In this document: positions 1 through 64,000 of the stretch, in pieces
Numbering within the stretch: the stretch's first letter is position 1
Layout of the letters: each line of letters starts with the position of its first letter
DNA from: Planctomycetota bacterium
GTDB taxonomy: Bacteria; Planctomycetota; Brocadiia; SM23-32; JAKLEA01
Reading direction: 5' to 3'
Length of the DNA: 64,000 nucleotides
Assembly: GCA_022711755.1 (NCBI GenBank)
Contig: JAKLEA010000026.1
Location: 1 to 64,000, forward strand
Translations under genes and position numbers: made by a program
Notes under the pieces: generated by a model
Told to the model about the DNA's origin: nothing
Seen by the model: only the letters and a program-made list of their open reading frames with translations
Database searches by the model: none

Positions 1-389
1 CACGCAGCAGACAAGCCCTCCGATCGTCACACTCAGGGAAAGCCCCCCTCCTGTCACTTGCGTGACATCCTCCCCCCGCCGCTGCAACGCATCAGAATCC
101 CGGCGGAATTCTCCGCGCGGCGGGGGGAGGTCGCCTCGATAGAGGCGGAAGGGGGGCATCGGGAAGCGGCATCGTCGCAGGCACGTGATGCGCGCCCTCA
201 GTTTTCGCCAATGCTCGCCGAAATGGGCCGTTTTCGGCCATATCTTTCCGGCGGAATGCGCTTGGCCGCCTCCTCCCGCGATTGCAGGTATTCCCTTATC
301 CCTCAAATAAGTGGATTTACTCCTTCCTGGCGCTCATAATGGCTAGCTCGTGGCGAGTTCTGATCCTTTACGGAACATCGGCAGAACAA
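1..389. other. Gene-free leader region with a two-hairpin palindromic element
   Basis: I see no convincing gene here; the open frame at 58-339 is arginine/serine-rich and reads through the palindromes. The region holds a perfect 14-bp inverted repeat (69-82 pairing with 117-130, C-rich then G-rich) followed by a second hairpin (132-137 with 142-147, CGCCTC/GAGGCG). The two-hairpin arrangement and the flanking GGAAGGGGGG string resemble the element at 4126-4178, so I read both as members of one dispersed intergenic repeat family. Confidence 0.5.
69..147. repeat. Two-hairpin intergenic palindromic element, copy 1
   Basis: A 14-bp perfect stem (69-82/117-130, 34-nt loop) is followed at once by a 6-bp stem with a 4-nt GATA loop (132-147). 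The order long C/G-rich hairpin, short hairpin, then a GGAAGGGGG string matches the copy at 4126-4178. Its function is unknown; it could be a mobile REP/MITE-like element or an RNA-stability hairpin. Confidence 0.5.
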
Positions 390-722
390 ATGAAAAGCAA
401 ACAAGAATTCGTCGGCTCCTGGCGAATCATGAAAATGTCGGCATGGGACAAGGAATACATTGACCTTGTCGCGCCCGGTCGCATAACAATCAGCAAAAAC
501 GGGAACGGAACGTTTCGATTCGGCGCGGTTGAAGCCGAATTGGACTGCCGGATCGAAACATGCGGCGAGGTCGAGCAACTGAACTTTTCCTTCGCCGGGT
601 TTGATGAAGGCGACGAAATCAGCGGACGCGGATGGGCGAAAGTAGACGGCAATAAGATGATCGGCTGGTTTGGATTCCACCAGGGCGATGATTCCACATT
701 TGAAGCGAAGAAAAGCAAGTGA
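390..722 (+). CDS. Small conserved hypothetical protein
   Basis: A 110-aa soluble protein with no signal peptide or membrane segment. It begins MKSKQEF and carries spaced motifs I associate with a small conserved hypothetical family: GSWRIMKMSAWD near the start, a FRFGAVEAELDC segment mid-protein, SGRGWAKVDG, and a C-terminal FHQGDDSTFEA. I chose the ATG at 390 because this is where the family-like sequence starts; the open frame extends upstream to 282, but that part looks non-coding. No Shine-Dalgarno is obvious. The gene stands alone, followed by a short palindrome. The biochemical function is unknown. Confidence 0.75.
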   Translation: MKSKQEFVGSWRIMKMSAWDKEYIDLVAPGRITISKNGNGTFRFGAVEAELDCRIETCGEVEQLNFSFAGFDEGDEISGRGWAKVDGNKMIGWFGFHQGDDSTFEAKKSK

Positions 723-741
723 TCTCCCACTCGTTCGGTAT

Positions 742-761
742 GACGCGCTGCAACGCGCGTC
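742..761. repeat. Short intergenic palindrome (7-bp stem)
   Basis: GACGCGC at 742-748 pairs perfectly with GCGCGTC at 755-761 around a 6-nt TGCAAC loop, 20 nt after the preceding stop codon. It has no T-tract, so intrinsic termination is doubtful. It shares its TGCAACG core with the palindrome at 4240-4253. Confidence 0.5.
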
Positions 762-816
762 CCATTTCGGTTCAAAACACTCCCGCTCGCATCAAGCGTA
801 ATTGGCGCAGACTCCG

Positions 817-1845
817 ATGAAAGAATTTGGATCAATTGACGCGCGCCCCTACCAGCTCATGCTTATCGTTTCCCATCTGGGCGGGCGCGCGAAGATGAAT
901 GAAGTGAATACCGACGAGGCCGGCGTTGGCAACCTCGGAGACGTGCGTTTGGATAATATCCTCCGCGCCGTCCGGGAAAATCCCGCAATCCCCCTGACGC
1001 TGCGCTGCAACGTGACGGGCACGTATGCCTTCCAGAATCCCGGCCATGACGACGACACCCCTGAGGGCGAACTGTTCAACGCGCGACGCGATCTCAGGAT
1101 TCTCCAGCGCATGGGCATGGTCCCCGGAGACACGCGCCCGGCAATCGAAATCTTCCGCCGACTGCTTGAAAACATCGAATCCGCGCGCGGAATCCTCTGG
1201 CTAGACGATACCTCGTCCGAATCGTGGAAAGGCGCGAACAGGAACGCATGCCATTATGACGAAGGCCGCGCCTTGGGCCTGGACGCAATCATCCCCCCCC
1301 GCGATAAATCCGAAATGCGCCGGGCCAAATCTGAGTCAACGGCAGCGATGTATAAGGCGGGAATCCTCGAAATACGCCCCCATCATCTTATGTGCATGTC
1401 ATGCTTCTACGGGGATCGCGAAAAGCTTGCCCCCATAGAAGTTGACAACCTTTTCGAAGCCATTGACATCATTCAGAAAAATCCGGAGATTCCCATCCGG
1501 CTTATCTGCGGACCTTGTATGATCTGCCCCCCCTGTTACGGCTATTCGCCAAAAACAGGATTGTGCTCGGCAGGCGTGGCCATGTCCCTGCGCGACGAAT
1601 TGAAAGACCTCGACGTCCTCCAGAAACTCGGCATGAAATACGGCGATGTCATTCCCGCAGGGAAACTGTATTCGCTGCTTTATGACAGGATTGCTTCAAC
1701 CACAGAGATATGCGGACACGGCGACGACAAGGTCAGGGGGTTGGAATGGCACGTCTGCCGGGGCGCGGGCGGAAGCCCCGGCTATCTCCGCGCAAGAAAG
1801 GAAGGCCTCGGCTTCCTCAATCGCCGCGACTCCAGCACAATGTAG
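817..1845 (+). CDS. DUF1284-like protein with two tandem copies of the domain
   Basis: A 342-aa soluble protein. The C-terminal half (about residues 186-292) contains RPHHLMC followed about 40 residues later by a cysteine cluster, CGPCMICPPC, and another Cys in TGLCSAG; this resembles the DUF1284 pattern of RPHHL plus clustered cysteines, suggesting a bound metal or cluster. The N-terminal half (about 9-119) aligns with it (ARPYQLM against IRPHHLM; RDLRILQRMGMVPGD against KDLDVLQKLGMKYGD) but has lost the His pair and the cysteine cluster. I chose ATG 817; TTG at 802 is an in-frame alternative and neither has a clear ribosome site. It sits 202 nt upstream of an oxidoreductase/isomerase pair. 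Its function is unknown. Confidence 0.75.
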   Translation: MKEFGSIDARPYQLMLIVSHLGGRAKMNEVNTDEAGVGNLGDVRLDNILRAVRENPAIPLTLRCNVTGTYAFQNPGHDDDTPEGELFNARRDLRILQRMGMVPGDTRPAIEIFRRLLENIESARGILWLDDTSSESWKGANRNACHYDEGRALGLDAIIPPRDKSEMRRAKSESTAAMYKAGILEIRPHHLMCMSCFYGDREKLAPIEVDNLFEAIDIIQKNPEIPIRLICGPCMICPPCYGYSPKTGLCSAGVAMSLRDELKDLDVLQKLGMKYGDVIPAGKLYSLLYDRIASTTEICGHGDDKVRGLEWHVCRGAGGSPGYLRARKEGLGFLNRRDSSTM

Positions 1846-1872
1846 GGCGGGTTCCAGCGCAGCGGAACCCAC
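1841..1872. repeat. REP-like palindrome overlapping the stop codon of the preceding gene
   Basis: GGGTTCC at 1849-1855 pairs with GGAACCC at 1864-1870 around AGCGCAGC. With its flanks it fits the widespread intergenic form TAGGGYGGGTT-N-AACCCACC seen scattered in many bacterial genomes (established pattern, recalled rather than searched). The TAG stop of the upstream gene (1843-1845) lies inside the element, which suggests the element defined the gene's present end. Confidence 0.6.
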
Positions 1873-2047
1873 CGATGATTGCCAAAACCCGGAATTGACG
1901 GCAATGATGTCCCCCGCCGCATTGATTTCCAGCCGTGGCAAGATAGAATTCGTTTTTCACTTTTGTTTGTCGCGTTCTTAACCCTCGCCGATCGTCGGCG
2001 GCCCGCCAGGCCGACCTTCATCCGGCGATTCCGAAACAGGAAACAGC

Positions 2048-3064
2048 ATGGCCAGACACAGCGCAGTCGTGGTCGGAGCCGGCGGAATATCCGGCGCATG
2101 GTTCCCCCCCCTCCTCAAGGAGAAGGTCGAGATACGGGCAATCGTTGACCTCAGGCTGGAAACAGCGAAGGCCCGCGCCGAGCAATACGGAGTCACCTGC
2201 GACATCTCGACGGACCTGAAGGCGACGCTAGTTAAACATAAGCCCGACTTCGTAGTGGACCTGACCGTGCCGGAGGCGCACTGCGCCGTCACCTGCGCGG
2301 CGCTTGAGGCCGGATGCCACGTCATCGGAGAGAAGCCGATGGCATCCAGCATGGCCGAGGCCCGCAAGATGGTCCGGACCGCCGAAAAGACAGGCAAACT
2401 CTACATGGTCAGCCAGTCCCGCCGCTGGGAGGCGCGCCACGAGATTGTGAAGCGCGTCGTCACCGGCGGCAGGATCGGGACGCCGACGGCCGTCAACTGC
2501 GATTTCTACATCGGTGCGCACTTCGGCGGATTCCGGGACGAAATGCCAAGCCCGCTGATCCTGGACATGTCCATTCACCATTTCGACCTTGCCCGTTACA
2601 TGGCCGGTCTCGATCCTGTTGCGGTTTATGCGAAGGAGTTCAACCCGAAAGGCTCCTGGTACAAGGGCGACGTGGCGGCCAGTTGCATCTTCGAGATGTC
2701 CGACGGCGTCATCTTCACCTACCGCGGCAGTTGGTGCGCGGAGGGCTGTCACACAAGCTGGAACGGCAACTGGCGCTTCATCGGCGACAAGGGCACGCTG
2801 ATCTGCGAGAATGACCAGACGCCGCATGGCCAGGCGCTTGCGGGCAATACCGGCTTCCACCGCCCGATGAAGGATGTGGCAATCCCCGCGGCGCGCGTGA
2901 AATTCGGCGGAATGCACGGCGCGCTCAGGGAAATGCTGGCCTTCCTGAAAACCGGCAAGAAGCCCCAGACCGAATGCCACGACAACATCAAGTCACTGGC
3001 CATGGTCTTCGCCGCGATAGAAAGCTCGCGCAAAGGAAAGCGCGTCACGATTTCAGCCGACTGA
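2048..3064 (+). CDS. Gfo/Idh/MocA family NAD(P)-dependent oxidoreductase
   Basis: A 338-aa cytoplasmic dehydrogenase. The N-terminal Rossmann fold starts with VVVGAGGISG (residues 7-16). The family EKP motif is at 95-97 and the probable catalytic histidine lies in SIHHFDL (His177/His178). Such enzymes oxidise or epimerise sugars and cyclitols with NAD(P); the substrate cannot be read from sequence. The ATG at 2048 is preceded by AGGAAACAGC, a good ribosome site. It is followed after 36 nt by a TIM-barrel isomerase on the same strand, the usual pairing in inositol or keto-sugar catabolism. Confidence 0.92.
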   Translation: MARHSAVVVGAGGISGAWFPPLLKEKVEIRAIVDLRLETAKARAEQYGVTCDISTDLKATLVKHKPDFVVDLTVPEAHCAVTCAALEAGCHVIGEKPMASSMAEARKMVRTAEKTGKLYMVSQSRRWEARHEIVKRVVTGGRIGTPTAVNCDFYIGAHFGGFRDEMPSPLILDMSIHHFDLARYMAGLDPVAVYAKEFNPKGSWYKGDVAASCIFEMSDGVIFTYRGSWCAEGCHTSWNGNWRFIGDKGTLICENDQTPHGQALAGNTGFHRPMKDVAIPAARVKFGGMHGALREMLAFLKTGKKPQTECHDNIKSLAMVFAAIESSRKGKRVTISAD

Positions 3065-3100
3065 CAAACGACCATCCATCAGCGACGAAAGGAAACGCAA

Positions 3101-3991
3101 ATGGCCGAGAAGATTCGCATTGGCACGCTCGTCCCAGGCGGGGCGAAGACCGCCAACTACATCAAGCAGATTCTCCCGCACGGATTCGAGTCCTTCTCCA
3201 TCACCTTCTGGCAGACGCTGGGCGGCTGCGACCTAAAGAAGCTTGCTGCGGACTGTAAGGAGGTCCTTGCCGGAAGCGACGCCGTGATCAGTTCCATCAC
3301 CGTTTTCGGCAACCCGCTCATGGATGACGACAAGGGGAAGGAAACACGCGAGGGATGGAAGAAGCTTATTGACGCCGCAAACCTGTTCGGCTGCGACTTG
3401 GTGACAGGCTTCACCGGCAGGATTATTGACAAGCCGATACCCGATTCCATGCCGAAATACGCGAAGGTCTACGGCCCGCTGGCCAAGCGCGCGGCTGACA
3501 AGGGCGTTCGCCTTGCCTTCGAGAACTGCGACATGGGTGGCAACTGGCGCAAGGGCGACTGGAACATCGCGCACAATCCGGCGGCGTGGGAACTGATGTT
3601 CAACGCCATCCCGTCGGACAACATCGGTCTCCAGTGGGAGCCGTGCCACCAGATGGTCAACCTGATTGACCCGATGCCACAACTCCGCGCGTGGGTCAAA
3701 AAGATGTTTGCCCTCCACGGCAAAGACGCGACGATCCTCTGGGACGTTGTCAAGCAGCACGGAATCGGCGGCTCGCACCAGTTCGCCTTCCATCGAACCC
3801 CCGGCTTTGGGGACAGCAACTGGACGGACATCATCTCCGAGCTTCGCCGCGGCGGATTCGTCGGAAGCATTGACATCGAAGGCTGGCATGACCCGGTCTA
3901 TCGAGGAGAACTTGAGATGACGGGCCAAGTCTACGGACTGAATTACCTCAAGCGTTGCCGGGGCGGGTCATTCGTCCCGAATCCGGAATAG
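3101..3991 (+). CDS. Sugar phosphate isomerase/epimerase (xylose isomerase-like TIM barrel)
   Basis: A 296-aa TIM-barrel protein of the AP-endonuclease-2/xylose-isomerase-like superfamily. Likely metal ligands are spread along the chain in the expected order: Glu in AFENCD, Glu/His in WEPCHQM, His in LHGKDA and Glu in IDIEGWHD. An AGGAAACGC ribosome site precedes the ATG. It is almost certainly co-transcribed with the Gfo/Idh oxidoreductase 36 nt upstream, and the pair probably interconvert and oxidise one sugar or cyclitol. The substrate is unknown. It is about the usual length for the family, with no unusual features. Confidence 0.9.
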   Translation: MAEKIRIGTLVPGGAKTANYIKQILPHGFESFSITFWQTLGGCDLKKLAADCKEVLAGSDAVISSITVFGNPLMDDDKGKETREGWKKLIDAANLFGCDLVTGFTGRIIDKPIPDSMPKYAKVYGPLAKRAADKGVRLAFENCDMGGNWRKGDWNIAHNPAAWELMFNAIPSDNIGLQWEPCHQMVNLIDPMPQLRAWVKKMFALHGKDATILWDVVKQHGIGGSHQFAFHRTPGFGDSNWTDIISELRRGGFVGSIDIEGWHDPVYRGELEMTGQVYGLNYLKRCRGGSFVPNPE

Positions 3992-4040
3992 ACGCGCGCC
4001 TGAACTGTGAGACACTTGCGTTACAAGACTGGTGCAGGGA

Positions 4041-4054
4041 CGCAGCATGCTGCG
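4041..4054. repeat. Perfect 14-bp palindrome
   Basis: CGCAGCATGCTGCG is fully self-complementary and is preceded by GCAGGGA, giving the GGGACGCAGCATGCTGCG form that I recall as a common scattered intergenic palindrome. The right arm lacks the matching TCCC, so this copy is degenerate. Confidence 0.5.
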
Positions 4055-4125
4055 GTATGTGTTTAGCGCCCACGATTAGCGCCTACGATGCAGATCTGTC
4101 CGCCGCAGTCGCTTTTTAAATCTTT

Positions 4126-4178
4126 CCTTCCCCCGCGCACAGCGTGGGGGAAGGTGTCGCCTCGCTCGTCGAAGCGAC
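4126..4178. repeat. Two-hairpin intergenic palindromic element, copy 2
   Basis: A 13-bp stem (4126-4138 with 4142-4154, one G-T pair) with a 3-nt loop is followed by a second imperfect hairpin (GTCGC 4156-4160 with GCGAC 4174-4178) and then GGAAGGGGGCA. Layout and flanking text match the element at 69-147. Confidence 0.55.
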
Positions 4179-4239
4179 GGAAGGGGGCAATGATCGCACC
4201 CGTCTCATTTCAACAGATCTCTTGACGCTAAGCACATAC

Positions 4240-4253
4240 CACGTTGCAACGTG
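4240..4253. repeat. Perfect 14-bp palindrome
   Basis: CACGTTGCAACGTG is fully self-complementary, with GCCCC on the right. It belongs to the same general class of short TGCA-centred palindromes as 742-761. Confidence 0.5.
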
Positions 4254-4343
4254 CCCCATGCCACTGCTGACTGTCCATTTTCATTTCGCAACCAGCCAAC
4301 ACAGAACGACCGAGATTTCCTGCTACATACGCCGATCTTGGCC

Positions 4344-4372
4344 TTGATTTCCACCATTTTACCATGTAGATT
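4344..4372 (+). promoter_or_regulatory. Promoter of yajC; transcript nearly leaderless
   Basis: TTGATT (4344-4349), a 17-bp spacer, then TAGATT (4367-4372). Only 9 nt separate the -10 box from the yajC ATG, so transcription should begin within 2-3 nt of the start codon. No Shine-Dalgarno is visible. The same spacing recurs at three other operon heads in the window. Confidence 0.55.
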
Positions 4373-4381
4373 TACCGGACT

Positions 4382-4762
4382 ATGATTACGACAGCGCTGA
4401 TAATCGCCCAAGCTGAGGCTGCTGGGCAGGCCGCGGGCCAGCCCCAGCCAATGAACACTCTCCTCTTCTTCGCCCCATTCATGGTTCTGATGTTCGCCTG
4501 GATATACTTCCAGGGGCGCGGCCAGAAGAAGAAGGACAAGGAGCGTGAGGAGATGATTTCCGCAGTCCGCCCCGGCGACCGGATCGTCACCATCGGTGGA
4601 CTTCACCTGAAGATTGTTTCGACCGACAAGCCGGATACCGTGATAGCCCTGCTTGATGACAATAAAGATGTGAAGATCAAGATCAACAGGTCAGCCATCT
4701 CGAAGGTCGTCAACTCAAAGGATGCGCCCAAGGACAAGGACGAAAAGAAGGCCAAAGAATAA
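4382..4762 (+). CDS. yajC: Preprotein translocase auxiliary subunit YajC
   Basis: A 126-aa protein with a single membrane segment (about residues 20-40, ending LMFAWIYFQG) followed by the charged RGQKKKDKEREEM stretch and a small beta domain (VRPGDRIVTIGGLHLKIVS), the standard YajC layout. YajC sits in the inner membrane with SecD and SecF and assists Sec-dependent export and membrane insertion. The C-terminal end is a lysine-rich tail. It is followed, after a 0.6-kb spacer, by secDF in the conventional order. Transcription probably starts almost at the ATG (see the promoter entry). Confidence 0.93.
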   Translation: MITTALIIAQAEAAGQAAGQPQPMNTLLFFAPFMVLMFAWIYFQGRGQKKKDKEREEMISAVRPGDRIVTIGGLHLKIVSTDKPDTVIALLDDNKDVKIKINRSAISKVVNSKDAPKDKDEKKAKE

Positions 4763-5358
4763 TTGTGACGACAGCCGGAAACAGACAAGCAGCGCATGAT
4801 AATAACACCGCCTTCGGGCGATGGAGCGCTCAGTTGTCCTCCGCCAGGGCTGAGGACTCGCCGCAGCTGCCCCGCTGGCTAATGGTCGGGCTTCTCGCGG
4901 CGACCAGCCTTCACGCCTCGCCGGTCATCCAGCGCGCGTCATCCGCCTCAACCGGCATGGGCGGATCCGGACAGCCGCAGGCCGAAACGCTTCAATCTCA
5001 GACCGCATTCAACCTTGCCGGAACTCAGACCGGCATTCAGCATGGAATCCGGCGGCATCAGGAACCGGAGCGGGAGTTCATCCTGCCGGAACAGGACGTT
5101 AATGAGCCGCTGGTGTTTGCCTGCGTCCTTCTGCCGTATTCGTTGAATACCCAGTCATCTTCCCAGCCTGAACGTATCAGCAGTCGCGCTCCCCCTTCCT
5201 ATCTCGCATAACCTCCGTCTTCTTCCGTCGCCCATGAAGCAATTTCCCGCGCGCGACGGCAGCGTTTTTCCCCTTCACGTCCCCTTTGAAAAATTGCCAA
5301 TCGAACCCGGCTCATTGTTGTTTTGCGGGCCGGTTCTTCCGCAGGTGGAGAACAAGAG
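4763..5358. other. Unexplained 596-nt spacer between yajC and secDF
   Basis: This is long for a yajC-secD junction. A GTG-started open frame at 4765-5211 would give 148 aa rich in Ala, Ser and Gln with no recognisable domain, and has no ribosome site. The reverse strand has shorter broken frames with no clear homology. I looked for RNase P RNA, tmRNA, 6S RNA and cobalamin-riboswitch signatures and did not find them. It may hold a small RNA, a decayed gene or an orphan protein. Confidence 0.4.
5225..5269 (+). terminator. Possible terminator upstream of secDF
   Basis: CCGTCGC (5225-5231) pairs with GCGACGG (5253-5259) around a 21-nt loop, followed by CAGCG and five T residues. The long loop makes this a weak candidate. 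If active it would end a transcript from yajC or the spacer before secDF. Confidence 0.25.
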
Positions 5359-8300
5359 ATGCACAGCAACCGTCCGATGTGGATTTTCACGCTAGTACTA
5401 GCCATCTTTGCTGCCTTTGCGGCGTATCCCCCCCGCGATGTCGTAAAACGCGTCGAAAGGGTCCGCCTGAGCGCCGACGGCAAGACCGTCATGTCGGAGA
5501 AACCGGAACTTATCCGCGAAAACCCGATGCCATTCCCGTTCGCAACCCCGCACGTCGAATACCGGGACATGAATCCCCAGGCCGACGGAACCATCATAGC
5601 TGATCGCTACACGATCATTCCGGCCCGCATCCGGACCGGTCTGGACATCGCCGGCGGCGCGGAGCTTGTCTATCGCCTCAAGGCCGGGGACACGAACGTC
5701 GCCGCCCTGACTCGCGATACGATTGACACCCTGCGCCGCAGGATTGACCCGAGCGGAACCAAGGAATACCGGATTCAGGAGCAGGGCTACGGCCGAATCC
5801 TTATCCAGGTCCCGCGCGCCACTCAGACCGACGTGAACACACTGAAGGCGAAGCTTGAACGCCTCGGCAAGCTGGAATTCAAAATCTGCGCGACTTCGGA
5901 TCGTAGCGTTGACCGCGCACAGGCCCAACTCTATGACGACGCGGCGAAGGGACTTCCCACGCCCGGCTACGTCCGGATGGACGTCTATGACCCATTCGAG
6001 AGGCGCGCCCCCGGTCAGCAACTTGTCCCGGGAAGGGACTGGCTCCTGGTAAGCGCCGGCGAAGCCCCGATCACCGGGCGCGACCTGGCTTCCGTGCAAC
6101 CTTCCTATGACAACCAGGGACGCCCGGCGATCGGCTTCCAATTGAAGCAGCGGGCAGCGGCAAAGTTTGGTACTCTCACCGAAACCTTCCAGAACAAGCC
6201 GCTCGCCATCATTCTCGACAACACGCTGCGTTCCGCCCCGACGATCCGGTCCAGGATAACCTCCTCCGGTATCATCGAGGGCAGCTTCACGCAGGAGGAA
6301 ATCCGCGAGACCATAGCAGTTTTGCGCGCCGGCAGCCTGCCCGTTGACCTTGAGCTTGAGATGGAAAGCACCGTCGGGCCGAGCCTGGGCGGCGACAGCG
6401 TGCGCAAAGGCATCATGGCCAGCGTGACGGGAGCCATTCTGGTCCTGGCTCTGATGGCCGGTTATTACTACTACATGGGCGTCGTCGCCAATGTCGCCCT
6501 CATGCTCAACCTGCTTTTCCTGCTCGGCGCGATGTGCCTCATGCGCAGCACGCTCACCCTGCCCGGCATCGCGGGCATCGCCCTGACGCTGGGCATGGCG
6601 GTTGACGCAAACGTCCTCATTTACGAGCGCATCCGCGAGGAATGCAACCGCAGCAGGCAGCTCAAACTTGCATTGAAAAACGGCTACGACCGGGCTTTTC
6701 TGACGATCTTCGACTCGAACATCACGACGCTGCTTACCGCAATCGTTCTTTACATGGTGGGAACAGGCCCGGTGCGCGGTTTCGCCATCACGCTGGGCGT
6801 GGGCATCGTCATAAGCATGTTCACGGCGCTGGTTGTAACGCGCATGATCCTTGAGTGGCTCATGGGACGCGGCGTTATCCAAGAGTTCAAGATGCGCTCG
6901 CTGTTCTCCAAGCCGAATTTCCCCTTCGTTGCCATGCGCAAATACGCCTACGCCGGCTCGGCTGCATTCGTGATCTTGGGCCTTGTTGTGCATTTTGCGC
7001 GAGGCAAGGACGCCTACGACATTGACTTCACCGGCGGCGCCCTCGTGCATGTGCGCATGGCAAAGCCGACGCCGGCTGATGAAGTTCGCGCAGCCATGCG
7101 GACCAAAGGCTACGAATTCTTCGAGGTGCAAAGCGAACGCACGCGCGAAACCGCGGCAACGGCGGGGGAAAACCCGTCAGAGTTCGCCATACGCGTGCGC
7201 GACATAGGGCCCGAAAAAGAGAATGAGAAAATACGCGCCGACATTGAGGCTGCCTTAAAATCCGCGGGGCTGTTCAAATCCCTCGATCTTGACCCCGCCA
7301 CAAAGACGCTGCGCATCGAGTTGGCTCGCGAAATTCCAAAGAATGAGTTTTACGACCTGCTTACTGGCGCCGAAGCGGCGGACTTCTCAAGCGAGGAGAT
7401 TGCAGTCATTCGCGGCGACGCGACAAAGAAAACAAACGACTTCGAGATTCGCCACGATCGCAGCCAGGAATCCATTGACGACGCGGCTCAGATCATGCGC
7501 CTTGTCAGGGCCGTCGAGTCCTCCCTGCCTCTTGAGAAAATCAAGGTCGCCCTGAAATCGTCCGAGCCGGTCCAACCGCTCAGACAGTCCGAGGAAAGAC
7601 AGGCGGCAAACGCTCCGGCAATCTTTACCGTCGAGATCGAGTCCGACAAACCGGTGACGCCTTTGATGCTGGAGGCCGTCCTTCGCAAGGCAGGGATAAC
7701 CAAGTTCAGCATTCGCGAACGCCAGACGACCGTCCTGCCGGACAAGGGACGCTTCTACGATCTTTCGGCGGTTGAAGCCGTCGCCCGCGACGCTCGTGAC
7801 AAGCTTCAGGGCGAGATGGAACTCCCGAAGATCGCAAGCGCCGGCAACAGCTTCAGCGTCTCCCTCACAGAGCCGCTGAATGAGGACGAATTCCTGCAAA
7901 GGCTTGGCGACGGCCTTCCGGCCCATTCGGTCGTCATCCCCGTCGGCCATCCGTCAAGCATATACACGGTCCGCATGAACGAACTCGGCCCGGGCAAACG
8001 GCAGGACAAGGTCCGCGATGACATAATCCAGGCCTTCCAAGGCAACCTGTACCAGGAAAAGATCGAAGCGACTCTTATCTCCGCAGCCGAGGCCGATAAA
8101 CCGGCCACGCCGGCGCAACCGGCAGTCGAAGACGCCGCCGCTGCGGCTGCTGCAGTCGAAGCAGTCCCCGAGGACGAAAACGCCCGCTGGCTCACCTTCT
8201 CAACCGCCGTCTCCGGTAGCAGGATCAATGAGCTTTTCGAAGAGGTCAAACTCAAGCAGGCGACGGAACTCAAGCAACACCTGCTGGAGGAAGCCACATA

Positions 8301-9033
8301 TGACCGCGTGAAGGTCTACCTGACAAAGGAAAGGGCCGATGAGCTTCTGCCGAAAATTCAGGCGAAACTGGCCGACCCCACGCCCATCCGTCGCATAGTC
8401 AGCATCGGCGCGACGGTCGCCGGCGAAATGAAGACCCGCGCATGGCTGGCGCTGGTCTTCTCATGGATCGTCATCATCGCCTACGTCGCTTTCCGATTCC
8501 ACGGGTTCAGCTACGGCGTGACGGGCGTAATCGCGCTGGTGCATGACGTTCTCACCACTCTGGCTGCCATCTCGTTGGCCTCGCTTGCCGGCGGATTGTT
8601 CGGCGACATGAAGATCGGCCTCACGGTCATCGCCTCCTTCCTGACGCTGATCGGTTACTCCATCAACGATACGATCGTGATCTACGACCGTATCCGCGAG
8701 AATCTCGGCGGCGTACGGGGCAGAAAACTTGACGCCAAACTGGTTGACGACTCGCTCAATCAGACCCTGGCGCGCACAATCATGACCTCGATGACGACCT
8801 TCCTTGTGATGCTGACTCTCTACTTCTTCGGCGGCTCAACTCTCCGTACGATGAACTTCGCGCTGCTGTTCGGCATCATTACGGGAAGCTATTCCAGCCT
8901 CTTCATCGCCGCGCAGTTGCTCGTTGACTGGGAATACGTCGCGAAAGTCATCTCGATAATCTTCAAGACCCTGACGGTTCCCTTCTGGGGCCCCGGCTGG
9001 CTGCTCAACAGGGGCAAGTCAACCGCCAAATAG
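5359..9033 (+). CDS. secDF: Fused protein translocase SecDF with an expanded SecF periplasmic domain
   Basis: A 1,224-aa fusion of SecD and SecF, the proton-driven membrane subunits that pull exported proteins through SecYEG. SecD shows TM1 after MHSNRPMWIF, the GLDIAGGAELVYRL motif, and the membrane block ending GMAVDANVLIYERIREE. SecF starts with its TM1 and DIDFTGGALVHVR near 7020, and its membrane block (from about 8434) contains GYSINDTIVIYDRIREN. Between them lie roughly 460 residues, several times a normal SecF periplasmic domain, with at least two similar subdomains and an Ala/Pro linker near 8100-8160. I chose ATG 5359, which has GTGGAG 8 nt upstream; the frame extends to a TTG at 5323. 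Confidence 0.93.
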   Translation: MHSNRPMWIFTLVLAIFAAFAAYPPRDVVKRVERVRLSADGKTVMSEKPELIRENPMPFPFATPHVEYRDMNPQADGTIIADRYTIIPARIRTGLDIAGGAELVYRLKAGDTNVAALTRDTIDTLRRRIDPSGTKEYRIQEQGYGRILIQVPRATQTDVNTLKAKLERLGKLEFKICATSDRSVDRAQAQLYDDAAKGLPTPGYVRMDVYDPFERRAPGQQLVPGRDWLLVSAGEAPITGRDLASVQPSYDNQGRPAIGFQLKQRAAAKFGTLTETFQNKPLAIILDNTLRSAPTIRSRITSSGIIEGSFTQEEIRETIAVLRAGSLPVDLELEMESTVGPSLGGDSVRKGIMASVTGAILVLALMAGYYYYMGVVANVALMLNLLFLLGAMCLMRSTLTLPGIAGIALTLGMAVDANVLIYERIREECNRSRQLKLALKNGYDRAFLTIFDSNITTLLTAIVLYMVGTGPVRGFAITLGVGIVISMFTALVVTRMILEWLMGRGVIQEFKMRSLFSKPNFPFVAMRKYAYAGSAAFVILGLVVHFARGKDAYDIDFTGGALVHVRMAKPTPADEVRAAMRTKGYEFFEVQSERTRETAATAGENPSEFAIRVRDIGPEKENEKIRADIEAALKSAGLFKSLDLDPATKTLRIELAREIPKNEFYDLLTGAEAADFSSEEIAVIRGDATKKTNDFEIRHDRSQESIDDAAQIMRLVRAVESSLPLEKIKVALKSSEPVQPLRQSEERQAANAPAIFTVEIESDKPVTPLMLEAVLRKAGITKFSIRERQTTVLPDKGRFYDLSAVEAVARDARDKLQGEMELPKIASAGNSFSVSLTEPLNEDEFLQRLGDGLPAHSVVIPVGHPSSIYTVRMNELGPGKRQDKVRDDIIQAFQGNLYQEKIEATLISAAEADKPATPAQPAVEDAAAAAAAVEAVPEDENARWLTFSTAVSGSRINELFEEVKLKQATELKQHLLEEATYDRVKVYLTKERADELLPKIQAKLADPTPIRRIVSIGATVAGEMKTRAWLALVFSWIVIIAYVAFRFHGFSYGVTGVIALVHDVLTTLAAISLASLAGGLFGDMKIGLTVIASFLTLIGYSINDTIVIYDRIRENLGGVRGRKLDAKLVDDSLNQTLARTIMTSMTTFLVMLTLYFFGGSTLRTMNFALLFGIITGSYSSLFIAAQLLVDWEYVAKVISIIFKTLTVPFWGPGWLLNRGKSTAK

Positions 9034-9059
9034 GACATTTCTTCAACAGAATCGCACGT

Positions 9060-9088
9060 CATGGGGCGCGGCATAAACGCGCCCCATG
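9060..9088 (+). terminator. Strong hairpin terminator after secDF
   Basis: CATGGGGCGCG (9060-9070) pairs perfectly with CGCGCCCCATG (9078-9088) around a 7-nt loop, 27 nt after the secDF stop. The 11-bp stem is very stable; the following ATCATTCCTTT is only moderately T-rich. The sulfatase gene begins 41 nt later. Confidence 0.6.
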
Positions 9089-9129
9089 ATCATTCCTTTC
9101 TGAAGGCGCGCCTACGGAGGCGAATACAG

Positions 9130-10554
9130 ATGCCGCGTCCGAACCTGCTGTTCTTCATCAGCGACCAGCAACGCTCGGATACGCTCTCGCCGGACAGCCC
9201 ATGCATCACGCCGAACTTTGACCGCCTTGCCGCGCGCGGCGTCCGGTTCAATCGCTGCTATGCCCCGAATCCGATCTGCTCCCCCACGCGGGCAAGCATT
9301 ATGACCGGCGTCCTGCCACACACGCACGGCATGGTTGACTGCACACATACCGTGGCCCCCTACCGCGCCGAATTCAACGCGAAACTGCCCGTCTTCCCCC
9401 GCCGGCTCAAGGATTCCGGCTACAGAACAGCCTACTTCGGCAAGTGGCACATAGAACGCTCCGAGCGCCTGGAAAACTTCGGCTTCGATGTCTACGACGT
9501 CGGCCACGATTCTCTTGCCGAATATCGCCGCTCTCATGGCTTCGGAGATCGGAAAGAAAAGCTCCTGCGCAGTTGTTCAGTGAAGCAGAAAGGCTATCGC
9601 GATTTCCTCCTATGCGGCGTGACCAGCGAGCCGGAGGAAGCGACCGGCGAGTATCATTGGACCTCCCGCGCCATCGAATTCCTGAAACAGAATTGTGATT
9701 CTGACCGCCCCTGGGCGGTCTTCATAGGAACCGAAGGCCCTCACGATCCATATGTCGTGCCCGAAGAATTTTTTGGAATGTACGATCCGGCGGCCATTCC
9801 ACGCCCGGCCAGCTTCGATGACGACCTTTCAGACAGACCGGCGATCTATCGCCGAATCCGCCGCGTCTGGGATCAGCTTGACTGGCCGCAATTCGCCGAG
9901 GCGACCGCCTGCTACTATGCCTTCTGCACTTTGATTGACCGCCAGGTCGGACGCCTTCTGGATGTCGTACGGAGCATCGGTCAGGAGGACGAAACTCTCG
10001 TCGTCTGCACGGCCGACCACGGCGACTACATGGGCGCGCACCGCCTGATGCTCAAGGGCATCCCCGCGTTCGAGGAAGCGTATCGCGCCCCTCTCATCAT
10101 CGTCGGCCCCGGCGCGCAGCGGGGGGAAGTCCGCTCCGAAATCGTCAGTTCCATGGACCTCGCGCCGACAATCATCGAAATGCTCCTCGGCGAGGAATTC
10201 CCCTGTCAGGCCCGTTCTCTAAGACCCCTGCTTGAAGGCAATGCGGCAGGTTGGCGCTCCGAAGCGTTTGCGGAATGCCACGGACAGCGATTTTTCTACA
10301 CCCAGCGCATCCTCTGGCGGGAACGGTGGAAGTACGTCTTCAACGGTTTTGATGAGGACGAGCTTTACGATCTTGAAAGCGATCCCTGCGAGATGCGCAA
10401 CCTGATCGGCGATCAGTCATGCCGCTCAGTCGCGGAAGAGATGGCGGCAGGCATGTGGGATATCATCAGGCGAACTGATGACTTCAACATGAGCAAGGCT
10501 CAATACGGCATGTTCCGCTTCGCCCCCGTCGGTCCTGAATGGAACACCGCATAA
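9130..10554 (+). CDS. Sulfatase (cysteine-type), cytoplasmic or leaderless form
   Basis: A 474-aa alkaline-phosphatase-superfamily sulfatase. The catalytic motif CSPTRAS places Cys50 for conversion to formylglycine; metal-site motifs include an N-terminal ISDQQRSD, FGKWHIE and CTADHGDYMG. No signal peptide is visible from the chosen start. ATG 9130 is preceded by ACGGAGGCGAATACAG; the frame runs back to 9061 through the upstream terminator hairpin, so the longer form is unlikely. It sits 48 nt upstream of a second sulfatase. The substrate is probably a sulfated glycan. No formylglycine-generating enzyme is encoded in the window. Confidence 0.92.
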   Translation: MPRPNLLFFISDQQRSDTLSPDSPCITPNFDRLAARGVRFNRCYAPNPICSPTRASIMTGVLPHTHGMVDCTHTVAPYRAEFNAKLPVFPRRLKDSGYRTAYFGKWHIERSERLENFGFDVYDVGHDSLAEYRRSHGFGDRKEKLLRSCSVKQKGYRDFLLCGVTSEPEEATGEYHWTSRAIEFLKQNCDSDRPWAVFIGTEGPHDPYVVPEEFFGMYDPAAIPRPASFDDDLSDRPAIYRRIRRVWDQLDWPQFAEATACYYAFCTLIDRQVGRLLDVVRSIGQEDETLVVCTADHGDYMGAHRLMLKGIPAFEEAYRAPLIIVGPGAQRGEVRSEIVSSMDLAPTIIEMLLGEEFPCQARSLRPLLEGNAAGWRSEAFAECHGQRFFYTQRILWRERWKYVFNGFDEDELYDLESDPCEMRNLIGDQSCRSVAEEMAAGMWDIIRRTDDFNMSKAQYGMFRFAPVGPEWNTA

Positions 10555-10602
10555 CCGTAGCGCACACCTCATTTCACCAAACATTCCGGGGAGATCAATG
10601 AT

Positions 10603-12069
10603 ATGAACAGGCGCGATTTTCTACGCAACGCCCTTGCCGGCGCAGCATCTCTGTCCATCCCCTCCGCATTCGCCGCAGCCCAGGAGCACAAACCAACCAA
10701 CATTGTCTTCATCCTCGCTGATGACCTGGGATGGCGCGACCTGGGTTGCTTCGGCAGTTCATTCTATGAAACGCCAAATCTCGACCGGCTGGCATCGGAA
10801 GGAATGCGGTTCACGAACGCGTATGCTGCATGCCCCGTATGCAGCCCGACCCGGGCAAGCATAATGGCAGGCAAATATCCCGCGCGCATGAAGACGACCG
10901 ACTATTTCGGCGCGCCGCAGCCTGAAGCTGCGATGACACACAAGCGCTTCGCGAATATGCCCCTCCTGCCGGCGCCATACCTTAACCGCCTTCCGCTTGA
11001 GGAAATCACCATTGCCGAGGCATTAAAAAATGCAGGTTACTCGACTTTCTTTGCCGGAAAATGGCATCTTGGCGGAGAGGGCTATTATCCCGAAGAGCAA
11101 GGTTTTGACATTAACAAGGGCGGGTACCAGGGCGGCGGCCTCGTCAGCTATTTCTCCCCCTACAAAAACCCGAAGCTGGAGGACGGCCCCGTCGGCGAGC
11201 ATCTGCCGGCCCGCCTTGCCGCCGAATCGGTGAAATTTCTGAAGCAGAATGGAAATCGCCCGTTCCTGCTTTATCTTTCCTTCCATTCTGTCCACATCCC
11301 ACTTCAGGGCCGAAAAGACCTGGTCGAAAAATACGTTCGCAAAAATCAGGGAATCAAACATGACGGCCCCCTGACGCTCCCCGAAGGCAAGAGCGAGACC
11401 CGGCAGGTGCAGGACCACGCGGTCTACGCCGCCATGGTCGAAGCCATGGACAGCGCCATAGGCGACGTGCTGAAGGCGCTGGATGGGCTTGGCCTTGCCG
11501 GAAACACAGCCGTCTTCTTCATGTCCGACAACGGCGGCTTGTCCACCGCCGAAGGATCCCCGACCAGCAACATCCCTCTCAGGGCCGGCAAAGGCTGGCT
11601 TTACGAAGGCGGAATACGCGAGCCTATGATCGTGCGATGGCCGGATGTGGCAAAACCTGGAACCGTATGCGACTCCAGCGTGATCAGCACGGACTTTTAT
11701 CCTACCGTCCTGGACATCGCCGGTCTGTCGCAGATGCCGCAACAGCACATGGATGGGATAAGTTTCGCCCCGCTCCTGAAGGGGGGCAAAATCCCCGACA
11801 GAGGGCCGATATTCTGGCACTACCCCCATTACGGCAACCAGGGCGGCGCGCCAGGCGGAGCAGTCCGCGACGGCGACTGGAAACTCATCGAATGGTATGA
11901 GGACGGACGCCTTGAACTCTTCAATCTGAGGTCGGACGTTGGAGAGAAGGAAAATCTCGCCTCCCGAATGCCGGACAAGGCACAGGAAATGCGTCAGAAG
12001 CTGAGAGTCTGGCGCGAAAACGTCGGGGCCGTCATGCCAACACCTAACCCGAACGCCGCCCGGAAATAG
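10603..12069 (+). CDS. Secreted sulfatase with Tat signal (arylsulfatase A-like)
   Basis: A 488-aa sulfatase. It starts MNRRDFLRNALAGAASL, a twin-arginine signal with an Ala-rich cleavage region near residue 26, so it should be exported folded. Metal-binding ADDLGWRD follows, then CSPTRAS with Cys80 as the formylglycine precursor, GKWHLGG, and FMSDNGG. It differs clearly from the upstream sulfatase, so the pair is not a recent duplication. It follows after 48 nt and is probably co-transcribed. Function: hydrolysis of sulfate esters, likely on polysaccharides, in the periplasm or outside. Confidence 0.93.
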   Translation: MNRRDFLRNALAGAASLSIPSAFAAAQEHKPTNIVFILADDLGWRDLGCFGSSFYETPNLDRLASEGMRFTNAYAACPVCSPTRASIMAGKYPARMKTTDYFGAPQPEAAMTHKRFANMPLLPAPYLNRLPLEEITIAEALKNAGYSTFFAGKWHLGGEGYYPEEQGFDINKGGYQGGGLVSYFSPYKNPKLEDGPVGEHLPARLAAESVKFLKQNGNRPFLLYLSFHSVHIPLQGRKDLVEKYVRKNQGIKHDGPLTLPEGKSETRQVQDHAVYAAMVEAMDSAIGDVLKALDGLGLAGNTAVFFMSDNGGLSTAEGSPTSNIPLRAGKGWLYEGGIREPMIVRWPDVAKPGTVCDSSVISTDFYPTVLDIAGLSQMPQQHMDGISFAPLLKGGKIPDRGPIFWHYPHYGNQGGAPGGAVRDGDWKLIEWYEDGRLELFNLRSDVGEKENLASRMPDKAQEMRQKLRVWRENVGAVMPTPNPNAARK

Positions 12070-12159
12070 ACGCGGCAAACGCCGACAATTCCCGGCACAT
12101 GGTCACTGATTGGATCATATAGAACTCGGGCGCGCCGGCAATGCTTAATCAAACGCGTC

Positions 12160-12189
12160 TTGACATTTTCTAAAACTGCTGGATACAAT
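12160..12189 (+). promoter_or_regulatory. Promoter upstream of topA
   Basis: A perfect TTGACA (12160-12165), an 18-bp spacer and TACAAT (12184-12189): one of the best sigma70-like matches in the window. The predicted start near 12196 would give a leader of about 130 nt before the topA GTG. A 36-codon frame (12213-12323) inside the leader ends 3 nt before topA; it has no clear ribosome site and I do not call it a gene. Confidence 0.6.
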
Positions 12190-12225
12190 CCCGCATCGTC
12201 TGAATCATTAATATGTTTGTCCATG

Positions 12226-12254
12226 CCCGCGTCTTTCAGCGGGTCTTTTTGTTT
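12226..12254 (+). terminator. Hairpin with T-tract inside the topA leader
   Basis: CCCGC (12226-12230) pairs with GCGGG (12239-12243), followed by TCTTTTTGTTT. It lies downstream of the predicted promoter, so it is either an attenuator in the topA leader or the terminator of the sulfatase operon reading in from upstream. The 5-bp stem is short. Confidence 0.45.
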
Positions 12255-12326
12255 GGTCCGCATGATTTTCGGCGGACTGCCTCAGCACCGGTAGCGTCAG
12301 GGGCTGAGCCTCAACGGAGATGAATC

Positions 12327-15023
12327 GTGGCCAAGTCGCTTCTCATAGTCGAGTCTCCAACCAAGGTAAAAACCATATCCCGTTACTTGGGCGAGAATTT
12401 CATCGTCCGGGCGACGATGGGGCACGTGCGCGACCTGCCGGAAAAGACGTTCGGCGTGGACATTGTGCGCGATTTCAAGCCCGAATATCGCATCCTGACC
12501 GGGCGCGGCAAGGTCATAAAAGCCCTGAAAAAGGACATGGAAGGGGTGGACATCGTCTACCTGGCCACCGACCCCGACCGCGAGGGGGAAGCCATCGCCT
12601 GGCACGTCGCCGAAGCCCTGAAACTGTCCGAGAAGCGCACCCACCGCATCACCTTCAACGAAATTACCCGGCAGGCCATCACGGAATCTCTGAAACACCC
12701 GGGCTTGATTGACTCCAACCTGGTGAATGCCCAACAGGCCCGCCGCATTCTTGACCGCATCGTGGGCTACGAACTAAGCCCCCTGCTCTCCCGCAAAGTC
12801 GTTCGCGGACTGAGCGCCGGGCGCGTCCAGTCCGTCGCCGTACGCCTTATTGCAGAACGTGAGCGGGAAATCCAGGCGTTCAAACCGGAGGAGTACTGGG
12901 AGATTGAGTGCCGCGTGAAGCCTTCAGGGGCTGAAAATGAAGCCTTTATCGCCTCCATCTGGGGCAAAAATGGGCAGGAAATCAGCATCCAAAGCGAGGA
13001 ACACGCAAATCAGATCGTCACAGAACTCAATTCCTCCTCTTTAAAGGTATCGAGCTTCCAGGAAAAAGAATCCCGGATCGCCCCCTACCCGCCCTTCAAC
13101 ACCAGCAGCATGCAGCAGGGAGCATCCACTCAACTGCGCTTCAGCGCCAGCAAGACCATGCGGATCGCTCAGCAGCTCTATGAAGGTGTTGAGCTAGGTC
13201 CTGAAGGCCCCACCGGACTGATAACCTACATGCGAACCGACTCCTTCCGCATCGCCGATCAGGCGCTCGGAGCCGTCAGGGACTACATCAACCAGCAATA
13301 CGGCGGCCAGTACCTCCCCGAGAAAGCCCGTGAATATAAGTCCCCGAAAGCGGCCCAAGCCGCGCACGAAGCCATCCGCCCTGCCGATGTAAATCTCTCG
13401 CCGGACGGCATAAAATCCTTCCTTTCACCCGATCAGTTGAAGCTCTATCGCCTGATCTGGACACGCTTCGTGGCCAGCCAGATGGAATCCGCCCGATACT
13501 GGGTGCGTTCTGCCGAAATCGAAGCCGGGGCGTGCAATCTCCGCGCGCGCGGCCGCAGGCTCATCTTCGACGGTCATATTCGCCTGACGGGAAGGGACGA
13601 AGACAAGGAAAAGGACGAGCAGGAGTTGCCGAAGCTCGACGTCGGCGCTCAACTTGACCTTCTGGACGTCGAACCAAGCCGCCATTTCACGCAACCTCCC
13701 TCCCGCTACACGGAGGCCAGTTTAGTCAAATCCCTGGAGCGTGAGGGAATCGGTCGTCCCAGCACCTACGCGACCATCATCTCGACAATTCAGCAGAGAA
13801 ATTACGTCCGCCAGGTGAAGCGCAAATTCCACGCCACCGACCTCGGTCTGGCAGTCACGGATCAGCTCGTAAAGCACTTCCCCCGCGAAATTGAGGTCGG
13901 CTTCACGGCAACGATGGAGGAAAGACTGGACGACATCGAAACCGGCAAGGCTCAGTGGCTGGACGTGTTGCGGGAGTTCTACTCGCCGTTCAAAACCGAC
14001 CTTGAAGCCGCCAAGACCGAAATGCAACGCCCCCCCCTCCCGCCGGACGCCGGGGACAAAGCCGTCTGCGCCAAGTGCGGGAGCGCAATGGCAGTACGCT
14101 TCGATCCGCAGGGCAATATGTTCCTGGGCTGTTCCAATTACCCGACCTGCTCCAACATAGTTGATCTGAAGGTCCAGGAGGAGGAGCGTGTTGAGTCAGA
14201 GCATAAATGCCCGAAGTGCGGCGCGCCCCTGCTGATCAAGTCGAATCGGAGGGGTCGGAAATACTTCGCCTGCTCGGCCTATCCCGCTTGTAGCAACATC
14301 ATGGGCATTGACACGGATGGCAAGCCGGTCGAAATGCGACGTCCGGAAGAAACGGGCATCAACTGCGAGAAATGCGGGCGCCCGATGCTTATGCGAAAGG
14401 GCAAGCGCGGCGATTTCCTCGGCTGCTCCGGATACCCGAAGTGCCGGAACACCAAGCCGAAACCCGACCCAAATGCCCCCGAACAGGCAGAGGAAAAGCC
14501 GAATCCGAACGCTGCGGCTGAATCCGCGGACGGGGATGCGGAACGCCAGCGTTCATATGGCAAGTGCCCTGAATGCGGGGCGGCATTGTCCCTCCGCTGG
14601 GGGCCGCGCGGGCGCTTCCTGGGCTGCGTGAAGTATCCGGAGTGCAAGTATTCCAAATCCGCCAAAGGCGTCGCCTCAGCGCCGCAACCAGAAATGACGG
14701 ATCAGAAATGCGACAAATGCGGAAAGCCGATGGTCATTCGCTCCGGCAGGCATGGACGCTTCCTGGCCTGCACCGGCTTCCCCGGATGCCGCAACGCAAA
14801 GCCGGTCGAGAAAACCGGCTTGAAATGCCCGCAGGAAGGTTGCAGCGGAGAGATAGTCCCCCGACGCGGCAGAGGCGGCAAGACATTCTACGGCTGCAGC
14901 AATTATCCTGAATGTAAATACACGTCCAATTCCCTGCCGGGCGATAATGGAGCCGCAGAGGAGAAGCCCGAACATGGAGCGGACGAAGCCGGTCAGCAGG
15001 AGCAGGAGGGACAAGAATCCTAG
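12327..15023 (+). CDS. topA: DNA topoisomerase I with six C-terminal zinc ribbons
   Basis: An 898-aa type IA topoisomerase that relaxes negative supercoils. The TOPRIM domain begins LLIVESPTKVKTI and includes ATDPDREGEA; the catalytic tyrosine is Tyr301 in GLITYMRTDS. From about residue 581 to the end there are six CxxC-type zinc-ribbon repeats of the topoisomerase C-terminal family (starts near CAKCG, CPKCG, CEKCG, CPECG, CDKCG, CPQEGC), more than the three usual in Escherichia coli. The start is GTG 12327, with CGGAG 9 nt upstream. It converges on the radical SAM gene, leaving only 46 nt between the two stops. Confidence 0.97.
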   Translation: MAKSLLIVESPTKVKTISRYLGENFIVRATMGHVRDLPEKTFGVDIVRDFKPEYRILTGRGKVIKALKKDMEGVDIVYLATDPDREGEAIAWHVAEALKLSEKRTHRITFNEITRQAITESLKHPGLIDSNLVNAQQARRILDRIVGYELSPLLSRKVVRGLSAGRVQSVAVRLIAEREREIQAFKPEEYWEIECRVKPSGAENEAFIASIWGKNGQEISIQSEEHANQIVTELNSSSLKVSSFQEKESRIAPYPPFNTSSMQQGASTQLRFSASKTMRIAQQLYEGVELGPEGPTGLITYMRTDSFRIADQALGAVRDYINQQYGGQYLPEKAREYKSPKAAQAAHEAIRPADVNLSPDGIKSFLSPDQLKLYRLIWTRFVASQMESARYWVRSAEIEAGACNLRARGRRLIFDGHIRLTGRDEDKEKDEQELPKLDVGAQLDLLDVEPSRHFTQPPSRYTEASLVKSLEREGIGRPSTYATIISTIQQRNYVRQVKRKFHATDLGLAVTDQLVKHFPREIEVGFTATMEERLDDIETGKAQWLDVLREFYSPFKTDLEAAKTEMQRPPLPPDAGDKAVCAKCGSAMAVRFDPQGNMFLGCSNYPTCSNIVDLKVQEEERVESEHKCPKCGAPLLIKSNRRGRKYFACSAYPACSNIMGIDTDGKPVEMRRPEETGINCEKCGRPMLMRKGKRGDFLGCSGYPKCRNTKPKPDPNAPEQAEEKPNPNAAAESADGDAERQRSYGKCPECGAALSLRWGPRGRFLGCVKYPECKYSKSAKGVASAPQPEMTDQKCDKCGKPMVIRSGRHGRFLACTGFPGCRNAKPVEKTGLKCPQEGCSGEIVPRRGRGGKTFYGCSNYPECKYTSNSLPGDNGAAEEKPEHGADEAGQQEQEGQES

Positions 15024-15059
15024 GCGAGCGTTTTACCACCCCTCAGTAGTCCCGCCTAG
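15020..15059. terminator. Possible bidirectional terminator between topA and the radical SAM gene
   Basis: CTAGGCG (15020-15026) is the exact inverse of CGCCTAG (15053-15059), spanning the short gap between convergent genes, with a 26-nt loop containing TTTT. The long loop and lack of a downstream T-tract keep confidence low. Confidence 0.25.
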
Positions 15060-15069
15060 TTCTTCATAC

Positions 15070-16092
15070 TCAGCAGTACACCTCTGCGGGCCCGAGTATC
15101 TCCGGATAGAATTGTCTCAAGAACCTTCGTGTAAGAAAGCACAGTCCGCACTTGGACACGGCGGTTCGCGGGATTGCGAATCCGTGCATCTCCGCTGCCC
15201 AGCGCGCCAGCCCCAGCGGCCCCCCTTCGGACAAAATCCGCGTTATGAAATTGGCGTCTCTCAGCCCCCGCGATACCATTTCCGCCACCGGCGTCTCGTC
15301 CGCCCTGCCGAGTATCACCCCACAGTTGGTCTGCGCGTTGTCGTATGGATCAATGTGGATTTCCCATATTTGTTGCGAGTTGAATTCGGTCGCGCAATCC
15401 TGCCCCGAATGCTCAAGATGCCATCCGCGTCCGTTCGGAAGACTCTCCACGGGGTATTCGTCCATGTACCGGCTCAGGCGGTCAAACGCGCTGCCGACGA
15501 ACATCGAGGGATGCTTTCGCGCGTATTCGCGCAGCCTCGCCTCATCCCGCGTTATTTCCGGCAAGGCGCGAATCTCATCGTCCGACGCCCGGCTGCACGC
15601 CACATTCTGCTCCCCGAAAAATTCGAACGCGATCCGCCGCGCCCGGATAAAGCGCTCCGGCGGGACGTGTTCCTGATGGTAAGGATCGGCGCTGAAAAGC
15701 ATCCCTTGAATACCCATCGAGCGGAACAGCCCGAAGCGCTCCCGGCAGATTTCATCACTCACTGCGAACGAGCAGTTGCTCTCGATGAAATGCGGCTGGA
15801 CGCCCTTTTCGGCGGCTATTTCGAGGGCTTTGAGCAGTTGCGGCCAGTACATCATCGCCTCACCGCCAGCGATGTGTATGACGCGGCCAAGCTCATGCAG
15901 ATCGCCCAGATAGCGGACGCATTTCTCCGGGTCCATCACAACGTCCGGACGCGACGTGGAACACCCGAAGCAGCAATGCCGGCATGCGATTGTGCAGCGA
16001 TAGGTGAACAGAATCGCCGCGACGTAGAGTTGCGGATACGCGCGGCAGATGCCGATTTCTGCAATGAGCTTGTCAACCTTGTCGCGGGGCAT
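15070..16092 (-). CDS. Radical SAM enzyme, last gene of the lipoyl/ketosynthase operon
   Basis: A 340-aa protein with a radical SAM cluster motif Cys33-x3-Cys37-x2-Cys40 (YRCTIACRHC), an additional CFGCS just after it, and a GGE-type SAM-binding segment (HIAGGEAM). A short cysteine-containing tail (KCGLCFL) could be a reduced SPASM/twitch-like region. The enzyme should cleave S-adenosylmethionine reductively to start a radical reaction; substrate unknown. Its ATG is preceded by AAGGGATCTTCTG and lies 21 nt after the small membrane-protein gene, so it is likely the eighth gene of the operon starting at 22112. The cysteine pattern does not fit an anaerobic sulfatase-maturating enzyme. Confidence 0.85.
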   Translation of the reverse strand: MPRDKVDKLIAEIGICRAYPQLYVAAILFTYRCTIACRHCCFGCSTSRPDVVMDPEKCVRYLGDLHELGRVIHIAGGEAMMYWPQLLKALEIAAEKGVQPHFIESNCSFAVSDEICRERFGLFRSMGIQGMLFSADPYHQEHVPPERFIRARRIAFEFFGEQNVACSRASDDEIRALPEITRDEARLREYARKHPSMFVGSAFDRLSRYMDEYPVESLPNGRGWHLEHSGQDCATEFNSQQIWEIHIDPYDNAQTNCGVILGRADETPVAEMVSRGLRDANFITRILSEGGPLGLARWAAEMHGFAIPRTAVSKCGLCFLTRRFLRQFYPEILGPAEVYC

Positions 16093-16113
16093 CAGAAGAT
16101 CCCTTATGAAATG

Positions 16114-16455
16114 TTAGTCCAAAAAGAAAAGCACGATGGGAATGATGAAACCGAGTACGGCAATAACACCTGCACCGAGTAATACAGGTTGCCAGTAACG
16201 ACCAAGAGTTTCTCGATTGGCCATCCAGAAGAAAGCAAACAATCCGATTGCGCACGCGGCCTTCCCGGTAACAAACCCGCCAATGACGTAGGGATTTTCA
16301 GAGATGCGATAAAACTCAAAAGACCCGCGCGTAGGAGGGATCACAACTTTATTTAGCGCCAGATTGGCTCCAATTATAATACAGATTAAACAAGGCAGTA
16401 CCAGTCCGCAACCAATCTGCCGGGGGGACGGATCCTTTGAGTAATCCAATTCCAA
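16114..16455 (-). CDS. Small three-helix membrane protein
   Basis: A 113-aa protein with three probable membrane helices (about residues 15-35, 58-78 and 88-112). It starts at TTG 16455 with CCGGAG 11 nt upstream. I do not recognise the family. It lies 35 nt downstream of the E1 beta gene and 21 nt upstream of the radical SAM gene on the same strand, so it is probably part of the same transcript; it might anchor the pathway at the membrane or export a product. That role is inference from position only. Confidence 0.65.
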   Translation of the reverse strand: MELDYSKDPSPRQIGCGLVLPCLICIIIGANLALNKVVIPPTRGSFEFYRISENPYVIGGFVTGKAACAIGLFAFFWMANRETLGRYWQPVLLGAGVIAVLGFIIPIVLFFLD

Positions 16456-16490
16456 GTGGTTGAACTCCGGATGTTTGCGACACTTCCTGT

Positions 16491-17471
16491 TTATCCCGCC
16501 TCCATCATCGCCCTTGCCTCATCCACAATCTTTACTGCCGACGGCAGTATCGCCGCCTCCAGCTTTGTATTGCACGGGATTGGGACGTCCGGGCACGCCA
16601 GCCTTCGCGGCGGGCATTCCAGGTAGTCCCAGATTCTCTCGAATACACGGAAGCCAAGCTCCGCACCCAGCCCGCATGTGATTGTTCCTTCTTCAACAAT
16701 CAACAATCGTCCCGTCCGCTGCGCTGATGCAACTACAGTATCAACATCCAGGGGGCAGAGAGTGCGAAGGTCAATCACCTCCGCCGATATGCCCTCCCCC
16801 GCCAGAATCGAAGCGGCCTTCAGCGATTCGACACTCATGCGGGAATAGGCGGCGATGGTCAGATCGTCGCCGCGGCGCAGGATTGCAGCCTTTCCAAAGG
16901 GAACGAGATGCTCGCCTTCCGGCACGTCGCCCTTCAGGGAGTAAAGCATCTTGTTTTCTATAAAGAGGACGGGATTGTCGTCGCGGATGGCAGTCGTGAG
17001 CAATCCCTTGGCGTCCGCGGAACTGGCGGGGCAGGCGATTTTCAGGCCTGGGACGCGCATGAACCACGTTTCCAGGCTCTGGCTGTGCGTCGGGCCGTAG
17101 CCGCGTCCGCCGCCGGAGGGCGTCCGGATGGTCAGCGGAACGCGTACCTGCTGGCCGTAGACGTGGCGGAACTTGGCGGCGTGGTTGAGAATCTGGTCCG
17201 CCGCCAGCGCCAGGAAGTCGCAGAACATCAGCTCCAGCACCGGCCTCATGCCCAGCATGGCCGCGCCGGTGGCGACGCCCGTTATACTGCCTTCAGAGAT
17301 CGGCGTATTACGGACGCGCTCCGGACCGAACTCGTCAAGCAATCCCTCCGTCACCTTGAATGCTCCGCCATAGAGGGCGATATCCTCGCCCATGCAGAAG
17401 ACGTTCGGGTCGCGCCGCATTTCCTGCGCCAGCGCCTCGCGGATCGCCCGGGCGTATGTGATCTCTCTCAC
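16491..17471 (-). CDS. 2-oxo acid dehydrogenase E1 component, beta subunit
   Basis: A 326-aa transketolase-like protein of the PdhB/AcoB/BkdB type. Motifs include GEDIALYGGAFKVTEGL near the N-terminus, NTPISEGSITG, TPSGGGRGYGPTHSQS and a C-terminal transketolase-C domain (VIDLRTLCPLD). With the alpha subunit it forms the TPP-dependent decarboxylase that transfers an acyl group from a 2-oxo acid to a lipoyl domain. It begins with GTG 17471, overlapping the alpha-subunit stop by 4 nt. Whether the substrate is pyruvate, a branched-chain 2-oxo acid or something else cannot be told. Confidence 0.92.
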   Translation of the reverse strand: MREITYARAIREALAQEMRRDPNVFCMGEDIALYGGAFKVTEGLLDEFGPERVRNTPISEGSITGVATGAAMLGMRPVLELMFCDFLALAADQILNHAAKFRHVYGQQVRVPLTIRTPSGGGRGYGPTHSQSLETWFMRVPGLKIACPASSADAKGLLTTAIRDDNPVLFIENKMLYSLKGDVPEGEHLVPFGKAAILRRGDDLTIAAYSRMSVESLKAASILAGEGISAEVIDLRTLCPLDVDTVVASAQRTGRLLIVEEGTITCGLGAELGFRVFERIWDYLECPPRRLACPDVPIPCNTKLEAAILPSAVKIVDEARAMMEAG

Positions 17472-18463
17472 GCGAACAGGCCCTCCGCGACGGATTCAGG
17501 ATCTGGTTCCGGGGAATTGCGGGCGAATTCCTCCGCGTCAGCGACTATGCGCATGGCATCGCTGCGAAGCTTCGCTTCCGATGAATCGTCAAGGATCCCG
17601 AGGGAACGCAACCTTTCGCTGAAACGCAGGATGGGGCAGCGTATGAGCCATTCCGCCTCTTCCTCTCTCGTGCGGTAGGGCATGGTGTCGCTGCGGCTGT
17701 GCCCGCAGAAGCGATAGGTCTTGAACTCGATAAGCGTTGGGCCTTCGCCGGAGCGCGCCCTTGCCGCCGCGCGGGCTGTGGACTCCCGGACGGCAAGAAC
17801 GTCGTTGCCGTCAACGACTTCTGCCGGGATTCCATAAGCCGCGCCGCGCTCCGCAACGTCCTTCACCGCGGCCATTTCGCTCCAGGGCGACGACATGGCG
17901 TATAGGTTGTTTTCGCAGGCGTATATGACCGGCAATTTCCAGATGGCCGCCATGTTCAGCGATTCGTGGAATGTTCCCTGGTTCGACGCTCCGTCGCCCA
18001 GGAAGGAGACGACGACGCGCCCGTTGCGCTTCATTTTGCAGGCCAGGGCCGCGCCGGTGGCGATGGGGATTCCGCCGCCGGTGATGCCGTTGGAGCCGAG
18101 GAAGCCGACCTCGAAGCACGCCATGTGCTGACTGCCGCCTCTGCCGCCGGCGTAGCCGTCGCGCCTGCCGAACAACTCAGCCATGACGCGGCGTGGATCG
18201 GCCCCCTTTGCCAGCATGTGACCGTGTCCGCGATGGGTGCTGACGGCATAATCGTCCGGCCTGAGAACAGAGAAGATGCCGACCGGAATGGCCTCCTGCC
18301 CGATTCCGGCGTGGCATGTCCCCACGACTGCGCCTTCCAGGAATACTCGTAACGCCCGCTCTTCGAAAAACCGCAGGAGCAACATGTCGCGGTACAACCG
18401 CAGCATCTCCTCCCATGGAAGAAGGTCTGCCGCAATGAATTTGTCAGCCGACTCTGATGGCAT
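17468..18463 (-). CDS. 2-oxo acid dehydrogenase E1 component, alpha subunit
   Basis: A 331-aa TPP-binding subunit. The diphosphate-binding motif GDGASNQG (residues 156-163) ends at the paired Asn of ACENNLYAMS (185-186), and HRGHGH around residue 77-82 matches the family active-site region. A phosphorylation-loop-like YRFCGHSRSD lies near the C-terminus. It starts 13 nt after the upstream ketosynthase-like gene and overlaps the beta subunit by GTGA. The closest complete systems are pyruvate, acetoin and branched-chain dehydrogenases, but here no E2 catalytic domain or E3 is encoded nearby. Confidence 0.92.
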   Translation of the reverse strand: MPSESADKFIAADLLPWEEMLRLYRDMLLLRFFEERALRVFLEGAVVGTCHAGIGQEAIPVGIFSVLRPDDYAVSTHRGHGHMLAKGADPRRVMAELFGRRDGYAGGRGGSQHMACFEVGFLGSNGITGGGIPIATGAALACKMKRNGRVVVSFLGDGASNQGTFHESLNMAAIWKLPVIYACENNLYAMSSPWSEMAAVKDVAERGAAYGIPAEVVDGNDVLAVRESTARAAARARSGEGPTLIEFKTYRFCGHSRSDTMPYRTREEEAEWLIRCPILRFSERLRSLGILDDSSEAKLRSDAMRIVADAEEFARNSPEPDPESVAEGLFA

Positions 18464-18476
18464 TTAGTTTATCGCA

Positions 18477-19589
18477 TCATCCCCCGATCACCAGCGCAAC
18501 CGCGTCTCCGTTCGGGTCAACGGAAACTACTGCTGTGTTGACTGCGTTCTTATTGATCGCTTCCTCGGTCACGCGAATCTCGCCATCCACAAGCTTTATC
18601 GGGGGAGGATATCTCCCGTCCGATGCCGCCAGAGCCGCTATGATAACATCAATCGGGGCGGAAACGGCGAAAGTCGCCCCGGTAAAGACCTGTGGCGCGA
18701 TGATCGGACAGTCCGCCGGCAGGACCTTTCGCATCGCTTCAACCTGTCCGCAGTCAATCCGACCGCTCGCGCGAATACCGGCAATGGCCACATCAATTGT
18801 ACGCGCTGAGATCCCAGCCGCTCGAACTGCTCGGTCTATGGCTGAGGCAACCGAATCGAGCGATCCTGAACTGAATCCCATGCCCTTGATAAAGGCCAGG
18901 GGAGTTGCAGATCGTTTTGTTGCCGAAATCTCCGTCTCCATGAAAAGCATTGCCGCCGCCTCGCCCGGCGCAAAACCTTCCGACCCGAAAATGCCGTCGC
19001 TCAAACCTCCCAACAGAATCTCCGGGCATAACGCCTCAGTCCCTCCGGCCAGAAATGCGTCCGCCCTGCCCTCTGCAAGCCGCCCCGCAGCCCACGCAAT
19101 CGCGTGCGCTCCGGCAGTAAATCCGGAGTTGAAGTTACAGTTCGGCCCTCGAACGCCGAATTCAATGGAGAGCAGGCTGTTTGTCGCATTTGCGTAGGCA
19201 TGAGGGAAGATGAGCGGCGGGGCAAGCCGCGGTCCTTTCTCAACCAGCTTCTGGTGGAACGCAGCCGCAGTCGCCATGTTCCCAAAGGTCGTCGCCGTGC
19301 TCAGGCCGAGGCGCGCAGGATTGACCGGGGCCGCCTTGCAACCGGCTTCCCGCATGGCCAGAACCGTCGCGCCCATCGCAAGGGCGCTGTTGCGGTCAAG
19401 ATACACCTTTTTGGCCTCGACATAATTCTTTAGATCAAAACCTTTAATAAGCGCGGCCTCAACCAAAGTCCCATCCGGTAATGCCGTGCTCTCGATCGCT
19501 CCGACGCCCTCAAGCAAATTCTCCCTGAACTCGGTCCTCCCGCAGCCGATAGCGGAGACGACGCCGATTCCCGTGATCGCAATTCTCAC
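18477..19589 (-). CDS. Ketosynthase-like protein without the catalytic triad (chain-length-factor-like)
   Basis: A 370-aa thiolase-fold protein starting IAITGIGVVSAIG like FabF-type ketosynthases. At the nucleophile position Cys is replaced by Phe156 (NSGFTAGAHAI where active enzymes have TACASGxxxI). The two catalytic histidine motifs (AHGT and KGxxGH) are also absent; the matching segments read GIRASG and VFTGATFAVSAP. That is the pattern of a KS-beta/chain length factor, a non-condensing partner that shapes the product chain, though those usually carry Gln. GTG 19589 overlaps the stop of the active ketosynthase gene (GTGA), as in KS-alpha/KS-beta pairs. The frame extends upstream to 19697, inside that gene. 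Confidence 0.85.
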   Translation of the reverse strand: MRIAITGIGVVSAIGCGRTEFRENLLEGVGAIESTALPDGTLVEAALIKGFDLKNYVEAKKVYLDRNSALAMGATVLAMREAGCKAAPVNPARLGLSTATTFGNMATAAAFHQKLVEKGPRLAPPLIFPHAYANATNSLLSIEFGVRGPNCNFNSGFTAGAHAIAWAAGRLAEGRADAFLAGGTEALCPEILLGGLSDGIFGSEGFAPGEAAAMLFMETEISATKRSATPLAFIKGMGFSSGSLDSVASAIDRAVRAAGISARTIDVAIAGIRASGRIDCGQVEAMRKVLPADCPIIAPQVFTGATFAVSAPIDVIIAALAASDGRYPPPIKLVDGEIRVTEEAINKNAVNTAVVSVDPNGDAVALVIGG

Positions 19590-20788
19590 CGGAAGTCCTC
19601 CGACGCGAATATCACGGCGCAGTTGCATCCGCCGATACCGGCAGAATTCGATATGACGGTTTTGGCTGCCGCCCGGCGGGCCATATTCGGCACGCAATCA
19701 AGGTCACATTCGGGATCAGGCGTCTCAAAATTGATCGTTGGAGGAATGATGCCTTCCCGCAACGCCATGATTGATGCAATCGCCTCGAACGATCCAGCAG
19801 CGCCCATGCCATGGCCGACGGTTCCCTTTATCGAGTTGACCGGTATCTCCAGCGCGCGTTGTCCGAGCGCGGCCTTGATCGCCCGCGTTTCGGTGGGGTC
19901 GTTCAGTTTCGTCGCCGTGCCATGAGCGTTGACGTGGTCAATCTGTTCGGCGGAAAGTCCGGCGTCTTCGAGCGCCATCAGCATGGAATCGCGGATTCCC
20001 TGACCGTCCTCCTGTGAATGCGCCATGTGGTAGGCGTTGTTATTCATTCCGCCGCCAAGGAAGAGCGCCATTACGCGCGCACCGCGCGCGGCGGCGTGTT
20101 CACGACTTTCCAGAACAAGCGCTCCTGCCCCTTCGCTGAATAGCGTGCCGGAACGGTCGCGGTCAAACGGCCTTACAACGCCTTTCTGACTCATCACGCG
20201 CAATACGCCCAGCCCGCTCCATACGTATCTCGATATGGCATCATACCCCGCCGCCAGCGCGACCGGAACCACGCCGTCGCGAACCAATTGCGCCGCGTGG
20301 ATTATCGCGGCGTTGCCGGACGCGCAGGAAAGACTCATGGCAACCTTCGGCCCGCCAAGTCCGAGCTTGAGCGCCACGCTCTCGGCGTCAGATTTCAGCA
20401 ATGACGCCGTCAGCGCCCCCTTTGGAGGGCGACGCCCCGCCGCCGCATCAGCAAGAAATCTCTCAAGGACGGATGCCGAACCGAAATTTGTGGCGGCGAT
20501 AATGGCGCAATCATGGCGGGATTCAAGGTTTGCCTGCCCGCCGCCCAACGCCTCCCGGCACGCCGCAAGAAGAAACTGCGCCGCAAGATCAAGCCCTGAT
20601 TCGCCGGATTTTGGAGCATCAAACCCGCGAACCTCTCCCCCAACGGGATACGAGAACTCACTGACGTTCAAACGTGTCAACGCCCCAAGCTCGCACCTGC
20701 CGGCCGCCACCGTATCCCAGAAGACTGCGACGCCGTTACCTGCGCAGGACACGACACCCATCCCGGTTATTGCCACGTCCCTGGCCAA
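19586..20788 (-). CDS. Beta-ketoacyl synthase (KS-alpha-like, FabF family)
   Basis: A 400-aa condensing enzyme. It has the full triad: Cys155 (SLSCASGNA), His289 (NAHGTAT) and His326 (IKGTVGH), so it should perform decarboxylative condensation of an acyl primer with malonyl-ACP. It starts at TTG 20788 with GGGAG close upstream, and the following catalytically dead homologue overlaps by 4 nt, suggesting obligate heterodimer formation as in type II polyketide synthases. It lies between a FabG-like reductase and the E1 genes. No acyl carrier protein, dehydratase, acyltransferase or thioesterase is visible in the operon. Confidence 0.93.
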   Translation of the reverse strand: MARDVAITGMGVVSCAGNGVAVFWDTVAAGRCELGALTRLNVSEFSYPVGGEVRGFDAPKSGESGLDLAAQFLLAACREALGGGQANLESRHDCAIIAATNFGSASVLERFLADAAAGRRPPKGALTASLLKSDAESVALKLGLGGPKVAMSLSCASGNAAIIHAAQLVRDGVVPVALAAGYDAISRYVWSGLGVLRVMSQKGVVRPFDRDRSGTLFSEGAGALVLESREHAAARGARVMALFLGGGMNNNAYHMAHSQEDGQGIRDSMLMALEDAGLSAEQIDHVNAHGTATKLNDPTETRAIKAALGQRALEIPVNSIKGTVGHGMGAAGSFEAIASIMALREGIIPPTINFETPDPECDLDCVPNMARRAAAKTVISNSAGIGGCNCAVIFASEDFR

Positions 20789-20805
20789 TTGTTCTCCCTT
20801 TTCGG

Positions 20806-21609
20806 CTAAGTCGTTATGCCGCCGTCAACATTCCATATCTGGCCGGTCACGTAACCACCCAATTCGGAAGCCAGGAAACAGACGGTTGGCGCGATCTCGT
20901 CAGGTTGCGCGAAGCGATGCTGAGGCACTATCTTCAGCGCTGTTTCCCGCTGTTTTTCGTTCATCCCGGAAATCATGTCGGTTTCCGTGTATCCCGGCGC
21001 GACGGCATTGACCGTGATTCCGCTCTTGGCCGTCTCCCTTGCCAGCGCGCGGGTCAGCCCGAAAAGACCGGCCTTTGCGGAACAATATGCCACGTGATTC
21101 GGATCGCCGAGGATGGCCGCCGCAGAAGTGATGTTGATGATGCGGCCCCAATGCTGCTTCATCATCGGGCGGACGGCTTCCTTCGAGCAGAACGCGGCGG
21201 AGGAGAGATTTACGCGCAGAGATTCCTCCCAGATCTCCGGCTTCATCAGGACGCACGGAACCGTGTGAAGAAGCCCGGCGTTATTCACAAGAATGTCAAG
21301 CCTTCCGAATTCCTGCGCCGTCCGCTCGATGAGAGCCGCCGCGTTCGCAGGCTGCGAAACGTCCTCAGCAAAGACCGATGCCAGTTGTCCGCCGGCGCGT
21401 ATTGCCGCAGCCGCCTCCCCCGCCGCGGAAACATTCTGACGGCAGTTAAGCATCACCGCCGCTCCGCAGCGGCCAAGCCCCAAGGCAATAGCCCGGCCTA
21501 TGCCGCGCGACGCTCCGGTGACGACGGCCACACGTCCTTCAAGATTAATCCTTCCGTCAAACTCCATCGGCAAATCCCCTGCCATTTCCATCCCGTTGCG
21601 GACAGTCAC
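20806..21609 (-). CDS. 3-oxoacyl-ACP reductase-like short-chain dehydrogenase
   Basis: A 267-aa SDR. The cofactor loop TGASRGIG is at 31-38, NNAG at 109-112, and the catalytic Ser162, Tyr175 and Lys179 are in place (YCSAK). This is the FabG pattern; the likely job is NADPH reduction of the beta-keto group made by the adjacent ketosynthase. The GTG at 21609 overlaps the stop of the lipoyl gene by 4 nt; ATG codons at residues 7, 9 and 15 are alternatives and the last fits the usual SDR length best. The ketosynthase starts 17 nt downstream. Confidence 0.92.
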   Translation of the reverse strand: MTVRNGMEMAGDLPMEFDGRINLEGRVAVVTGASRGIGRAIALGLGRCGAAVMLNCRQNVSAAGEAAAAIRAGGQLASVFAEDVSQPANAAALIERTAQEFGRLDILVNNAGLLHTVPCVLMKPEIWEESLRVNLSSAAFCSKEAVRPMMKQHWGRIINITSAAAILGDPNHVAYCSAKAGLFGLTRALARETAKSGITVNAVAPGYTETDMISGMNEKQRETALKIVPQHRFAQPDEIAPTVCFLASELGGYVTGQIWNVDGGITT

Positions 21610-22112
21610 GTCCTGCCGCGGGATGCCAGATAGTCCTCGACGTCCTTCTCCGTTATCCTCTTCCCGTTCAATGCGCCGGGAATGTCCGCCAGGTCAATGC
21701 CCCGCTCGCGAGCCATCCGCCTTGCGGGCGGTGTTGCGCGGACGCGTTTTGAATCGTCATCGTGAGGCGCCGTTGTTACGGCAGGCAGAGCCTCGACTCC
21801 GGCGTCACTTGCCTTCTGCCACGCCGTCATAAGGATTTCATTCTCGCGCTGGATGTCTTCCGGTTCGGCTTCGTCGGCATCGCCTATGGTAGCCAGCACG
21901 TAACCAACAGGAACTGCGCTTTTCTCCGGGGCATAAATTCGCCGCAACCTCCCGCCCTCCTCCGATTCGTATTCGAAGGTCGCCTTGTCCGTGATGATTT
22001 CGACCACCGGTTCGCCTGGCAATACCTCATCGCCGCCAGACTTTATCCATCGTGAAATCTGGCCGTGCTCAACATTAGCGTCAATCTTCGGCATTCGCAA
22101 CTTGTAGACCAT
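21606..22112 (-). CDS. Stand-alone lipoyl domain plus E3-binding domain, no acyltransferase domain
   Basis: A 168-aa protein. Residues 1-78 are a lipoyl/biotinyl domain with the modified lysine Lys43 in ITDKATFEYES; residues 124-162 are a peripheral-subunit-binding (E3-binding) domain (RATPPARRMARERGID, then NGKRITEKDVEDYL). A normal E2 would continue with a catalytic domain of about 230 residues; here the protein simply ends, and the next gene starts in overlap. It resembles the front part of an E2, so it can accept an acyl group from E1 but cannot pass it to CoA. It is the first gene of the operon, behind a strong promoter with almost no leader. Confidence 0.9.
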   Translation of the reverse strand: MVYKLRMPKIDANVEHGQISRWIKSGGDEVLPGEPVVEIITDKATFEYESEEGGRLRRIYAPEKSAVPVGYVLATIGDADEAEPEDIQRENEILMTAWQKASDAGVEALPAVTTAPHDDDSKRVRATPPARRMARERGIDLADIPGALNGKRITEKDVEDYLASRGRT

Positions 22113-22122
22113 GATGACTCAC

Positions 22123-22151
22123 AATGTAGCAACGATGCGAAATAACGTCAA
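22123..22151 (-). promoter_or_regulatory. Promoter of the lipoyl/ketosynthase operon; nearly leaderless
   Basis: On the minus strand TTGACG (22146-22151), a 17-bp spacer and TACATT (22123-22128), with 10 nt from the -10 box to the ATG at 22112. This is a good sigma70-like match and no Shine-Dalgarno precedes the ATG. Confidence 0.6.
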
Positions 22152-22233
22152 CAAAAGCCGACATGAGTCTGTCATATGATTACAGACAAGCGCGAACATA
22201 TGCAGTATTCCTGAACCGCGTCGAATAACCGGA

Positions 22234-23355
22234 TCAGCGGGCAATTTCTCGATACGTTTTCAGATACGATTGAGCCGTCGCCTCCCACGTGAAACCTGAG
22301 GCCCGCCGCTTCCCTGCTTCAATCAAGCTCTGCCTGAAGGCTTCGTCTGAGAAAATCCTTGCTGCCGATTCAGCGATTGCCTCATGATGGGCGGCAGGAA
22401 CAAGTACCGCCGAGTCCCCCAGCGATTCGACAATCGGCGGTATGTCTGAAGCCACAACGGGGCATCCGCAGGCCATCGCCTCCAAAGGCGGTATCCCAAA
22501 TCCTTCCGCAAAAGACGGGAAAATCATCAAATCGGCGCTGCGATAAAGACAGGCCAGATCACCAGTGGCAACCGGTCCAAGCAACCTTACATCATCGCCC
22601 ATTGACTTCAAAGCGGCGAGCGCGGCATCAACGCCCCAGTTGATCCTTCCCGCGATGACCAGCGAGTGCGGAATGCCGTGCCGCCTTTTCAGAATCCCGA
22701 AAGCGGCTGCCATCGCGCCCGGATTCTTCTTCGGTTCCAGACTGCCGGCAAACAGGATGAACGGACGTCTAACCCCCAATCTGCCCAGAACCTTGGACAC
22801 GTCCTCTTCCTTGATTTCCGCAGTGAATTCGGGCGCAACACCCGGCGATATTACCTTAATCCTGCCCTCCAGTTTCGGCATCCGCCATATGATCTGCTCT
22901 CTCGTCCACGTCGAGGGAACGACTATCGCCTGCGCCGATTTAAGGCATAATGGCAAGATCATTTTGTAGTGAAACGCATTAAGCGGCTTGCAGAACTCAG
23001 GATGCGAGATCGCAAGAATGTCATGCGCCGTCACGACAATGGGCAGCTTATGGCGGACGGGACAGACGTATGCCCCGCAGTGCAGAACGTCGGCCCCCGC
23101 TGAACGCGAAACCTTATCAAGTCGCGTCTGTTGATAAAAAGACCTGCATAGTCTGTTTCCGCCGATACTGCTAACTTTTATACAGTCAAATCCCTTCCGC
23201 GTGGGCGGAAATGGTTCCCCGGGATTCTCATTCAAAAACACAGTGAATTCAGCATCTCCGGATTTTCTACTGAGGGCCGTCAGCAAATGGCGCAGATACC
23301 ACTCCACACCCCCGCCCCCCGGTTTGAGATTCAGCGCGTCAATGGCGATTCTCAT
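22234..23355 (-). CDS. Glycosyltransferase family 4-like protein
   Basis: A 373-aa GT-B fold glycosyltransferase. The N-terminal domain opens MRIAIDALNLKPGGGGVEWYL (shown here as a glycine-rich acceptor/donor loop), and the C-terminal domain has the GT4 donor site: LFAGSLEPKKN, then PSFAEGFGIPPLEAMACGCPVV with the E-x7-E motif. It transfers a sugar from a nucleotide donor, probably at the cytoplasmic face during surface-glycan assembly. It overlaps the preceding glycosyltransferase by ATGA, so the two are co-translated. The acceptor and sugar are unknown. Confidence 0.92.
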   Translation of the reverse strand: MRIAIDALNLKPGGGGVEWYLRHLLTALSRKSGDAEFTVFLNENPGEPFPPTRKGFDCIKVSSIGGNRLCRSFYQQTRLDKVSRSAGADVLHCGAYVCPVRHKLPIVVTAHDILAISHPEFCKPLNAFHYKMILPLCLKSAQAIVVPSTWTREQIIWRMPKLEGRIKVISPGVAPEFTAEIKEEDVSKVLGRLGVRRPFILFAGSLEPKKNPGAMAAAFGILKRRHGIPHSLVIAGRINWGVDAALAALKSMGDDVRLLGPVATGDLACLYRSADLMIFPSFAEGFGIPPLEAMACGCPVVASDIPPIVESLGDSAVLVPAAHHEAIAESAARIFSDEAFRQSLIEAGKRRASGFTWEATAQSYLKTYREIAR

Positions 23356-24512
23356 GCCCCCCCCCTCACTTTTGAGTCAAGCAACTCTTCATAAATATGG
23401 CAGGTCAGTTCAACCGTGGTCCGGATATGAAACTCCCTCTCAACGACGCGCCGTCCTTCCCTGCCGAACGCAACGCGCCTGTCGGAATCGCGCAACAACG
23501 TTGCCAGAGCATCGGCAAGGGCATACGAGTTCGACGGTAAAACAAGCAGGCCGGTTTCCCCATTTCGCACAATCTCCGGCAACCCGCCCGCGTCAGTCCC
23601 GACGACCGGCTTTGCCAGCGCCATGGCCTCCAGCGCAACACGTCCGAACGGTTCCGCCAGCGACGGCACGACAACGACATCCGATATCGCCATCAGCGAT
23701 GGGACGTCTTTCCGATAACCGAGAAAACGGGCGCAACCTTCCAACTTCATTTCATTGCACATGCGCCTAATCTGCGCGGAATACTCAGGATTATCCCCGA
23801 ACAGATCATCCCCGGCAATCAGGCAAACGAACCTTTCACCTCTATCAGTAAGGATTTTCAGCGCATGGAGGAGGTCGCCGTGCCCCTTCCACGGAACCAT
23901 TTGCGCCGCCATGAGAATCACAGGAACTCCGTCGGCCAGTTTGAGCGCCCTTTTCGCCTCCGACGGCGAAGCGCATGTCGCAAATGCATCCGGATCAATG
24001 CCGTTGTGAATAATACGGACCTTCGATCCCGGCACTCGCGCAGGGATGGCCCGCGCCACCGCTTTGCTGATGGCGATGATCCTGTCAGCACGAAGACCGG
24101 CGAATGCGAGGACCGGGGCAGGCCCCCGAAGGTCGCGGAAATGCCAAACAGACGGGATACGCATCCGACGCCTGACCGGTGCAACATAACATTGGGCGAT
24201 GGTGGAATTGGCGTGAACCAGATCGGGCGATATCGCGGCCAGAACGCGCGCCAGCGCTCTGGCTCCGATTCGCCACGTCGTCGCATAACGCATGAGTCTG
24301 GCAGGATTGACGCTGCGGCGGAAGCGGACCATCTCCAGCGGTTTAAGGCTGATCTCCCGCGAGAGAACCTCGTCGCAGAGCGGACCGTCCGGCGGGCAGA
24401 CCACCACAGGCTCCCATGCCGACCGGTCAAGCCCATCCAAGAGCGCCAGCAGGCTCCTCTCCGCTCCGGACACGCGGTTGGCATGATTCACGTATGCTAT
24501 GGTTCGCTTCAC
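23352..24512 (-). CDS. Glycosyltransferase family 4-like protein
   Basis: A 386-aa GT-B glycosyltransferase. From the chosen GTG it reads VKRTIAYVNHANRVSGAERSLLALL; the AERSLL segment is typical of these enzymes. The donor-site motif is PSLAEPFGRVALEAMALAKPVVG (E-x7-E, described here by its ends). The frame extends upstream to 24707 but overlaps the next gene's end and reads through the promoter; the GTG at 24512 lies 7 nt from a perfect -10 box, implying a leaderless mRNA. It forms a two-gene unit with the downstream glycosyltransferase, overlapping by ATGA. Confidence 0.9.
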   Translation of the reverse strand: MKRTIAYVNHANRVSGAERSLLALLDGLDRSAWEPVVVCPPDGPLCDEVLSREISLKPLEMVRFRRSVNPARLMRYATTWRIGARALARVLAAISPDLVHANSTIAQCYVAPVRRRMRIPSVWHFRDLRGPAPVLAFAGLRADRIIAISKAVARAIPARVPGSKVRIIHNGIDPDAFATCASPSEAKRALKLADGVPVILMAAQMVPWKGHGDLLHALKILTDRGERFVCLIAGDDLFGDNPEYSAQIRRMCNEMKLEGCARFLGYRKDVPSLMAISDVVVVPSLAEPFGRVALEAMALAKPVVGTDAGGLPEIVRNGETGLLVLPSNSYALADALATLLRDSDRRVAFGREGRRVVEREFHIRTTVELTCHIYEELLDSKVRGGA

Positions 24513-24519
24513 GCATACG

Positions 24520-24547
24520 ATTATACGCATTCCCCCAACGCGCACAA
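24520..24547 (-). promoter_or_regulatory. Promoter of the glycosyltransferase pair; leaderless
   Basis: On the minus strand TTGTGC (24542-24547), a 16-bp spacer and a perfect TATAAT (24520-24525). Seven nucleotides separate the -10 box from the GTG start at 24512, so the transcript should begin at or next to the start codon. Confidence 0.55.
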
Positions 24548-24612
24548 ACCGGCTAAGCGTCATGACGCAGGGGACGTCCGATACGGACACATCCTGTCCG
24601 CAGGCTCCCACT

Positions 24613-27600
24613 TTACTGCAACTTCGGCCCCGCAATGCGCTCGCCGTTACGCTGGCGTGACTGATCCGCGGGATCGAATGTCCCATAAAAAAGCGCATTT
24701 GCGTCAATCCATGTGACCAAGCGTTCGATATCCTCCGGCGTCAATTTCACTTCGTTATGCCCCTTCAGCAGCATCTTCATCACCTGGCTCGCTCGCGCTC
24801 CGAAGCGATCCGGGAATGTCATCGGCTCCCCGTTCCCCGCCAGATCGCTCCATGCCGAGAAAGCCGTGCGCGGGGCCAGCACGTTGTAGGACCTGGTGTA
24901 TGCGCCTTCCGCTTCCCCGGTCAGAATGATTGGTTTCCCCTCCGGCCCCTTCGGTTTGTCCGCGCCGTGGCACTTGACGCAGTTCCTGTCCAGCACAGGC
25001 TGAACCAGTAGCGCGTAACTCAGCGGATTCGACCCGTCCGGCCCGGGGGCAATCACCGACGGCTCGCGTTTCAAGGCCAGCGGTGGATTTCCGGCGGAGG
25101 CAGTCGTCGTCCGGCGCTCATGGCAACCGATGCAGGAAACCTTCTCGCCCGGTTGCAGGTACGTGATGCTGCGCATGGTCTGGACAGCCTGTCCACGCTC
25201 GTCCAGCGCCTGGAAGCAGAATGGAATTCCGGCTGGCGCTCGGAAATACGCCGAGCCGTCGCTTTCAACGGGAACCGTGCCGATCACCTGCTTGCCCGGC
25301 GAAGCGAATGCCAGCCCCACTGTCGGCTGATTGGCGTTCGGCGTGGTCTTTGGCAGCACCTGAACGACCCGCAGCCTCGTTATCTTTTCTTTCGGCAAGG
25401 CGGGATAACCTTCATAGACATTCTGAAGGAAGAACGTCCCCTCTCGCCCGGCATCTTCGTCAGCGATTGACGCCACTTCAGCCTCCCTGGGTCTGGGCCG
25501 AAGCGGCACAGGCCAGAGGCTGGATATGTTGAGGTCACGATAAATCAACTCTTTGTTGCCGAAAGCGTCAACCAGATAAAGCCCGAACATGTTCGCCTTG
25601 TTGCCGGTCGGCTCTCCGATCAGCGGATCGAAACTGTATGACGCCAGGAAATACTTCTCCGAGAGCGGATAAGGGCTTCGGTAGCAATGCCCCGGCCAGC
25701 GCAAGGCCTCTTCAGGTGTTGCGTATTCCTTCGGGCTGCCGGGTGCATGCCAGCCTACGGGCGCTACGGAAGTCTCGCTTTCCGGGAACGGCGCGTCAGG
25801 CGTCAGACGGGTAATCGGGTCGGCACCGTCGCGTCCCTTGTTGATGTCAAGAAGTATGATTGAGCCGGCCGTCATTGCATGGTGCGCGGCAGCCGTGGCC
25901 ATCACCAGCGGAGAATCGGAGACCTGCCGCGCCTCCCATACCCCGACGGGATTGAACGTATAATTACCGTAGAAGATTGAAGGGTTGGAGCCGTCAGGCA
26001 TCGCCGTCCATAGCTGCTGATAATGAACGGCGTGACGATCAACGTAATCCCAACGCGTGTATATCAAACGTCCGTCCGCCAGTACCGACGGATCCCATTC
26101 GTGAGTTTCATGGTATGAAACCGGACGCGGATTTGAGCCGTCAGACTCCGCCAGCGTAAGAGTGTGAACCGGGCACGGCCCGCGCCCGCAGCGGTGGAAT
26201 CCGCCCCTGCGCGTTGAGAGCAGCAGAATTCTGCCGTTCGGCAGTTCCTTCGGCGCAAAGTCGTCATATGGACCGTCGGTGATCTGCTTCAGATTGGAAC
26301 CGTCTGGTTGGATTTCGTAAAGATGGTAGCGTCGGTCAAAACATGTCTCGCGATTGGCTTCCGAAGGCGTATATGGGATTTCGCAGAACGCGAAGAGTAT
26401 CCGCCGGGCATCGTAGGAAACCTCAGGCTGCATGACGCTGCCCATAGGAAGTTTCCCGCCGGTCATATCGCGGCATGCCATTGATTCCCCAGGCGATTCG
26501 AGGACGAACAATCCGCCTCCTGCCCTGGCGCAACTTCCGATGTATTGCGTCAGTTGGTGGCTGAAATACGGCGTCGAATGTTTTGCGAAAACGAGCGGTC
26601 CCGTTCGGGTCAGCGGATTCGCCAGCGCGATGCGGCGACGCAACCGATGCGCGCGAAGCCACAAATCCTCCCACGCGGTGTGATCATTACTCCCCTGCCC
26701 TTCCAAACCTTTAAACTCATCCTTCAACGCCTGCCACTGCGCCGACTCGATCTCAAGGACAATCCCGGACTTTGCCAGATCGGCGATCAGTCTGTCTCCA
26801 CGGCTGATAATCCGCCCTATGGACTTGGCAAATGATACTGGTTCTCGCTCCGTCCCGATGCCGTCCTGCATCCTCCAGTCCCACTCGATGAGCGCTTCAT
26901 GGAGCGCCCCGCGCATTGCCGGAAGCTCCGGCGGGGGAAAGACTTCTTCATTCTTCGTCTTCGGCATCAAAGCCATTCGCCGGACGCTTTCCCCCTTCGC
27001 ATATCCGACATTGCGCCACCTGACAAGCCCCTCCCCCCCCCTGCCCTTCGTCCGCAGTTCAAGCAATGATTCTTTACGCGCCAGACCACAGGAAGAAGGC
27101 ATGATTTGCAGCCGCGCCGTTTTCTGATTCTCTACGAGGATTGCTCCGGAAGCCTCGCAACCGTCCAGCAAGAGCGCAACCTCCGCCCTTTCCCCAATCG
27201 CCAGCGTCGCTTCAGCCTCAATCCGACCGATTGATCCCGCATTGCTGATGGGTATTCGGACAGATGCCGCTTCTTCGCCTGAAACGCAGGCCGCAAAAGC
27301 GAACCGTCCCAGCGAAGCGATCTGCGCGCCATTCTCCCGCGCATATAGCGAAAATCCGGCGACATCCGCGCTTTGAATATGCGGCCCGCCGAGATCAATG
27401 ACCGGCATGCCGATCCGCGAAGCGTCCGCCGCAAGGACGAGCCGGGCGTCGGCCCAGTTCGCCATGTCGCAGGCAATCCCGTCCCCGGCGTCAAGGGCAA
27501 CAAGCCTTAGCTTTAAAGCGCCGTCCAGCGGGACGCTGACGGGTTTGGGCGGGTCGCTGTCGGTCATCACCCCGCTGTCGAATCGCTTTTCATCGTCAAC

Positions 27601-28020
27601 AAACACCTGGAATATGACGCTGCCGCGCGCGCCGCCCTGCCACTGAATCCCGACGTTGGCATCAAACCGCGTGAACTCTCCGTGCGGCAGGTCAATGGCG
27701 ATCTCCCCCGGCGCATGGTTGCCCATCCCCTTTTTGAAACCGGTTTTCTCAATAAGGATCGGACTAGCGCGCCGTCCGTCCGGCGGGATTGCTGCGGTAT
27801 CGCGCCCCAATGTGCCCCACCCCTGGCTCACCTTCGCGGCAAATGCGTCAAGCGAATCGCCCAGAAAAACCGCGTCGCCATCGCTTCCGGCAAGCGATCC
27901 TGAGACACATAGAAGCAAAACGACGGCAAGCGCGAAGGCGCGTTTCTGTTTCATGGCTCGCACTATGCCGGTTGATCGGCGCATGACGAATGTATGCGCC
28001 ATAAGCATGGAAATCCTCAT
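24613..28020 (-). CDS. Large secreted di-heme protein, hydrazine synthase alpha-like, with NPCBM-like N-terminal domain
   Basis: An 1,135-aa exported protein. After a signal peptide (hydrophobic FALAVVLLLCVSGSLAG) comes a domain resembling NPCBM carbohydrate-binding modules (about residues 50-200), then a long region with beta-propeller-like repeats (YEIQPDGSNLKQITDG, AMPDGSNPSIFYG and similar) of the type found in the middle domain of hydrazine synthase alpha. Two c-type heme motifs follow, CIGCH at 963-967 and CVKCH at 1014-1018, with a cytochrome-like tail. Homologues of this layout are common in Planctomycetes without anammox, so hydrazine synthesis is not implied. The ATG at 28020 overlaps the upstream stop (ATGA); MKQKRAF at 27954 gives a more normal signal peptide. 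Confidence 0.85.
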   Translation of the reverse strand: MRISMLMAHTFVMRRSTGIVRAMKQKRAFALAVVLLLCVSGSLAGSDGDAVFLGDSLDAFAAKVSQGWGTLGRDTAAIPPDGRRASPILIEKTGFKKGMGNHAPGEIAIDLPHGEFTRFDANVGIQWQGGARGSVIFQVFVDDEKRFDSGVMTDSDPPKPVSVPLDGALKLRLVALDAGDGIACDMANWADARLVLAADASRIGMPVIDLGGPHIQSADVAGFSLYARENGAQIASLGRFAFAACVSGEEAASVRIPISNAGSIGRIEAEATLAIGERAEVALLLDGCEASGAILVENQKTARLQIMPSSCGLARKESLLELRTKGRGGEGLVRWRNVGYAKGESVRRMALMPKTKNEEVFPPPELPAMRGALHEALIEWDWRMQDGIGTEREPVSFAKSIGRIISRGDRLIADLAKSGIVLEIESAQWQALKDEFKGLEGQGSNDHTAWEDLWLRAHRLRRRIALANPLTRTGPLVFAKHSTPYFSHQLTQYIGSCARAGGGLFVLESPGESMACRDMTGGKLPMGSVMQPEVSYDARRILFAFCEIPYTPSEANRETCFDRRYHLYEIQPDGSNLKQITDGPYDDFAPKELPNGRILLLSTRRGGFHRCGRGPCPVHTLTLAESDGSNPRPVSYHETHEWDPSVLADGRLIYTRWDYVDRHAVHYQQLWTAMPDGSNPSIFYGNYTFNPVGVWEARQVSDSPLVMATAAAHHAMTAGSIILLDINKGRDGADPITRLTPDAPFPESETSVAPVGWHAPGSPKEYATPEEALRWPGHCYRSPYPLSEKYFLASYSFDPLIGEPTGNKANMFGLYLVDAFGNKELIYRDLNISSLWPVPLRPRPREAEVASIADEDAGREGTFFLQNVYEGYPALPKEKITRLRVVQVLPKTTPNANQPTVGLAFASPGKQVIGTVPVESDGSAYFRAPAGIPFCFQALDERGQAVQTMRSITYLQPGEKVSCIGCHERRTTTASAGNPPLALKREPSVIAPGPDGSNPLSYALLVQPVLDRNCVKCHGADKPKGPEGKPIILTGEAEGAYTRSYNVLAPRTAFSAWSDLAGNGEPMTFPDRFGARASQVMKMLLKGHNEVKLTPEDIERLVTWIDANALFYGTFDPADQSRQRNGERIAGPKLQ

Positions 28021-28793
28021 GCGTCAATGATGCATCCGCGCAGGTATGCCGCGAAACTGCTCACCCCGTCAACAGGATCGCTCGGTTCCTCATATTCGAT
28101 TGAAAGGTAGCCCTGGTAATCAGCCCGGCGCAGGATGCGCACCACCTTGCGATAATCAATCAGGCGGCGAGCTTCCCCGTCCCGGCAGGTCACCTTGCAA
28201 TGCGTGGTGACGGCGCGGGATGCGCAGTCGCGGTACTGCGTGTAGATGTCCCCTGTGAAATTGCCGAAATCGAGATTGAGACCTATCCACGGGTTGTTTT
28301 TGAACGGACGGATCAGTTCAAGCGTTCCCTCGGCATCGGATGTCAATCCGCCGTGGTTCTCAAGCGCCAGGCTGACGCCCTCCTTCGCGCCTTTTTCCGC
28401 GCACTGGGCCAGACCGTCAATCACCCATCGCACGGCTTCCACCTTCTCATGCCCCTCGGGGACTCCACCCGCAAAAACGCGCAGAACAGCCGAACCGAGG
28501 CGGACCGAATGCTCTATCCATTGCTTGACGTGCTCGATCTGCTGATTTCGTTTCTCGGGATCGGCGTTGCTGAAATTTCCGCCCACAGCCGTGCCGGATA
28601 TGTCAAGGCCACGCTTGAATGTCTCGCGCTTTATGTGGTGCAGATACTCGGTCGTCAGCTCCGGGAAGTAATAAGCCGTCAACTCCACCCCGTCAAAGTT
28701 TAGATCCCGGCAGGTATCCAGGAATTGTTCGAGGGTCATTTTGTCGTTTTTCAGCAGATCGCGATAGGAATATGCGCATGTGGACAACTTCAT
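28017..28793 (-). CDS. Sugar phosphate isomerase/epimerase (TIM barrel)
   Basis: A 258-aa xylose-isomerase-like TIM barrel. It opens MKLSTCAYSYRDLL, and likely metal ligands are Glu in ALENHGG, Asp in LNLDFGNF, His in VTTHCKV and Glu in LSIEYEEP. The ATG at 28793 has GGAG nine nt upstream (GGAGATAAAGATC); the frame continues to 28880 without support. Its stop overlaps the start of the large heme protein. It is only distantly similar to the isomerase at 3101 and, unlike that one, has no oxidoreductase beside it. Confidence 0.9.
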   Translation of the reverse strand: MKLSTCAYSYRDLLKNDKMTLEQFLDTCRDLNFDGVELTAYYFPELTTEYLHHIKRETFKRGLDISGTAVGGNFSNADPEKRNQQIEHVKQWIEHSVRLGSAVLRVFAGGVPEGHEKVEAVRWVIDGLAQCAEKGAKEGVSLALENHGGLTSDAEGTLELIRPFKNNPWIGLNLDFGNFTGDIYTQYRDCASRAVTTHCKVTCRDGEARRLIDYRKVVRILRRADYQGYLSIEYEEPSDPVDGVSSFAAYLRGCIIDA

Positions 28794-29022
28794 GATCTTT
28801 ATCTCCAGCCTGAATTCCTCAGTATTGCCTGGAACGCTCAGCTCCGGACGGACTTCTGAATGCTTGATTACCCTTAACATCCTGAAACATCAAGAGAAAT
28901 CGAGTCTGAAGAGACGGCGGCTGCTCGGGCATGCAATCGCGCCTCATGACCGTTGCCCGCATTGGCGTGATTTTAAGACCGGGGTGTTCCTTCGCGCAAC
29001 CACATTGAAGATCGCGAAGATA

Positions 29023-30195
29023 TCATTTCATTTCGGCATTGACCGTCAACCGTTCCGGCATCAGACGCACGAGAACCGCGCACGCCGCGGCGCCGACGCC
29101 GAAAATCATGAGCACTGACGGATCAGCCAGCTTCACGCCAAAGAGCATCGGCAGAGCGACGCCGAAGTCGCGCCATGCAAAAAGGAATCCGTGCAACGGC
29201 AGCCTGTTTCGAGGCGTCGTTTCATCCCCAACCCATGCCAAACAGACGGTCGGTATCGTCCCGAACATTAACCCCAGCAATGCCGCCCCCAATGCGTAAG
29301 CCGCTGTCGAGCCGACGTAACGGCTCAGAAACATCCCGCCTGAACCCAGCAGGAATCCGACGCTCCAGACCCGCGCCCTTCCGAAGCGATCGGAAAGCGA
29401 GCCGGCAAAGCGAGACGCCGTAACCTGCGCAATGTAGAAAGGCGCCAGGGTCAAGCCGATGCTCCCAGCGCCGGAGATTGCGGCGATCTGCGTATTCAAC
29501 TGGCGCAGACAGATCCCATACGCCGGAGAACTCATGAAAAGACAGAAGACCACCGTCATCATGCGGCGGTCAGAGAACCATTTTTTGAACTGCGCCGGCT
29601 CGCTTTCAACGTATTCGTTCTCCGACGGGCGGATCAGGAACGAAACTCCAACGCCTAGCGATGAAGCAGCAATTGCCCAGCAAATAGCCCCGCGATAATC
29701 GGCAATTGACGACGGCGACTTGCCGCAAAGAAAGCCCTGAACGATAACGCCGAGAACCAGGCCGGCTTGCGTCCCGAAATACAGATTACCTGCGGCCTTG
29801 CCATAGGCCGACTTCTGCGAAAGCTCAAGCATCCTCATGCTTGAACTCCCCCAGAAAACCGACGCCGCAATGCCCCAGACAATCGCCCCCGCAAGCAGTC
29901 CTGCGAAACTGTCGCAGAAATATAGATTCACCGTAAAGAATGCGTACCCGGCCACGCCAAGATTAATGCTCCTCCTGATGCCCAGCCTGCGGACAACGAA
30001 CGGGACGAACTGCCGCGCAAACGCGAAAGACAAGTAGACCAAAGCCATCACAAGAGATGCCAGCCTTTCGCTTCCCGTCTTTGATTCAAGCTTCAGGATC
30101 GGCACGACGTAAGGCTGGATAGCCCCCGTCCCTGCAAAGGCGCAGAAGAAAACGAGGGCGATAACAAACGCTTGATTGCGGGCGGATCTGCTCAT
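29023..30195 (-). CDS. Major facilitator superfamily transporter
   Basis: A 390-aa integral membrane protein with about twelve hydrophobic helices. The second-half loop AGSLSDRFGRARVWS is the MFS signature repeated between helices 8 and 9; the first-half copy is degenerate. The substrate is unknown. I chose ATG 30195; a TTG at 30207 would overlap the upstream stop by TTGA and is also possible. It follows the creatininase-like gene directly and is probably the last gene of the operon starting at 34869, so it may move a product of that locus. A 7-bp inverted repeat (28990-28996 with 29013-29019) lies just after its stop. Confidence 0.9.
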   Translation of the reverse strand: MSRSARNQAFVIALVFFCAFAGTGAIQPYVVPILKLESKTGSERLASLVMALVYLSFAFARQFVPFVVRRLGIRRSINLGVAGYAFFTVNLYFCDSFAGLLAGAIVWGIAASVFWGSSSMRMLELSQKSAYGKAAGNLYFGTQAGLVLGVIVQGFLCGKSPSSIADYRGAICWAIAASSLGVGVSFLIRPSENEYVESEPAQFKKWFSDRRMMTVVFCLFMSSPAYGICLRQLNTQIAAISGAGSIGLTLAPFYIAQVTASRFAGSLSDRFGRARVWSVGFLLGSGGMFLSRYVGSTAAYALGAALLGLMFGTIPTVCLAWVGDETTPRNRLPLHGFLFAWRDFGVALPMLFGVKLADPSVLMIFGVGAAACAVLVRLMPERLTVNAEMK

Positions 30196-30203
30196 TTTTC
30201 TGC

Positions 30204-30998
30204 TCAACTTTTCCCGCCGGCCTTCCGTATCAGTTCTCCAGCTTTCTTCACCATACCGACCACAATCAGGTCAACCGCCCTGCGTCCGATCTCGATTGAT
30301 GCCTCCGTCCTGGGGTCATCGCCATGCACCCCGACTAGCGTCTCGTCCGCGCGGCCGCGGAAAACGCTCATGTCAACGCAATCCGGGCGCAGGTACCAGA
30401 GATATGACGTTTCCCACTTCGCGGCATGATCGCCCCCGACATCCTTCGACTTCGACGGATAATGAAACTCTATTCCCGCAAAAGCCTGAGAATCCTTGAA
30501 TCTGGAGTTGAATTCCTCGACTGCTTTCGATGCCCAACCATGCAGGGGATAATGACCGCAGAGGAGGCACACGGCCTTCATTTCAAGGGTATTCATTTCC
30601 ACTAGAACGTGATAGATGAGCTTCGTATAAAAGGCCTCCTGCTCTTCAGCCGTATTGCCGAAGTAATCGAGCGCAAACTTGCTTCTCTTGAATCGCATCT
30701 TCTTGATGACGGCCAGCCTGTCGCGAGTGGTTGCCTCGATAAGGTGGGACACTCGCGGCTCGCCGTACCAGAGCGTCGGAAACGCGAAACCACCCGATTT
30801 TGCGGCGGCAAGCTCGCATAACTTTTCGGCCTTAAGAGCGTCGTTGCCGACGGCCATATGCTCTCCATGCCATTCCAACCCGCCAAGCCCGATGAACGCC
30901 GCCGGAAAACTTTTCCGACGCCCGACTATCTCGTGGGGAAGCATCTCCTCGTATCTGACCTTTTCCACCTTGCCGACTCCTTTCTCTGCCGAATCCAT
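30204..30998 (-). CDS. Creatininase-family amidohydrolase-like protein
   Basis: A 264-aa protein with the creatininase metal-site pattern: IGLGGLEWHGEHMAVGND near residue 36-54 (Glu, His, Asp ligands) and GGDHAAKWETS further on (His and Glu). Family members hydrolyse cyclic amides or act in cofactor pathways such as mycofactocin and riboflavin biosynthesis. ATG 30998 overlaps the TAA of the upstream membrane-protein gene by one base (TAATG), which decides the start over an in-frame ATG at 31046. It lies between a GT-C-like protein and an MFS transporter; its substrate here is unknown. Confidence 0.87.
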   Translation of the reverse strand: MDSAEKGVGKVEKVRYEEMLPHEIVGRRKSFPAAFIGLGGLEWHGEHMAVGNDALKAEKLCELAAAKSGGFAFPTLWYGEPRVSHLIEATTRDRLAVIKKMRFKRSKFALDYFGNTAEEQEAFYTKLIYHVLVEMNTLEMKAVCLLCGHYPLHGWASKAVEEFNSRFKDSQAFAGIEFHYPSKSKDVGGDHAAKWETSYLWYLRPDCVDMSVFRGRADETLVGVHGDDPRTEASIEIGRRAVDLIVVGMVKKAGELIRKAGGKS

Positions 30999-33118
30999 TA
31001 CGGGTAAATGACTTCGTAAAGACTGTATCCTGTTTGTGGCGGACATGCTGGAAGCCGCCTGAAATGCCTTTCATCCCGAAACAACATAACGGGGAACAAC
31101 TCAGCCATGCCCCTGTCTGTGAAGGTCTTCCTGAAGCATGGCCAGTCGTTGTCCGACGGGTCTTTTGCCAGAACGTAGCGTATGTTCATTCTCTTCAGCG
31201 CCGCGAAGACTTCATCAGGCTTGGCCGCTGCGTGAAGGTCATAGGTTTCCGGACTTTGGTAATGAGCATATTCCCAATAAGGGCGCTCCCTAAAAAGAAA
31301 GAATGCGAGGGCGCCCTTCTCGGACCACGGCGCTATCAGAACGTTCTCGCCCGGAGCGAGGGTCCTTCGCAAGGCTTCGCCCATTGCCCAATTCTCCGGA
31401 GCAGAATACTTCAACGCCTCATCCTCGTGGAAAAGGCGAACGTCGCGGATGAACTGCACATATGGGCCTAGCGGCCAGAGACAGCAGACCGCAACGACAA
31501 CCAGCGCGACAGCGGATGAAACCTGCTGGAACGCTTCAGCCGATTCCGGTTTTTCAGCGTTGATCCTTATTGAAACCCATCGCAGCATCGCGAATATCGG
31601 ATATGCGGCCAGCGCGCTCAGCGGAACAGCCGATGGAACCAACAGTTTATGGCTCGCATTCTTCGGCCCGGCAACCAGCCAGAATAGCAGTGGAGCAAAG
31701 GCAAAGACAATTAATGGAATGACATTTCCAAAGACTCGCTTCGAACGGGGAAGGAGCGACAGAATGACCGCGACACCGATGAGGACAACGTGCGCGGGGC
31801 AAAGCAGTTCGCCCTGGAACCACGCGCGGAGGTCAGACGCCGACCCGGGGAAGAAGTCATTAAGACCAGTCATCCAGCGCAATTTCGAGAGATGGTCCCC
31901 ACCTTCATACAAGTATCCCGGATTCGTATCCGCAAAGACGCTGAGAATTTTCAAATCTGCCGCAGAGATTCCCGGCGGATTGCCGAAAAGACCTGCGTGG
32001 AACGGGTATACCGGACTGCGATACTTGACTGCGAGGACAATGTTCCATGACAACATCAGGAGCATTGTGACCAGAAACCATGGGAATAACGCCCCTCTGG
32101 CGCGACGCACAGCCTCAACAAGCGCAACTGCCTTTGAACCGGGTGGAACCTGTGAGACTCCGGCAGTCAGCACGATCGCAGCCAGCAGCATCGCCCCAAG
32201 ATATGGACGCACAAATCCCGCGCCCACCAGCCCGAAAAGAAAGATCGCCCCCTGCCTGCGATCATTCGCGGCAATCCACTTCAATCCTGCAAGAGACACG
32301 GCCAGGGTAAAAAAGGGCGTCAGCGTATCATGAGAAATGGTGAAGCAAGACGCCCAGTAGCGCCGACAGCCAAGCAGCATCGCGTATCCGAGAAAACCCG
32401 GGATGGCGGAACAAAGGAAGAAGCGGCTGAACGCGCCCACCGCAACGACCGTCGCAAAAGTATAGAGCGACGGAAGCAGGTTCGCCGCTATCTCGGGTTC
32501 CCCCACAGAGGGGCAAAGGCGATAGCACACGGCTGACAGGAATGTTGCCGCCGGATTGTAAAAAAGGTGGTCGTTGTGGTGACCGATTTGGATTGGAGAA
32601 AGCCAGGGGAATATCCCCTTCCCGGCGAAAAAACGCCCGCCATCGTGAATACTCCAGGCATGGCCGTACCATATCGCCTGCCCTGGGTTGGCGACGCTGA
32701 ACCACGCTGGAACCAACATCGCCGCAAAGCACGCCATCCCTGCCCAGGGGCCGGTTTTCGATATTCCGATTCCCCTTCCCGACTCATCGTCAGCAGAAAC
32801 GAGCCTGAGCGTCTCCGCCCCATCGCCTTGCCCATGGACCAGGGAAGCGACAGCGACAACCACGAGAATGGCAAGAAGGAGTATCCCATTCAGTCCGCCG
32901 ATAATCGAAAAGGGAAGAAGGATAATTGAATTGATGGTTGGAATCAGAATGAAGGTTGCGATAACACGTTCTTCCAGGTTTTCGGAAAACCTTCTTGATA
33001 AAAGATACGCCGGGACGAGGATGCATAACCAGGGGAATGCTTCGGGCAGAAGCAACGGAGTGAACGCCAGGACCGAGAGGGACAGGATATCAGCGCCGAC
33101 TGTTCGGTATCTTTTCAT
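30998..33118 (-). CDS. Large multi-pass membrane protein, GT-C glycosyltransferase-like
   Basis: A 706-aa protein with at least twelve hydrophobic segments followed by a soluble C-terminal part of about 130 residues (from ENWAMGEALRRTLAPGENVLIAP), which would face the periplasm. The arrangement, with a large loop after an early helix (AIWYGHAWSIHDGGRFF, then HHNDHLFYNPA), resembles polyprenol-linked sugar transferases of the GT-C class; I cannot place it in a family. It overlaps the upstream membrane-protein gene by ATGA and the downstream creatininase-like gene by one base, so the three are tightly coupled. Confidence 0.75.
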   Translation of the reverse strand: MKRYRTVGADILSLSVLAFTPLLLPEAFPWLCILVPAYLLSRRFSENLEERVIATFILIPTINSIILLPFSIIGGLNGILLLAILVVVAVASLVHGQGDGAETLRLVSADDESGRGIGISKTGPWAGMACFAAMLVPAWFSVANPGQAIWYGHAWSIHDGGRFFAGKGIFPWLSPIQIGHHNDHLFYNPAATFLSAVCYRLCPSVGEPEIAANLLPSLYTFATVVAVGAFSRFFLCSAIPGFLGYAMLLGCRRYWASCFTISHDTLTPFFTLAVSLAGLKWIAANDRRQGAIFLFGLVGAGFVRPYLGAMLLAAIVLTAGVSQVPPGSKAVALVEAVRRARGALFPWFLVTMLLMLSWNIVLAVKYRSPVYPFHAGLFGNPPGISAADLKILSVFADTNPGYLYEGGDHLSKLRWMTGLNDFFPGSASDLRAWFQGELLCPAHVVLIGVAVILSLLPRSKRVFGNVIPLIVFAFAPLLFWLVAGPKNASHKLLVPSAVPLSALAAYPIFAMLRWVSIRINAEKPESAEAFQQVSSAVALVVVAVCCLWPLGPYVQFIRDVRLFHEDEALKYSAPENWAMGEALRRTLAPGENVLIAPWSEKGALAFFLFRERPYWEYAHYQSPETYDLHAAAKPDEVFAALKRMNIRYVLAKDPSDNDWPCFRKTFTDRGMAELFPVMLFRDERHFRRLPACPPQTGYSLYEVIYP

Positions 33119-34869
33119 GGAATCGGGTCGGCTGCCTTATGTGGAGATTGTGCCGGCAAAGGGATGACCTTCCATACCGATGCCCATTCGTTTTCAAAGA
33201 TTTTCTTCAGGTAAGGTCTGGCCTCAGGGCGCAGACCCAGCAACTGCCTCGGCCCCTTCCAGGCGCGTTTCATTACCAGCCAATGCGTCACGCCCTTTGC
33301 CCGCAGGAATTCAGCCTCCGCCCGCGGGCCTTCCGGCGTTCGCCCATCCGGCAGCGCGCGAAGCCCCTGCCATGTATCCTCGAACACTACGCCCTGAATG
33401 CTGTGCCCCCCGAAAACGCGGTTTCCGCTGACTGCCGGGAGGTGGTTGTTCAGAACCTCGTCCGTGAAGATCACCTCGTCTATGCCCGTGTTGTCCCGGA
33501 CATATTCCATGGCCTCGCATATGCCCTTGGGCATGTAAGCGCGATAATCGCGTGTCGCAAAGAAATACAGATCCCGTCGAACATGGTAGATGTTCGTTCC
33601 GGCAAGAAGGATCAGAACAAGAACCAGTATGGTCAACCTGAGATTGCGGTTCGCGGCCCATGCCCTGAAGCGTCGGGCAAGCTCGGTGTTAATCTCGAGG
33701 AGGCCGGCAGTCGCCAGCAAAGCGATTGGAATATGCCAGCCTTCCGTCATCCTGCGCTGGAAGTTCACAGGCAGATATATGGCAACCCAATGAATCATGA
33801 CCCATGCCCCGAGCAATAACGCCATCCAGCTCCCGCGCTTTGCGCATCGGAAACAGCCATAGGCAGCGGGAATCCAGAGGAACCCGTAGCAAAGGACATA
33901 GCCGATCGGCCGCTGGCTTGGAAGCACGTTCTGCTCCGCCCACTTCTGGAGCGTGATGTCGCTCCTCATGCTGACCCACGTATATATTGGAGCCGGAACG
34001 CAGAGCAACGCGACTATCATGGCGACAGGAATGATGCGTCCGGAAGGAAACTTTAACCTTATCCAGGCCAGTCCCACACAGACAGCGCAGACCGACGCGC
34101 CGGCAATAAGGTCAAAAGGATGGCTCAGAAGAAGAAATAGTCCGCAGATACCGCCTATGACGGCAGATATGATGGCCGCCCTTAGCGACGCAACGCCCAC
34201 TGAACCGGCGCATCCCGCCAGCATCAATCCGCGCATCAGGAAGAAGACGAGCAGAGCCATGAGCGCATACGATATCGCCATATGCGGCGATTCATAGACA
34301 CTCATGAACACAATGGCTTCCGGCTGAAAAACATCAGCCGAAAGGATGTTCATCGGGCCTGGATATCGGGCCTTGTATAACCAGCCGACGCCGGAAGACG
34401 TGAAGGCAATCAGAACAGCCAGACGACGCGCTGACGGGGCTTCAAAAACGAGCGACGCAAGCAGGTATATGCCCATCGCCGCCGCAACTCCGAAAACAAT
34501 CCTTCCGAGGTGATACGCCGCCGGATTTGAAATCCCTGTCAACCGCGCGACATTGCCGATCAGCACGAACTCCGGACGGAACAATCCATGATTCGGCTTC
34601 TCAGGCGTATAGGAATTTCTTATCAGAATCTCGCCGTTGCGCGCGCGCTCAATCTGAGCAAGGTATGTAGGCAAGTCCCCTGAGTTCAATGTGTGGACGA
34701 ACATGAATTCAGCATCCGGCGGCGAATTCAGATACCCATATATATAAGGAACCAACGTAAGCAGCATGAAAATGGAGGCAATGCCGACGACCGGCAGGCT
34801 TTCGCGCATAAGCGATCGAAGGCCCTGTGGGGGTATGGCGCTGCTTGTAGAGATCGTCATTGACTCCAT
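33115..34869 (-). CDS. Large multi-pass membrane protein, GT-C glycosyltransferase-like
   Basis: A 584-aa protein with about eleven hydrophobic helices and a C-terminal soluble domain (from about residue 450, MEYVRDNTGIDEVIFTDEV). After TM1 a loop carries NSGDLPTYLAQIERARNGE, similar in position to the acidic first loop of GT-C enzymes. It is the first gene of an operon running to 29023. It shares topology with its downstream neighbour but little obvious sequence. The C-terminal domain is reminiscent of those in bacterial membrane mannosyl- or arabinosyl-transferase-like proteins. Function, lipid-linked sugar transfer, is inferred. Confidence 0.75.
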   Translation of the reverse strand: MESMTISTSSAIPPQGLRSLMRESLPVVGIASIFMLLTLVPYIYGYLNSPPDAEFMFVHTLNSGDLPTYLAQIERARNGEILIRNSYTPEKPNHGLFRPEFVLIGNVARLTGISNPAAYHLGRIVFGVAAAMGIYLLASLVFEAPSARRLAVLIAFTSSGVGWLYKARYPGPMNILSADVFQPEAIVFMSVYESPHMAISYALMALLVFFLMRGLMLAGCAGSVGVASLRAAIISAVIGGICGLFLLLSHPFDLIAGASVCAVCVGLAWIRLKFPSGRIIPVAMIVALLCVPAPIYTWVSMRSDITLQKWAEQNVLPSQRPIGYVLCYGFLWIPAAYGCFRCAKRGSWMALLLGAWVMIHWVAIYLPVNFQRRMTEGWHIPIALLATAGLLEINTELARRFRAWAANRNLRLTILVLVLILLAGTNIYHVRRDLYFFATRDYRAYMPKGICEAMEYVRDNTGIDEVIFTDEVLNNHLPAVSGNRVFGGHSIQGVVFEDTWQGLRALPDGRTPEGPRAEAEFLRAKGVTHWLVMKRAWKGPRQLLGLRPEARPYLKKIFENEWASVWKVIPLPAQSPHKAADPIP

Positions 34870-34919
34870 GAAGCATCCCAGCCTGACGCGGGAGAATAAA
34901 TCAGTTTAAACGCAGCGCC

Positions 34920-34947
34920 AGTATAACCTTTCATGATTCAGGCGCAA
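34920..34947 (-). promoter_or_regulatory. Promoter of the 34869-29023 operon
   Basis: On the minus strand TTGCGC (34942-34947), a 16-bp spacer and TATACT (34920-34925), giving a leader of about 45 nt before the ATG at 34869. It lies back-to-back with the FHA-gene promoter in the same 190-nt spacer. Confidence 0.5.
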
Positions 34948-35021
34948 CCCGGCTGACAACGCGCGGCGCGGCGACACGGACATCCTGATGTTCAACGCAG
35001 TGGTTCAACTCAGGCTATTGC

Positions 35022-35051
35022 TTGTCCGCTTCAATATCTCTTCATTATAAT
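35022..35051 (+). promoter_or_regulatory. Promoter of the FHA/histidine kinase operon; leaderless
   Basis: TTGTCC (35022-35027), an 18-bp spacer and a perfect TATAAT (35046-35051). Eight nucleotides separate the -10 box from the ATG at 35060, so the mRNA should start at or within a few bases of the codon. No Shine-Dalgarno is present. Confidence 0.6.
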
Positions 35052-35059
35052 CCAAATAT

Positions 35060-36034
35060 ATGGAAGCATACATTACGATCAACTCCGGAGAGCGCGAGGG
35101 CATCCTCATCACGCTGCGCTGCCCGGCGACAATAGGCCGGGCATCAGGTTGCGACCTGCGCCTGACCGAAGACAAAAGCGTTTCTTCCCGCCATGCCCGA
35201 ATATTCATAAAGGACAGTTTCCACGCCATTGAAGACCTGCATACGCGCAACGGCACGCTTGTTAATGGGCGCCCAGTCAGAATCCACTTCCTGAAATCGG
35301 GCGATGTCATACAGGTTGGAGACACCATGCTGCGCTTTTCCCTTTCCGACAGCGCGACTGAGAGACGCATGGATGGGGAATTGGCGGATCAGGTCGAGGC
35401 AGCATCTGAAACTGATCGAAGCGGACTCAAAGTTGGCTTTTCAAAGACGGCCATTGGAGCCGCTCTTTGCGGGCTTGGCGCCTTCGGTCCCTGGCCGCAG
35501 TTAGCTGTCTTCAGCCTGGCAGCGATTATACTTGGGATCATATCCCTGGCGGAGATACGGCGTGGGGCATCGCGCGGCCTTCCGCTGGCTGCTGCCGGCC
35601 TGCTGCTCGGTTTGGGCACCGGCGTGTATCATCTTCGAGATATCGCCTTCCTGCCATACGTTTATCATAAAAGGGAAATGGCATGCAGGGATAATCTTCG
35701 CCAGATACACGACTCGCTTACGAAGTACCGCACAGACAACGCCGGAAGGTACCCCCCCTCGCTTCTGGAGCTTGCGCCAACATACCTGCGGGATTCCTCC
35801 GCTCTGCGCTGTCCGTCATCCAAGGATGCCGGGGTGTTGGCTGAATACGTCTACCTTGCCTCTGGAAGGCGCGACAGCGACCGCGTCCTGCCCGTCGCCG
35901 CCGATCCGGATTCAGCCGCACACGGAAAACCCGGCGGCAATGTGCTATACTCAGACGGCCATATTCAGTGGATTCCGGCGGAAGAGATGGCCGGAATCCT
36001 TGAGCAATTCGCACCGTCAGAGCAGTCGCCATGA
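35060..36034 (+). CDS. FHA domain protein with membrane anchor and pseudopilin-like C-terminal domain
   Basis: A 324-aa chimera. Residues 1-95 are an FHA phosphothreonine-binding domain with its key residues: GR (26-27), SSRH (42-45), NG (64-65) and NG (69-70). Two hydrophobic helices (about 133-160 and 173-195) follow in a DUF4190-like arrangement. The last part (about 210-324) starts CRDNLRQIHDSLTKYRTDNAGRYP and ends with YSDGHIQWI, the H/DG tail of DUF1559-like pseudopilins common in Planctomycetes. The FHA domain should be cytoplasmic and the tail external. It overlaps the next gene, a histidine kinase, by ATGA, hinting that phosphorylation state is read through the FHA domain. Confidence 0.85.
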   Translation: MEAYITINSGEREGILITLRCPATIGRASGCDLRLTEDKSVSSRHARIFIKDSFHAIEDLHTRNGTLVNGRPVRIHFLKSGDVIQVGDTMLRFSLSDSATERRMDGELADQVEAASETDRSGLKVGFSKTAIGAALCGLGAFGPWPQLAVFSLAAIILGIISLAEIRRGASRGLPLAAAGLLLGLGTGVYHLRDIAFLPYVYHKREMACRDNLRQIHDSLTKYRTDNAGRYPPSLLELAPTYLRDSSALRCPSSKDAGVLAEYVYLASGRRDSDRVLPVAADPDSAAHGKPGGNVLYSDGHIQWIPAEEMAGILEQFAPSEQSP

Positions 36035-37635
36035 TTCAACAGCCCCAGACGCGACAATTCAGATCGGTGACGAGCGTCAGGCTCGGAATCGGCTTCGGAA
36101 TCGTGTTGAGCGTTTTCGCCTTCACGGTCTACGTTGCGCTGTCGCGCTTTGAAGACATGCAGAAATCCAACCGAAAAGTCAAAGAACGCCAGGATAGCAG
36201 GGAAATCGCCCTTAACCTGGGAAATCTGGCCCAGGACCTATTCTTTATTGAACTGGATTTCGAAAGGACCGGCAACTACTCTTACCTGGGAGAAGTTGAG
36301 GGGAAGAAAGAGGAAATTGACCGGCTGGCAGACGAACTTCAGGCCAGGAGCGAAGACGCCATAGAAAGAGGATGGATTCTCGAACTCCGCAACCAGGTTG
36401 ACCGTATACACGACCTATGCTCAAACCAGTTGAACGAGGCCGTCACAAAAAAAGACAAAGAGCAGATTGAAAGAGTAATGTCGGCAAGCAGGGAAACTCT
36501 CATCACCATAAACGAACTCAACGCCCGGCTTGGACGTTTTCTGGAGGGAAAAACATGGGACGCTCATCAGGAATCGCTCAGGCTATCAAAATCGAGCGCA
36601 TATCAGGCATACGTCCTTGCCGGACTGGCGGTGGTGGTAGCCGTGGCGGCTATCTTGGTCACCCGGCGTTCTATTGTCAGGCCAATTAACAAGCTGGCCG
36701 CCGGGACGGAAGCAATCGCCGAAGGCGACCTTAACCGGACCATCGAGGTAAGGGGCCAGGACGAATTCGCTCATCTGGCCGCTCGCTTCAACGATATGAC
36801 CCGCCGGCTCAGGACCAATCAGGAACAACTCCTGCGCGCGGAGAGGATGGTCACCATCGGCCAGCTCGCCGCCGGCGTCGCGCATGAAATCAACAATCCC
36901 ATTGCCGTAATCCTCGGGTATACGAAAATGCTCCTGACCTCTCTCGACCCGGAGAGCGACGAGTATCAGGACGTCAGCACGATCCAGGAAGAGGCGTTCC
37001 AGTGCAAAAAGATCGTTGAAGACCTGCTGCACCTGGCGCGTCCCGCGCGAACCCAGCCGGAAGTTGTCGCGGTCGGCGAGGTTATTGACGAAATCATCTC
37101 CATGGGCGAGAAGCTGGGCCTGACCCAAGGCGTCGAGATCGTCAAGGATATACAGGCCGGGCCCATGAAAATGGTGATGGACAGGACGCGCCTGCGCCAG
37201 GTCGCGTTGAACATCATCATCAACGCTCTGGACGCGATGAAGGAATGCACGGTCAAGCGCCTGCGCGTGACGGCGATGTGCCAGGCCGGGCCATACGCAT
37301 CATCTCATGCGCCCATGACGGAGCAACAGCAGGAGAGGCGATACCTGGTACTGACGGTCGAGGATACAGGCCCTGGAATGGCTCCTGAAACCTTGAGAAG
37401 AATCTTTGAGCCGTTCTTCACCACAAAATCCCACGGAACCGGGCTTGGCCTGGCCATCGCGCACGGAATCGTTCGCGCACATGGCGGAAGCATTGACGTC
37501 GAAAGCGACGGATCAACCGGCTCCACGTTCCACGTCAGCCTCAGAATTGTCGAGGATGAAGACGCCGACTCTACGCAATCGGGCCGGACTGAACGCGGCG
37601 GAGTTGCGCAGGAAAAGACCGGCATCGCGACCTGA
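36031..37635 (+). CDS. Membrane sensor histidine kinase with HAMP domain
   Basis: A 534-aa kinase. TM1 is about 16-36, a largely helical sensor region runs 40-190, TM2 is about 193-211 and HAMP about 212-265. The dimerisation/phosphoacceptor helix has His285 (GVAHEINNP); the ATPase domain has the N box (NIIINALDAM, about 394-403), Asp445 in VEDTGPGM and the G2 loop GTGLGLAIAHGI. It ends with a short charged tail. No response regulator is adjacent, so its partner lies elsewhere. It overlaps the FHA gene by 4 nt, which makes those two the likely functional pair. The signal it senses is unknown. Confidence 0.93.
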   Translation: MIQQPQTRQFRSVTSVRLGIGFGIVLSVFAFTVYVALSRFEDMQKSNRKVKERQDSREIALNLGNLAQDLFFIELDFERTGNYSYLGEVEGKKEEIDRLADELQARSEDAIERGWILELRNQVDRIHDLCSNQLNEAVTKKDKEQIERVMSASRETLITINELNARLGRFLEGKTWDAHQESLRLSKSSAYQAYVLAGLAVVVAVAAILVTRRSIVRPINKLAAGTEAIAEGDLNRTIEVRGQDEFAHLAARFNDMTRRLRTNQEQLLRAERMVTIGQLAAGVAHEINNPIAVILGYTKMLLTSLDPESDEYQDVSTIQEEAFQCKKIVEDLLHLARPARTQPEVVAVGEVIDEIISMGEKLGLTQGVEIVKDIQAGPMKMVMDRTRLRQVALNIIINALDAMKECTVKRLRVTAMCQAGPYASSHAPMTEQQQERRYLVLTVEDTGPGMAPETLRRIFEPFFTTKSHGTGLGLAIAHGIVRAHGGSIDVESDGSTGSTFHVSLRIVEDEDADSTQSGRTERGGVAQEKTGIAT

Positions 37636-37654
37636 CGCCGGACGGAGCAAGTCA

Positions 37655-38554
37655 TTGACTGAATTCGGCAGAACCAATCGCAGGCTGGCTATAATCGGCG
37701 CGGGCAAGGTCGGCATCGCGCTTGGAAACATCCTCAGCAAGGCCGGGCATCGGATTGTCGGCATTTCCAGCCTTTCCGGTGTCTCAGCGCAGCAGGCGCT
37801 GGACATGGTTGACGCTGAAGTCGCGACCGCCGATTCTTCATCCATCGCGCGGAACGCCGATACCGTCTTCATCACGACCCCGGATGACGCGATAGAAGGC
37901 GTCGCCGGGGCGCTTGTCTCATGCGGAGCAATCGCAGACGGCTCGATTGTCATTCATTGCAGCGGCGCGCTCTCCTCGGAAATCCTTTCCCCCGCCCGCG
38001 CCTGTGGAGCGCGCGTCGGATCGCTCCATCCGCTACAGAGCTTTGCGACCGTTGAACAGGCTCTGGAAAATCTCCCCGGATCGTTCTGCTGCATAGAGGG
38101 CGACGATGAGGCGATGCCCGTGCTCCAGGGCTTCGTGCGTGACTTGGGCGGAGTGGAACTTAGCATCCCCCCTGAAGGCAAAGTCCTCTACCATGCGGCG
38201 GCATGCGTCGCCAGCAACTACTTCGTGGCGATTACCGAGCTTGCCATCCGGATTGATATCGCCGCAGGCATCAGGCGCGATATTGCGCTGGCCTCCCTCC
38301 TGCCTCTCATGACCGGCACACTAAATAACATTAAACGCGCCGGCATTCCGGCGTGCCTCACCGGCCCGATAAGCCGCGGCGATGCTGAAATCGCGCGGCG
38401 CCACCTTGAAGCGCTTCGGGAAGCGCTTCCCGACGCCGTCCCACTTTACTGCAAATTGGGCGGATTGACGGCAGAGGTAGCATCAACAAAGGGAACTCTC
38501 CCGGCGGAAAAAGCCGCCCGGCTGGCGGATATCTTCCACGAGTTTAAAACATGA
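37655..38554 (+). CDS. Rossmann-like protein with DUF2520 domain
   Basis: A 299-aa soluble protein. It starts LTEFGRTNRRLAIIGAGKVG, a Rossmann nucleotide-binding loop (GAGKVGIALG), and continues with the segment HCSGALSSEIL and GSLHPLQSF characteristic of the Rossmann-plus-DUF2520 family, related in fold to ProC and 6-phosphogluconate dehydrogenases. The helical DUF2520 domain fills the C-terminal half. Its reaction is not established. I chose the TTG at 37655 with GGAG 8 nt upstream, 19 nt after the kinase stop; the longer frame from 37406 lies inside the kinase gene and is an artefact. Confidence 0.88.
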   Translation: MTEFGRTNRRLAIIGAGKVGIALGNILSKAGHRIVGISSLSGVSAQQALDMVDAEVATADSSSIARNADTVFITTPDDAIEGVAGALVSCGAIADGSIVIHCSGALSSEILSPARACGARVGSLHPLQSFATVEQALENLPGSFCCIEGDDEAMPVLQGFVRDLGGVELSIPPEGKVLYHAAACVASNYFVAITELAIRIDIAAGIRRDIALASLLPLMTGTLNNIKRAGIPACLTGPISRGDAEIARRHLEALREALPDAVPLYCKLGGLTAEVASTKGTLPAEKAARLADIFHEFKT

Positions 38555-38594
38555 TCCCTCTCATCAGGATTTGCATGACAAGGAGACAATCCCC

Positions 38595-39653
38595 GTGAAC
38601 TCAAGAGAACGCGTTACGCTGCAACTGCGCCATCAGGAAACCGACCGCATCCCGAAGACAGACAGCCCGTGGGGAACGACGATTGAGCGCTGGCGCAAGG
38701 AAGGCCTCCCGGCGGACAAGGGACCAGGAGAGTTCTTCGGCTACGAGTTCTGCGGCGCGGGGGCGGACAACTCCTTCAGGCTCCCCACGGAGACCATCGA
38801 GGACACGCCCGAATACACGATCACCCGGAACGGCAACGGCGCCGTGATGAAGAACTGGAAGGGCAAGACATCCACGCCCGAATTGATCGAGCACACGATA
38901 AAGGATCGCGCCGGCTTCGATCTCTATAAAGACCACCTCGAATGGGACGCTTCCCGCATCCCAGGGCAGGAACACCTTGACAACTACAACAAACAGCGCG
39001 AGCGCGGGATGTTCTGCCACTACGCGGCCGCCGTCGGTTACGACTACAGCAGTTCCACCTGCGGCCCGGACAACCTTCTGATCGCCATGGCCGAAGACCC
39101 GGGCTGGGTGGCTGATCTGTTTGACAGAATCGCGGAACTGACCATCCTGAACGCCGGGGAAATGATGAATCGTGGCTGGGTTTTCGACGGCGCGTTCCTT
39201 TACGACGACATGGGCTACAAGAACGCCACGTTCTTCTCCCCCGCCGTCTATCGCCGCCTGCTCTTCCCGTCGCACAAGAAGATGTGCGACTTCTTCCACA
39301 GCCACAAGCTCCCCGTGATCCTGCACAGTTGCGGGCGCGTGACCCAGTTCCTGCCCTACCTTATTGACGCCGGATTCGATTGCCTGCAACCTCTGGAGGT
39401 CAAGGCGGGCATGGACCTGCTTGACCTGAAGAAGCGTTACGGAGATCGCATGGCCTACATGGGCGGCATTGACGTGCGCGTCATGGCGCGCGGGAACGAC
39501 GAGGAGATGCGCCGGGAGATCGGGGAGAAGATCGCGGCGGCCAAAATCGGCGGCGGATACATCTACCATAGCGACCACTCCGTCCCGGACAACGTGAGCT
39601 TTGAGAGCTACAGGAAGGTCATGGAACTGGTAGACAAATACGGAGCGTATTGA
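38595..39653 (+). CDS. Uroporphyrinogen decarboxylase-like protein
   Basis: A 352-aa TIM-barrel protein of the UroD/MtaA superfamily. The C-terminal part has ILHSCGRVTQFLP and YIYHSDHSVPDNVSFE, giving His and Cys residues that in MtaA-type members bind zinc. True heme-pathway UroD has a different N-terminal RP motif, so this belongs to the large set of relatives acting in one-carbon or sugar metabolism; the substrate is unknown. GTG 38595 is chosen because AAGGAG lies 9 nt upstream; an in-frame TTG at 38571 is not supported. It is alone between the DUF2520 and vWA genes. Confidence 0.88.
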   Translation: MNSRERVTLQLRHQETDRIPKTDSPWGTTIERWRKEGLPADKGPGEFFGYEFCGAGADNSFRLPTETIEDTPEYTITRNGNGAVMKNWKGKTSTPELIEHTIKDRAGFDLYKDHLEWDASRIPGQEHLDNYNKQRERGMFCHYAAAVGYDYSSSTCGPDNLLIAMAEDPGWVADLFDRIAELTILNAGEMMNRGWVFDGAFLYDDMGYKNATFFSPAVYRRLLFPSHKKMCDFFHSHKLPVILHSCGRVTQFLPYLIDAGFDCLQPLEVKAGMDLLDLKKRYGDRMAYMGGIDVRVMARGNDEEMRREIGEKIAAAKIGGGYIYHSDHSVPDNVSFESYRKVMELVDKYGAY

Positions 39654-39680
39654 ATTCCTAATTTCGCTCGGTAATGAGGC

Positions 39681-41729
39681 ATGAGTTTCATCAATCCCTG
39701 GCTCCTTCTCGGCATCCTGGCCGTCGCCGGGCCGATCATACTGCACCTGCGAAGCCGCAGGGCGGCAGCGGTCCATCGCTTCGCGGCGATTGATTTCCTC
39801 CTGAGCAGCAGCAGGGAATTGACTCTTCACCTGCGCCTGCGGGAGGCGCTTCTGCTCGCGTTGCGCTGCCTGATCGTCGCGGGCCTCGCCTTCGCGCTGG
39901 CCGGACCGCTGCTGAAAATGGCGCCCGTCGGCTTGAATCGCTCCGCGCCGGCCTCGACCGTCATCATTCTGGACGACAGCATGAGCATGAGGACGCGCGT
40001 CGGCGGGCGGACGCTTTTCGACGCCGCAAAGGACCGGTGCGAAGAAATCATCAGGGGCATGGGCGCGCGGGATGAGCTTGCCCTGCTGCCGATATCGCGC
40101 GCCGACGCCCCTCCCCCGCTTGAGAAGGACGGCGGCATGCTTCTGTCCAGACTTGAGAGATTGGAACCGTCCTTTCTCAAAGGAAATGCGGCATCTGCGC
40201 TTCGGAACGCCGCAGATGCATTGGCATCGGCATCGCTTGCGTCGCGGCGCGTCGTCGTAATATCCGATTTCCGTTCCGGAACATGGGATGAGGAATCGCG
40301 CGGAGCAGTCCAAGACCTTGCGGCAAAAGGCATATCGCTGACCCCGGTTGACGTTTCCGATGGAAAGGCGTTCGATAATTGCTCCATTGCCGGGTTGTCA
40401 AGTTCCGGGGATTCGGGCAGGCTCAGGATCGGAGCAAGCGTCAGAAACCACTCCGCGTCCGCAAAGAAGACCGGAACGTGCCGGCTCATGCTGGAAGGCG
40501 GTTCTGAAGTCGCGGTCTCCTACTCGGTTGATCCGGGAGGCGAATCGCCGGTTGAATTCAACATTGCCAATCCGCCAAGCGGCGGTCTGATCTCCGGAAG
40601 CTGCTCCATCGAAGACGACGCGCTTGCGGAAGACAATGTCCTATACTTCACGGTATTCCCCCCTGGGCCGTCGCGCGCGTTGCTTGTTGACGGGGATCCG
40701 CGCGCAAGAATCCTGGATTCGGAAACTTATTACCTTGCCCGCGCGCTGGAACCCGGAAGGGAGCATAAATCCGCATTCTCAGTCGAAATCTGTTCCGCGC
40801 CGGAATTAGCCGACAGGAATACATCCGGATACGCGGCGATATTCCTCTGTAATTGTTCCGTATTGGACGACTCGTCCGCGCAGAAGATCGCAGCATTCCT
40901 TCAATCAGGAGGCATAGTCTTCATCACGCTCGGGGATTGTTTTATAAATGATGAACTGCCGGAATCCCTGCGGTCAATCATGCCGGGGGAATTCGCCAGC
41001 GATACTCCTCATGGCGGAACACAGGGACAACCCGCGCGCGCGGCCAAGTTCGGCCCAGGCTGGCGCGCGTCCTCCGATTCCGCGGGGGCGCTTTACGGCT
41101 TGACATCCGGAAGGATCGAAAAATATTTTCTTACAAAACCGGCGCCTGATTCTGAAATCCTCATCACTTTGGACAACGAAGCGCCTTTGCTGCTAGGCAG
41201 ACGCATCAGCGCAGGCTACTGCTTGATGTTGACAACCTCGATTGATCGCGACTGGTCCGATCTCTGCATCCAGCCCGGTTTTCTTCCACTGCTGCACATA
41301 CTGCTCAGAAATCTCCTCGGCAGAGACGCCGGTGACATGCCTCCGGTCGTCGAAACAGGGAATTCAATATTCCTCCCCCCAACAGCATCCGGCGCCAATA
41401 TCTTCATCAGCAGGCCGGACAGACGCGTGACTGCTCCGATGCGCAGCGGGGTTGGAGAGGAATATGGGCCGATCGAACTGCCGGGGATATACCGCGCAGT
41501 CTCCGGCAAGGCAGATGGGCCGGTCTCATGGGCATTCGCCGCAAACGCAACCCGGGATGAATCCACACTCTCAGTGTTCGGCGGCGTCGCGGAAGGTTTA
41601 TTGGCAGGAAATGTCGGCAAGAAAGGCGAAATGATCGAAGCGCGGGCTGAATATCGTCCATTATGGCGCATACTGCTCCCCCTGCTCCTTGCCCTCACCC
41701 TGATCGAAGCATATATCGCTCGGAAATAA
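39681..41729 (+). CDS. BatA/vWA-type membrane protein
   Basis: A 682-aa protein. The N-terminus is the double-transmembrane BatA-like domain (MSFINPWLLLGILAVAGPI, then helix about 56-78). A von Willebrand factor A domain follows with an intact metal-binding DxSxS (Asp98, Ser100, Ser102, in ILDDSMSM). After about residue 230 comes a large region of beta-rich and glutamine-amidotransferase-like text (GYAAIFLCNCSVLDD), and a single helix ends the chain (about 660-680). Such proteins usually sit in moxR-bat operons with a MoxR ATPase; none is present here. The probable place is the inner membrane with the bulk outside. Confidence 0.85.
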   Translation: MSFINPWLLLGILAVAGPIILHLRSRRAAAVHRFAAIDFLLSSSRELTLHLRLREALLLALRCLIVAGLAFALAGPLLKMAPVGLNRSAPASTVIILDDSMSMRTRVGGRTLFDAAKDRCEEIIRGMGARDELALLPISRADAPPPLEKDGGMLLSRLERLEPSFLKGNAASALRNAADALASASLASRRVVVISDFRSGTWDEESRGAVQDLAAKGISLTPVDVSDGKAFDNCSIAGLSSSGDSGRLRIGASVRNHSASAKKTGTCRLMLEGGSEVAVSYSVDPGGESPVEFNIANPPSGGLISGSCSIEDDALAEDNVLYFTVFPPGPSRALLVDGDPRARILDSETYYLARALEPGREHKSAFSVEICSAPELADRNTSGYAAIFLCNCSVLDDSSAQKIAAFLQSGGIVFITLGDCFINDELPESLRSIMPGEFASDTPHGGTQGQPARAAKFGPGWRASSDSAGALYGLTSGRIEKYFLTKPAPDSEILITLDNEAPLLLGRRISAGYCLMLTTSIDRDWSDLCIQPGFLPLLHILLRNLLGRDAGDMPPVVETGNSIFLPPTASGANIFISRPDRRVTAPMRSGVGEEYGPIELPGIYRAVSGKADGPVSWAFAANATRDESTLSVFGGVAEGLLAGNVGKKGEMIEARAEYRPLWRILLPLLLALTLIEAYIARK

Positions 41730-41741
41730 TCCGAGCGGCCG

Positions 41742-42470
41742 CTATTCAAGCCCTAGCATCGGCGGCAGTTGCGCCAGTGATGTTATGGTCAGGCAATTGG
41801 CGGTCTGCTCTCCCCGTCGGTCAAGCAAAATTGGAATCATCCCCGCCGCGCGCGCCCCATCCACGTCCTCTGCCGGACGGTCGCCCACAAGAATTGCCCT
41901 CTCGGCCATAACCCCTGCTTTTGCCAGGGCCGCCCGGAAGATTGCCGGATGCGGTTTCAGATAGCCCTCATAACTGCTTATGGTCACAGACTGGAAAGAA
42001 TCCGCAAGACCAAGCGCGGACAAGAGCTTTTCCAGCCTGCTGTCCCAGTTGCTGATGACGCCAAGATGAACGCGCGCGCTGCAAAGCGCTTCAATGGCCG
42101 GTTTCACGTCGGGATACATACTCCATGCGCTTCCATGAGCATAATATTCATAAAGTTCCTCAAACATCCGGTCATACAGGGCCGGGCCTTTCCCGCTCAT
42201 GATTCTGTCCACCAGTATTCGCCACCACTGCCGCCCACTCGGATCCGGGGGATGAAGATATTTCTCCGGACAACGCCTTGTTTCTTCAACAAGCTCGCGC
42301 CAGCGCATGCGGAAGAGTCTTTCCATTTCATCCGGCGCAATGAAAACTCCATATCGCGCGGCTACGCTGGAATATACCGTGCCGACGGGTGGTTCAGGAT
42401 ATATCAGTGTTTCCCCGGCGTCGAGAAACACAGCGTCTATTGCGATCCCTCCATTCAACAATATCGCCAT
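41742..42470 (-). CDS. HAD-superfamily hydrolase
   Basis: A 242-aa HAD hydrolase of the HDHD3/YjjG-like type. Motif I is FLDAGETL, with the nucleophilic Asp but Gly where the second Asp of DxD usually stands; motif II is the Ser/Asn region VISNWDS; motif III Lys is in YLKPHPAIF; motif IV is VGDRPAEDVDGA. A helical cap lies between I and II. It should be a small-molecule phosphatase, though loss of the acid/base Asp suggests altered chemistry. I chose ATG 42470; the frame starts at 42521. It lies 94 nt after the GT-C/TPR cluster on the same strand and converges with the vWA gene. Confidence 0.87.
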   Translation of the reverse strand: MAILLNGGIAIDAVFLDAGETLIYPEPPVGTVYSSVAARYGVFIAPDEMERLFRMRWRELVEETRRCPEKYLHPPDPSGRQWWRILVDRIMSGKGPALYDRMFEELYEYYAHGSAWSMYPDVKPAIEALCSARVHLGVISNWDSRLEKLLSALGLADSFQSVTISSYEGYLKPHPAIFRAALAKAGVMAERAILVGDRPAEDVDGARAAGMIPILLDRRGEQTANCLTITSLAQLPPMLGLE

Positions 42471-42564
42471 GTCAACCCGCCTGCGGATGGTCCAACCACA
42501 ATACGACTGAGAGTATTCCACAACCGCACACGAACAGCCGCCGCTCCTGCGCTTCTAAGCACGA

Positions 42565-45500
42565 TCATTTCCCAGTTTTTTTCGCTTCTAACACCTTGCG
42601 GACCTCTTCAAGCGTTCTTTGCGCAGATTGTGCCCAGCTTTCCCTGGTTTTCGCATTGCTTATGCAAAGCTCCAGATATCGCTGGGCGTCTTCGTAGCGT
42701 CCTGCGGCATGAAAAATGATGCCGCAGTGGTATGCCATGACCGGATATTGATATGAAAGTCCTGCGACTGGATCGAGCACTCTGGCGGCCTCGGCATGCT
42801 TTCCGGTCTTGTAAAGTATCCACGCAAGCGTGTCTGCAATCGCCGGACTGCCGGGAGAATACTGCCGCGCGATACGCGCAAGCCTCTCCGCCTCTTCATA
42901 CTGTGCCATATCGCAGAGATAGTATGCAAGGTTGTTTAGCAAAATGACGTCTTCCGGGTTATAGCTCAACCCCTGCCGCGTGAACGTGACGGCCGCCCGC
43001 AGGTCGCCCTTGGCGGCGTACATCTCGGAAAGAAGCCGGATCAGGACGATCTTGCGACTTTGCTCGCGCCTGGCCCATTCCCGCATCGCTCGCTCCGCCT
43101 CCTCGAACCTGCCAAGTGATTGGCAACATAAACCATAGTTGATCATCGCCATATCAAACTCTGGATACTCGTTTAGCAACGCTTCAAGAATCAGCAGGGC
43201 ATCGCCAGAGCGCCCCTGCTTGAGCATTACTTCAGCCATGACCAGCCTGGCTCTCTTGATTACATCACGCTCGTTGGGAAAGACCTTGATGATGGATTCC
43301 GCGAGCCGCAGGGTTGACTCGCGAATGTCATACTGATGCAAGAGGTCCATCGCCGCCACATAAGCCAGAGGATAAGGGGCGTTGGCCGCAAGGCGACGGC
43401 CGATAACCAACTGCGCCAGCAGAGCGGCTTCCTCGTCAGTACCTGCGCCGGAAACCGCCCGGGCCAGCGTATGGATACTCACCTTTGGAAGCCCGTTCCT
43501 GCACGCCTCCTTCAGAACCGTCTGCGCCTTCTCCTTCCTGCCGGTCTGATAGAAAAGGATAGAGATCGCACAAAGAACAGCCTTGTCATTTCTATTCGCA
43601 AGGACAAGCGGACGCAACAACATCGCAGCCGCCTCATGTTTCCCGCCGGCGAGCATGACATGAGCAGTCGTCAGAAACGCCCATCGCCCAATGTCGTTCA
43701 TAAGAAGCGGCCTTGCCATATTGCTCAGCACAGGCTCGATATTTCCTTTTTTAAGTCCATTGCCTGTCTCCAGGATAACATCTCGCGTGGCGCTAAGCGC
43801 GCCCTTGCCGGCGGTGATCAATCTCTTGGGATCGCCGGCAGCGCTCACGGACACCATCAATTCATACTGGACCTCAGGTCCGGGCAAGCGCAACATAAAG
43901 CCCCCGCCCATGACGATCGCGACATGAGTGCCGAACATGTACTTCCCGGTATGATAAAGTGAACGCAACCATTCCTGCGCCCCGCCGTATCCCGCAAGAC
44001 TGTCTGCGGTCCGCGCAAGATAGAATCCCCCGAATTCAATCTTTTCTTTCTCCGCGGCAGCGAGCCATTCATTTACATCCGACTCCAACAGCGGCATGTC
44101 AATGCAGGGCGCTTTCAGCGCCCATGCCGTAAGGTCGGGTTCATCACTGAATATAAATATATTATTGCGCATGTTCAATTTCTGTTTAAGCTTGTCCATT
44201 TTGTCAACGTCCACCCTCTGCCGTGTGACGCTGATCTGTCTGCTCAGGAGCGGGATGGCCCCCATCAGCACTAGAATTGCCGCAATCCCGTATCTGAAGG
44301 CCGGACCTGCCATCGGATTGTTCCACAGCGCATGGAAGAATCCCTTCTGCCTGCTGACCTCGGCTTCCTCCTCTGCCTTATCTGTCGCAAGCACACCCCT
44401 GCTTAGCGACAGACCGACGACCTGGCCTGCGGCCAGCGCCATAAAAGGCAGGAGCGCCGCCCCTTCGATCGGGTCCCCCATCGTCAGCCCCTGCTGGAAA
44501 ATGAAGCCGGCAATTCCGATGGTGAAAGGAAAAAAGAAACCTCTATACTTGCCGGTCCCAAGCTCGCCCGTCAGCATGAACGCAGCCGCAAGGCACAACA
44601 CCAACGCCCCCCCCCAGAAGAGCACGCTCCACATCCCTGCGCCGGACAATATCTGCGAGAGGTTTAAAAACATCCGCTCCAGATGGTCGGGCGCAGAACC
44701 GAACAACTGCGCAAGCACCGAATCGGATACCGGAGACGAACTCCTGAAGAAGGCGTCGCGATTGCCGAATGCCCCGTTGAGAAGCTCATACTTCCAGAGC
44801 GTGATCAACCCCGGATGCCCCGAAATCAACGCGTTTCGCGCCGGCCATGGAAGCAACGTCAAAAGGAGCCCTCCGGCCATTGCCGCGCGGTGCGTCCTGA
44901 AACCGGAATTTTCAGACGCCAGCAGCCAGACAGCCGTCGGCAGCACAATAAAGGCCATCGGCCACGAGCAGAGGCAGACAAGCCCGCCGCATATGCCCAG
45001 AAAGAAGAAATGAATCGGATGAGGCAATATCAATTCTTCGGACTTGCCAGACTCCGAATCGCGCGACTTGGAAATAAAACAGTCCGCATACATGCACATG
45101 TACAAGACAAAGAACACAGAGGTGAATATCGCGGGCGACCCGCTGAACGCCGCGCGCGCGGCAAAATAGCTCACGGAATAGAACGCAAGAGCCATGCCCG
45201 CAGCAAAACGATTGCGCCACTTCAGCGCCAGATAGTAGGTCAACCACGCTGAAACAAGCCAGAATGCCCCGCCTGCAAAGGGGATGACGCTTTCTTTGAC
45301 TCCGGTGAACGCGAAAAGCGTAGATAGCGCCATGGGATACAGCGGCGCGGTGGCCAGGTCTGGATGATTACGAATCATGATCTCTGAACCTGCCGCATCG
45401 CCCCCGCCGGATTTAATAAAATACATGTCAATAGGTTTTATGATGTTCGTGCTGAAACGCCCGGTTTCATAAATGTTTCTAGCGACGTCTGCGCTTCGGC

Positions 45501-46086
45501 GCGCAAGCTCCCCCTTGATTATCCTGTCCTCGGATGTAGGGAACTCCCGCACGAACGCGACTCCTATCGCAAGTGCTGGGAGAAAAAGAATCCCTGCCCA
45601 TGCGACGACAAGCTGTGCGATCTGGTTTGCGTTAACCTTGCTCTCTGTGTCCAGCAACGGCGCAGTCAGAAAGTTAAATACAGCGTCCGTCAGGTTGCTC
45701 AGAATTCCCGGAACCCGATCCGTCTTCTCCAGACTCGCGGCGCGTCGCCGTTCCGCCGCCGCGAAGAAGAAACGGTTCACCCATCGCTCCATCCTGCCCG
45801 CAATTCTCTGAGCCCGCTCCAGGGAAAGACCCGGCGCAGCCGGCGCGGCGTCTTCATCAATTTCAGATGTCCGGGACATGGCCGCCATGCGCTCAATCCG
45901 GCGCTCGCGTCTCCAGCTAAGCCATCGTGACAACCCGGTCCAACTGTTCTCAACAAGCCTCAGCAATGCCTCTATCAACGCGGGGAATAATCCGAGAATC
46001 CGCGCCACGAATGAACTCTCGCCGTCATAGCCGTCCGGATCGCGCCCACGGCGCGGCCTGAATGAACAGGATGGCTTGCCAGTCAT
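42565..46086 (-). CDS. Giant GT-C-like membrane protein with TPR domain, paralogue 5 of 5
   Basis: A 1,173-aa protein, last of five tandem paralogues. A basic, arginine-rich cytoplasmic segment (1-150) precedes TM1; the first external loop starts REFPTSEDR (about residue 178), then a long A-x-x-A-R-N stretch and TAPLYPMAL. About ten further helices follow, then a soluble domain with FSDEPDLTAWAL, and TPR repeats over roughly the last 400 residues (for example LLNNLAYYLCDMAQYEEAERLARIARQ). The acidic loop after TM1 and the PxYP motif are as in PMT/ArnT GT-C enzymes. I chose ATG 46086, 28 nt after the previous stop; the frame runs to 46188 inside the neighbour. Confidence 0.82.
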   Translation of the reverse strand: MTGKPSCSFRPRRGRDPDGYDGESSFVARILGLFPALIEALLRLVENSWTGLSRWLSWRRERRIERMAAMSRTSEIDEDAAPAAPGLSLERAQRIAGRMERWVNRFFFAAAERRRAASLEKTDRVPGILSNLTDAVFNFLTAPLLDTESKVNANQIAQLVVAWAGILFLPALAIGVAFVREFPTSEDRIIKGELARRSADVARNIYETGRFSTNIIKPIDMYFIKSGGGDAAGSEIMIRNHPDLATAPLYPMALSTLFAFTGVKESVIPFAGGAFWLVSAWLTYYLALKWRNRFAAGMALAFYSVSYFAARAAFSGSPAIFTSVFFVLYMCMYADCFISKSRDSESGKSEELILPHPIHFFFLGICGGLVCLCSWPMAFIVLPTAVWLLASENSGFRTHRAAMAGGLLLTLLPWPARNALISGHPGLITLWKYELLNGAFGNRDAFFRSSSPVSDSVLAQLFGSAPDHLERMFLNLSQILSGAGMWSVLFWGGALVLCLAAAFMLTGELGTGKYRGFFFPFTIGIAGFIFQQGLTMGDPIEGAALLPFMALAAGQVVGLSLSRGVLATDKAEEEAEVSRQKGFFHALWNNPMAGPAFRYGIAAILVLMGAIPLLSRQISVTRQRVDVDKMDKLKQKLNMRNNIFIFSDEPDLTAWALKAPCIDMPLLESDVNEWLAAAEKEKIEFGGFYLARTADSLAGYGGAQEWLRSLYHTGKYMFGTHVAIVMGGGFMLRLPGPEVQYELMVSVSAAGDPKRLITAGKGALSATRDVILETGNGLKKGNIEPVLSNMARPLLMNDIGRWAFLTTAHVMLAGGKHEAAAMLLRPLVLANRNDKAVLCAISILFYQTGRKEKAQTVLKEACRNGLPKVSIHTLARAVSGAGTDEEAALLAQLVIGRRLAANAPYPLAYVAAMDLLHQYDIRESTLRLAESIIKVFPNERDVIKRARLVMAEVMLKQGRSGDALLILEALLNEYPEFDMAMINYGLCCQSLGRFEEAERAMREWARREQSRKIVLIRLLSEMYAAKGDLRAAVTFTRQGLSYNPEDVILLNNLAYYLCDMAQYEEAERLARIARQYSPGSPAIADTLAWILYKTGKHAEAARVLDPVAGLSYQYPVMAYHCGIIFHAAGRYEDAQRYLELCISNAKTRESWAQSAQRTLEEVRKVLEAKKTGK

Positions 46087-46114
46087 GCTGGATCGGATCA
46101 GGCCATTTTTTGTG

Positions 46115-49100
46115 TTATTCCGGTTTCTTGTTTGCCTGTTCCAGGAGTTCATTAGCATTGTCCAGCCATTCTGTTCCCACCTCAGCATCCTGAACAGCCT
46201 CCCGAAGATAGAAACGGGCTTTCTCAGGTTTATTGATGCCCATCAGTATCACGCCATAGTGATAACAGATCGTCGGATTGCCCGGCAACAGCCTTTCAAA
46301 AGGCTGCAGAACGGCCTCCGCGTCTGTTTGCTTCCCAAGCTTGTGCAAGACCCAGGCAAGCGTATCCCTGATGTGTATGTTATCCGGCTCTTTCGACAGC
46401 AATGCCTGGGCAGTTGATTCCGCCCATTGCACATTCGCCTCGTTGTCAGACTCGGAGTAAAGGAACGCAAGGTTGTTCAGCAGAATCACGTTGTCGGGAT
46501 ATCTGGCAAGCCCATCCCTGCATGCCTCGATGGCCGCTTTCAGGTCTCCGCGTCTTGTCCGCAATTCGGACAGAAGCCCGTAGTAGCTTGGTCCGCGCTT
46601 CTCTTCCAGCACGATCCTTTCAATCGTGCTGTCTGCTTCATACGGCATTTTTGCGTCGTTGTAGGCATAGGCAAGAAGCTTGTGCAATTCGAGCACAAGA
46701 GGAAACTCTTTGATGGCCGTCTGTAAAACCTGGATCGCTTTCTCAGGCTGCTTCTGACGCAAAAAAGCCCCCGCCAGAATCGAATAAATATGTTTTTTCG
46801 TTTCACCTGCTTCAGGCATTGACTTCAACATGCCTTCAGCAGCGATGATCGCGTGATCGTACAATCCCGCGGAATAATAACGCTGCGCCTCGCGCAGCTT
46901 CACAACGCCATACGGTTGACCCATTCTCTGGTCTGCCATCGCCGCAAGGCGGATGGCGTTGACTGCTTGATCCTTCTTCCCCTGTCGGGCCATCAGGAGA
47001 GCCAGCGTCTCGGGATTGAGCATTACCTTGGGGCTTATGCGCCTGGCCTTCGCGTAAGCTTGTTCAGCCTTGCTGAACGAACCCTTCCATGCATATACGC
47101 GCATCATGCGCGCCTGTATCTCAGCGTTGCGGGGAAAGACCTTTGCTAATCTCTCGCCCCAGAGCGCCGCAACGTCCAGATTTCTTTGATCTGTAAGAAC
47201 ATCCAGCCAGCGTGTCACGATTGACCCGAGGGAATCCTCCCCCCGGACGTACAACCAGACAGACGCAAGCCGGCACGGATCCCCGGTCTTCATTCCCAGT
47301 ATGATGTCGGAACGAACATCGGAAAGCAGTCTTACCGAGCGCTGGTATCCCGCTTGCGCCAGTCTTGCATAGAGGTTGCCCGTCGCAGGCTCGAAAACCG
47401 GTTCGCTGCCCTCGCCAGGAATCTTGAACGGTCGCCTGAAGTTCGCGCCAACTCTTGACGGTGGAACCGGAGCCGTGTCTGCAACAAGGCCGAATGGAGT
47501 ATAAATCGCGGCAAGCCAGCGGCAGGCATCAAATCCTGATGCCATCCCCGGAGGCGAACCTGCCAGAAAAACTCCGCCAAAACCAGCGCCGGATTTCTCA
47601 ATGGCCTCAACCATGTCCTTGTAATCGCCATACAAGACCGGCAAACGCGCGCTTGTCTTCCCGCCAAACCACGCAAGCCACTCCGGCTTGTCAGAAATAT
47701 ACACCACACCGGAAGCCGGTTCAGGTTTCAACTCTGAAATCCCCTTTTCGAGAACAGCCATCTGCTCAGGCTTCCCCGGCAACCTTACCGTCTTGCCAAG
47801 AAGGGCGACATACTGAACCGAAGCGATAACGACAAGAACGACTCCAAGTCCCCAGCGAATTCCCAACGCCTCCCAGTCCAGGCTCCAGACGCTGCGATCT
47901 CTCTTTCTGCGGGATGAATGCTCGCGCCTTGCCGGGGCGAACCTCTCGATCGCATCCGCGCCATACATGGCTGCGCAGAAGGACGCCAGCGGAGAAATTG
48001 CCACAAATATGGGATCAGGTGTGGTAACCACGTTCAGTAAAATGATCAGTAACCCTATGCCGATATACAATGGCGCAAGAAAATCGTTCCGCAATTCTTT
48101 CACCAGCCCACCTGAAATGAGCAACCCGACGAACATGACAAAAGCCGCCACTCCAGCCTGCTGCATTGCAATATCAAGCCTCAGCGATATGCCTATAATA
48201 AACCTGCGGGCCAGTTCCCATGCTCCATAGACAGCGCAAACCAGCGCCGAGTCAGACGGGGGATGCATTACATTGGATAGATCCGATATCGGAATAAACA
48301 CGCCGGCGAGAACATTAAAAGCCCCAAGCGTGGCAAATGGGCTTCCCGTCTCCGCCCACTGATACACACAGGACGGCGCAGCAACCGCAAGAAATCCCCA
48401 AACCATCCATGAAGCCCTGACCTTCCCGCCCCCGCGGATGAAGATCCATACTGCGGCGGGCAGCGTTATCAGTATCATCATGTAGTTGGAAAAGACAAGC
48501 AATCCTGCTATAACGCCCACCATAGCTGGGGTTACCGATACAGGCGCGATAATCTCCCCCTTAGCATCCTCAGCGTTTATGCTCTTAGCGGTTTCAATCA
48601 GGCATCCGGCATAGATAACCAGCAGAAGCGCCAGCCATTGCGAAATCCCCCCGTCAAATGCCGTCCTTAACATATTCGAATTTAATGAATAAAAGGCGAG
48701 CGCCAGCGCTGCAATGCGCCTATCATTCATCTTGAAACCAAGCCTGTATGTCAACAACGCAGTCACAAACCACAGAAGACACGACAAAGCTATCACCACC
48801 GTATCGCTCCGCCCGAAAAGAGACATCGGCAGCGACAATACAAGCGGATATATCGGAGGCATGGAACGCTCGGGATGATCCGGCAGTTTCCGGACGGATG
48901 CCAGGGATAGCGGATCAACCACGCTGGTAACGTAACCCCGCCCCCCGGAAAGATTTCCAGCTATCTGAGCGCAGTACATCGCGGAATCGGACGACAGCAC
49001 CCGACTTTCAGTAGTCGGGAAGTTTTTGACAAATGCAAACCCCAGTATCATCAGCGGCCCGAAAATAATGGAGAACCATGCTACGATCAGCAGCGCGGTC

Positions 49101-49540
49101 TCATTAATGCTGATCTTCTTTCCCCTCTTATACAGAGGATATACAAGAGTGGTCTCAACCGCCGTCTGAAGCCCTTTGAAGAATTGGACCAGGGAATGGC
49201 CGGGCGTCCTGTGTTTGTGTCTCCTCCTATCGGACTTGACCTTATCAGCATCTCCGTCCGGCATGATCAGCCGTCGCGGCTCTCCCGGTTCCCGCCTTCT
49301 AAGAGCCTTTCGCCGCCTTTCGAGCCGCTTAATTCCTTTCCTGATCGTGATTTCAACTGCTGTAATCGGTTTCGAGATCGCCTGGCTTATGAATTCAATG
49401 ATCAGGAAGAACAGCGGTTTGCGCGACGAACGCCTTCGCTTTCTCCTGGGTCCTTCCTCGGAGAGACCTGCCAGGGGCGCGTTCCGCATCGAAGCGCCGG
49501 ACCAGCCGACCCAGCGATTTCCACCTGACGATTTGGTCAC
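46115..49540 (-). CDS. Giant GT-C-like membrane protein with TPR domain, paralogue 4 of 5
   Basis: A 1,141-aa protein. The N-terminal 115 residues are very basic (GPRRKRRRSSRKP and similar). TM1 leads into KNFPTTESR (about residue 171), AQIAGNLSGGRGYVTS and PPIYPLVLSLP, then multiple helices. The soluble domain contains YISDKPEWLAWF, and the C-terminal third is TPR (LLNNLAFLYSESDNEANVQWAES, IRDTLAWVLHKLGKQTDAEAV). The GTG at 49540 overlaps the previous stop (GTGA); a later ATG at 49489 is possible. It shows the same domain order as its neighbours, and its loop Glu is the likely catalytic acid. No sugar donor or acceptor can be named. Confidence 0.82.
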   Translation of the reverse strand: MTKSSGGNRWVGWSGASMRNAPLAGLSEEGPRRKRRRSSRKPLFFLIIEFISQAISKPITAVEITIRKGIKRLERRRKALRRREPGEPRRLIMPDGDADKVKSDRRRHKHRTPGHSLVQFFKGLQTAVETTLVYPLYKRGKKISINETALLIVAWFSIIFGPLMILGFAFVKNFPTTESRVLSSDSAMYCAQIAGNLSGGRGYVTSVVDPLSLASVRKLPDHPERSMPPIYPLVLSLPMSLFGRSDTVVIALSCLLWFVTALLTYRLGFKMNDRRIAALALAFYSLNSNMLRTAFDGGISQWLALLLVIYAGCLIETAKSINAEDAKGEIIAPVSVTPAMVGVIAGLLVFSNYMMILITLPAAVWIFIRGGGKVRASWMVWGFLAVAAPSCVYQWAETGSPFATLGAFNVLAGVFIPISDLSNVMHPPSDSALVCAVYGAWELARRFIIGISLRLDIAMQQAGVAAFVMFVGLLISGGLVKELRNDFLAPLYIGIGLLIILLNVVTTPDPIFVAISPLASFCAAMYGADAIERFAPARREHSSRRKRDRSVWSLDWEALGIRWGLGVVLVVIASVQYVALLGKTVRLPGKPEQMAVLEKGISELKPEPASGVVYISDKPEWLAWFGGKTSARLPVLYGDYKDMVEAIEKSGAGFGGVFLAGSPPGMASGFDACRWLAAIYTPFGLVADTAPVPPSRVGANFRRPFKIPGEGSEPVFEPATGNLYARLAQAGYQRSVRLLSDVRSDIILGMKTGDPCRLASVWLYVRGEDSLGSIVTRWLDVLTDQRNLDVAALWGERLAKVFPRNAEIQARMMRVYAWKGSFSKAEQAYAKARRISPKVMLNPETLALLMARQGKKDQAVNAIRLAAMADQRMGQPYGVVKLREAQRYYSAGLYDHAIIAAEGMLKSMPEAGETKKHIYSILAGAFLRQKQPEKAIQVLQTAIKEFPLVLELHKLLAYAYNDAKMPYEADSTIERIVLEEKRGPSYYGLLSELRTRRGDLKAAIEACRDGLARYPDNVILLNNLAFLYSESDNEANVQWAESTAQALLSKEPDNIHIRDTLAWVLHKLGKQTDAEAVLQPFERLLPGNPTICYHYGVILMGINKPEKARFYLREAVQDAEVGTEWLDNANELLEQANKKPE

Positions 49541-52500
49541 TTCCTGATGCCTTTCCTGAGCTTGTTTAAAGTTTGATTCGCCTGTGGGACCCAATATTCT
49601 TCTCCATTCGCCCTCTTTACCGCGTCCTCAAGTAATCTGATCGCAGCCGGGCCATTATTGTTGTTTTCAAGCACGCATCCATAATGGTATAGAATGAGCG
49701 GTTGACGCCACATCACCGGACGCATCGGGGCGAACAAGGCATCTGCCTCCTTCATCCTCCCGCGTTTGAAGATTATCCAGGCCAGCGTATCCGCATAGTG
49801 AATGTTGCTCGGGTCGGCAATATGCGCTTTCCAGGCGGCATTTTCAGCGGTTTCAAGATTGCGCTCGTTAAATGAAAGCCAATAGGCCATCACGTTCAGA
49901 ACAGAGGGATTATCGGGGGTTTTCTCCAACGCCTTGACGCATAGGGCTTCGGCGCCTTTGAAGTCTCCTGATCTGGCGCGCACATCCGCCAGAAAAGCAT
50001 AAAAGTCCGGTTGATCCATCAATTCGGCTGGCATTGATTGCAATGTCCGGGCAGCCTCAGAATGCCGTCCGGCAGCGGACAACGCCCCGGCCAGTCTCAG
50101 CCTGGCTGGGATCCATTCCGGGCAGGTCGCGACAAGCCTCTCAAGCAATGTTATCGCGCCTTCGCCATCGCCTTTCATCGCGAGAAGCTCAGCATGGCGG
50201 ATCGAGAATTGCCGCTTGAATTCATCATCATCAGGGAAGAGATTCTCCAACCTTGCGGCAAGCCTTCCGGCAAACTCAATGGCTCCGGCATCAATGCAGC
50301 AATCCAGGACCTTAATATAGGCCATCGGGAAATCCGTCCCCTGGGCCAGTCGTATCCGGACCACGTCCGTAATGGCTGCCGCCGCTTTTTCGAAGTTATC
50401 GCTGAGGGCATGAGCTTTCAGCCGCGCCTCGGCAAACGCTTGCGAGCCGGGCAGCGCCTCAAGGATATCCACGGACTGCTCCGCCAACTTAACCTTGTCA
50501 AAAGCAAGATACAATTCCACAAGACGCGCGCGCGCGGCGGAGCTTCGCGGCAACGCCCGCGCCGCTTCCCCTGCCAGAGACATTGCGTCGGCATATCTCC
50601 CCCTCGCCTCCAGCAGACTACCAAACCGGTATAGGAACCATGCGTATTGCTCGCCAAAACCGGACCACCAGGCCAGCGGGTAAAAGAGGACATGCGCACG
50701 CCCGCCCTTAATGCCATCCACTATCGCCGCGTGGCAGAAAACAAACTCCTTTGCTCTATAGATCAGATCCTCCTTGGCCGATTCCATAACAAACGTCAGG
50801 TGCGGCAGCCCGCTTCTGTTCAACTCACGAATCTCAGAAACCGGGATAAAAACATTGTCCGATGTTCTCCTGCCCGCTACCGTTTTTGTCGAGGCCAATT
50901 CAGCCAAGCGAGCCTGAAACTCGCCGCTCAATCCCGTCGGAACTGCGCCGGACAGAAATATCCCCTTGATATTCACACCCTTCAATTCAAGGTTATCTTG
51001 AAGACTTACCAATTCTCCCATGAAGACCGGCAAGGGATATGCGGCGCACCTTGTGAACCAGGAAACCCACTCCGGCGCGTCTGTAGCTACGGCGCACTCA
51101 GATCCCAATCCTTCCACCGCCTTCAAGGCGGACGGCACGCCGCGCGGCGATAGCGGATCATCACTCGCCACCGACAGGAAAATCCACGCGAGCGCCACAA
51201 TAAGACACACGATGCCCCATTCGAGCGCCAGCTTTCCACGCTCATACCAGATTCGCATGCTCCCGGACATGCGCGGGATCTGTATGGCTCTGGCCCTGCG
51301 CATCAGCGAGGCAACCCCTTCCGCGCCCAATACCGAAATAATCGGCGACAAGGCGATGAGAGCGCCGGTATCCATTCCGCCTGAAGCCGTCCATACGGCA
51401 ACAAGAATCACTCCGCAGGCTGGAATCCCCCTTCTGAAAAGTTCCCGCCCCTTCAGCTTTCCCATGAAGAAAATCGCAACTGACATGAGGGCGCAAACCG
51501 GACCGACTCCCAAGGCGATCTCCATCAGCATCGGATGAAGGTTTTCCGGAAACTCCGAGGAACATGCTGAGATACGCCGCCATAGAATCCAACCGACACC
51601 TACCTCGCCTTGCGGTGAAGCCGGCAGATGCCTTCCACCGCTGAAGGCAATCGCGAAATCCCTGAACGGTTCTGAAGACGCGCCTCCTTGCCAGGCAACC
51701 AATGCCAAGGGGGCGACAAGCAGGCCAGACAATATGCCCCATTTGGCAATCGCTGGAACCTTCATAGCCAGGATCGCAACCAAGACGGGCAGGATAAACC
51801 AGACCATCGCATAATCGCTTAAGAACGCAAAAGAAGCGCAAACTCCGGCCAAGATTCCGACAGCAAAAGTCGTTGCCCGCGCGGAAGCATCCACTGGAAG
51901 AGAAGATCGCCGTATAAGTTCCCAGAAACAACCCGTAAAAAGAATCGCCCACAACCCAGCCATCGGCGTCCCAAGCCCGTCAACAGCATCTTCCGCAATC
52001 CCAGGCCCGGAACAAAACATGATCATCGCCAATAGCCCGGCGCCGAAACCATCGTAATGTTTCACTACCCAGAACACTGCCCATGCAGTCAGCACATATC
52101 CCGCAATGGACGCGCCGGCAACAGCAATGTCCGGAGATAGTTTGAACTTACCGGCCAGCCATAATGGCGGGACAAGTTCCACAGAATGCAGTAACGGTCT
52201 TTGCGCAGCGGATTCCGCCCAGCCTTCTCCGAAGTTCAAACCCTTTCCCTCTGCGAGGCGCCTGGCCGCCAAGGCGTCAAGCGTAGCGCCACGGTCATTC
52301 AAGGCGTAGACCTGGTCGGTGGGCAGTCGTTTAATCCCGCCTATGTATATGGCGATGCAAGGCAGAAACGCAATCAGCGCCCACGCGACCGCAAGAAATG
52401 CGATTGCGTCCACGCCCATATCTTTCCTCTCAGCGTCAAACGGCAGCGTCAATATGCCATATATAAAATTGGCAACAGGTCCGCGCTCCGTTTTCCTCCT

Positions 52501-52752
52501 TCTTGACGGGGCAATGCGCGCAGATTTCTCTTTATCCCTGTGGCGTCTTTTCCGCCTCATAGGCGAGCTAATCGCTGCCAGAACGGCTTCGATAATCCAC
52601 TGAAAACCTTCAAAGAATCGTGAAAGCAAACCTTTTCGCCTGTGTGAGCGCCTGCCTCCTCTGGCCCATGCGCATGGACTATCCCCACGGGCTGCCAACA
52701 TGCTGCGCCGCTTCATGCGCGACCCGTCGCCGGGGAGAAAAACGCCAGTCAT
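49537..52752 (-). CDS. Giant GT-C-like membrane protein with TPR domain, paralogue 3 of 5 (divergent)
   Basis: A 1,071-aa protein, the most divergent of the five. After a basic N-terminus comes TM1 and IKRLPTDQVYALND (about residue 140), where Asp takes the place of the loop acid, then LAARRLAEGKGLNFG; the P-x-YP motif is altered to VELVPPLWLAG. Membrane helices continue to about residue 520, the soluble domain has VATDAPEWVSWF, and TPRs fill the C-terminal 400 residues (LNVMAYWLSFNERNLETAENAA, YADTLAWIIFKRGRMKEADALF). ATG 52752 overlaps the preceding stop by ATGA. Its altered donor/lipid-site motif suggests another substrate or a non-catalytic partner role. Confidence 0.8.
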   Translation of the reverse strand: MTGVFLPGDGSRMKRRSMLAARGDSPCAWARGGRRSHRRKGLLSRFFEGFQWIIEAVLAAISSPMRRKRRHRDKEKSARIAPSRRRKTERGPVANFIYGILTLPFDAERKDMGVDAIAFLAVAWALIAFLPCIAIYIGGIKRLPTDQVYALNDRGATLDALAARRLAEGKGLNFGEGWAESAAQRPLLHSVELVPPLWLAGKFKLSPDIAVAGASIAGYVLTAWAVFWVVKHYDGFGAGLLAMIMFCSGPGIAEDAVDGLGTPMAGLWAILFTGCFWELIRRSSLPVDASARATTFAVGILAGVCASFAFLSDYAMVWFILPVLVAILAMKVPAIAKWGILSGLLVAPLALVAWQGGASSEPFRDFAIAFSGGRHLPASPQGEVGVGWILWRRISACSSEFPENLHPMLMEIALGVGPVCALMSVAIFFMGKLKGRELFRRGIPACGVILVAVWTASGGMDTGALIALSPIISVLGAEGVASLMRRARAIQIPRMSGSMRIWYERGKLALEWGIVCLIVALAWIFLSVASDDPLSPRGVPSALKAVEGLGSECAVATDAPEWVSWFTRCAAYPLPVFMGELVSLQDNLELKGVNIKGIFLSGAVPTGLSGEFQARLAELASTKTVAGRRTSDNVFIPVSEIRELNRSGLPHLTFVMESAKEDLIYRAKEFVFCHAAIVDGIKGGRAHVLFYPLAWWSGFGEQYAWFLYRFGSLLEARGRYADAMSLAGEAARALPRSSAARARLVELYLAFDKVKLAEQSVDILEALPGSQAFAEARLKAHALSDNFEKAAAAITDVVRIRLAQGTDFPMAYIKVLDCCIDAGAIEFAGRLAARLENLFPDDDEFKRQFSIRHAELLAMKGDGEGAITLLERLVATCPEWIPARLRLAGALSAAGRHSEAARTLQSMPAELMDQPDFYAFLADVRARSGDFKGAEALCVKALEKTPDNPSVLNVMAYWLSFNERNLETAENAAWKAHIADPSNIHYADTLAWIIFKRGRMKEADALFAPMRPVMWRQPLILYHYGCVLENNNNGPAAIRLLEDAVKRANGEEYWVPQANQTLNKLRKGIRK

Positions 52753-55700
52753 CGGACTCCAGCCTCGCAATCCTCAAGAGCCTGTCGCGCCTGCTTCAGC
52801 CATATTGCGCCTAATGGAGCCTTCTCAATAGCGGCTTTGAGTAATCTGGCTGCGGCGTCATTCCGGCCCATGCCGGCCAATATCGAACCGGCATGAAAAG
52901 CAATTTCCGGCTCCCGCCATGCCGCCGGAAAGAACGGCTTCATTACTTCTTCAGCCTCTCTGGCGCGTCCCTGGCGCATCAGCCCCCATGCAAGCGTATC
53001 GGCGAAGCGAATGTCCGACGGTTGCCTCGCAACAAGGCCGCGCGCTATAGATTCGGACTCCTTCAACTGGCTCGGTGATGCTCCTTCTGACAGCATCGCC
53101 GAGGCCATGTTATTCAAAAGGACAAGGTCATCCGGAAACGCGGCAAGACCCTCCCGACTGATCTTGATGGCCGCCTCCCGATCTCCCTTCTCGCCGCACA
53201 TGGCCGCCAGACACCTGAAGACAAGCAGTTTCTCACCATCCGTCTTCGCCCAGAGCCGGTACTGCGTTTCGGCGTTCTCCCAATCGCCTATTTTCCGATA
53301 TGACACCGCCAGATCGAAGCGCGGTTGTTGCCAGTCGGGCCACTTGGACACCAACTCGTTCAGGATTGGAATGGCATCCGCGTACCCGCCGCCGTTCGCA
53401 TAAGCCACAGCCAGCAGATATGATGCCGTCCTGTGAACCTGCGGATTCTCTGGAAACATGTCACGCAATGTATTGGCAATCTTGATCGCGTGCCGGTGCA
53501 GGCCGACCTGCCCGCATAGCATCACCTGGTTCATTCGCGCCTTCAGCAGTGGTATCTTCCGATTGAGCCATATCCTCCCGAGCAGGTCAACGCCTTTCTC
53601 AGCGTCTTCCACGCGCCCAAGTCTGACAAGAGTCTCAAGATAAAGGGGCCAGTCGAGGCGAACATTGATGTCCTTGGAAAGGGCTGCCCGGAAGTGCCTG
53701 TAAGCTCCTGAGAAATCCCCGGATACCGCCAGCGCCCGGGCATATTCCGCCCTTGCCCGCGGGTAATCAGGGGAAAGTCTCACCAGGTGACCCGCCTTTG
53801 CTATCCCGCCCGCGAAATCCCGTTGAAGCAGATGATACCTTACCTGGAAGAGCAGAAACTCCTGCGCAGGCTCCTCATACCCGAGGAACCTGGCCGCAGA
53901 GAAGAAAACGCCAAGCGGATCACGCTCCCGCAGTCCGCGAGCCGCCAGAGTAAAGGACCACCGCGCATACCTGAACATTTTCAAAACTTCGTCCCGCCCC
54001 ATCAGCAGCGCGTTCGGCTCCCTGTGCCCGGCTACTACCGGCCTTCCGGCAAGGCGATACATCATCCCGAAGCGGGAGCCGGTGACAACAAACGTGTTGC
54101 AGACCGGCGAAACATTTGAATAGAGTTTATCCAGCCAGTCCGCTCCGAAGTATGAACTCATGGCCTCGCCCGGCTGTGATAACAGAAAACCATCAATCGA
54201 GCGTCCTTCTCTTCCCGCAATCATGGCCGCTTCCGCAAGGTCCCCGGAGAATACCGGAAGCCTGACAACCGGCATGTCCGCATGCCATGCCACCCTTTCC
54301 GGCATATCGCTTGCCAACAGTTGCCGTTTCACCCCCATCTTCGCAAGATTGCGTTTCAGGAAGTCAACCTCAGGTGGTGTTTTACCCGTATGCCATCTGG
54401 GACGATCCTGACCGGTCAGCGGCATCAAACCTATCACGGCCAGACCGACGCACGCCATCCCATGCCCGACAGGCCATCCGTAGCGCAGGTTCCAGATGGC
54501 GACCTTTGTTCGCGCATTCAGGGAGCGAATTTGCTTTCTCCGCTTCAACCTTTCAGCAAGCGCCGAGAATGTTCCGGCTCCTCCAATCGCAAAAAGCGGA
54601 GCAGCCATTGAGAGTTCTATCCCTATGTCCGATATCAACGCGCTCCAGAGCGCCGTCAGGATCGCCCCGACAACCAACGGCATCAGGAAATATGCCTGCG
54701 CAGTTGAAGATGATCCTGCTGCGCTTCTATGCCTCCGCCGCCTTGAACCGGCCAGTCTGAACGTATTGGCGACAAACGCGGCACCGGCCACCAAGCCGAC
54801 CTGCAACCATAAAACCATCAAAGCCTTCAGCAGGCTGTCCGGAAGTTTCAAGACAATTCTAAACAGGTATATTACGCAATTTCCCAGAACCGATTCACAA
54901 GGCAACCAGCCAAGCCGGTATACCGCCGCCGAGGGAACAAGCGCGTCGCCAAGCATCTCCTGTAACGCGATCCCCGGCCATGACAGCAGAGAAACACCGG
55001 GAAGCGTGACCGAATATACGGCAAGCGGCATCAGCATGATCGCCGCTCCGACGGCAATCGTCACCGGCATGCGCCCCCCTTCGCGGACAGCCCGCGCGCC
55101 AACCGCAATGGCCAGCGGAACAGTCAGCAACAAGGTTGCCACACTGGCGACAGCCATCAGCCCGATCGCCAACCCAAGGGCCAGACAATCAACAATCATC
55201 CACGATCCCGCCTGCGTCTTATCCCGGCGGAATAGCGGAATCAGGATCGCCGAAGCAAGGCTTAGAACAAGCGCAAGCTGAAACGCAAGAAATGACGCCC
55301 TTACTCCCGATAAAGACGCTCGAAGGAAATATCCGTTCGTCGCGATAAGCCCCAGCGCGAAGAAAGCTGCGATCCTGTCCCCCCACCGCATGACGACACC
55401 ATAAACGATCCAACCGGTCATGAGCCACAGGATGGCCCCAAGCCCCAGAATCACCGTGTCAGCCTCGATGTCCCGGAACCAACCCATCAGCGCCGAGATA
55501 AACAGCGGATATCCGGGAGCGTGTCTGGACATCCAATGCCCCCCGATACGCGGTTGATATCGCATGGAAAGGGGGTCAAGAACATATGTGGTCAGTCCCT
55601 TTCCATTCTTGCAGTTTCGCGCGGTCTGCGCCATATCCATGGCCAGCGGCATCGTCAGTGATATCGAGTCGGCGGTGGGAAATTCCCTGGCCCATCCGCC

Positions 55701-56624
55701 AAGAAGAATCGCAGCAGGCAGAACAATGATGCCCATCCATGCCACAAGAAGCCATCCTGCTTCAGTGGTCTTCAGCTTGCGTCCCTGCGGGAACAATGGC
55801 GAAATCAATATGTTATAAGCCTTCTCCGCCGGATTGACGCTCTCGCTGCGTTCCCTTCTGCGCTTCACGCGCTTGACAATCCGTCGAGGCTCATCAGCCT
55901 CCTCGTCAGATTCTTCACCGGATTCATATTCCCCGTCGCCGGATTCGGCAACGCCCTCATCAATCTCCGGCTTATCAGAAGATTCGCGGTCTTCTTGATT
56001 GTCCGGTTCATCTGCGTCTTCCCTTTTCGAGTCAATGTCTTCGTCTGCCGGAGCATCCGTCTCAATGTCTCCGATATCCTCCTCACGTTCTTCTTCCGCA
56101 GGCTCTATCTCCGATGCATCATATTCTTCCTCTTCAAAGTCCTCTTCATCGTCAATATCCTCTTTATCAGGCGGCTCGCCTTTCTGATTGTTTTGCTGTT
56201 TTCTTTCTTCGAATCGTCTGGCTGCCTCAAGAATCTCCTGTTGAACCGTCAACCTCGGTCCCGAATACGGTTTCTTCAGCTTCACAGCAGGTTTCTCAGG
56301 CGTCGCGTCGCCTGATTCCTGGCGCTCAGGAATGTCATGGCGGATCCTCCTGCTCCGATGATGACGATGATGCCTCCTGCTGCTTCTCCTGCGGGAAGTA
56401 TGCCCCTGCGGCGAGAAGAAATCCGCCAACAGTCTGAGATAGAAGTCAATGCTTAACAGTGAAGCGGGATTGAATCGTCTCCTGCTGGGGTTGGAGCAGC
56501 TTTTCCTGCGCCGCCCCCGTCTGCGGGGTTCCTCCCGAAGCAATTCGGGAGAATCCCCCCCCCCGTTTCGCTCGGGCTGGACAGGACGCTTATCACCCGC
56601 CGTTGGCTCATTCGGCATGGTCAT
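52749..56624 (-). CDS. Giant GT-C-like membrane protein with TPR domain, paralogue 2 of 5, long charged N-terminus
   Basis: A 1,291-aa protein, the largest of the set. The first 260 residues are a disordered polyampholyte: an Arg/His-rich block (HTSRRRSSRRHHRHHRSRR), then a long Glu/Asp-rich block, then KRVKRRRERSESVNPAEKAY. TM1 precedes AREFPTADSISL (about residue 313), AQTARNCKNGKGLTTY and SRHAPGYPLFIS, a near-consensus GT-C first loop. A soluble domain with LASDMPERVAWHADMPVVRLP and C-terminal TPRs follow. It starts at ATG 56624 behind a GGGGGA site, 33 nt after the first paralogue. The acidic tract may bind partner proteins, or the basic tails of the other four. Confidence 0.83.
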   Translation of the reverse strand: MTMPNEPTAGDKRPVQPERNGGGDSPELLREEPRRRGRRRKSCSNPSRRRFNPASLLSIDFYLRLLADFFSPQGHTSRRRSSRRHHRHHRSRRIRHDIPERQESGDATPEKPAVKLKKPYSGPRLTVQQEILEAARRFEERKQQNNQKGEPPDKEDIDDEEDFEEEEYDASEIEPAEEEREEDIGDIETDAPADEDIDSKREDADEPDNQEDRESSDKPEIDEGVAESGDGEYESGEESDEEADEPRRIVKRVKRRRERSESVNPAEKAYNILISPLFPQGRKLKTTEAGWLLVAWMGIIVLPAAILLGGWAREFPTADSISLTMPLAMDMAQTARNCKNGKGLTTYVLDPLSMRYQPRIGGHWMSRHAPGYPLFISALMGWFRDIEADTVILGLGAILWLMTGWIVYGVVMRWGDRIAAFFALGLIATNGYFLRASLSGVRASFLAFQLALVLSLASAILIPLFRRDKTQAGSWMIVDCLALGLAIGLMAVASVATLLLTVPLAIAVGARAVREGGRMPVTIAVGAAIMLMPLAVYSVTLPGVSLLSWPGIALQEMLGDALVPSAAVYRLGWLPCESVLGNCVIYLFRIVLKLPDSLLKALMVLWLQVGLVAGAAFVANTFRLAGSRRRRHRSAAGSSSTAQAYFLMPLVVGAILTALWSALISDIGIELSMAAPLFAIGGAGTFSALAERLKRRKQIRSLNARTKVAIWNLRYGWPVGHGMACVGLAVIGLMPLTGQDRPRWHTGKTPPEVDFLKRNLAKMGVKRQLLASDMPERVAWHADMPVVRLPVFSGDLAEAAMIAGREGRSIDGFLLSQPGEAMSSYFGADWLDKLYSNVSPVCNTFVVTGSRFGMMYRLAGRPVVAGHREPNALLMGRDEVLKMFRYARWSFTLAARGLRERDPLGVFFSAARFLGYEEPAQEFLLFQVRYHLLQRDFAGGIAKAGHLVRLSPDYPRARAEYARALAVSGDFSGAYRHFRAALSKDINVRLDWPLYLETLVRLGRVEDAEKGVDLLGRIWLNRKIPLLKARMNQVMLCGQVGLHRHAIKIANTLRDMFPENPQVHRTASYLLAVAYANGGGYADAIPILNELVSKWPDWQQPRFDLAVSYRKIGDWENAETQYRLWAKTDGEKLLVFRCLAAMCGEKGDREAAIKISREGLAAFPDDLVLLNNMASAMLSEGASPSQLKESESIARGLVARQPSDIRFADTLAWGLMRQGRAREAEEVMKPFFPAAWREPEIAFHAGSILAGMGRNDAAARLLKAAIEKAPLGAIWLKQARQALEDCEAGVR

Positions 56625-56657
56625 GAAACCATGTCCCCCGCATCAGGGACGCTGGAG

Positions 56658-59600
56658 TTATTGCTGCTCCTCGACGGGTAATGGCTCCGCCTTCACGCCC
56701 AGCTTTGTCGCCAGTTCCTTTGCCTGCGGCAGCCATGCCGGTGTTTTCCTGGCCGCCTCGATTGCCATTTTCACGAATCGCCCCGCCTTTTCCTTGTCTC
56801 CCCTGGCGTCATGAATAACGGCGTAGTGATATGCCGCTTCGGGGTTCCTCCAAAGAACCGTTTCCTGCTTGGCCAGGATTTCCGCAGCCTCATCCAGTTT
56901 CCCGGCTTTGAACAGCACCCAGGCAAGCGTGTCGTCGCTCTCGATCGTGCCCGGCATTATCCTCGCCGCGTTTCGGGCGTGCTTCTCCGCCTCTTCCAGC
57001 TTCACCCCTTCCTCGGCGTAATGTTTTGAAAGCAACAACAGGAGGCGAACGTCCCACGGAGACTTTCGAAGCCCGTCCAGACAGGCCTTCTCCAGTTGCT
57101 CCCCGTTGTCATTCTTTGCATAGACTGCTGCCAGAAGCGCGTAAAGCTCCTGTTTCTCCTCCCGGGTATGCGCCCATTCACGATACAGGTTGATGGCCTC
57201 CTGGTACTGCCCGGTCTCAGCGCAAAGGTCCGCAAGACGCTTCCTGCCCTCGCGCCACTGAGGCCACTTTGCATACATCTCCCGCACAAGGTTAATCGTC
57301 TCCGCCGCGCGGCCGGATTCCAGCGCGCTTTCCGTCATCAGCCGTCCGATCTGCTGCTGCAGGAGAACGTCATCCGGAAACTGGTCAATTATCTGCCTGC
57401 CAAGATCAAGCACGTCGTCGTGCAATCCGACCTGGAAGCACAGGAAAATCAGTTCCTGGAGCGGTTTTGGATAAGGCTGCGGCTGCTGGCTCATACGCTG
57501 GAGCAGCGACTTGCACAACTGAGCAGCCTGCTTCCTTCTGCCCAGGCTGGCCAGCGTCTTGGCAAGGGTATAAGTATCCACCGGGGCGGACAACGCCTGC
57601 GCTCTTCTGAATTCATTAAGCGCCTCCGGGTATCGTCCCAGCCGGGCATATAGCATTGCCAGAAGGCTTCGCACCTGCCCGTGGTCCGGGGCCAGGTTAT
57701 CGGCCACCCACTGAGCCCTTTCCGCCGCAAATTCGTATCCTTCCAGCGTGGTCTGCAACTGGATAAAGAGAATCTGCGCCCGCAAGAATTCCTTTTGCTT
57801 TACCGCATAGGAAAGCGCCTCGCCGGACCGGGCGAAATCGCCCTTGTTGAACGATTCCACCGCCTTTCGGAAAGCGGTTACACGGTCGTCCTTGCTGATC
57901 GCGTCCATGATGTCCAGCAGCACAACTGCGCCGACCCCCTTGTCCTGCTGTCCCTCCTCCTTCTCATCCTCCGGAAGCCTGCCCGCCGCAAGCCTGTAGA
58001 TCATGCCGCGGCGCGAGCCTTTCACTGCCTTGGTGTTTCGAAACACTCCGTCAGGAACATAGGAATAAGCCAGCCACGAACAGAAAGGAATCCGTGACGC
58101 GGGATCGCCGTCCCTGAGCAGGAAGAAGCCTGCTATGTCCTGCTGATTCTGGCGCGCCACGTCAAGAACCTTGTCCAGGTCCACGTCGCGGAAAGGCGCT
58201 CGCACGCACGGTTGCTTGACATACCACGACGTCATCTCCGGCAGATCGCAGACGATGATCTCTCGGTCAACCTTGCGTTTGATCAATTGCGCATCAAGAA
58301 AGTCGAGCGTCGGCAGCTTGTAGCGCGCCTGAGACGTGGTGGCAAATCCGCCCAGGAAAGGCAGAGTCGCCACGAACACGAGCGTCAGACACAATCCCCA
58401 TCGCAATGCAGGCCCGCTCCATTCCATCTGCCACGCAGGATGCTCTTTCGGCCTGTCCAGAACGTCTCCGACCAACTGCGCCGCCCCTAAGACCACCAGT
58501 GGCACGAAGATAGTCAATTCACGGGTCGGGCCCGCCGTGAATGCCGCCAACACGCAGTATATCGCAATACTAATATAAAGCGGCAGATAGAAATTGCGCC
58601 TTGAGCGCTTTGTAAGCGCTTCGCCCAGCGCATGAGCGGCGAACAGCACCCCGCCGGCCAGCCCGCAACAATTGATGAAAGCCACCATCACATTGTCTGA
58701 GTTCTTTCGGGCCTTCCTCAGAATTCCGGGAAACTGGTTGACAATCAGCTTCCAAAGGCTTCTTCCGCCCTCTGTCTCTCCAAAATACGTCATCCTGAGA
58801 TATTCATCCCGCAGCCATCCGCCTTGAACGTCGGACAGGAGGGTTCCCGTGGCGATGTTGAACAACGGATTCCCGGTCTTCATAGACACCCAGACCAGGT
58901 AAGGCGCCACAAGCAGCGTAAAACCCACGAACAGGCCGACCGCGCCAATCCATCTGGCCCGCTTCTGGAAAACCAGGACCGCCAGAATCGGCGGCAGAAC
59001 AACGATCAGCATCGCATAGGAAGTCAGCACCATCACGCCGGCCAAAGCCCCCAGGAAAAACAGGAATGGGGTCGAAAGCTTGGGGATATCGCTGTCTTCA
59101 ACAACGCCTTCTTCAGGCGGGGACGTCATGGCAACGTGACCCAACATCCATAGAAAACCCGTCATCAGCGCGACTTTGAAGCACAGGTCCAGACCATCAG
59201 TCGCGGCGGTGATAAACGTCAGATTCACAGCCATGAACGCAAGCGCCAGCCCAGCCACGCGCCTGTCCCCCCACTTGATAATCATGGCATAGGTCAACCA
59301 GACCGCAATCAACCAGAAAACACAGGAAACCCCTATCACGGTTGCATCAGACGCGCCGAATATCTTGAAAAACACTCCAAGAATGATCGGGTATATCGGC
59401 CGTTTATGAATCGCGGGAGTATCAGGCATCCTGCCCGTCACGGCCAGCACGTAAGGATCCATGACATCCGTCACAAACCCCCTGCCATCCGCAATGTTGC
59501 GGGCGACCTGGGCCTGATCCATTACGCCGTAATCCCTCAACCTCCATGATTCCCCCGCTGTGAACTCTCTGCTCAACGAAAGGCCAAGCAGAAGCAGCGG

Positions 59601-60005
59601 ACCGCCTACTATCAATCCCCACACGACCATCAACCGGGCAATCTGGTTGAAACCAATGGCGTCCTGCCCGCTGTAAAGCGGAGCAATGACCATATGCTCG
59701 ACGAACTGAAAAGCCTTCTCAGCCGGGTTGGTCGGCTTGTCAGGCGCTATTTCGCGGGCAATGATTCTCCCCTCGATCGGAGATGCCGCCTTTTCAACTG
59801 CTTTCTTCAGCGCGTCTGTGACGCGTTCCGTCGCAGGCGCGGGATTAGGTTCAAGCTCCTCGTCGTCCTTGCTCCCGGCGGCATCAGGGGACGAACCTCC
59901 CGCGTCTTCGTCATTCGCGCCGGCATCCGGGATAGCGTTCTTATCGTCTCGTCTTAAAGCTCGAACAAGCCCGGCCCATCTTGAGCCGAAAAAACGCATA
60001 GCCAT
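56658..60005 (-). CDS. Giant GT-C-like membrane protein with TPR domain, paralogue 1 of 5 (first of operon)
   Basis: A 1,115-aa protein that opens the cluster. Its N-terminal 95 residues are acidic and Ala/Pro-rich, ending NPAEKAF as in paralogue 2. TM1 is about 126-145; the loop has SREFTAGESW (146-154), ARNIADGRGFVTD (168-180) and KRPIYPIILG (201-210). Further helices run to about residue 560; a soluble domain has IIVCDLPEMTSWYVKQP near 585; TPRs occupy about 700-1100 (EALNEFRRAQALSAP, SDDTLAWVLFKAGKLDEAAEIL). GGAGCGAGAGAGA precedes the ATG. It is divergent from the glucan phosphorylase gene. By analogy with PMT/TMTC proteins I propose polyprenol-phosphate-sugar-dependent glycosylation outside the inner membrane. 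Confidence 0.83.
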   Translation of the reverse strand: MAMRFFGSRWAGLVRALRRDDKNAIPDAGANDEDAGGSSPDAAGSKDDEELEPNPAPATERVTDALKKAVEKAASPIEGRIIAREIAPDKPTNPAEKAFQFVEHMVIAPLYSGQDAIGFNQIARLMVVWGLIVGGPLLLLGLSLSREFTAGESWRLRDYGVMDQAQVARNIADGRGFVTDVMDPYVLAVTGRMPDTPAIHKRPIYPIILGVFFKIFGASDATVIGVSCVFWLIAVWLTYAMIIKWGDRRVAGLALAFMAVNLTFITAATDGLDLCFKVALMTGFLWMLGHVAMTSPPEEGVVEDSDIPKLSTPFLFFLGALAGVMVLTSYAMLIVVLPPILAVLVFQKRARWIGAVGLFVGFTLLVAPYLVWVSMKTGNPLFNIATGTLLSDVQGGWLRDEYLRMTYFGETEGGRSLWKLIVNQFPGILRKARKNSDNVMVAFINCCGLAGGVLFAAHALGEALTKRSRRNFYLPLYISIAIYCVLAAFTAGPTRELTIFVPLVVLGAAQLVGDVLDRPKEHPAWQMEWSGPALRWGLCLTLVFVATLPFLGGFATTSQARYKLPTLDFLDAQLIKRKVDREIIVCDLPEMTSWYVKQPCVRAPFRDVDLDKVLDVARQNQQDIAGFFLLRDGDPASRIPFCSWLAYSYVPDGVFRNTKAVKGSRRGMIYRLAAGRLPEDEKEEGQQDKGVGAVVLLDIMDAISKDDRVTAFRKAVESFNKGDFARSGEALSYAVKQKEFLRAQILFIQLQTTLEGYEFAAERAQWVADNLAPDHGQVRSLLAMLYARLGRYPEALNEFRRAQALSAPVDTYTLAKTLASLGRRKQAAQLCKSLLQRMSQQPQPYPKPLQELIFLCFQVGLHDDVLDLGRQIIDQFPDDVLLQQQIGRLMTESALESGRAAETINLVREMYAKWPQWREGRKRLADLCAETGQYQEAINLYREWAHTREEKQELYALLAAVYAKNDNGEQLEKACLDGLRKSPWDVRLLLLLSKHYAEEGVKLEEAEKHARNAARIMPGTIESDDTLAWVLFKAGKLDEAAEILAKQETVLWRNPEAAYHYAVIHDARGDKEKAGRFVKMAIEAARKTPAWLPQAKELATKLGVKAEPLPVEEQQ

Positions 60006-60119
60006 TCTCTCTCGCTCCGAACTGGAAAAGAGTTAATGAATCTACTTTTGCGCGGGCCAACGCCGACGCTTGAATCCGAACAGGCGCATTTACCTTCCGC
60101 TCCTGTATTCGGAATGAAG

Positions 60120-60148
60120 ATTATAATGTCAATCCTCAATAGTTTCCA
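60120..60148 (-). promoter_or_regulatory. Candidate promoter of the GT-C/TPR cluster
   Basis: On the minus strand a perfect TATAAT (60120-60125) with a weak TGGAAA (60143-60148) 17 bp upstream. It would give a leader of about 110 nt before the first giant gene. Confidence 0.4.
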
Positions 60149-60184
60149 TATTCAAATTACATTTGGCCGTTCGCCATTCAACCC

Positions 60185-60213
60185 TTGACGCGGGATGCCG
60201 CCACGCCTATGCT
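60185..60213 (+). promoter_or_regulatory. Promoter of the glucan phosphorylase gene
   Basis: TTGACG (60185-60190), a 17-bp spacer and TATGCT (60208-60213), giving a leader of about 77 nt that ends in the strong ribosome site AGGAGGAAAC just before ATG 60297. Confidence 0.55.
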
Positions 60214-60296
60214 TGTTCTCTGGGATGAAATTGATCATGTTCTTGTAAGCGCCGGCCGGCGCACGGGAATGCCATGCCGACGCGCCAGGAGGAAAC

Positions 60297-62852
60297 ATGA
60301 GAATCAGAGTATACCATGTGACACCCCGCCTCCCCCAGGAACTCGAACCGCTGCGCGAGATGGCCTACAATATGTGGTTCTCCTGGCACTGGGAAGCCAT
60401 AGATCTATTCAGAAGGCTTGATTATGACCTCTGGGAAGAAACCAACGGCAATCCTGTTCTCATGCTGTCCTCAGTGCCAGCCACTCGCTTTGAAGATGCG
60501 CGCAATGATGAAGGTTTTATGACGCACATGTTCCAGGTGTATGATGAGTTCAGCAAATACGTCCAATCCGGGGCTACTCCGAGCAGCGACGACGGTACCG
60601 GCAAAAACAGGACAATCGCCTACTTCAGCGCAGAGTATGGAATTGACGAATGCCTTCCCCTCTACTCCGGCGGACTCGGAATCCTGGCCGGGGATCACCT
60701 GAAATCCGCCAGCGACATAGGCGCCCCTCTGGTCGCTATCGGCCTGCTCTACCGCCTCGGCTACTTCCAGCAGCGCTTAAGCCCGGACGGCTGGCAGCAG
60801 GAGGCTTACAACGAAAACGAATGGGCAAGCATGCCCGTCCAGCTTGTCAAGGACAAGGACGGAAACCCCGTTCGAATCTCCGTCCCGATGGGACGGGAAA
60901 CGGTCGTCGCCCTTGTCTGGCGCGTCAACGTCGGACGCATCCCCCTCTACCTGCTTGACACAAGCCTGAAGGAAAACCCGCCACAGCATCAGTCCCTTAC
61001 CGATCAACTTTACGGCGGCAACCTTGACACGCGCATACGCCAGGAAATCCTGCTGGGCATCGGCGGCATGAGGGCGCTCGGAGCATTGGGGATAAAACCC
61101 GCCGTCTGCCACATGAATGAAGGTCATTCAGCCTTCCAGTCCCTGGAACAGACCAGACAGTTGATGCAGGAATACGGCCTAAGCTTCTGGGAAGCGAAGG
61201 AAGCCGCATGGGCTTCCAATGTATTCACAACCCACACCCCAGTACCCGCAGGCAATGACCGCTTCCCCCCGGACCTAATGGGAAAGTATTTCGGTGATTA
61301 CACGGGGCAACTCGGTATCCCCTGGGACGACTTCATGGCCCTGGGCAGGGAGAATCCGAACGATCCTGGCGAATCCTTCTGCATGACCATTCTGGCCCTT
61401 AAAATGGCGGCCTACTGCAACGGCGTCAGCAAACTGCACGGAGACGTATCCCGCAAGATGTGGCGCAACGTCTGGCCCGGCGTCCCGCTGGACGAACTCC
61501 CGATCAAGCATATAACCAACGGAACCCACCTGCGCTCATGGACCAGCCATGACCTTGTTGACCTTTTCGAGCGATACCTCGGACCGCGTTTCATGGATGA
61601 ACCGGGCGACACACAAGTCTGGGACCGCGTTGACCAGATACCGGACGCGGAGCTTTGGCGCACGCACGAGCGGCGTCGCGAACGCCTTGTCGCCTTCGCC
61701 CGCCGCGTCCTGAGCAAGCAGCTTGAGAACCGGGGCGCTCCCCCGTCGGAAGTGGCCATGGCAGACGAGATACTCGATCCCAGCGCGCTGACCATCGGCT
61801 TCGCCCGCCGCTTTGCAACTTACAAACGCGGAAACCTGCTGCTCAGGAACCCGGAGCGCCTAGCGCGCCTTCTTACGGACGCCGAGCGCCCAGTCCAGCT
61901 CATCTTCGCCGGCAAAGCCCACCCCCACGACAACCCCGGCAAGGAGATGATCAAGGAAATCGTCAACGCCGCCCGGAACGACAACTTCAGAATGCGCCTC
62001 GTTTTCCTTGAGGATTACAGCATCAAGCTGGCCCGTTACATGGTCCAGGGTTGTGACGTCTGGCTCAACACGCCCAGAAGGCCACTGGAAGCAAGCGGAA
62101 CCAGCGGCATGAAAGCGGTCGCCAACGGCGCCATACATGTCAGCACGCTGGACGGCTGGTGGTGCGAAGGTTTCGCGGAGGACATCGGATGGTCAATCGG
62201 CAGGGGCGACGAGTTTGCGGACTATGAAGTGCAGGACCGCGTCGAGGGCGGCACGCTCTTCGATCTTCTTGAAAAGGAGATTGTGCCTGCGTTTTATGAC
62301 CGCGGGCGCGACGGTCTTCCCAAGGCATGGATTCGCCGCATGAAAAGCTCCATTCGCCGCCTCGGCTCCGTTTTCAACACCCACCGCATGTTTTCCGAAT
62401 ACCTGCGGAAGTTTTACATCCCCGCAATGGAAAACTGGCATGCCCTCTGCGCCAACGGAATGCAGGAATGCGGAAACATCGCCCGATGGAGGCGCATGCT
62501 GCAAGACAACTGGCGCAACATCGCCGTTCTGGACGTGGCCACTGACGGAATGCAGGACCCGATGTCCGCCGGGGATTCCTTCAGGATCCGCGCACACGTC
62601 CGGCTTGGACCGGTCAGGCCCGAAGACGTGCGCGTGCAGGTCTATTGCGGCGCCCTCAATCACGCAAGGGAAATCGCCCACGCATCCCTCATTAACATGG
62701 AATCGAAGGGGAGTTCCGGAGACGGGGTCCACGCATTTGAGGCGAACGTGCGTTGCGACAAGGCAGGCCGTTACGGATTCGCCGTGCGCGTCATGCCGCA
62801 CAATGATTCCCTCCCGCATACATTCCAGCCCGGACTGGTCACTTGGGCTTAA
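60297..62852 (+). CDS. glgP: Alpha-glucan (glycogen/maltodextrin) phosphorylase
   Basis: An 851-aa GT35 phosphorylase of the short TIGR02094-like type, with an N-terminal DUF3417-like segment (LPQELEPLREMAYNMWFSWHWEA). The pyridoxal phosphate lysine is Lys606 in EASGTSGMKAVANGAI; FSAEYGIDECLPLYSGGLGILAGDHLKSASD and the GFARRFATYKRGNLL segment are typical. It releases glucose-1-phosphate from alpha-1,4-glucans using inorganic phosphate, in the cytoplasm. AGGAGG precedes the ATG. The accA homologue follows after 21 nt in the same direction. It may supply sugar phosphates for the nearby glycosylation genes, an inference from position. Confidence 0.95.
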   Translation: MRIRVYHVTPRLPQELEPLREMAYNMWFSWHWEAIDLFRRLDYDLWEETNGNPVLMLSSVPATRFEDARNDEGFMTHMFQVYDEFSKYVQSGATPSSDDGTGKNRTIAYFSAEYGIDECLPLYSGGLGILAGDHLKSASDIGAPLVAIGLLYRLGYFQQRLSPDGWQQEAYNENEWASMPVQLVKDKDGNPVRISVPMGRETVVALVWRVNVGRIPLYLLDTSLKENPPQHQSLTDQLYGGNLDTRIRQEILLGIGGMRALGALGIKPAVCHMNEGHSAFQSLEQTRQLMQEYGLSFWEAKEAAWASNVFTTHTPVPAGNDRFPPDLMGKYFGDYTGQLGIPWDDFMALGRENPNDPGESFCMTILALKMAAYCNGVSKLHGDVSRKMWRNVWPGVPLDELPIKHITNGTHLRSWTSHDLVDLFERYLGPRFMDEPGDTQVWDRVDQIPDAELWRTHERRRERLVAFARRVLSKQLENRGAPPSEVAMADEILDPSALTIGFARRFATYKRGNLLLRNPERLARLLTDAERPVQLIFAGKAHPHDNPGKEMIKEIVNAARNDNFRMRLVFLEDYSIKLARYMVQGCDVWLNTPRRPLEASGTSGMKAVANGAIHVSTLDGWWCEGFAEDIGWSIGRGDEFADYEVQDRVEGGTLFDLLEKEIVPAFYDRGRDGLPKAWIRRMKSSIRRLGSVFNTHRMFSEYLRKFYIPAMENWHALCANGMQECGNIARWRRMLQDNWRNIAVLDVATDGMQDPMSAGDSFRIRAHVRLGPVRPEDVRVQVYCGALNHAREIAHASLINMESKGSSGDGVHAFEANVRCDKAGRYGFAVRVMPHNDSLPHTFQPGLVTWA

Positions 62853-62873
62853 ACCGGAAGGAACGGCAGCGTC

Positions 62874-63902
62874 GTGGCTGAACGCTTTGCATATCCATTC
62901 GAAATTCCGATCCTCGATATTGTAAAGGAAATGGACGCTCTGCGCGCCGAATGCGATGCGGGACGAAAAGACGCGCAGGAAAATCTCACCGCGCTCCAGA
63001 CCCGCCTGAACGACACAGCCCGCGGAATTGTAGCATCCCTGGACGCATACCAGCGCGTCCAACTGGCCCGACATCCGGAGCGCCCGCAGGCGCTCGACTT
63101 CATCAGCCGCATTGTTGACGACTTCATCGAGCTTCACGGCGATCGCCGTTTTGCGGACGACAAGGCCGTCGTCTGCGGTCTTGGAACGATATCCGGACGC
63201 CGATTCGCCATCGTTGGCCAGCAGAAGGGGCGCGACACGAAGGAGCGCCTCATGCGCAACTTCGGCATGGTCCATCCGGAAGGTTTCCGCAAGGCGCTTC
63301 GCGTCATGCTACTTGCGGAAAAATTCGGGCTGCCGGTACTGTCCCTTATTGACACCAAGGGCGCGGCGGCCGACCTTGAAGCCGAACAGCGCGGCGAAGG
63401 CTTTGCCATCGCCGAAAGCATTGCCGCAATGTCCGTCCTGCGCGCCCCGATAATCGCCGTCGTCATCGGCGAAGGCTGTTCCGGCGGCGCGCTAGGCATG
63501 GCCGTGGCCGATCGCATAGGGATGTTCGAGAATGCGTATTACTGCGTCATCACGCCTGAAGGTTGCGCCGCGATATTACACCACGACATCGAGAAGGCGC
63601 CTCAGGCCGCGGACGCCATGAAGATCACGGCCCGTGAACTTGCCGGGATGGGCGTCGCGGACGAGGTCATCCCTGAACCCCCCGGCGGCGCGCACTGGAA
63701 CCACGCGGCAGCCGCCGAATCCCTGCGCGAATTTGTCCTCCGCAGCCATGACGCGCTCGCAGCCATCCCCCTTGATAATCTGCTTTCCGCCCGCGCCGGA
63801 CGTTATCGCAAACTCGGCGCGTTCCTGGAAGGCGAGGCAGCCGAATCCGAAGCGCTCAGCAGAGGAACAGAATTCGGAAACGCCTCCTCAAGCGCTGAAT
63901 AA
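62874..63902 (+). CDS. accA: Acetyl-CoA carboxylase carboxyltransferase alpha subunit homologue with variant oxyanion loop
   Basis: A 342-aa carboxyltransferase of the AccA type: N-terminal helical segment, then DFIELHGDRRFADDKAVVCG, GMVHPEGFRKALRVMLLAEKFGLPVLSLIDT, IGEGCSGGAL and ITPEGCAAIL, all in order. In place of the usual DTPGAYPG loop it reads DTKGAAAD, and GEGGSGG is GEGCSGG. AccA with AccD moves a carboxyl group from biotin to acetyl-CoA to make malonyl-CoA. The GTG start at 62874 is preceded by GGAAGGAACGG. No accD, accB or accC is near. It could be the housekeeping subunit of this lineage or a specialised paralogue. Confidence 0.88.
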   Translation: MAERFAYPFEIPILDIVKEMDALRAECDAGRKDAQENLTALQTRLNDTARGIVASLDAYQRVQLARHPERPQALDFISRIVDDFIELHGDRRFADDKAVVCGLGTISGRRFAIVGQQKGRDTKERLMRNFGMVHPEGFRKALRVMLLAEKFGLPVLSLIDTKGAAADLEAEQRGEGFAIAESIAAMSVLRAPIIAVVIGEGCSGGALGMAVADRIGMFENAYYCVITPEGCAAILHHDIEKAPQAADAMKITARELAGMGVADEVIPEPPGGAHWNHAAAAESLREFVLRSHDALAAIPLDNLLSARAGRYRKLGAFLEGEAAESEALSRGTEFGNASSSAE

Positions 63903-63930
63903 CCGGACTGAAACCGCCAGGACTCAGGAT

Positions 63931-64000
63931 ATGAAGATCAGTCCCCGATTGAACCTGCTTGTTGACGCCTTGATGTTGTTGTGCATGTGTTTTCTCGCCG
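63931..64000 (+). CDS. Start of a membrane protein gene (truncated by the window edge)
   Basis: An ATG 28 nt after the accA stop opens a frame reading MKISPRLNLLVDALMLLCM, a hydrophobic N-terminus reminiscent of DUF4405-like membrane proteins (a helix after a short basic lead). Only 23 codons are visible, so the family assignment is tentative. An AGGA lies just upstream. Confidence 0.5.
   Translation, partial: MKISPRLNLLVDALMLLCMCFLA

Follow-up and report, generated by a model that had tools for sequence, protein, structure and literature searches.

Two groups of described enzymes come closest to the proteins considered here. GT39/PMT_2 enzymes of the ArnT type (PF13231) combine a GT-C fold and many transmembrane (TM) helices with a PPxYP framework and a GT39-type soluble C-terminal domain, and structure-based work on GT-C/PMT enzymes has pointed to a loop 1 Asp, a donor-contacting Lys and a last-loop Arg that contacts phosphate (PMC7801869). 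Eukaryotic TMTC1-4 join a GT-C membrane module to extracytoplasmic C-terminal TPRs. We analysed a stretch of 64,000 nucleotides of a Planctomycetota genome (contig JAKLEA010000026.1, hereafter the window), in which five neighbouring genes encode proteins, P1-P5, resembling the first group in fold, TM helices, framework and soluble domain and the second in the union of a GT-C-type module with C-terminal TPRs, predicted to lie on the same side of the membrane. They differ from GT39/PMT_2 enzymes in the replacement of most active-site charges, an added TPR solenoid, a long charged N-terminus, predicted to be cytoplasmic, and an arrangement in five coupled copies. They differ from TMTC1-4 in lacking a DUF1736 match, the DD of loop 1 and the KET and ERxxY motifs, and in being most closely related to GT39/PMT_2 proteins of the phylum.

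The initial annotation had described the locus as five tandem giant GT-C/TPR membrane proteins of a single domain order, and the open reading frames confirmed this. Five consecutive ORFs on the minus strand at 42565-60005 encode products of 1,071-1,291 aa. In each, a charged N-terminus precedes about 11 TM helices and a soluble domain, and TPRs form the C-terminal part. Pairwise identity among P1-P5 is 20-27% over the full length, bearing out the proposed divergence of the tandem copies. The genes are transcribed in the order P5, P4, P3, P2, P1, followed by a HAD hydrolase gene:

60006..60296, no strand: divergent intergenic region upstream of P5, with a DUF3417 gene on its opposite side
56658..60005, minus strand: P5, 1115 aa, first gene of the array; charged N-terminal region; GT-C module 57975-59702 including the soluble domain
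about 56706-57797, minus strand: TPRs of P5, downstream of its GT-C module
52749..56624, minus strand: P4, 1291 aa; GT-C module 54036-55820 including the soluble domain; TPRs
49537..52752, minus strand: P3, 1071 aa; GT-C module 50830-52464 including the soluble domain
46115..49540, minus strand: P2, 1141 aa; GT-C module 47417-49156 including the soluble domain; best PMT_2 match
42565..46188, minus strand: P1, 1207 aa; GT-C module 43870-45681 including the soluble domain
41742..42521, minus strand: HAD-superfamily hydrolase gene, downstream of P1

The five genes probably form one operon, because two junctions are 4-bp stop-start overlaps: the P3 start (ATG, 52752) overlaps the P4 stop in ATGA, and the P2 start (GTG, 49540) overlaps the P3 stop in GTGA. 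The gap between P5 and P4 is about 33 bp. The HAD hydrolase gene is possibly the end of the same operon. Some starts allow more than one choice: P3 has 1071 aa from an ATG with a ribosome-binding site and 1077 aa by the longest ORF, P2 has 1141 aa from GTG and 1159 aa from an upstream TTG (longest ORF), and the start of P1 is likewise uncertain, since initiation at the ATG at position 46086 would abolish the overlap with P2. The best sigma-70-like site in 60006-60296 lies at 60148-60120 on the minus strand, but site counts in this region equal chance. Beyond it, divergent from the array, is the DUF3417 alpha-glucan phosphorylase gene (60297-62852, plus strand). Elsewhere on the minus strand of the window, we noted a 1135-aa protein combining NPCBM, a hydrazine-synthase-alpha middle domain and cytochrome c (24613-28020), and two adjoining large proteins of 706 and 584 aa without Pfam match (30998-34869). 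Pseudogenes were considered for the array and rejected: all five ORFs are intact and longer than 1,000 aa, and Trp, Pro, Gly and soluble-domain residues are conserved in them.

Significant TPRs were detected in all five proteins (Pfam TPR_19 or TPR_14, E about 1e-14 to 2e-19), and fusion of TPRs to a GT-C head was thus borne out. The tail, with its invariant DTLAW cap, is among the best conserved parts of the five; each protein has a single DTLAW, located in the last TPRs, and not the repeated copies first reported. Other motifs held in part. A-R-N is exact in three of the five (AGN in P2, ARR in P3), P-x-YP is found in four (P3 has VPPLW), and F/LPT-x-[ED] in three, with LPTDQ in P3, the most divergent member, and FTAGE in P5. 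The P4 N-terminus extends over 268 aa and is acidic and Arg-rich. A family-averaged hydropathy profile gave 13 overlapping segments, merged by eye to 11 TM helices, and loops predicted to be cytoplasmic carry positive charge. By this profile and the positive-inside rule, P1-P5 would have a cytoplasmic N-terminus and would expose their soluble domain and TPR tail on the extracytoplasmic side.

Modelling supports a GT-C fold for the array proteins, as had been proposed. An AF2 model of the P2 head, built from the five window sequences, was of modest confidence (pTM 0.66, mean pLDDT 58), and all 12 of its PDB matches at E<=0.001 were GT-C enzymes. These were archaeal and eukaryotic oligosaccharyltransferase subunits (AglB/STT3; 7e9s for AglB), ArnT (5f15) and ALG9 (9s6u), with TM-scores of 0.4-0.5 for this model of pLDDT 58. 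The hits listed for a full-length P5 model (pTM 0.36) were TPR or TPR-like superhelices and uninformative on the head. Profile comparison led to the same assignment. Aligned by hhalign with 13 canonical PMT_2 proteins of the phylum, the family gave a probability of 99.8% and E 7.7e-28 over 474 columns. Each of seven window-type proteins (P1-P5 and two paralogues described below) also matched the canonical PMT_2 profile individually, at E 1e-9 to 3e-26 (best domain). Since the 474 columns include the soluble domain, the domain with SDxPExxAW is the one that members of this GT39 subgroup normally carry at the C-terminus, and is not new. Matches to Pfam PMT_2 itself are weak: in the window proteins P2 reached E 4.9e-5 (score 24.0) and P5 3e-3 (18.1), both below the cut-off of 26.1, and in a genome-wide PF13231 scan P2 scored 26.6 and P5 30.9 (with neighbouring segments) against the curated cut-off of 26.1, with P1, P3 and P4 absent from the match list. 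The five genes thus encode a GT-C-type membrane module homologous to GT39/PMT_2, a GT39-type soluble domain and a TPR solenoid.

To compare active sites, we built an alignment of the seven window-type proteins and 18 canonical PMT_2 homologues of divergent sequence. Among the canonical sequences, charge is conserved in six columns (13/17 to 18/18), which correspond to the residues of PMC7801869 and to neighbouring motif positions. In P1-P5, in that order, the first external loop (EL1) Asp (canonical 15/17) is replaced by L, S, G, L and G, the EL1 Arg/Lys (13/17) reads T, M, Q, H and K, and the TM4 Glu/Asp (14/18) reads A, S, T, A and L. The EL3 (loop 3) Arg/Lys (17/18) has become S, N, D, S and S, the PWxxRN Arg (17/18) R, Y, W, Y and W, and the last-loop Arg (18/18) I, P, G, I and R. 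The TM4 and EL3 charges are therefore lost in all five proteins, and the PWxxRN and last-loop Arg in four. Across P1-P5, 3 of 30 cells were kept in charged columns versus 57 of 90 in conserved uncharged columns (Fisher 3.8e-7, indicative only, the rows being related). An independent alignment that used 25 other PMT_2-type proteins encoded in this genome agreed, the canonical charges there being EL1 acid 20/22, TM4 acid 19/25, EL3 base 19/22 and last-loop Arg 20/21. P4 has none of the canonical active-site charges and no acid near the EL1 position, and P1 retains the PWxxRN motif only. Most canonical charged active-site residues are thus replaced in the aligned sequences of all five, and most of the basic residues that bind donor phosphate and sugar in an active GT39 enzyme (loop 3, PWxxRN and last loop) are lost.

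The initial annotation took the acidic first loop as the mark of active glycosyltransferases, a claim that fared poorly: F/LPT-x-D/E sits about 7-9 residues upstream of the GT39 catalytic Asp position, the column of that Asp holds no acid, and the other charges are mostly gone. The lack of a conserved first-loop acid, which that annotation had itself named as evidence against the claim, is largely what the alignment shows. An acid displaced from its usual place might rescue activity, and all five could then be GT-C glycosyltransferases with separate acceptors, using T-x-E/D or a shifted EL1 Asp/Glu. Such an acid is present at T-x-[ED] in three of the five and nearby in the remaining two; in P1, P2, P3 and P5 an acid is found no more than two residues away from the position of the canonical Asp; and the fold and the Pro/Gly framework are kept. 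EL1 is also the softest call of the alignment: in per-sequence profile alignment, an insertion of 1-2 residues brings an Asp from P2 and one from P5 into register with the canonical Asp, and the shift in P2 recurs in the same-genome alignment. We nevertheless consider this reading unlikely. The T-x-E/D site is out of register with the catalytic residue, and loss of the TM4 acid, the EL3 base and, in four proteins, the last-loop base would remain. Moreover, only two charged residues are invariant among the five GT-C modules, one an Arg of the cytoplasmic loop predicted between TM10 and TM11 and the other an Asp of the soluble domain; apart from these, no acidic or basic residue is invariant among the five in the membrane and extracytoplasmic parts of the module. 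None is common to the GT-C part of all seven window-type proteins. Judged from these residues, scaffold subunits are more likely than five sugar-attaching enzymes.

P5 retains the most active-site charge of the five, which raises a mixed array in which it would be the working glycosyltransferase and P1-P4 accessory, substrate-presenting proteins, as in a multi-subunit oligosaccharyltransferase or Pmt heteromers. It has the best score against the canonical profile (82 bits) and comes first in the coupled operon, and it keeps the last-loop Arg, the EL1 Lys and an Asp located two residues ahead of the canonical place. P5 lacks, however, the TM4 acid, the EL3 Arg and the PWxxRN Arg, which nearly all canonical relatives keep, and we regard this arrangement as quite improbable.

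Comparison within the genome suggests how the array may have arisen. Two more paralogues of the same architecture lie outside the window, C89 (L020:8152-11289) and C35 (L021:7132-10320). Both keep a Glu at the EL1 position; C35 also keeps the EL1 Arg and EL3 Arg, and C89 the PWxxRN motif. This mosaic retention, together with PWxxRN in P1 and the last Arg in P5, suggests that a more complete ancestor was duplicated and that residues were lost afterwards. In a tree of the seven members and six outgroups, the seven fall on one side of a branch (97/98), with their order of duplication not resolved. The genome (5.9 Mb) has 31 PMT_2 matches, a large GT-C-type set, and its 25 other PMT_2-type proteins mostly keep the active-site charges.

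The same genome encodes a separate family of six TMTC-like GT-C/TPR proteins of about 800-870 aa, in tandem sets of two and three and one single (L022:9727-14788, L023:5788-12723 and L024:5574-8006). Their motifs (DD in loop 1, HPLRxES, Lys and [DE]RYxY) are intact in five of the six, which keep DD, both Lys and the Arg; the single protein, at L024, has lost DD, Lys and [DE]RYxY. As a control, these proteins, at 24-34% identity, retain invariant H, R, E and D in the GT-C part. They resemble the array in their GT-C-type head, TPR tail and partly tandem arrangement, and differ in their smaller size (about 800 aa), mostly without a long N-terminus, and in their largely intact active sites. The parallel to TMTC O-mannosyltransferases drawn at first stands for the GT-C/TPR fusion, and the TMTC-like six, with DD, Lys and [DE]RYxY, are the closer bacterial counterpart. 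Membership of the window proteins in TMTC was rejected for want of DUF1736 and DD: DUF1736 (PF08409) had no match in them and none over cut-off in the whole genome, and the TMTC Pfam model matched neither the window family nor the TMTC-like six.

A profile of the five window TPR tails scored 69-155 bits (best domain) on the TMTC-like six, whereas the generic TPR proteins tested reached at most 58 bits in this genome and at most 93 bits in the class. By this measure the two sets of tails are specifically related. It is very doubtful that the GT-C module now only anchors an extracytoplasmic TPR scaffold in the membrane, or binds lipid or glycan for it, with no link to glycosylation: the eroded active site and the well-conserved tail and cap would fit, but the tail is related to those of TMTC-like GT-C proteins, most of them intact, and this relation points towards glycosylation.

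We then searched for the family in other genomes. No relatives of P5 were found in a collection of 85k species. A GT-C module profile yielded partial PMT_2 matches and no array, either in 74 other genomes of the class and 9 others of the order or in about 390 evenly drawn genomes of the phylum (the order, class and phylum sets overlap). Similar multi-paralogue arrays, which the initial annotation had proposed to look for in related genomes, were thus not found in these samples, and within them the family appears restricted to this lineage. A head-profile search of the phylum retrieved PMT_2 proteins from other genomes, most of which are shorter and have no TPRs. The best AccA matches of the genome studied here are at most 51% identical, the first from an unnamed bacterium and the following ones mostly from Scalindua/Brocadiaceae, as would be expected for a likely member of the Planctomycetota. 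The GT39-TPR fusion itself is not new, because GT39 heads with TPR-like tails occur elsewhere in the phylum (L112 and L115; TPR profile E 7.7e-22 for L115). These are single proteins, not a five-gene coupled array, and their active sites look canonical by eye. We found no papers on GT39-TPR proteins of Planctomycetes.

The explanation that we favour, and hold to be moderately probable, is a lineage-specific array of largely eroded GT39-derived pseudoenzymes. An active GT39 enzyme would have been duplicated in this lineage, with different active-site residues lost in different copies. The five would now be non-catalytic pseudo-glycosyltransferase subunits, produced together from one translationally coupled operon and assembling into a hetero-oligomeric membrane platform with an extracytoplasmic TPR scaffold, whose tails may recognise partner or acceptor proteins of the kind bound by the related tails of the mostly intact TMTC-like enzymes. 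Coupling of the genes adds to the likelihood that the products act together, as suggested at first. The observations that suggest a scaffold function are the loss of active-site residues and this coupling. We infer, with support decreasing in this order, that the proteins would be inactive, that they would form one complex and that they would serve glycosylation machinery. The possible 1-2 residue shift of the EL1 acid and the two basic positions kept in P5 speak against the pseudoenzyme reading. A more specific proposal, which we put forward tentatively and rate as rather unlikely, is that a five-subunit pseudo-GT-C platform organises or regulates the active TMTC-like glycosyltransferases through the shared TPR tail, most GT-C subunits being dead scaffold.

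Catalytically dead members are well known in kinase and protease families. For GT-C enzymes, a search of open-access papers gave no clear report of pseudoenzymes. If the favoured explanation is true, a whole operon of dead GT-C proteins, coexisting in one genome with mostly intact GT-C/TPR proteins that bear a related tail, would show that evolution can reuse the GT-C fold for structural purposes. Tandem 'PMT/TMTC-like' genes should accordingly not be assumed to encode glycosyltransferases without a check of the active site. If the tentative platform proposal is also true, this bacterium would glycosylate proteins with a machine whose GT-C subunits are mostly dead enzymes serving as scaffold.
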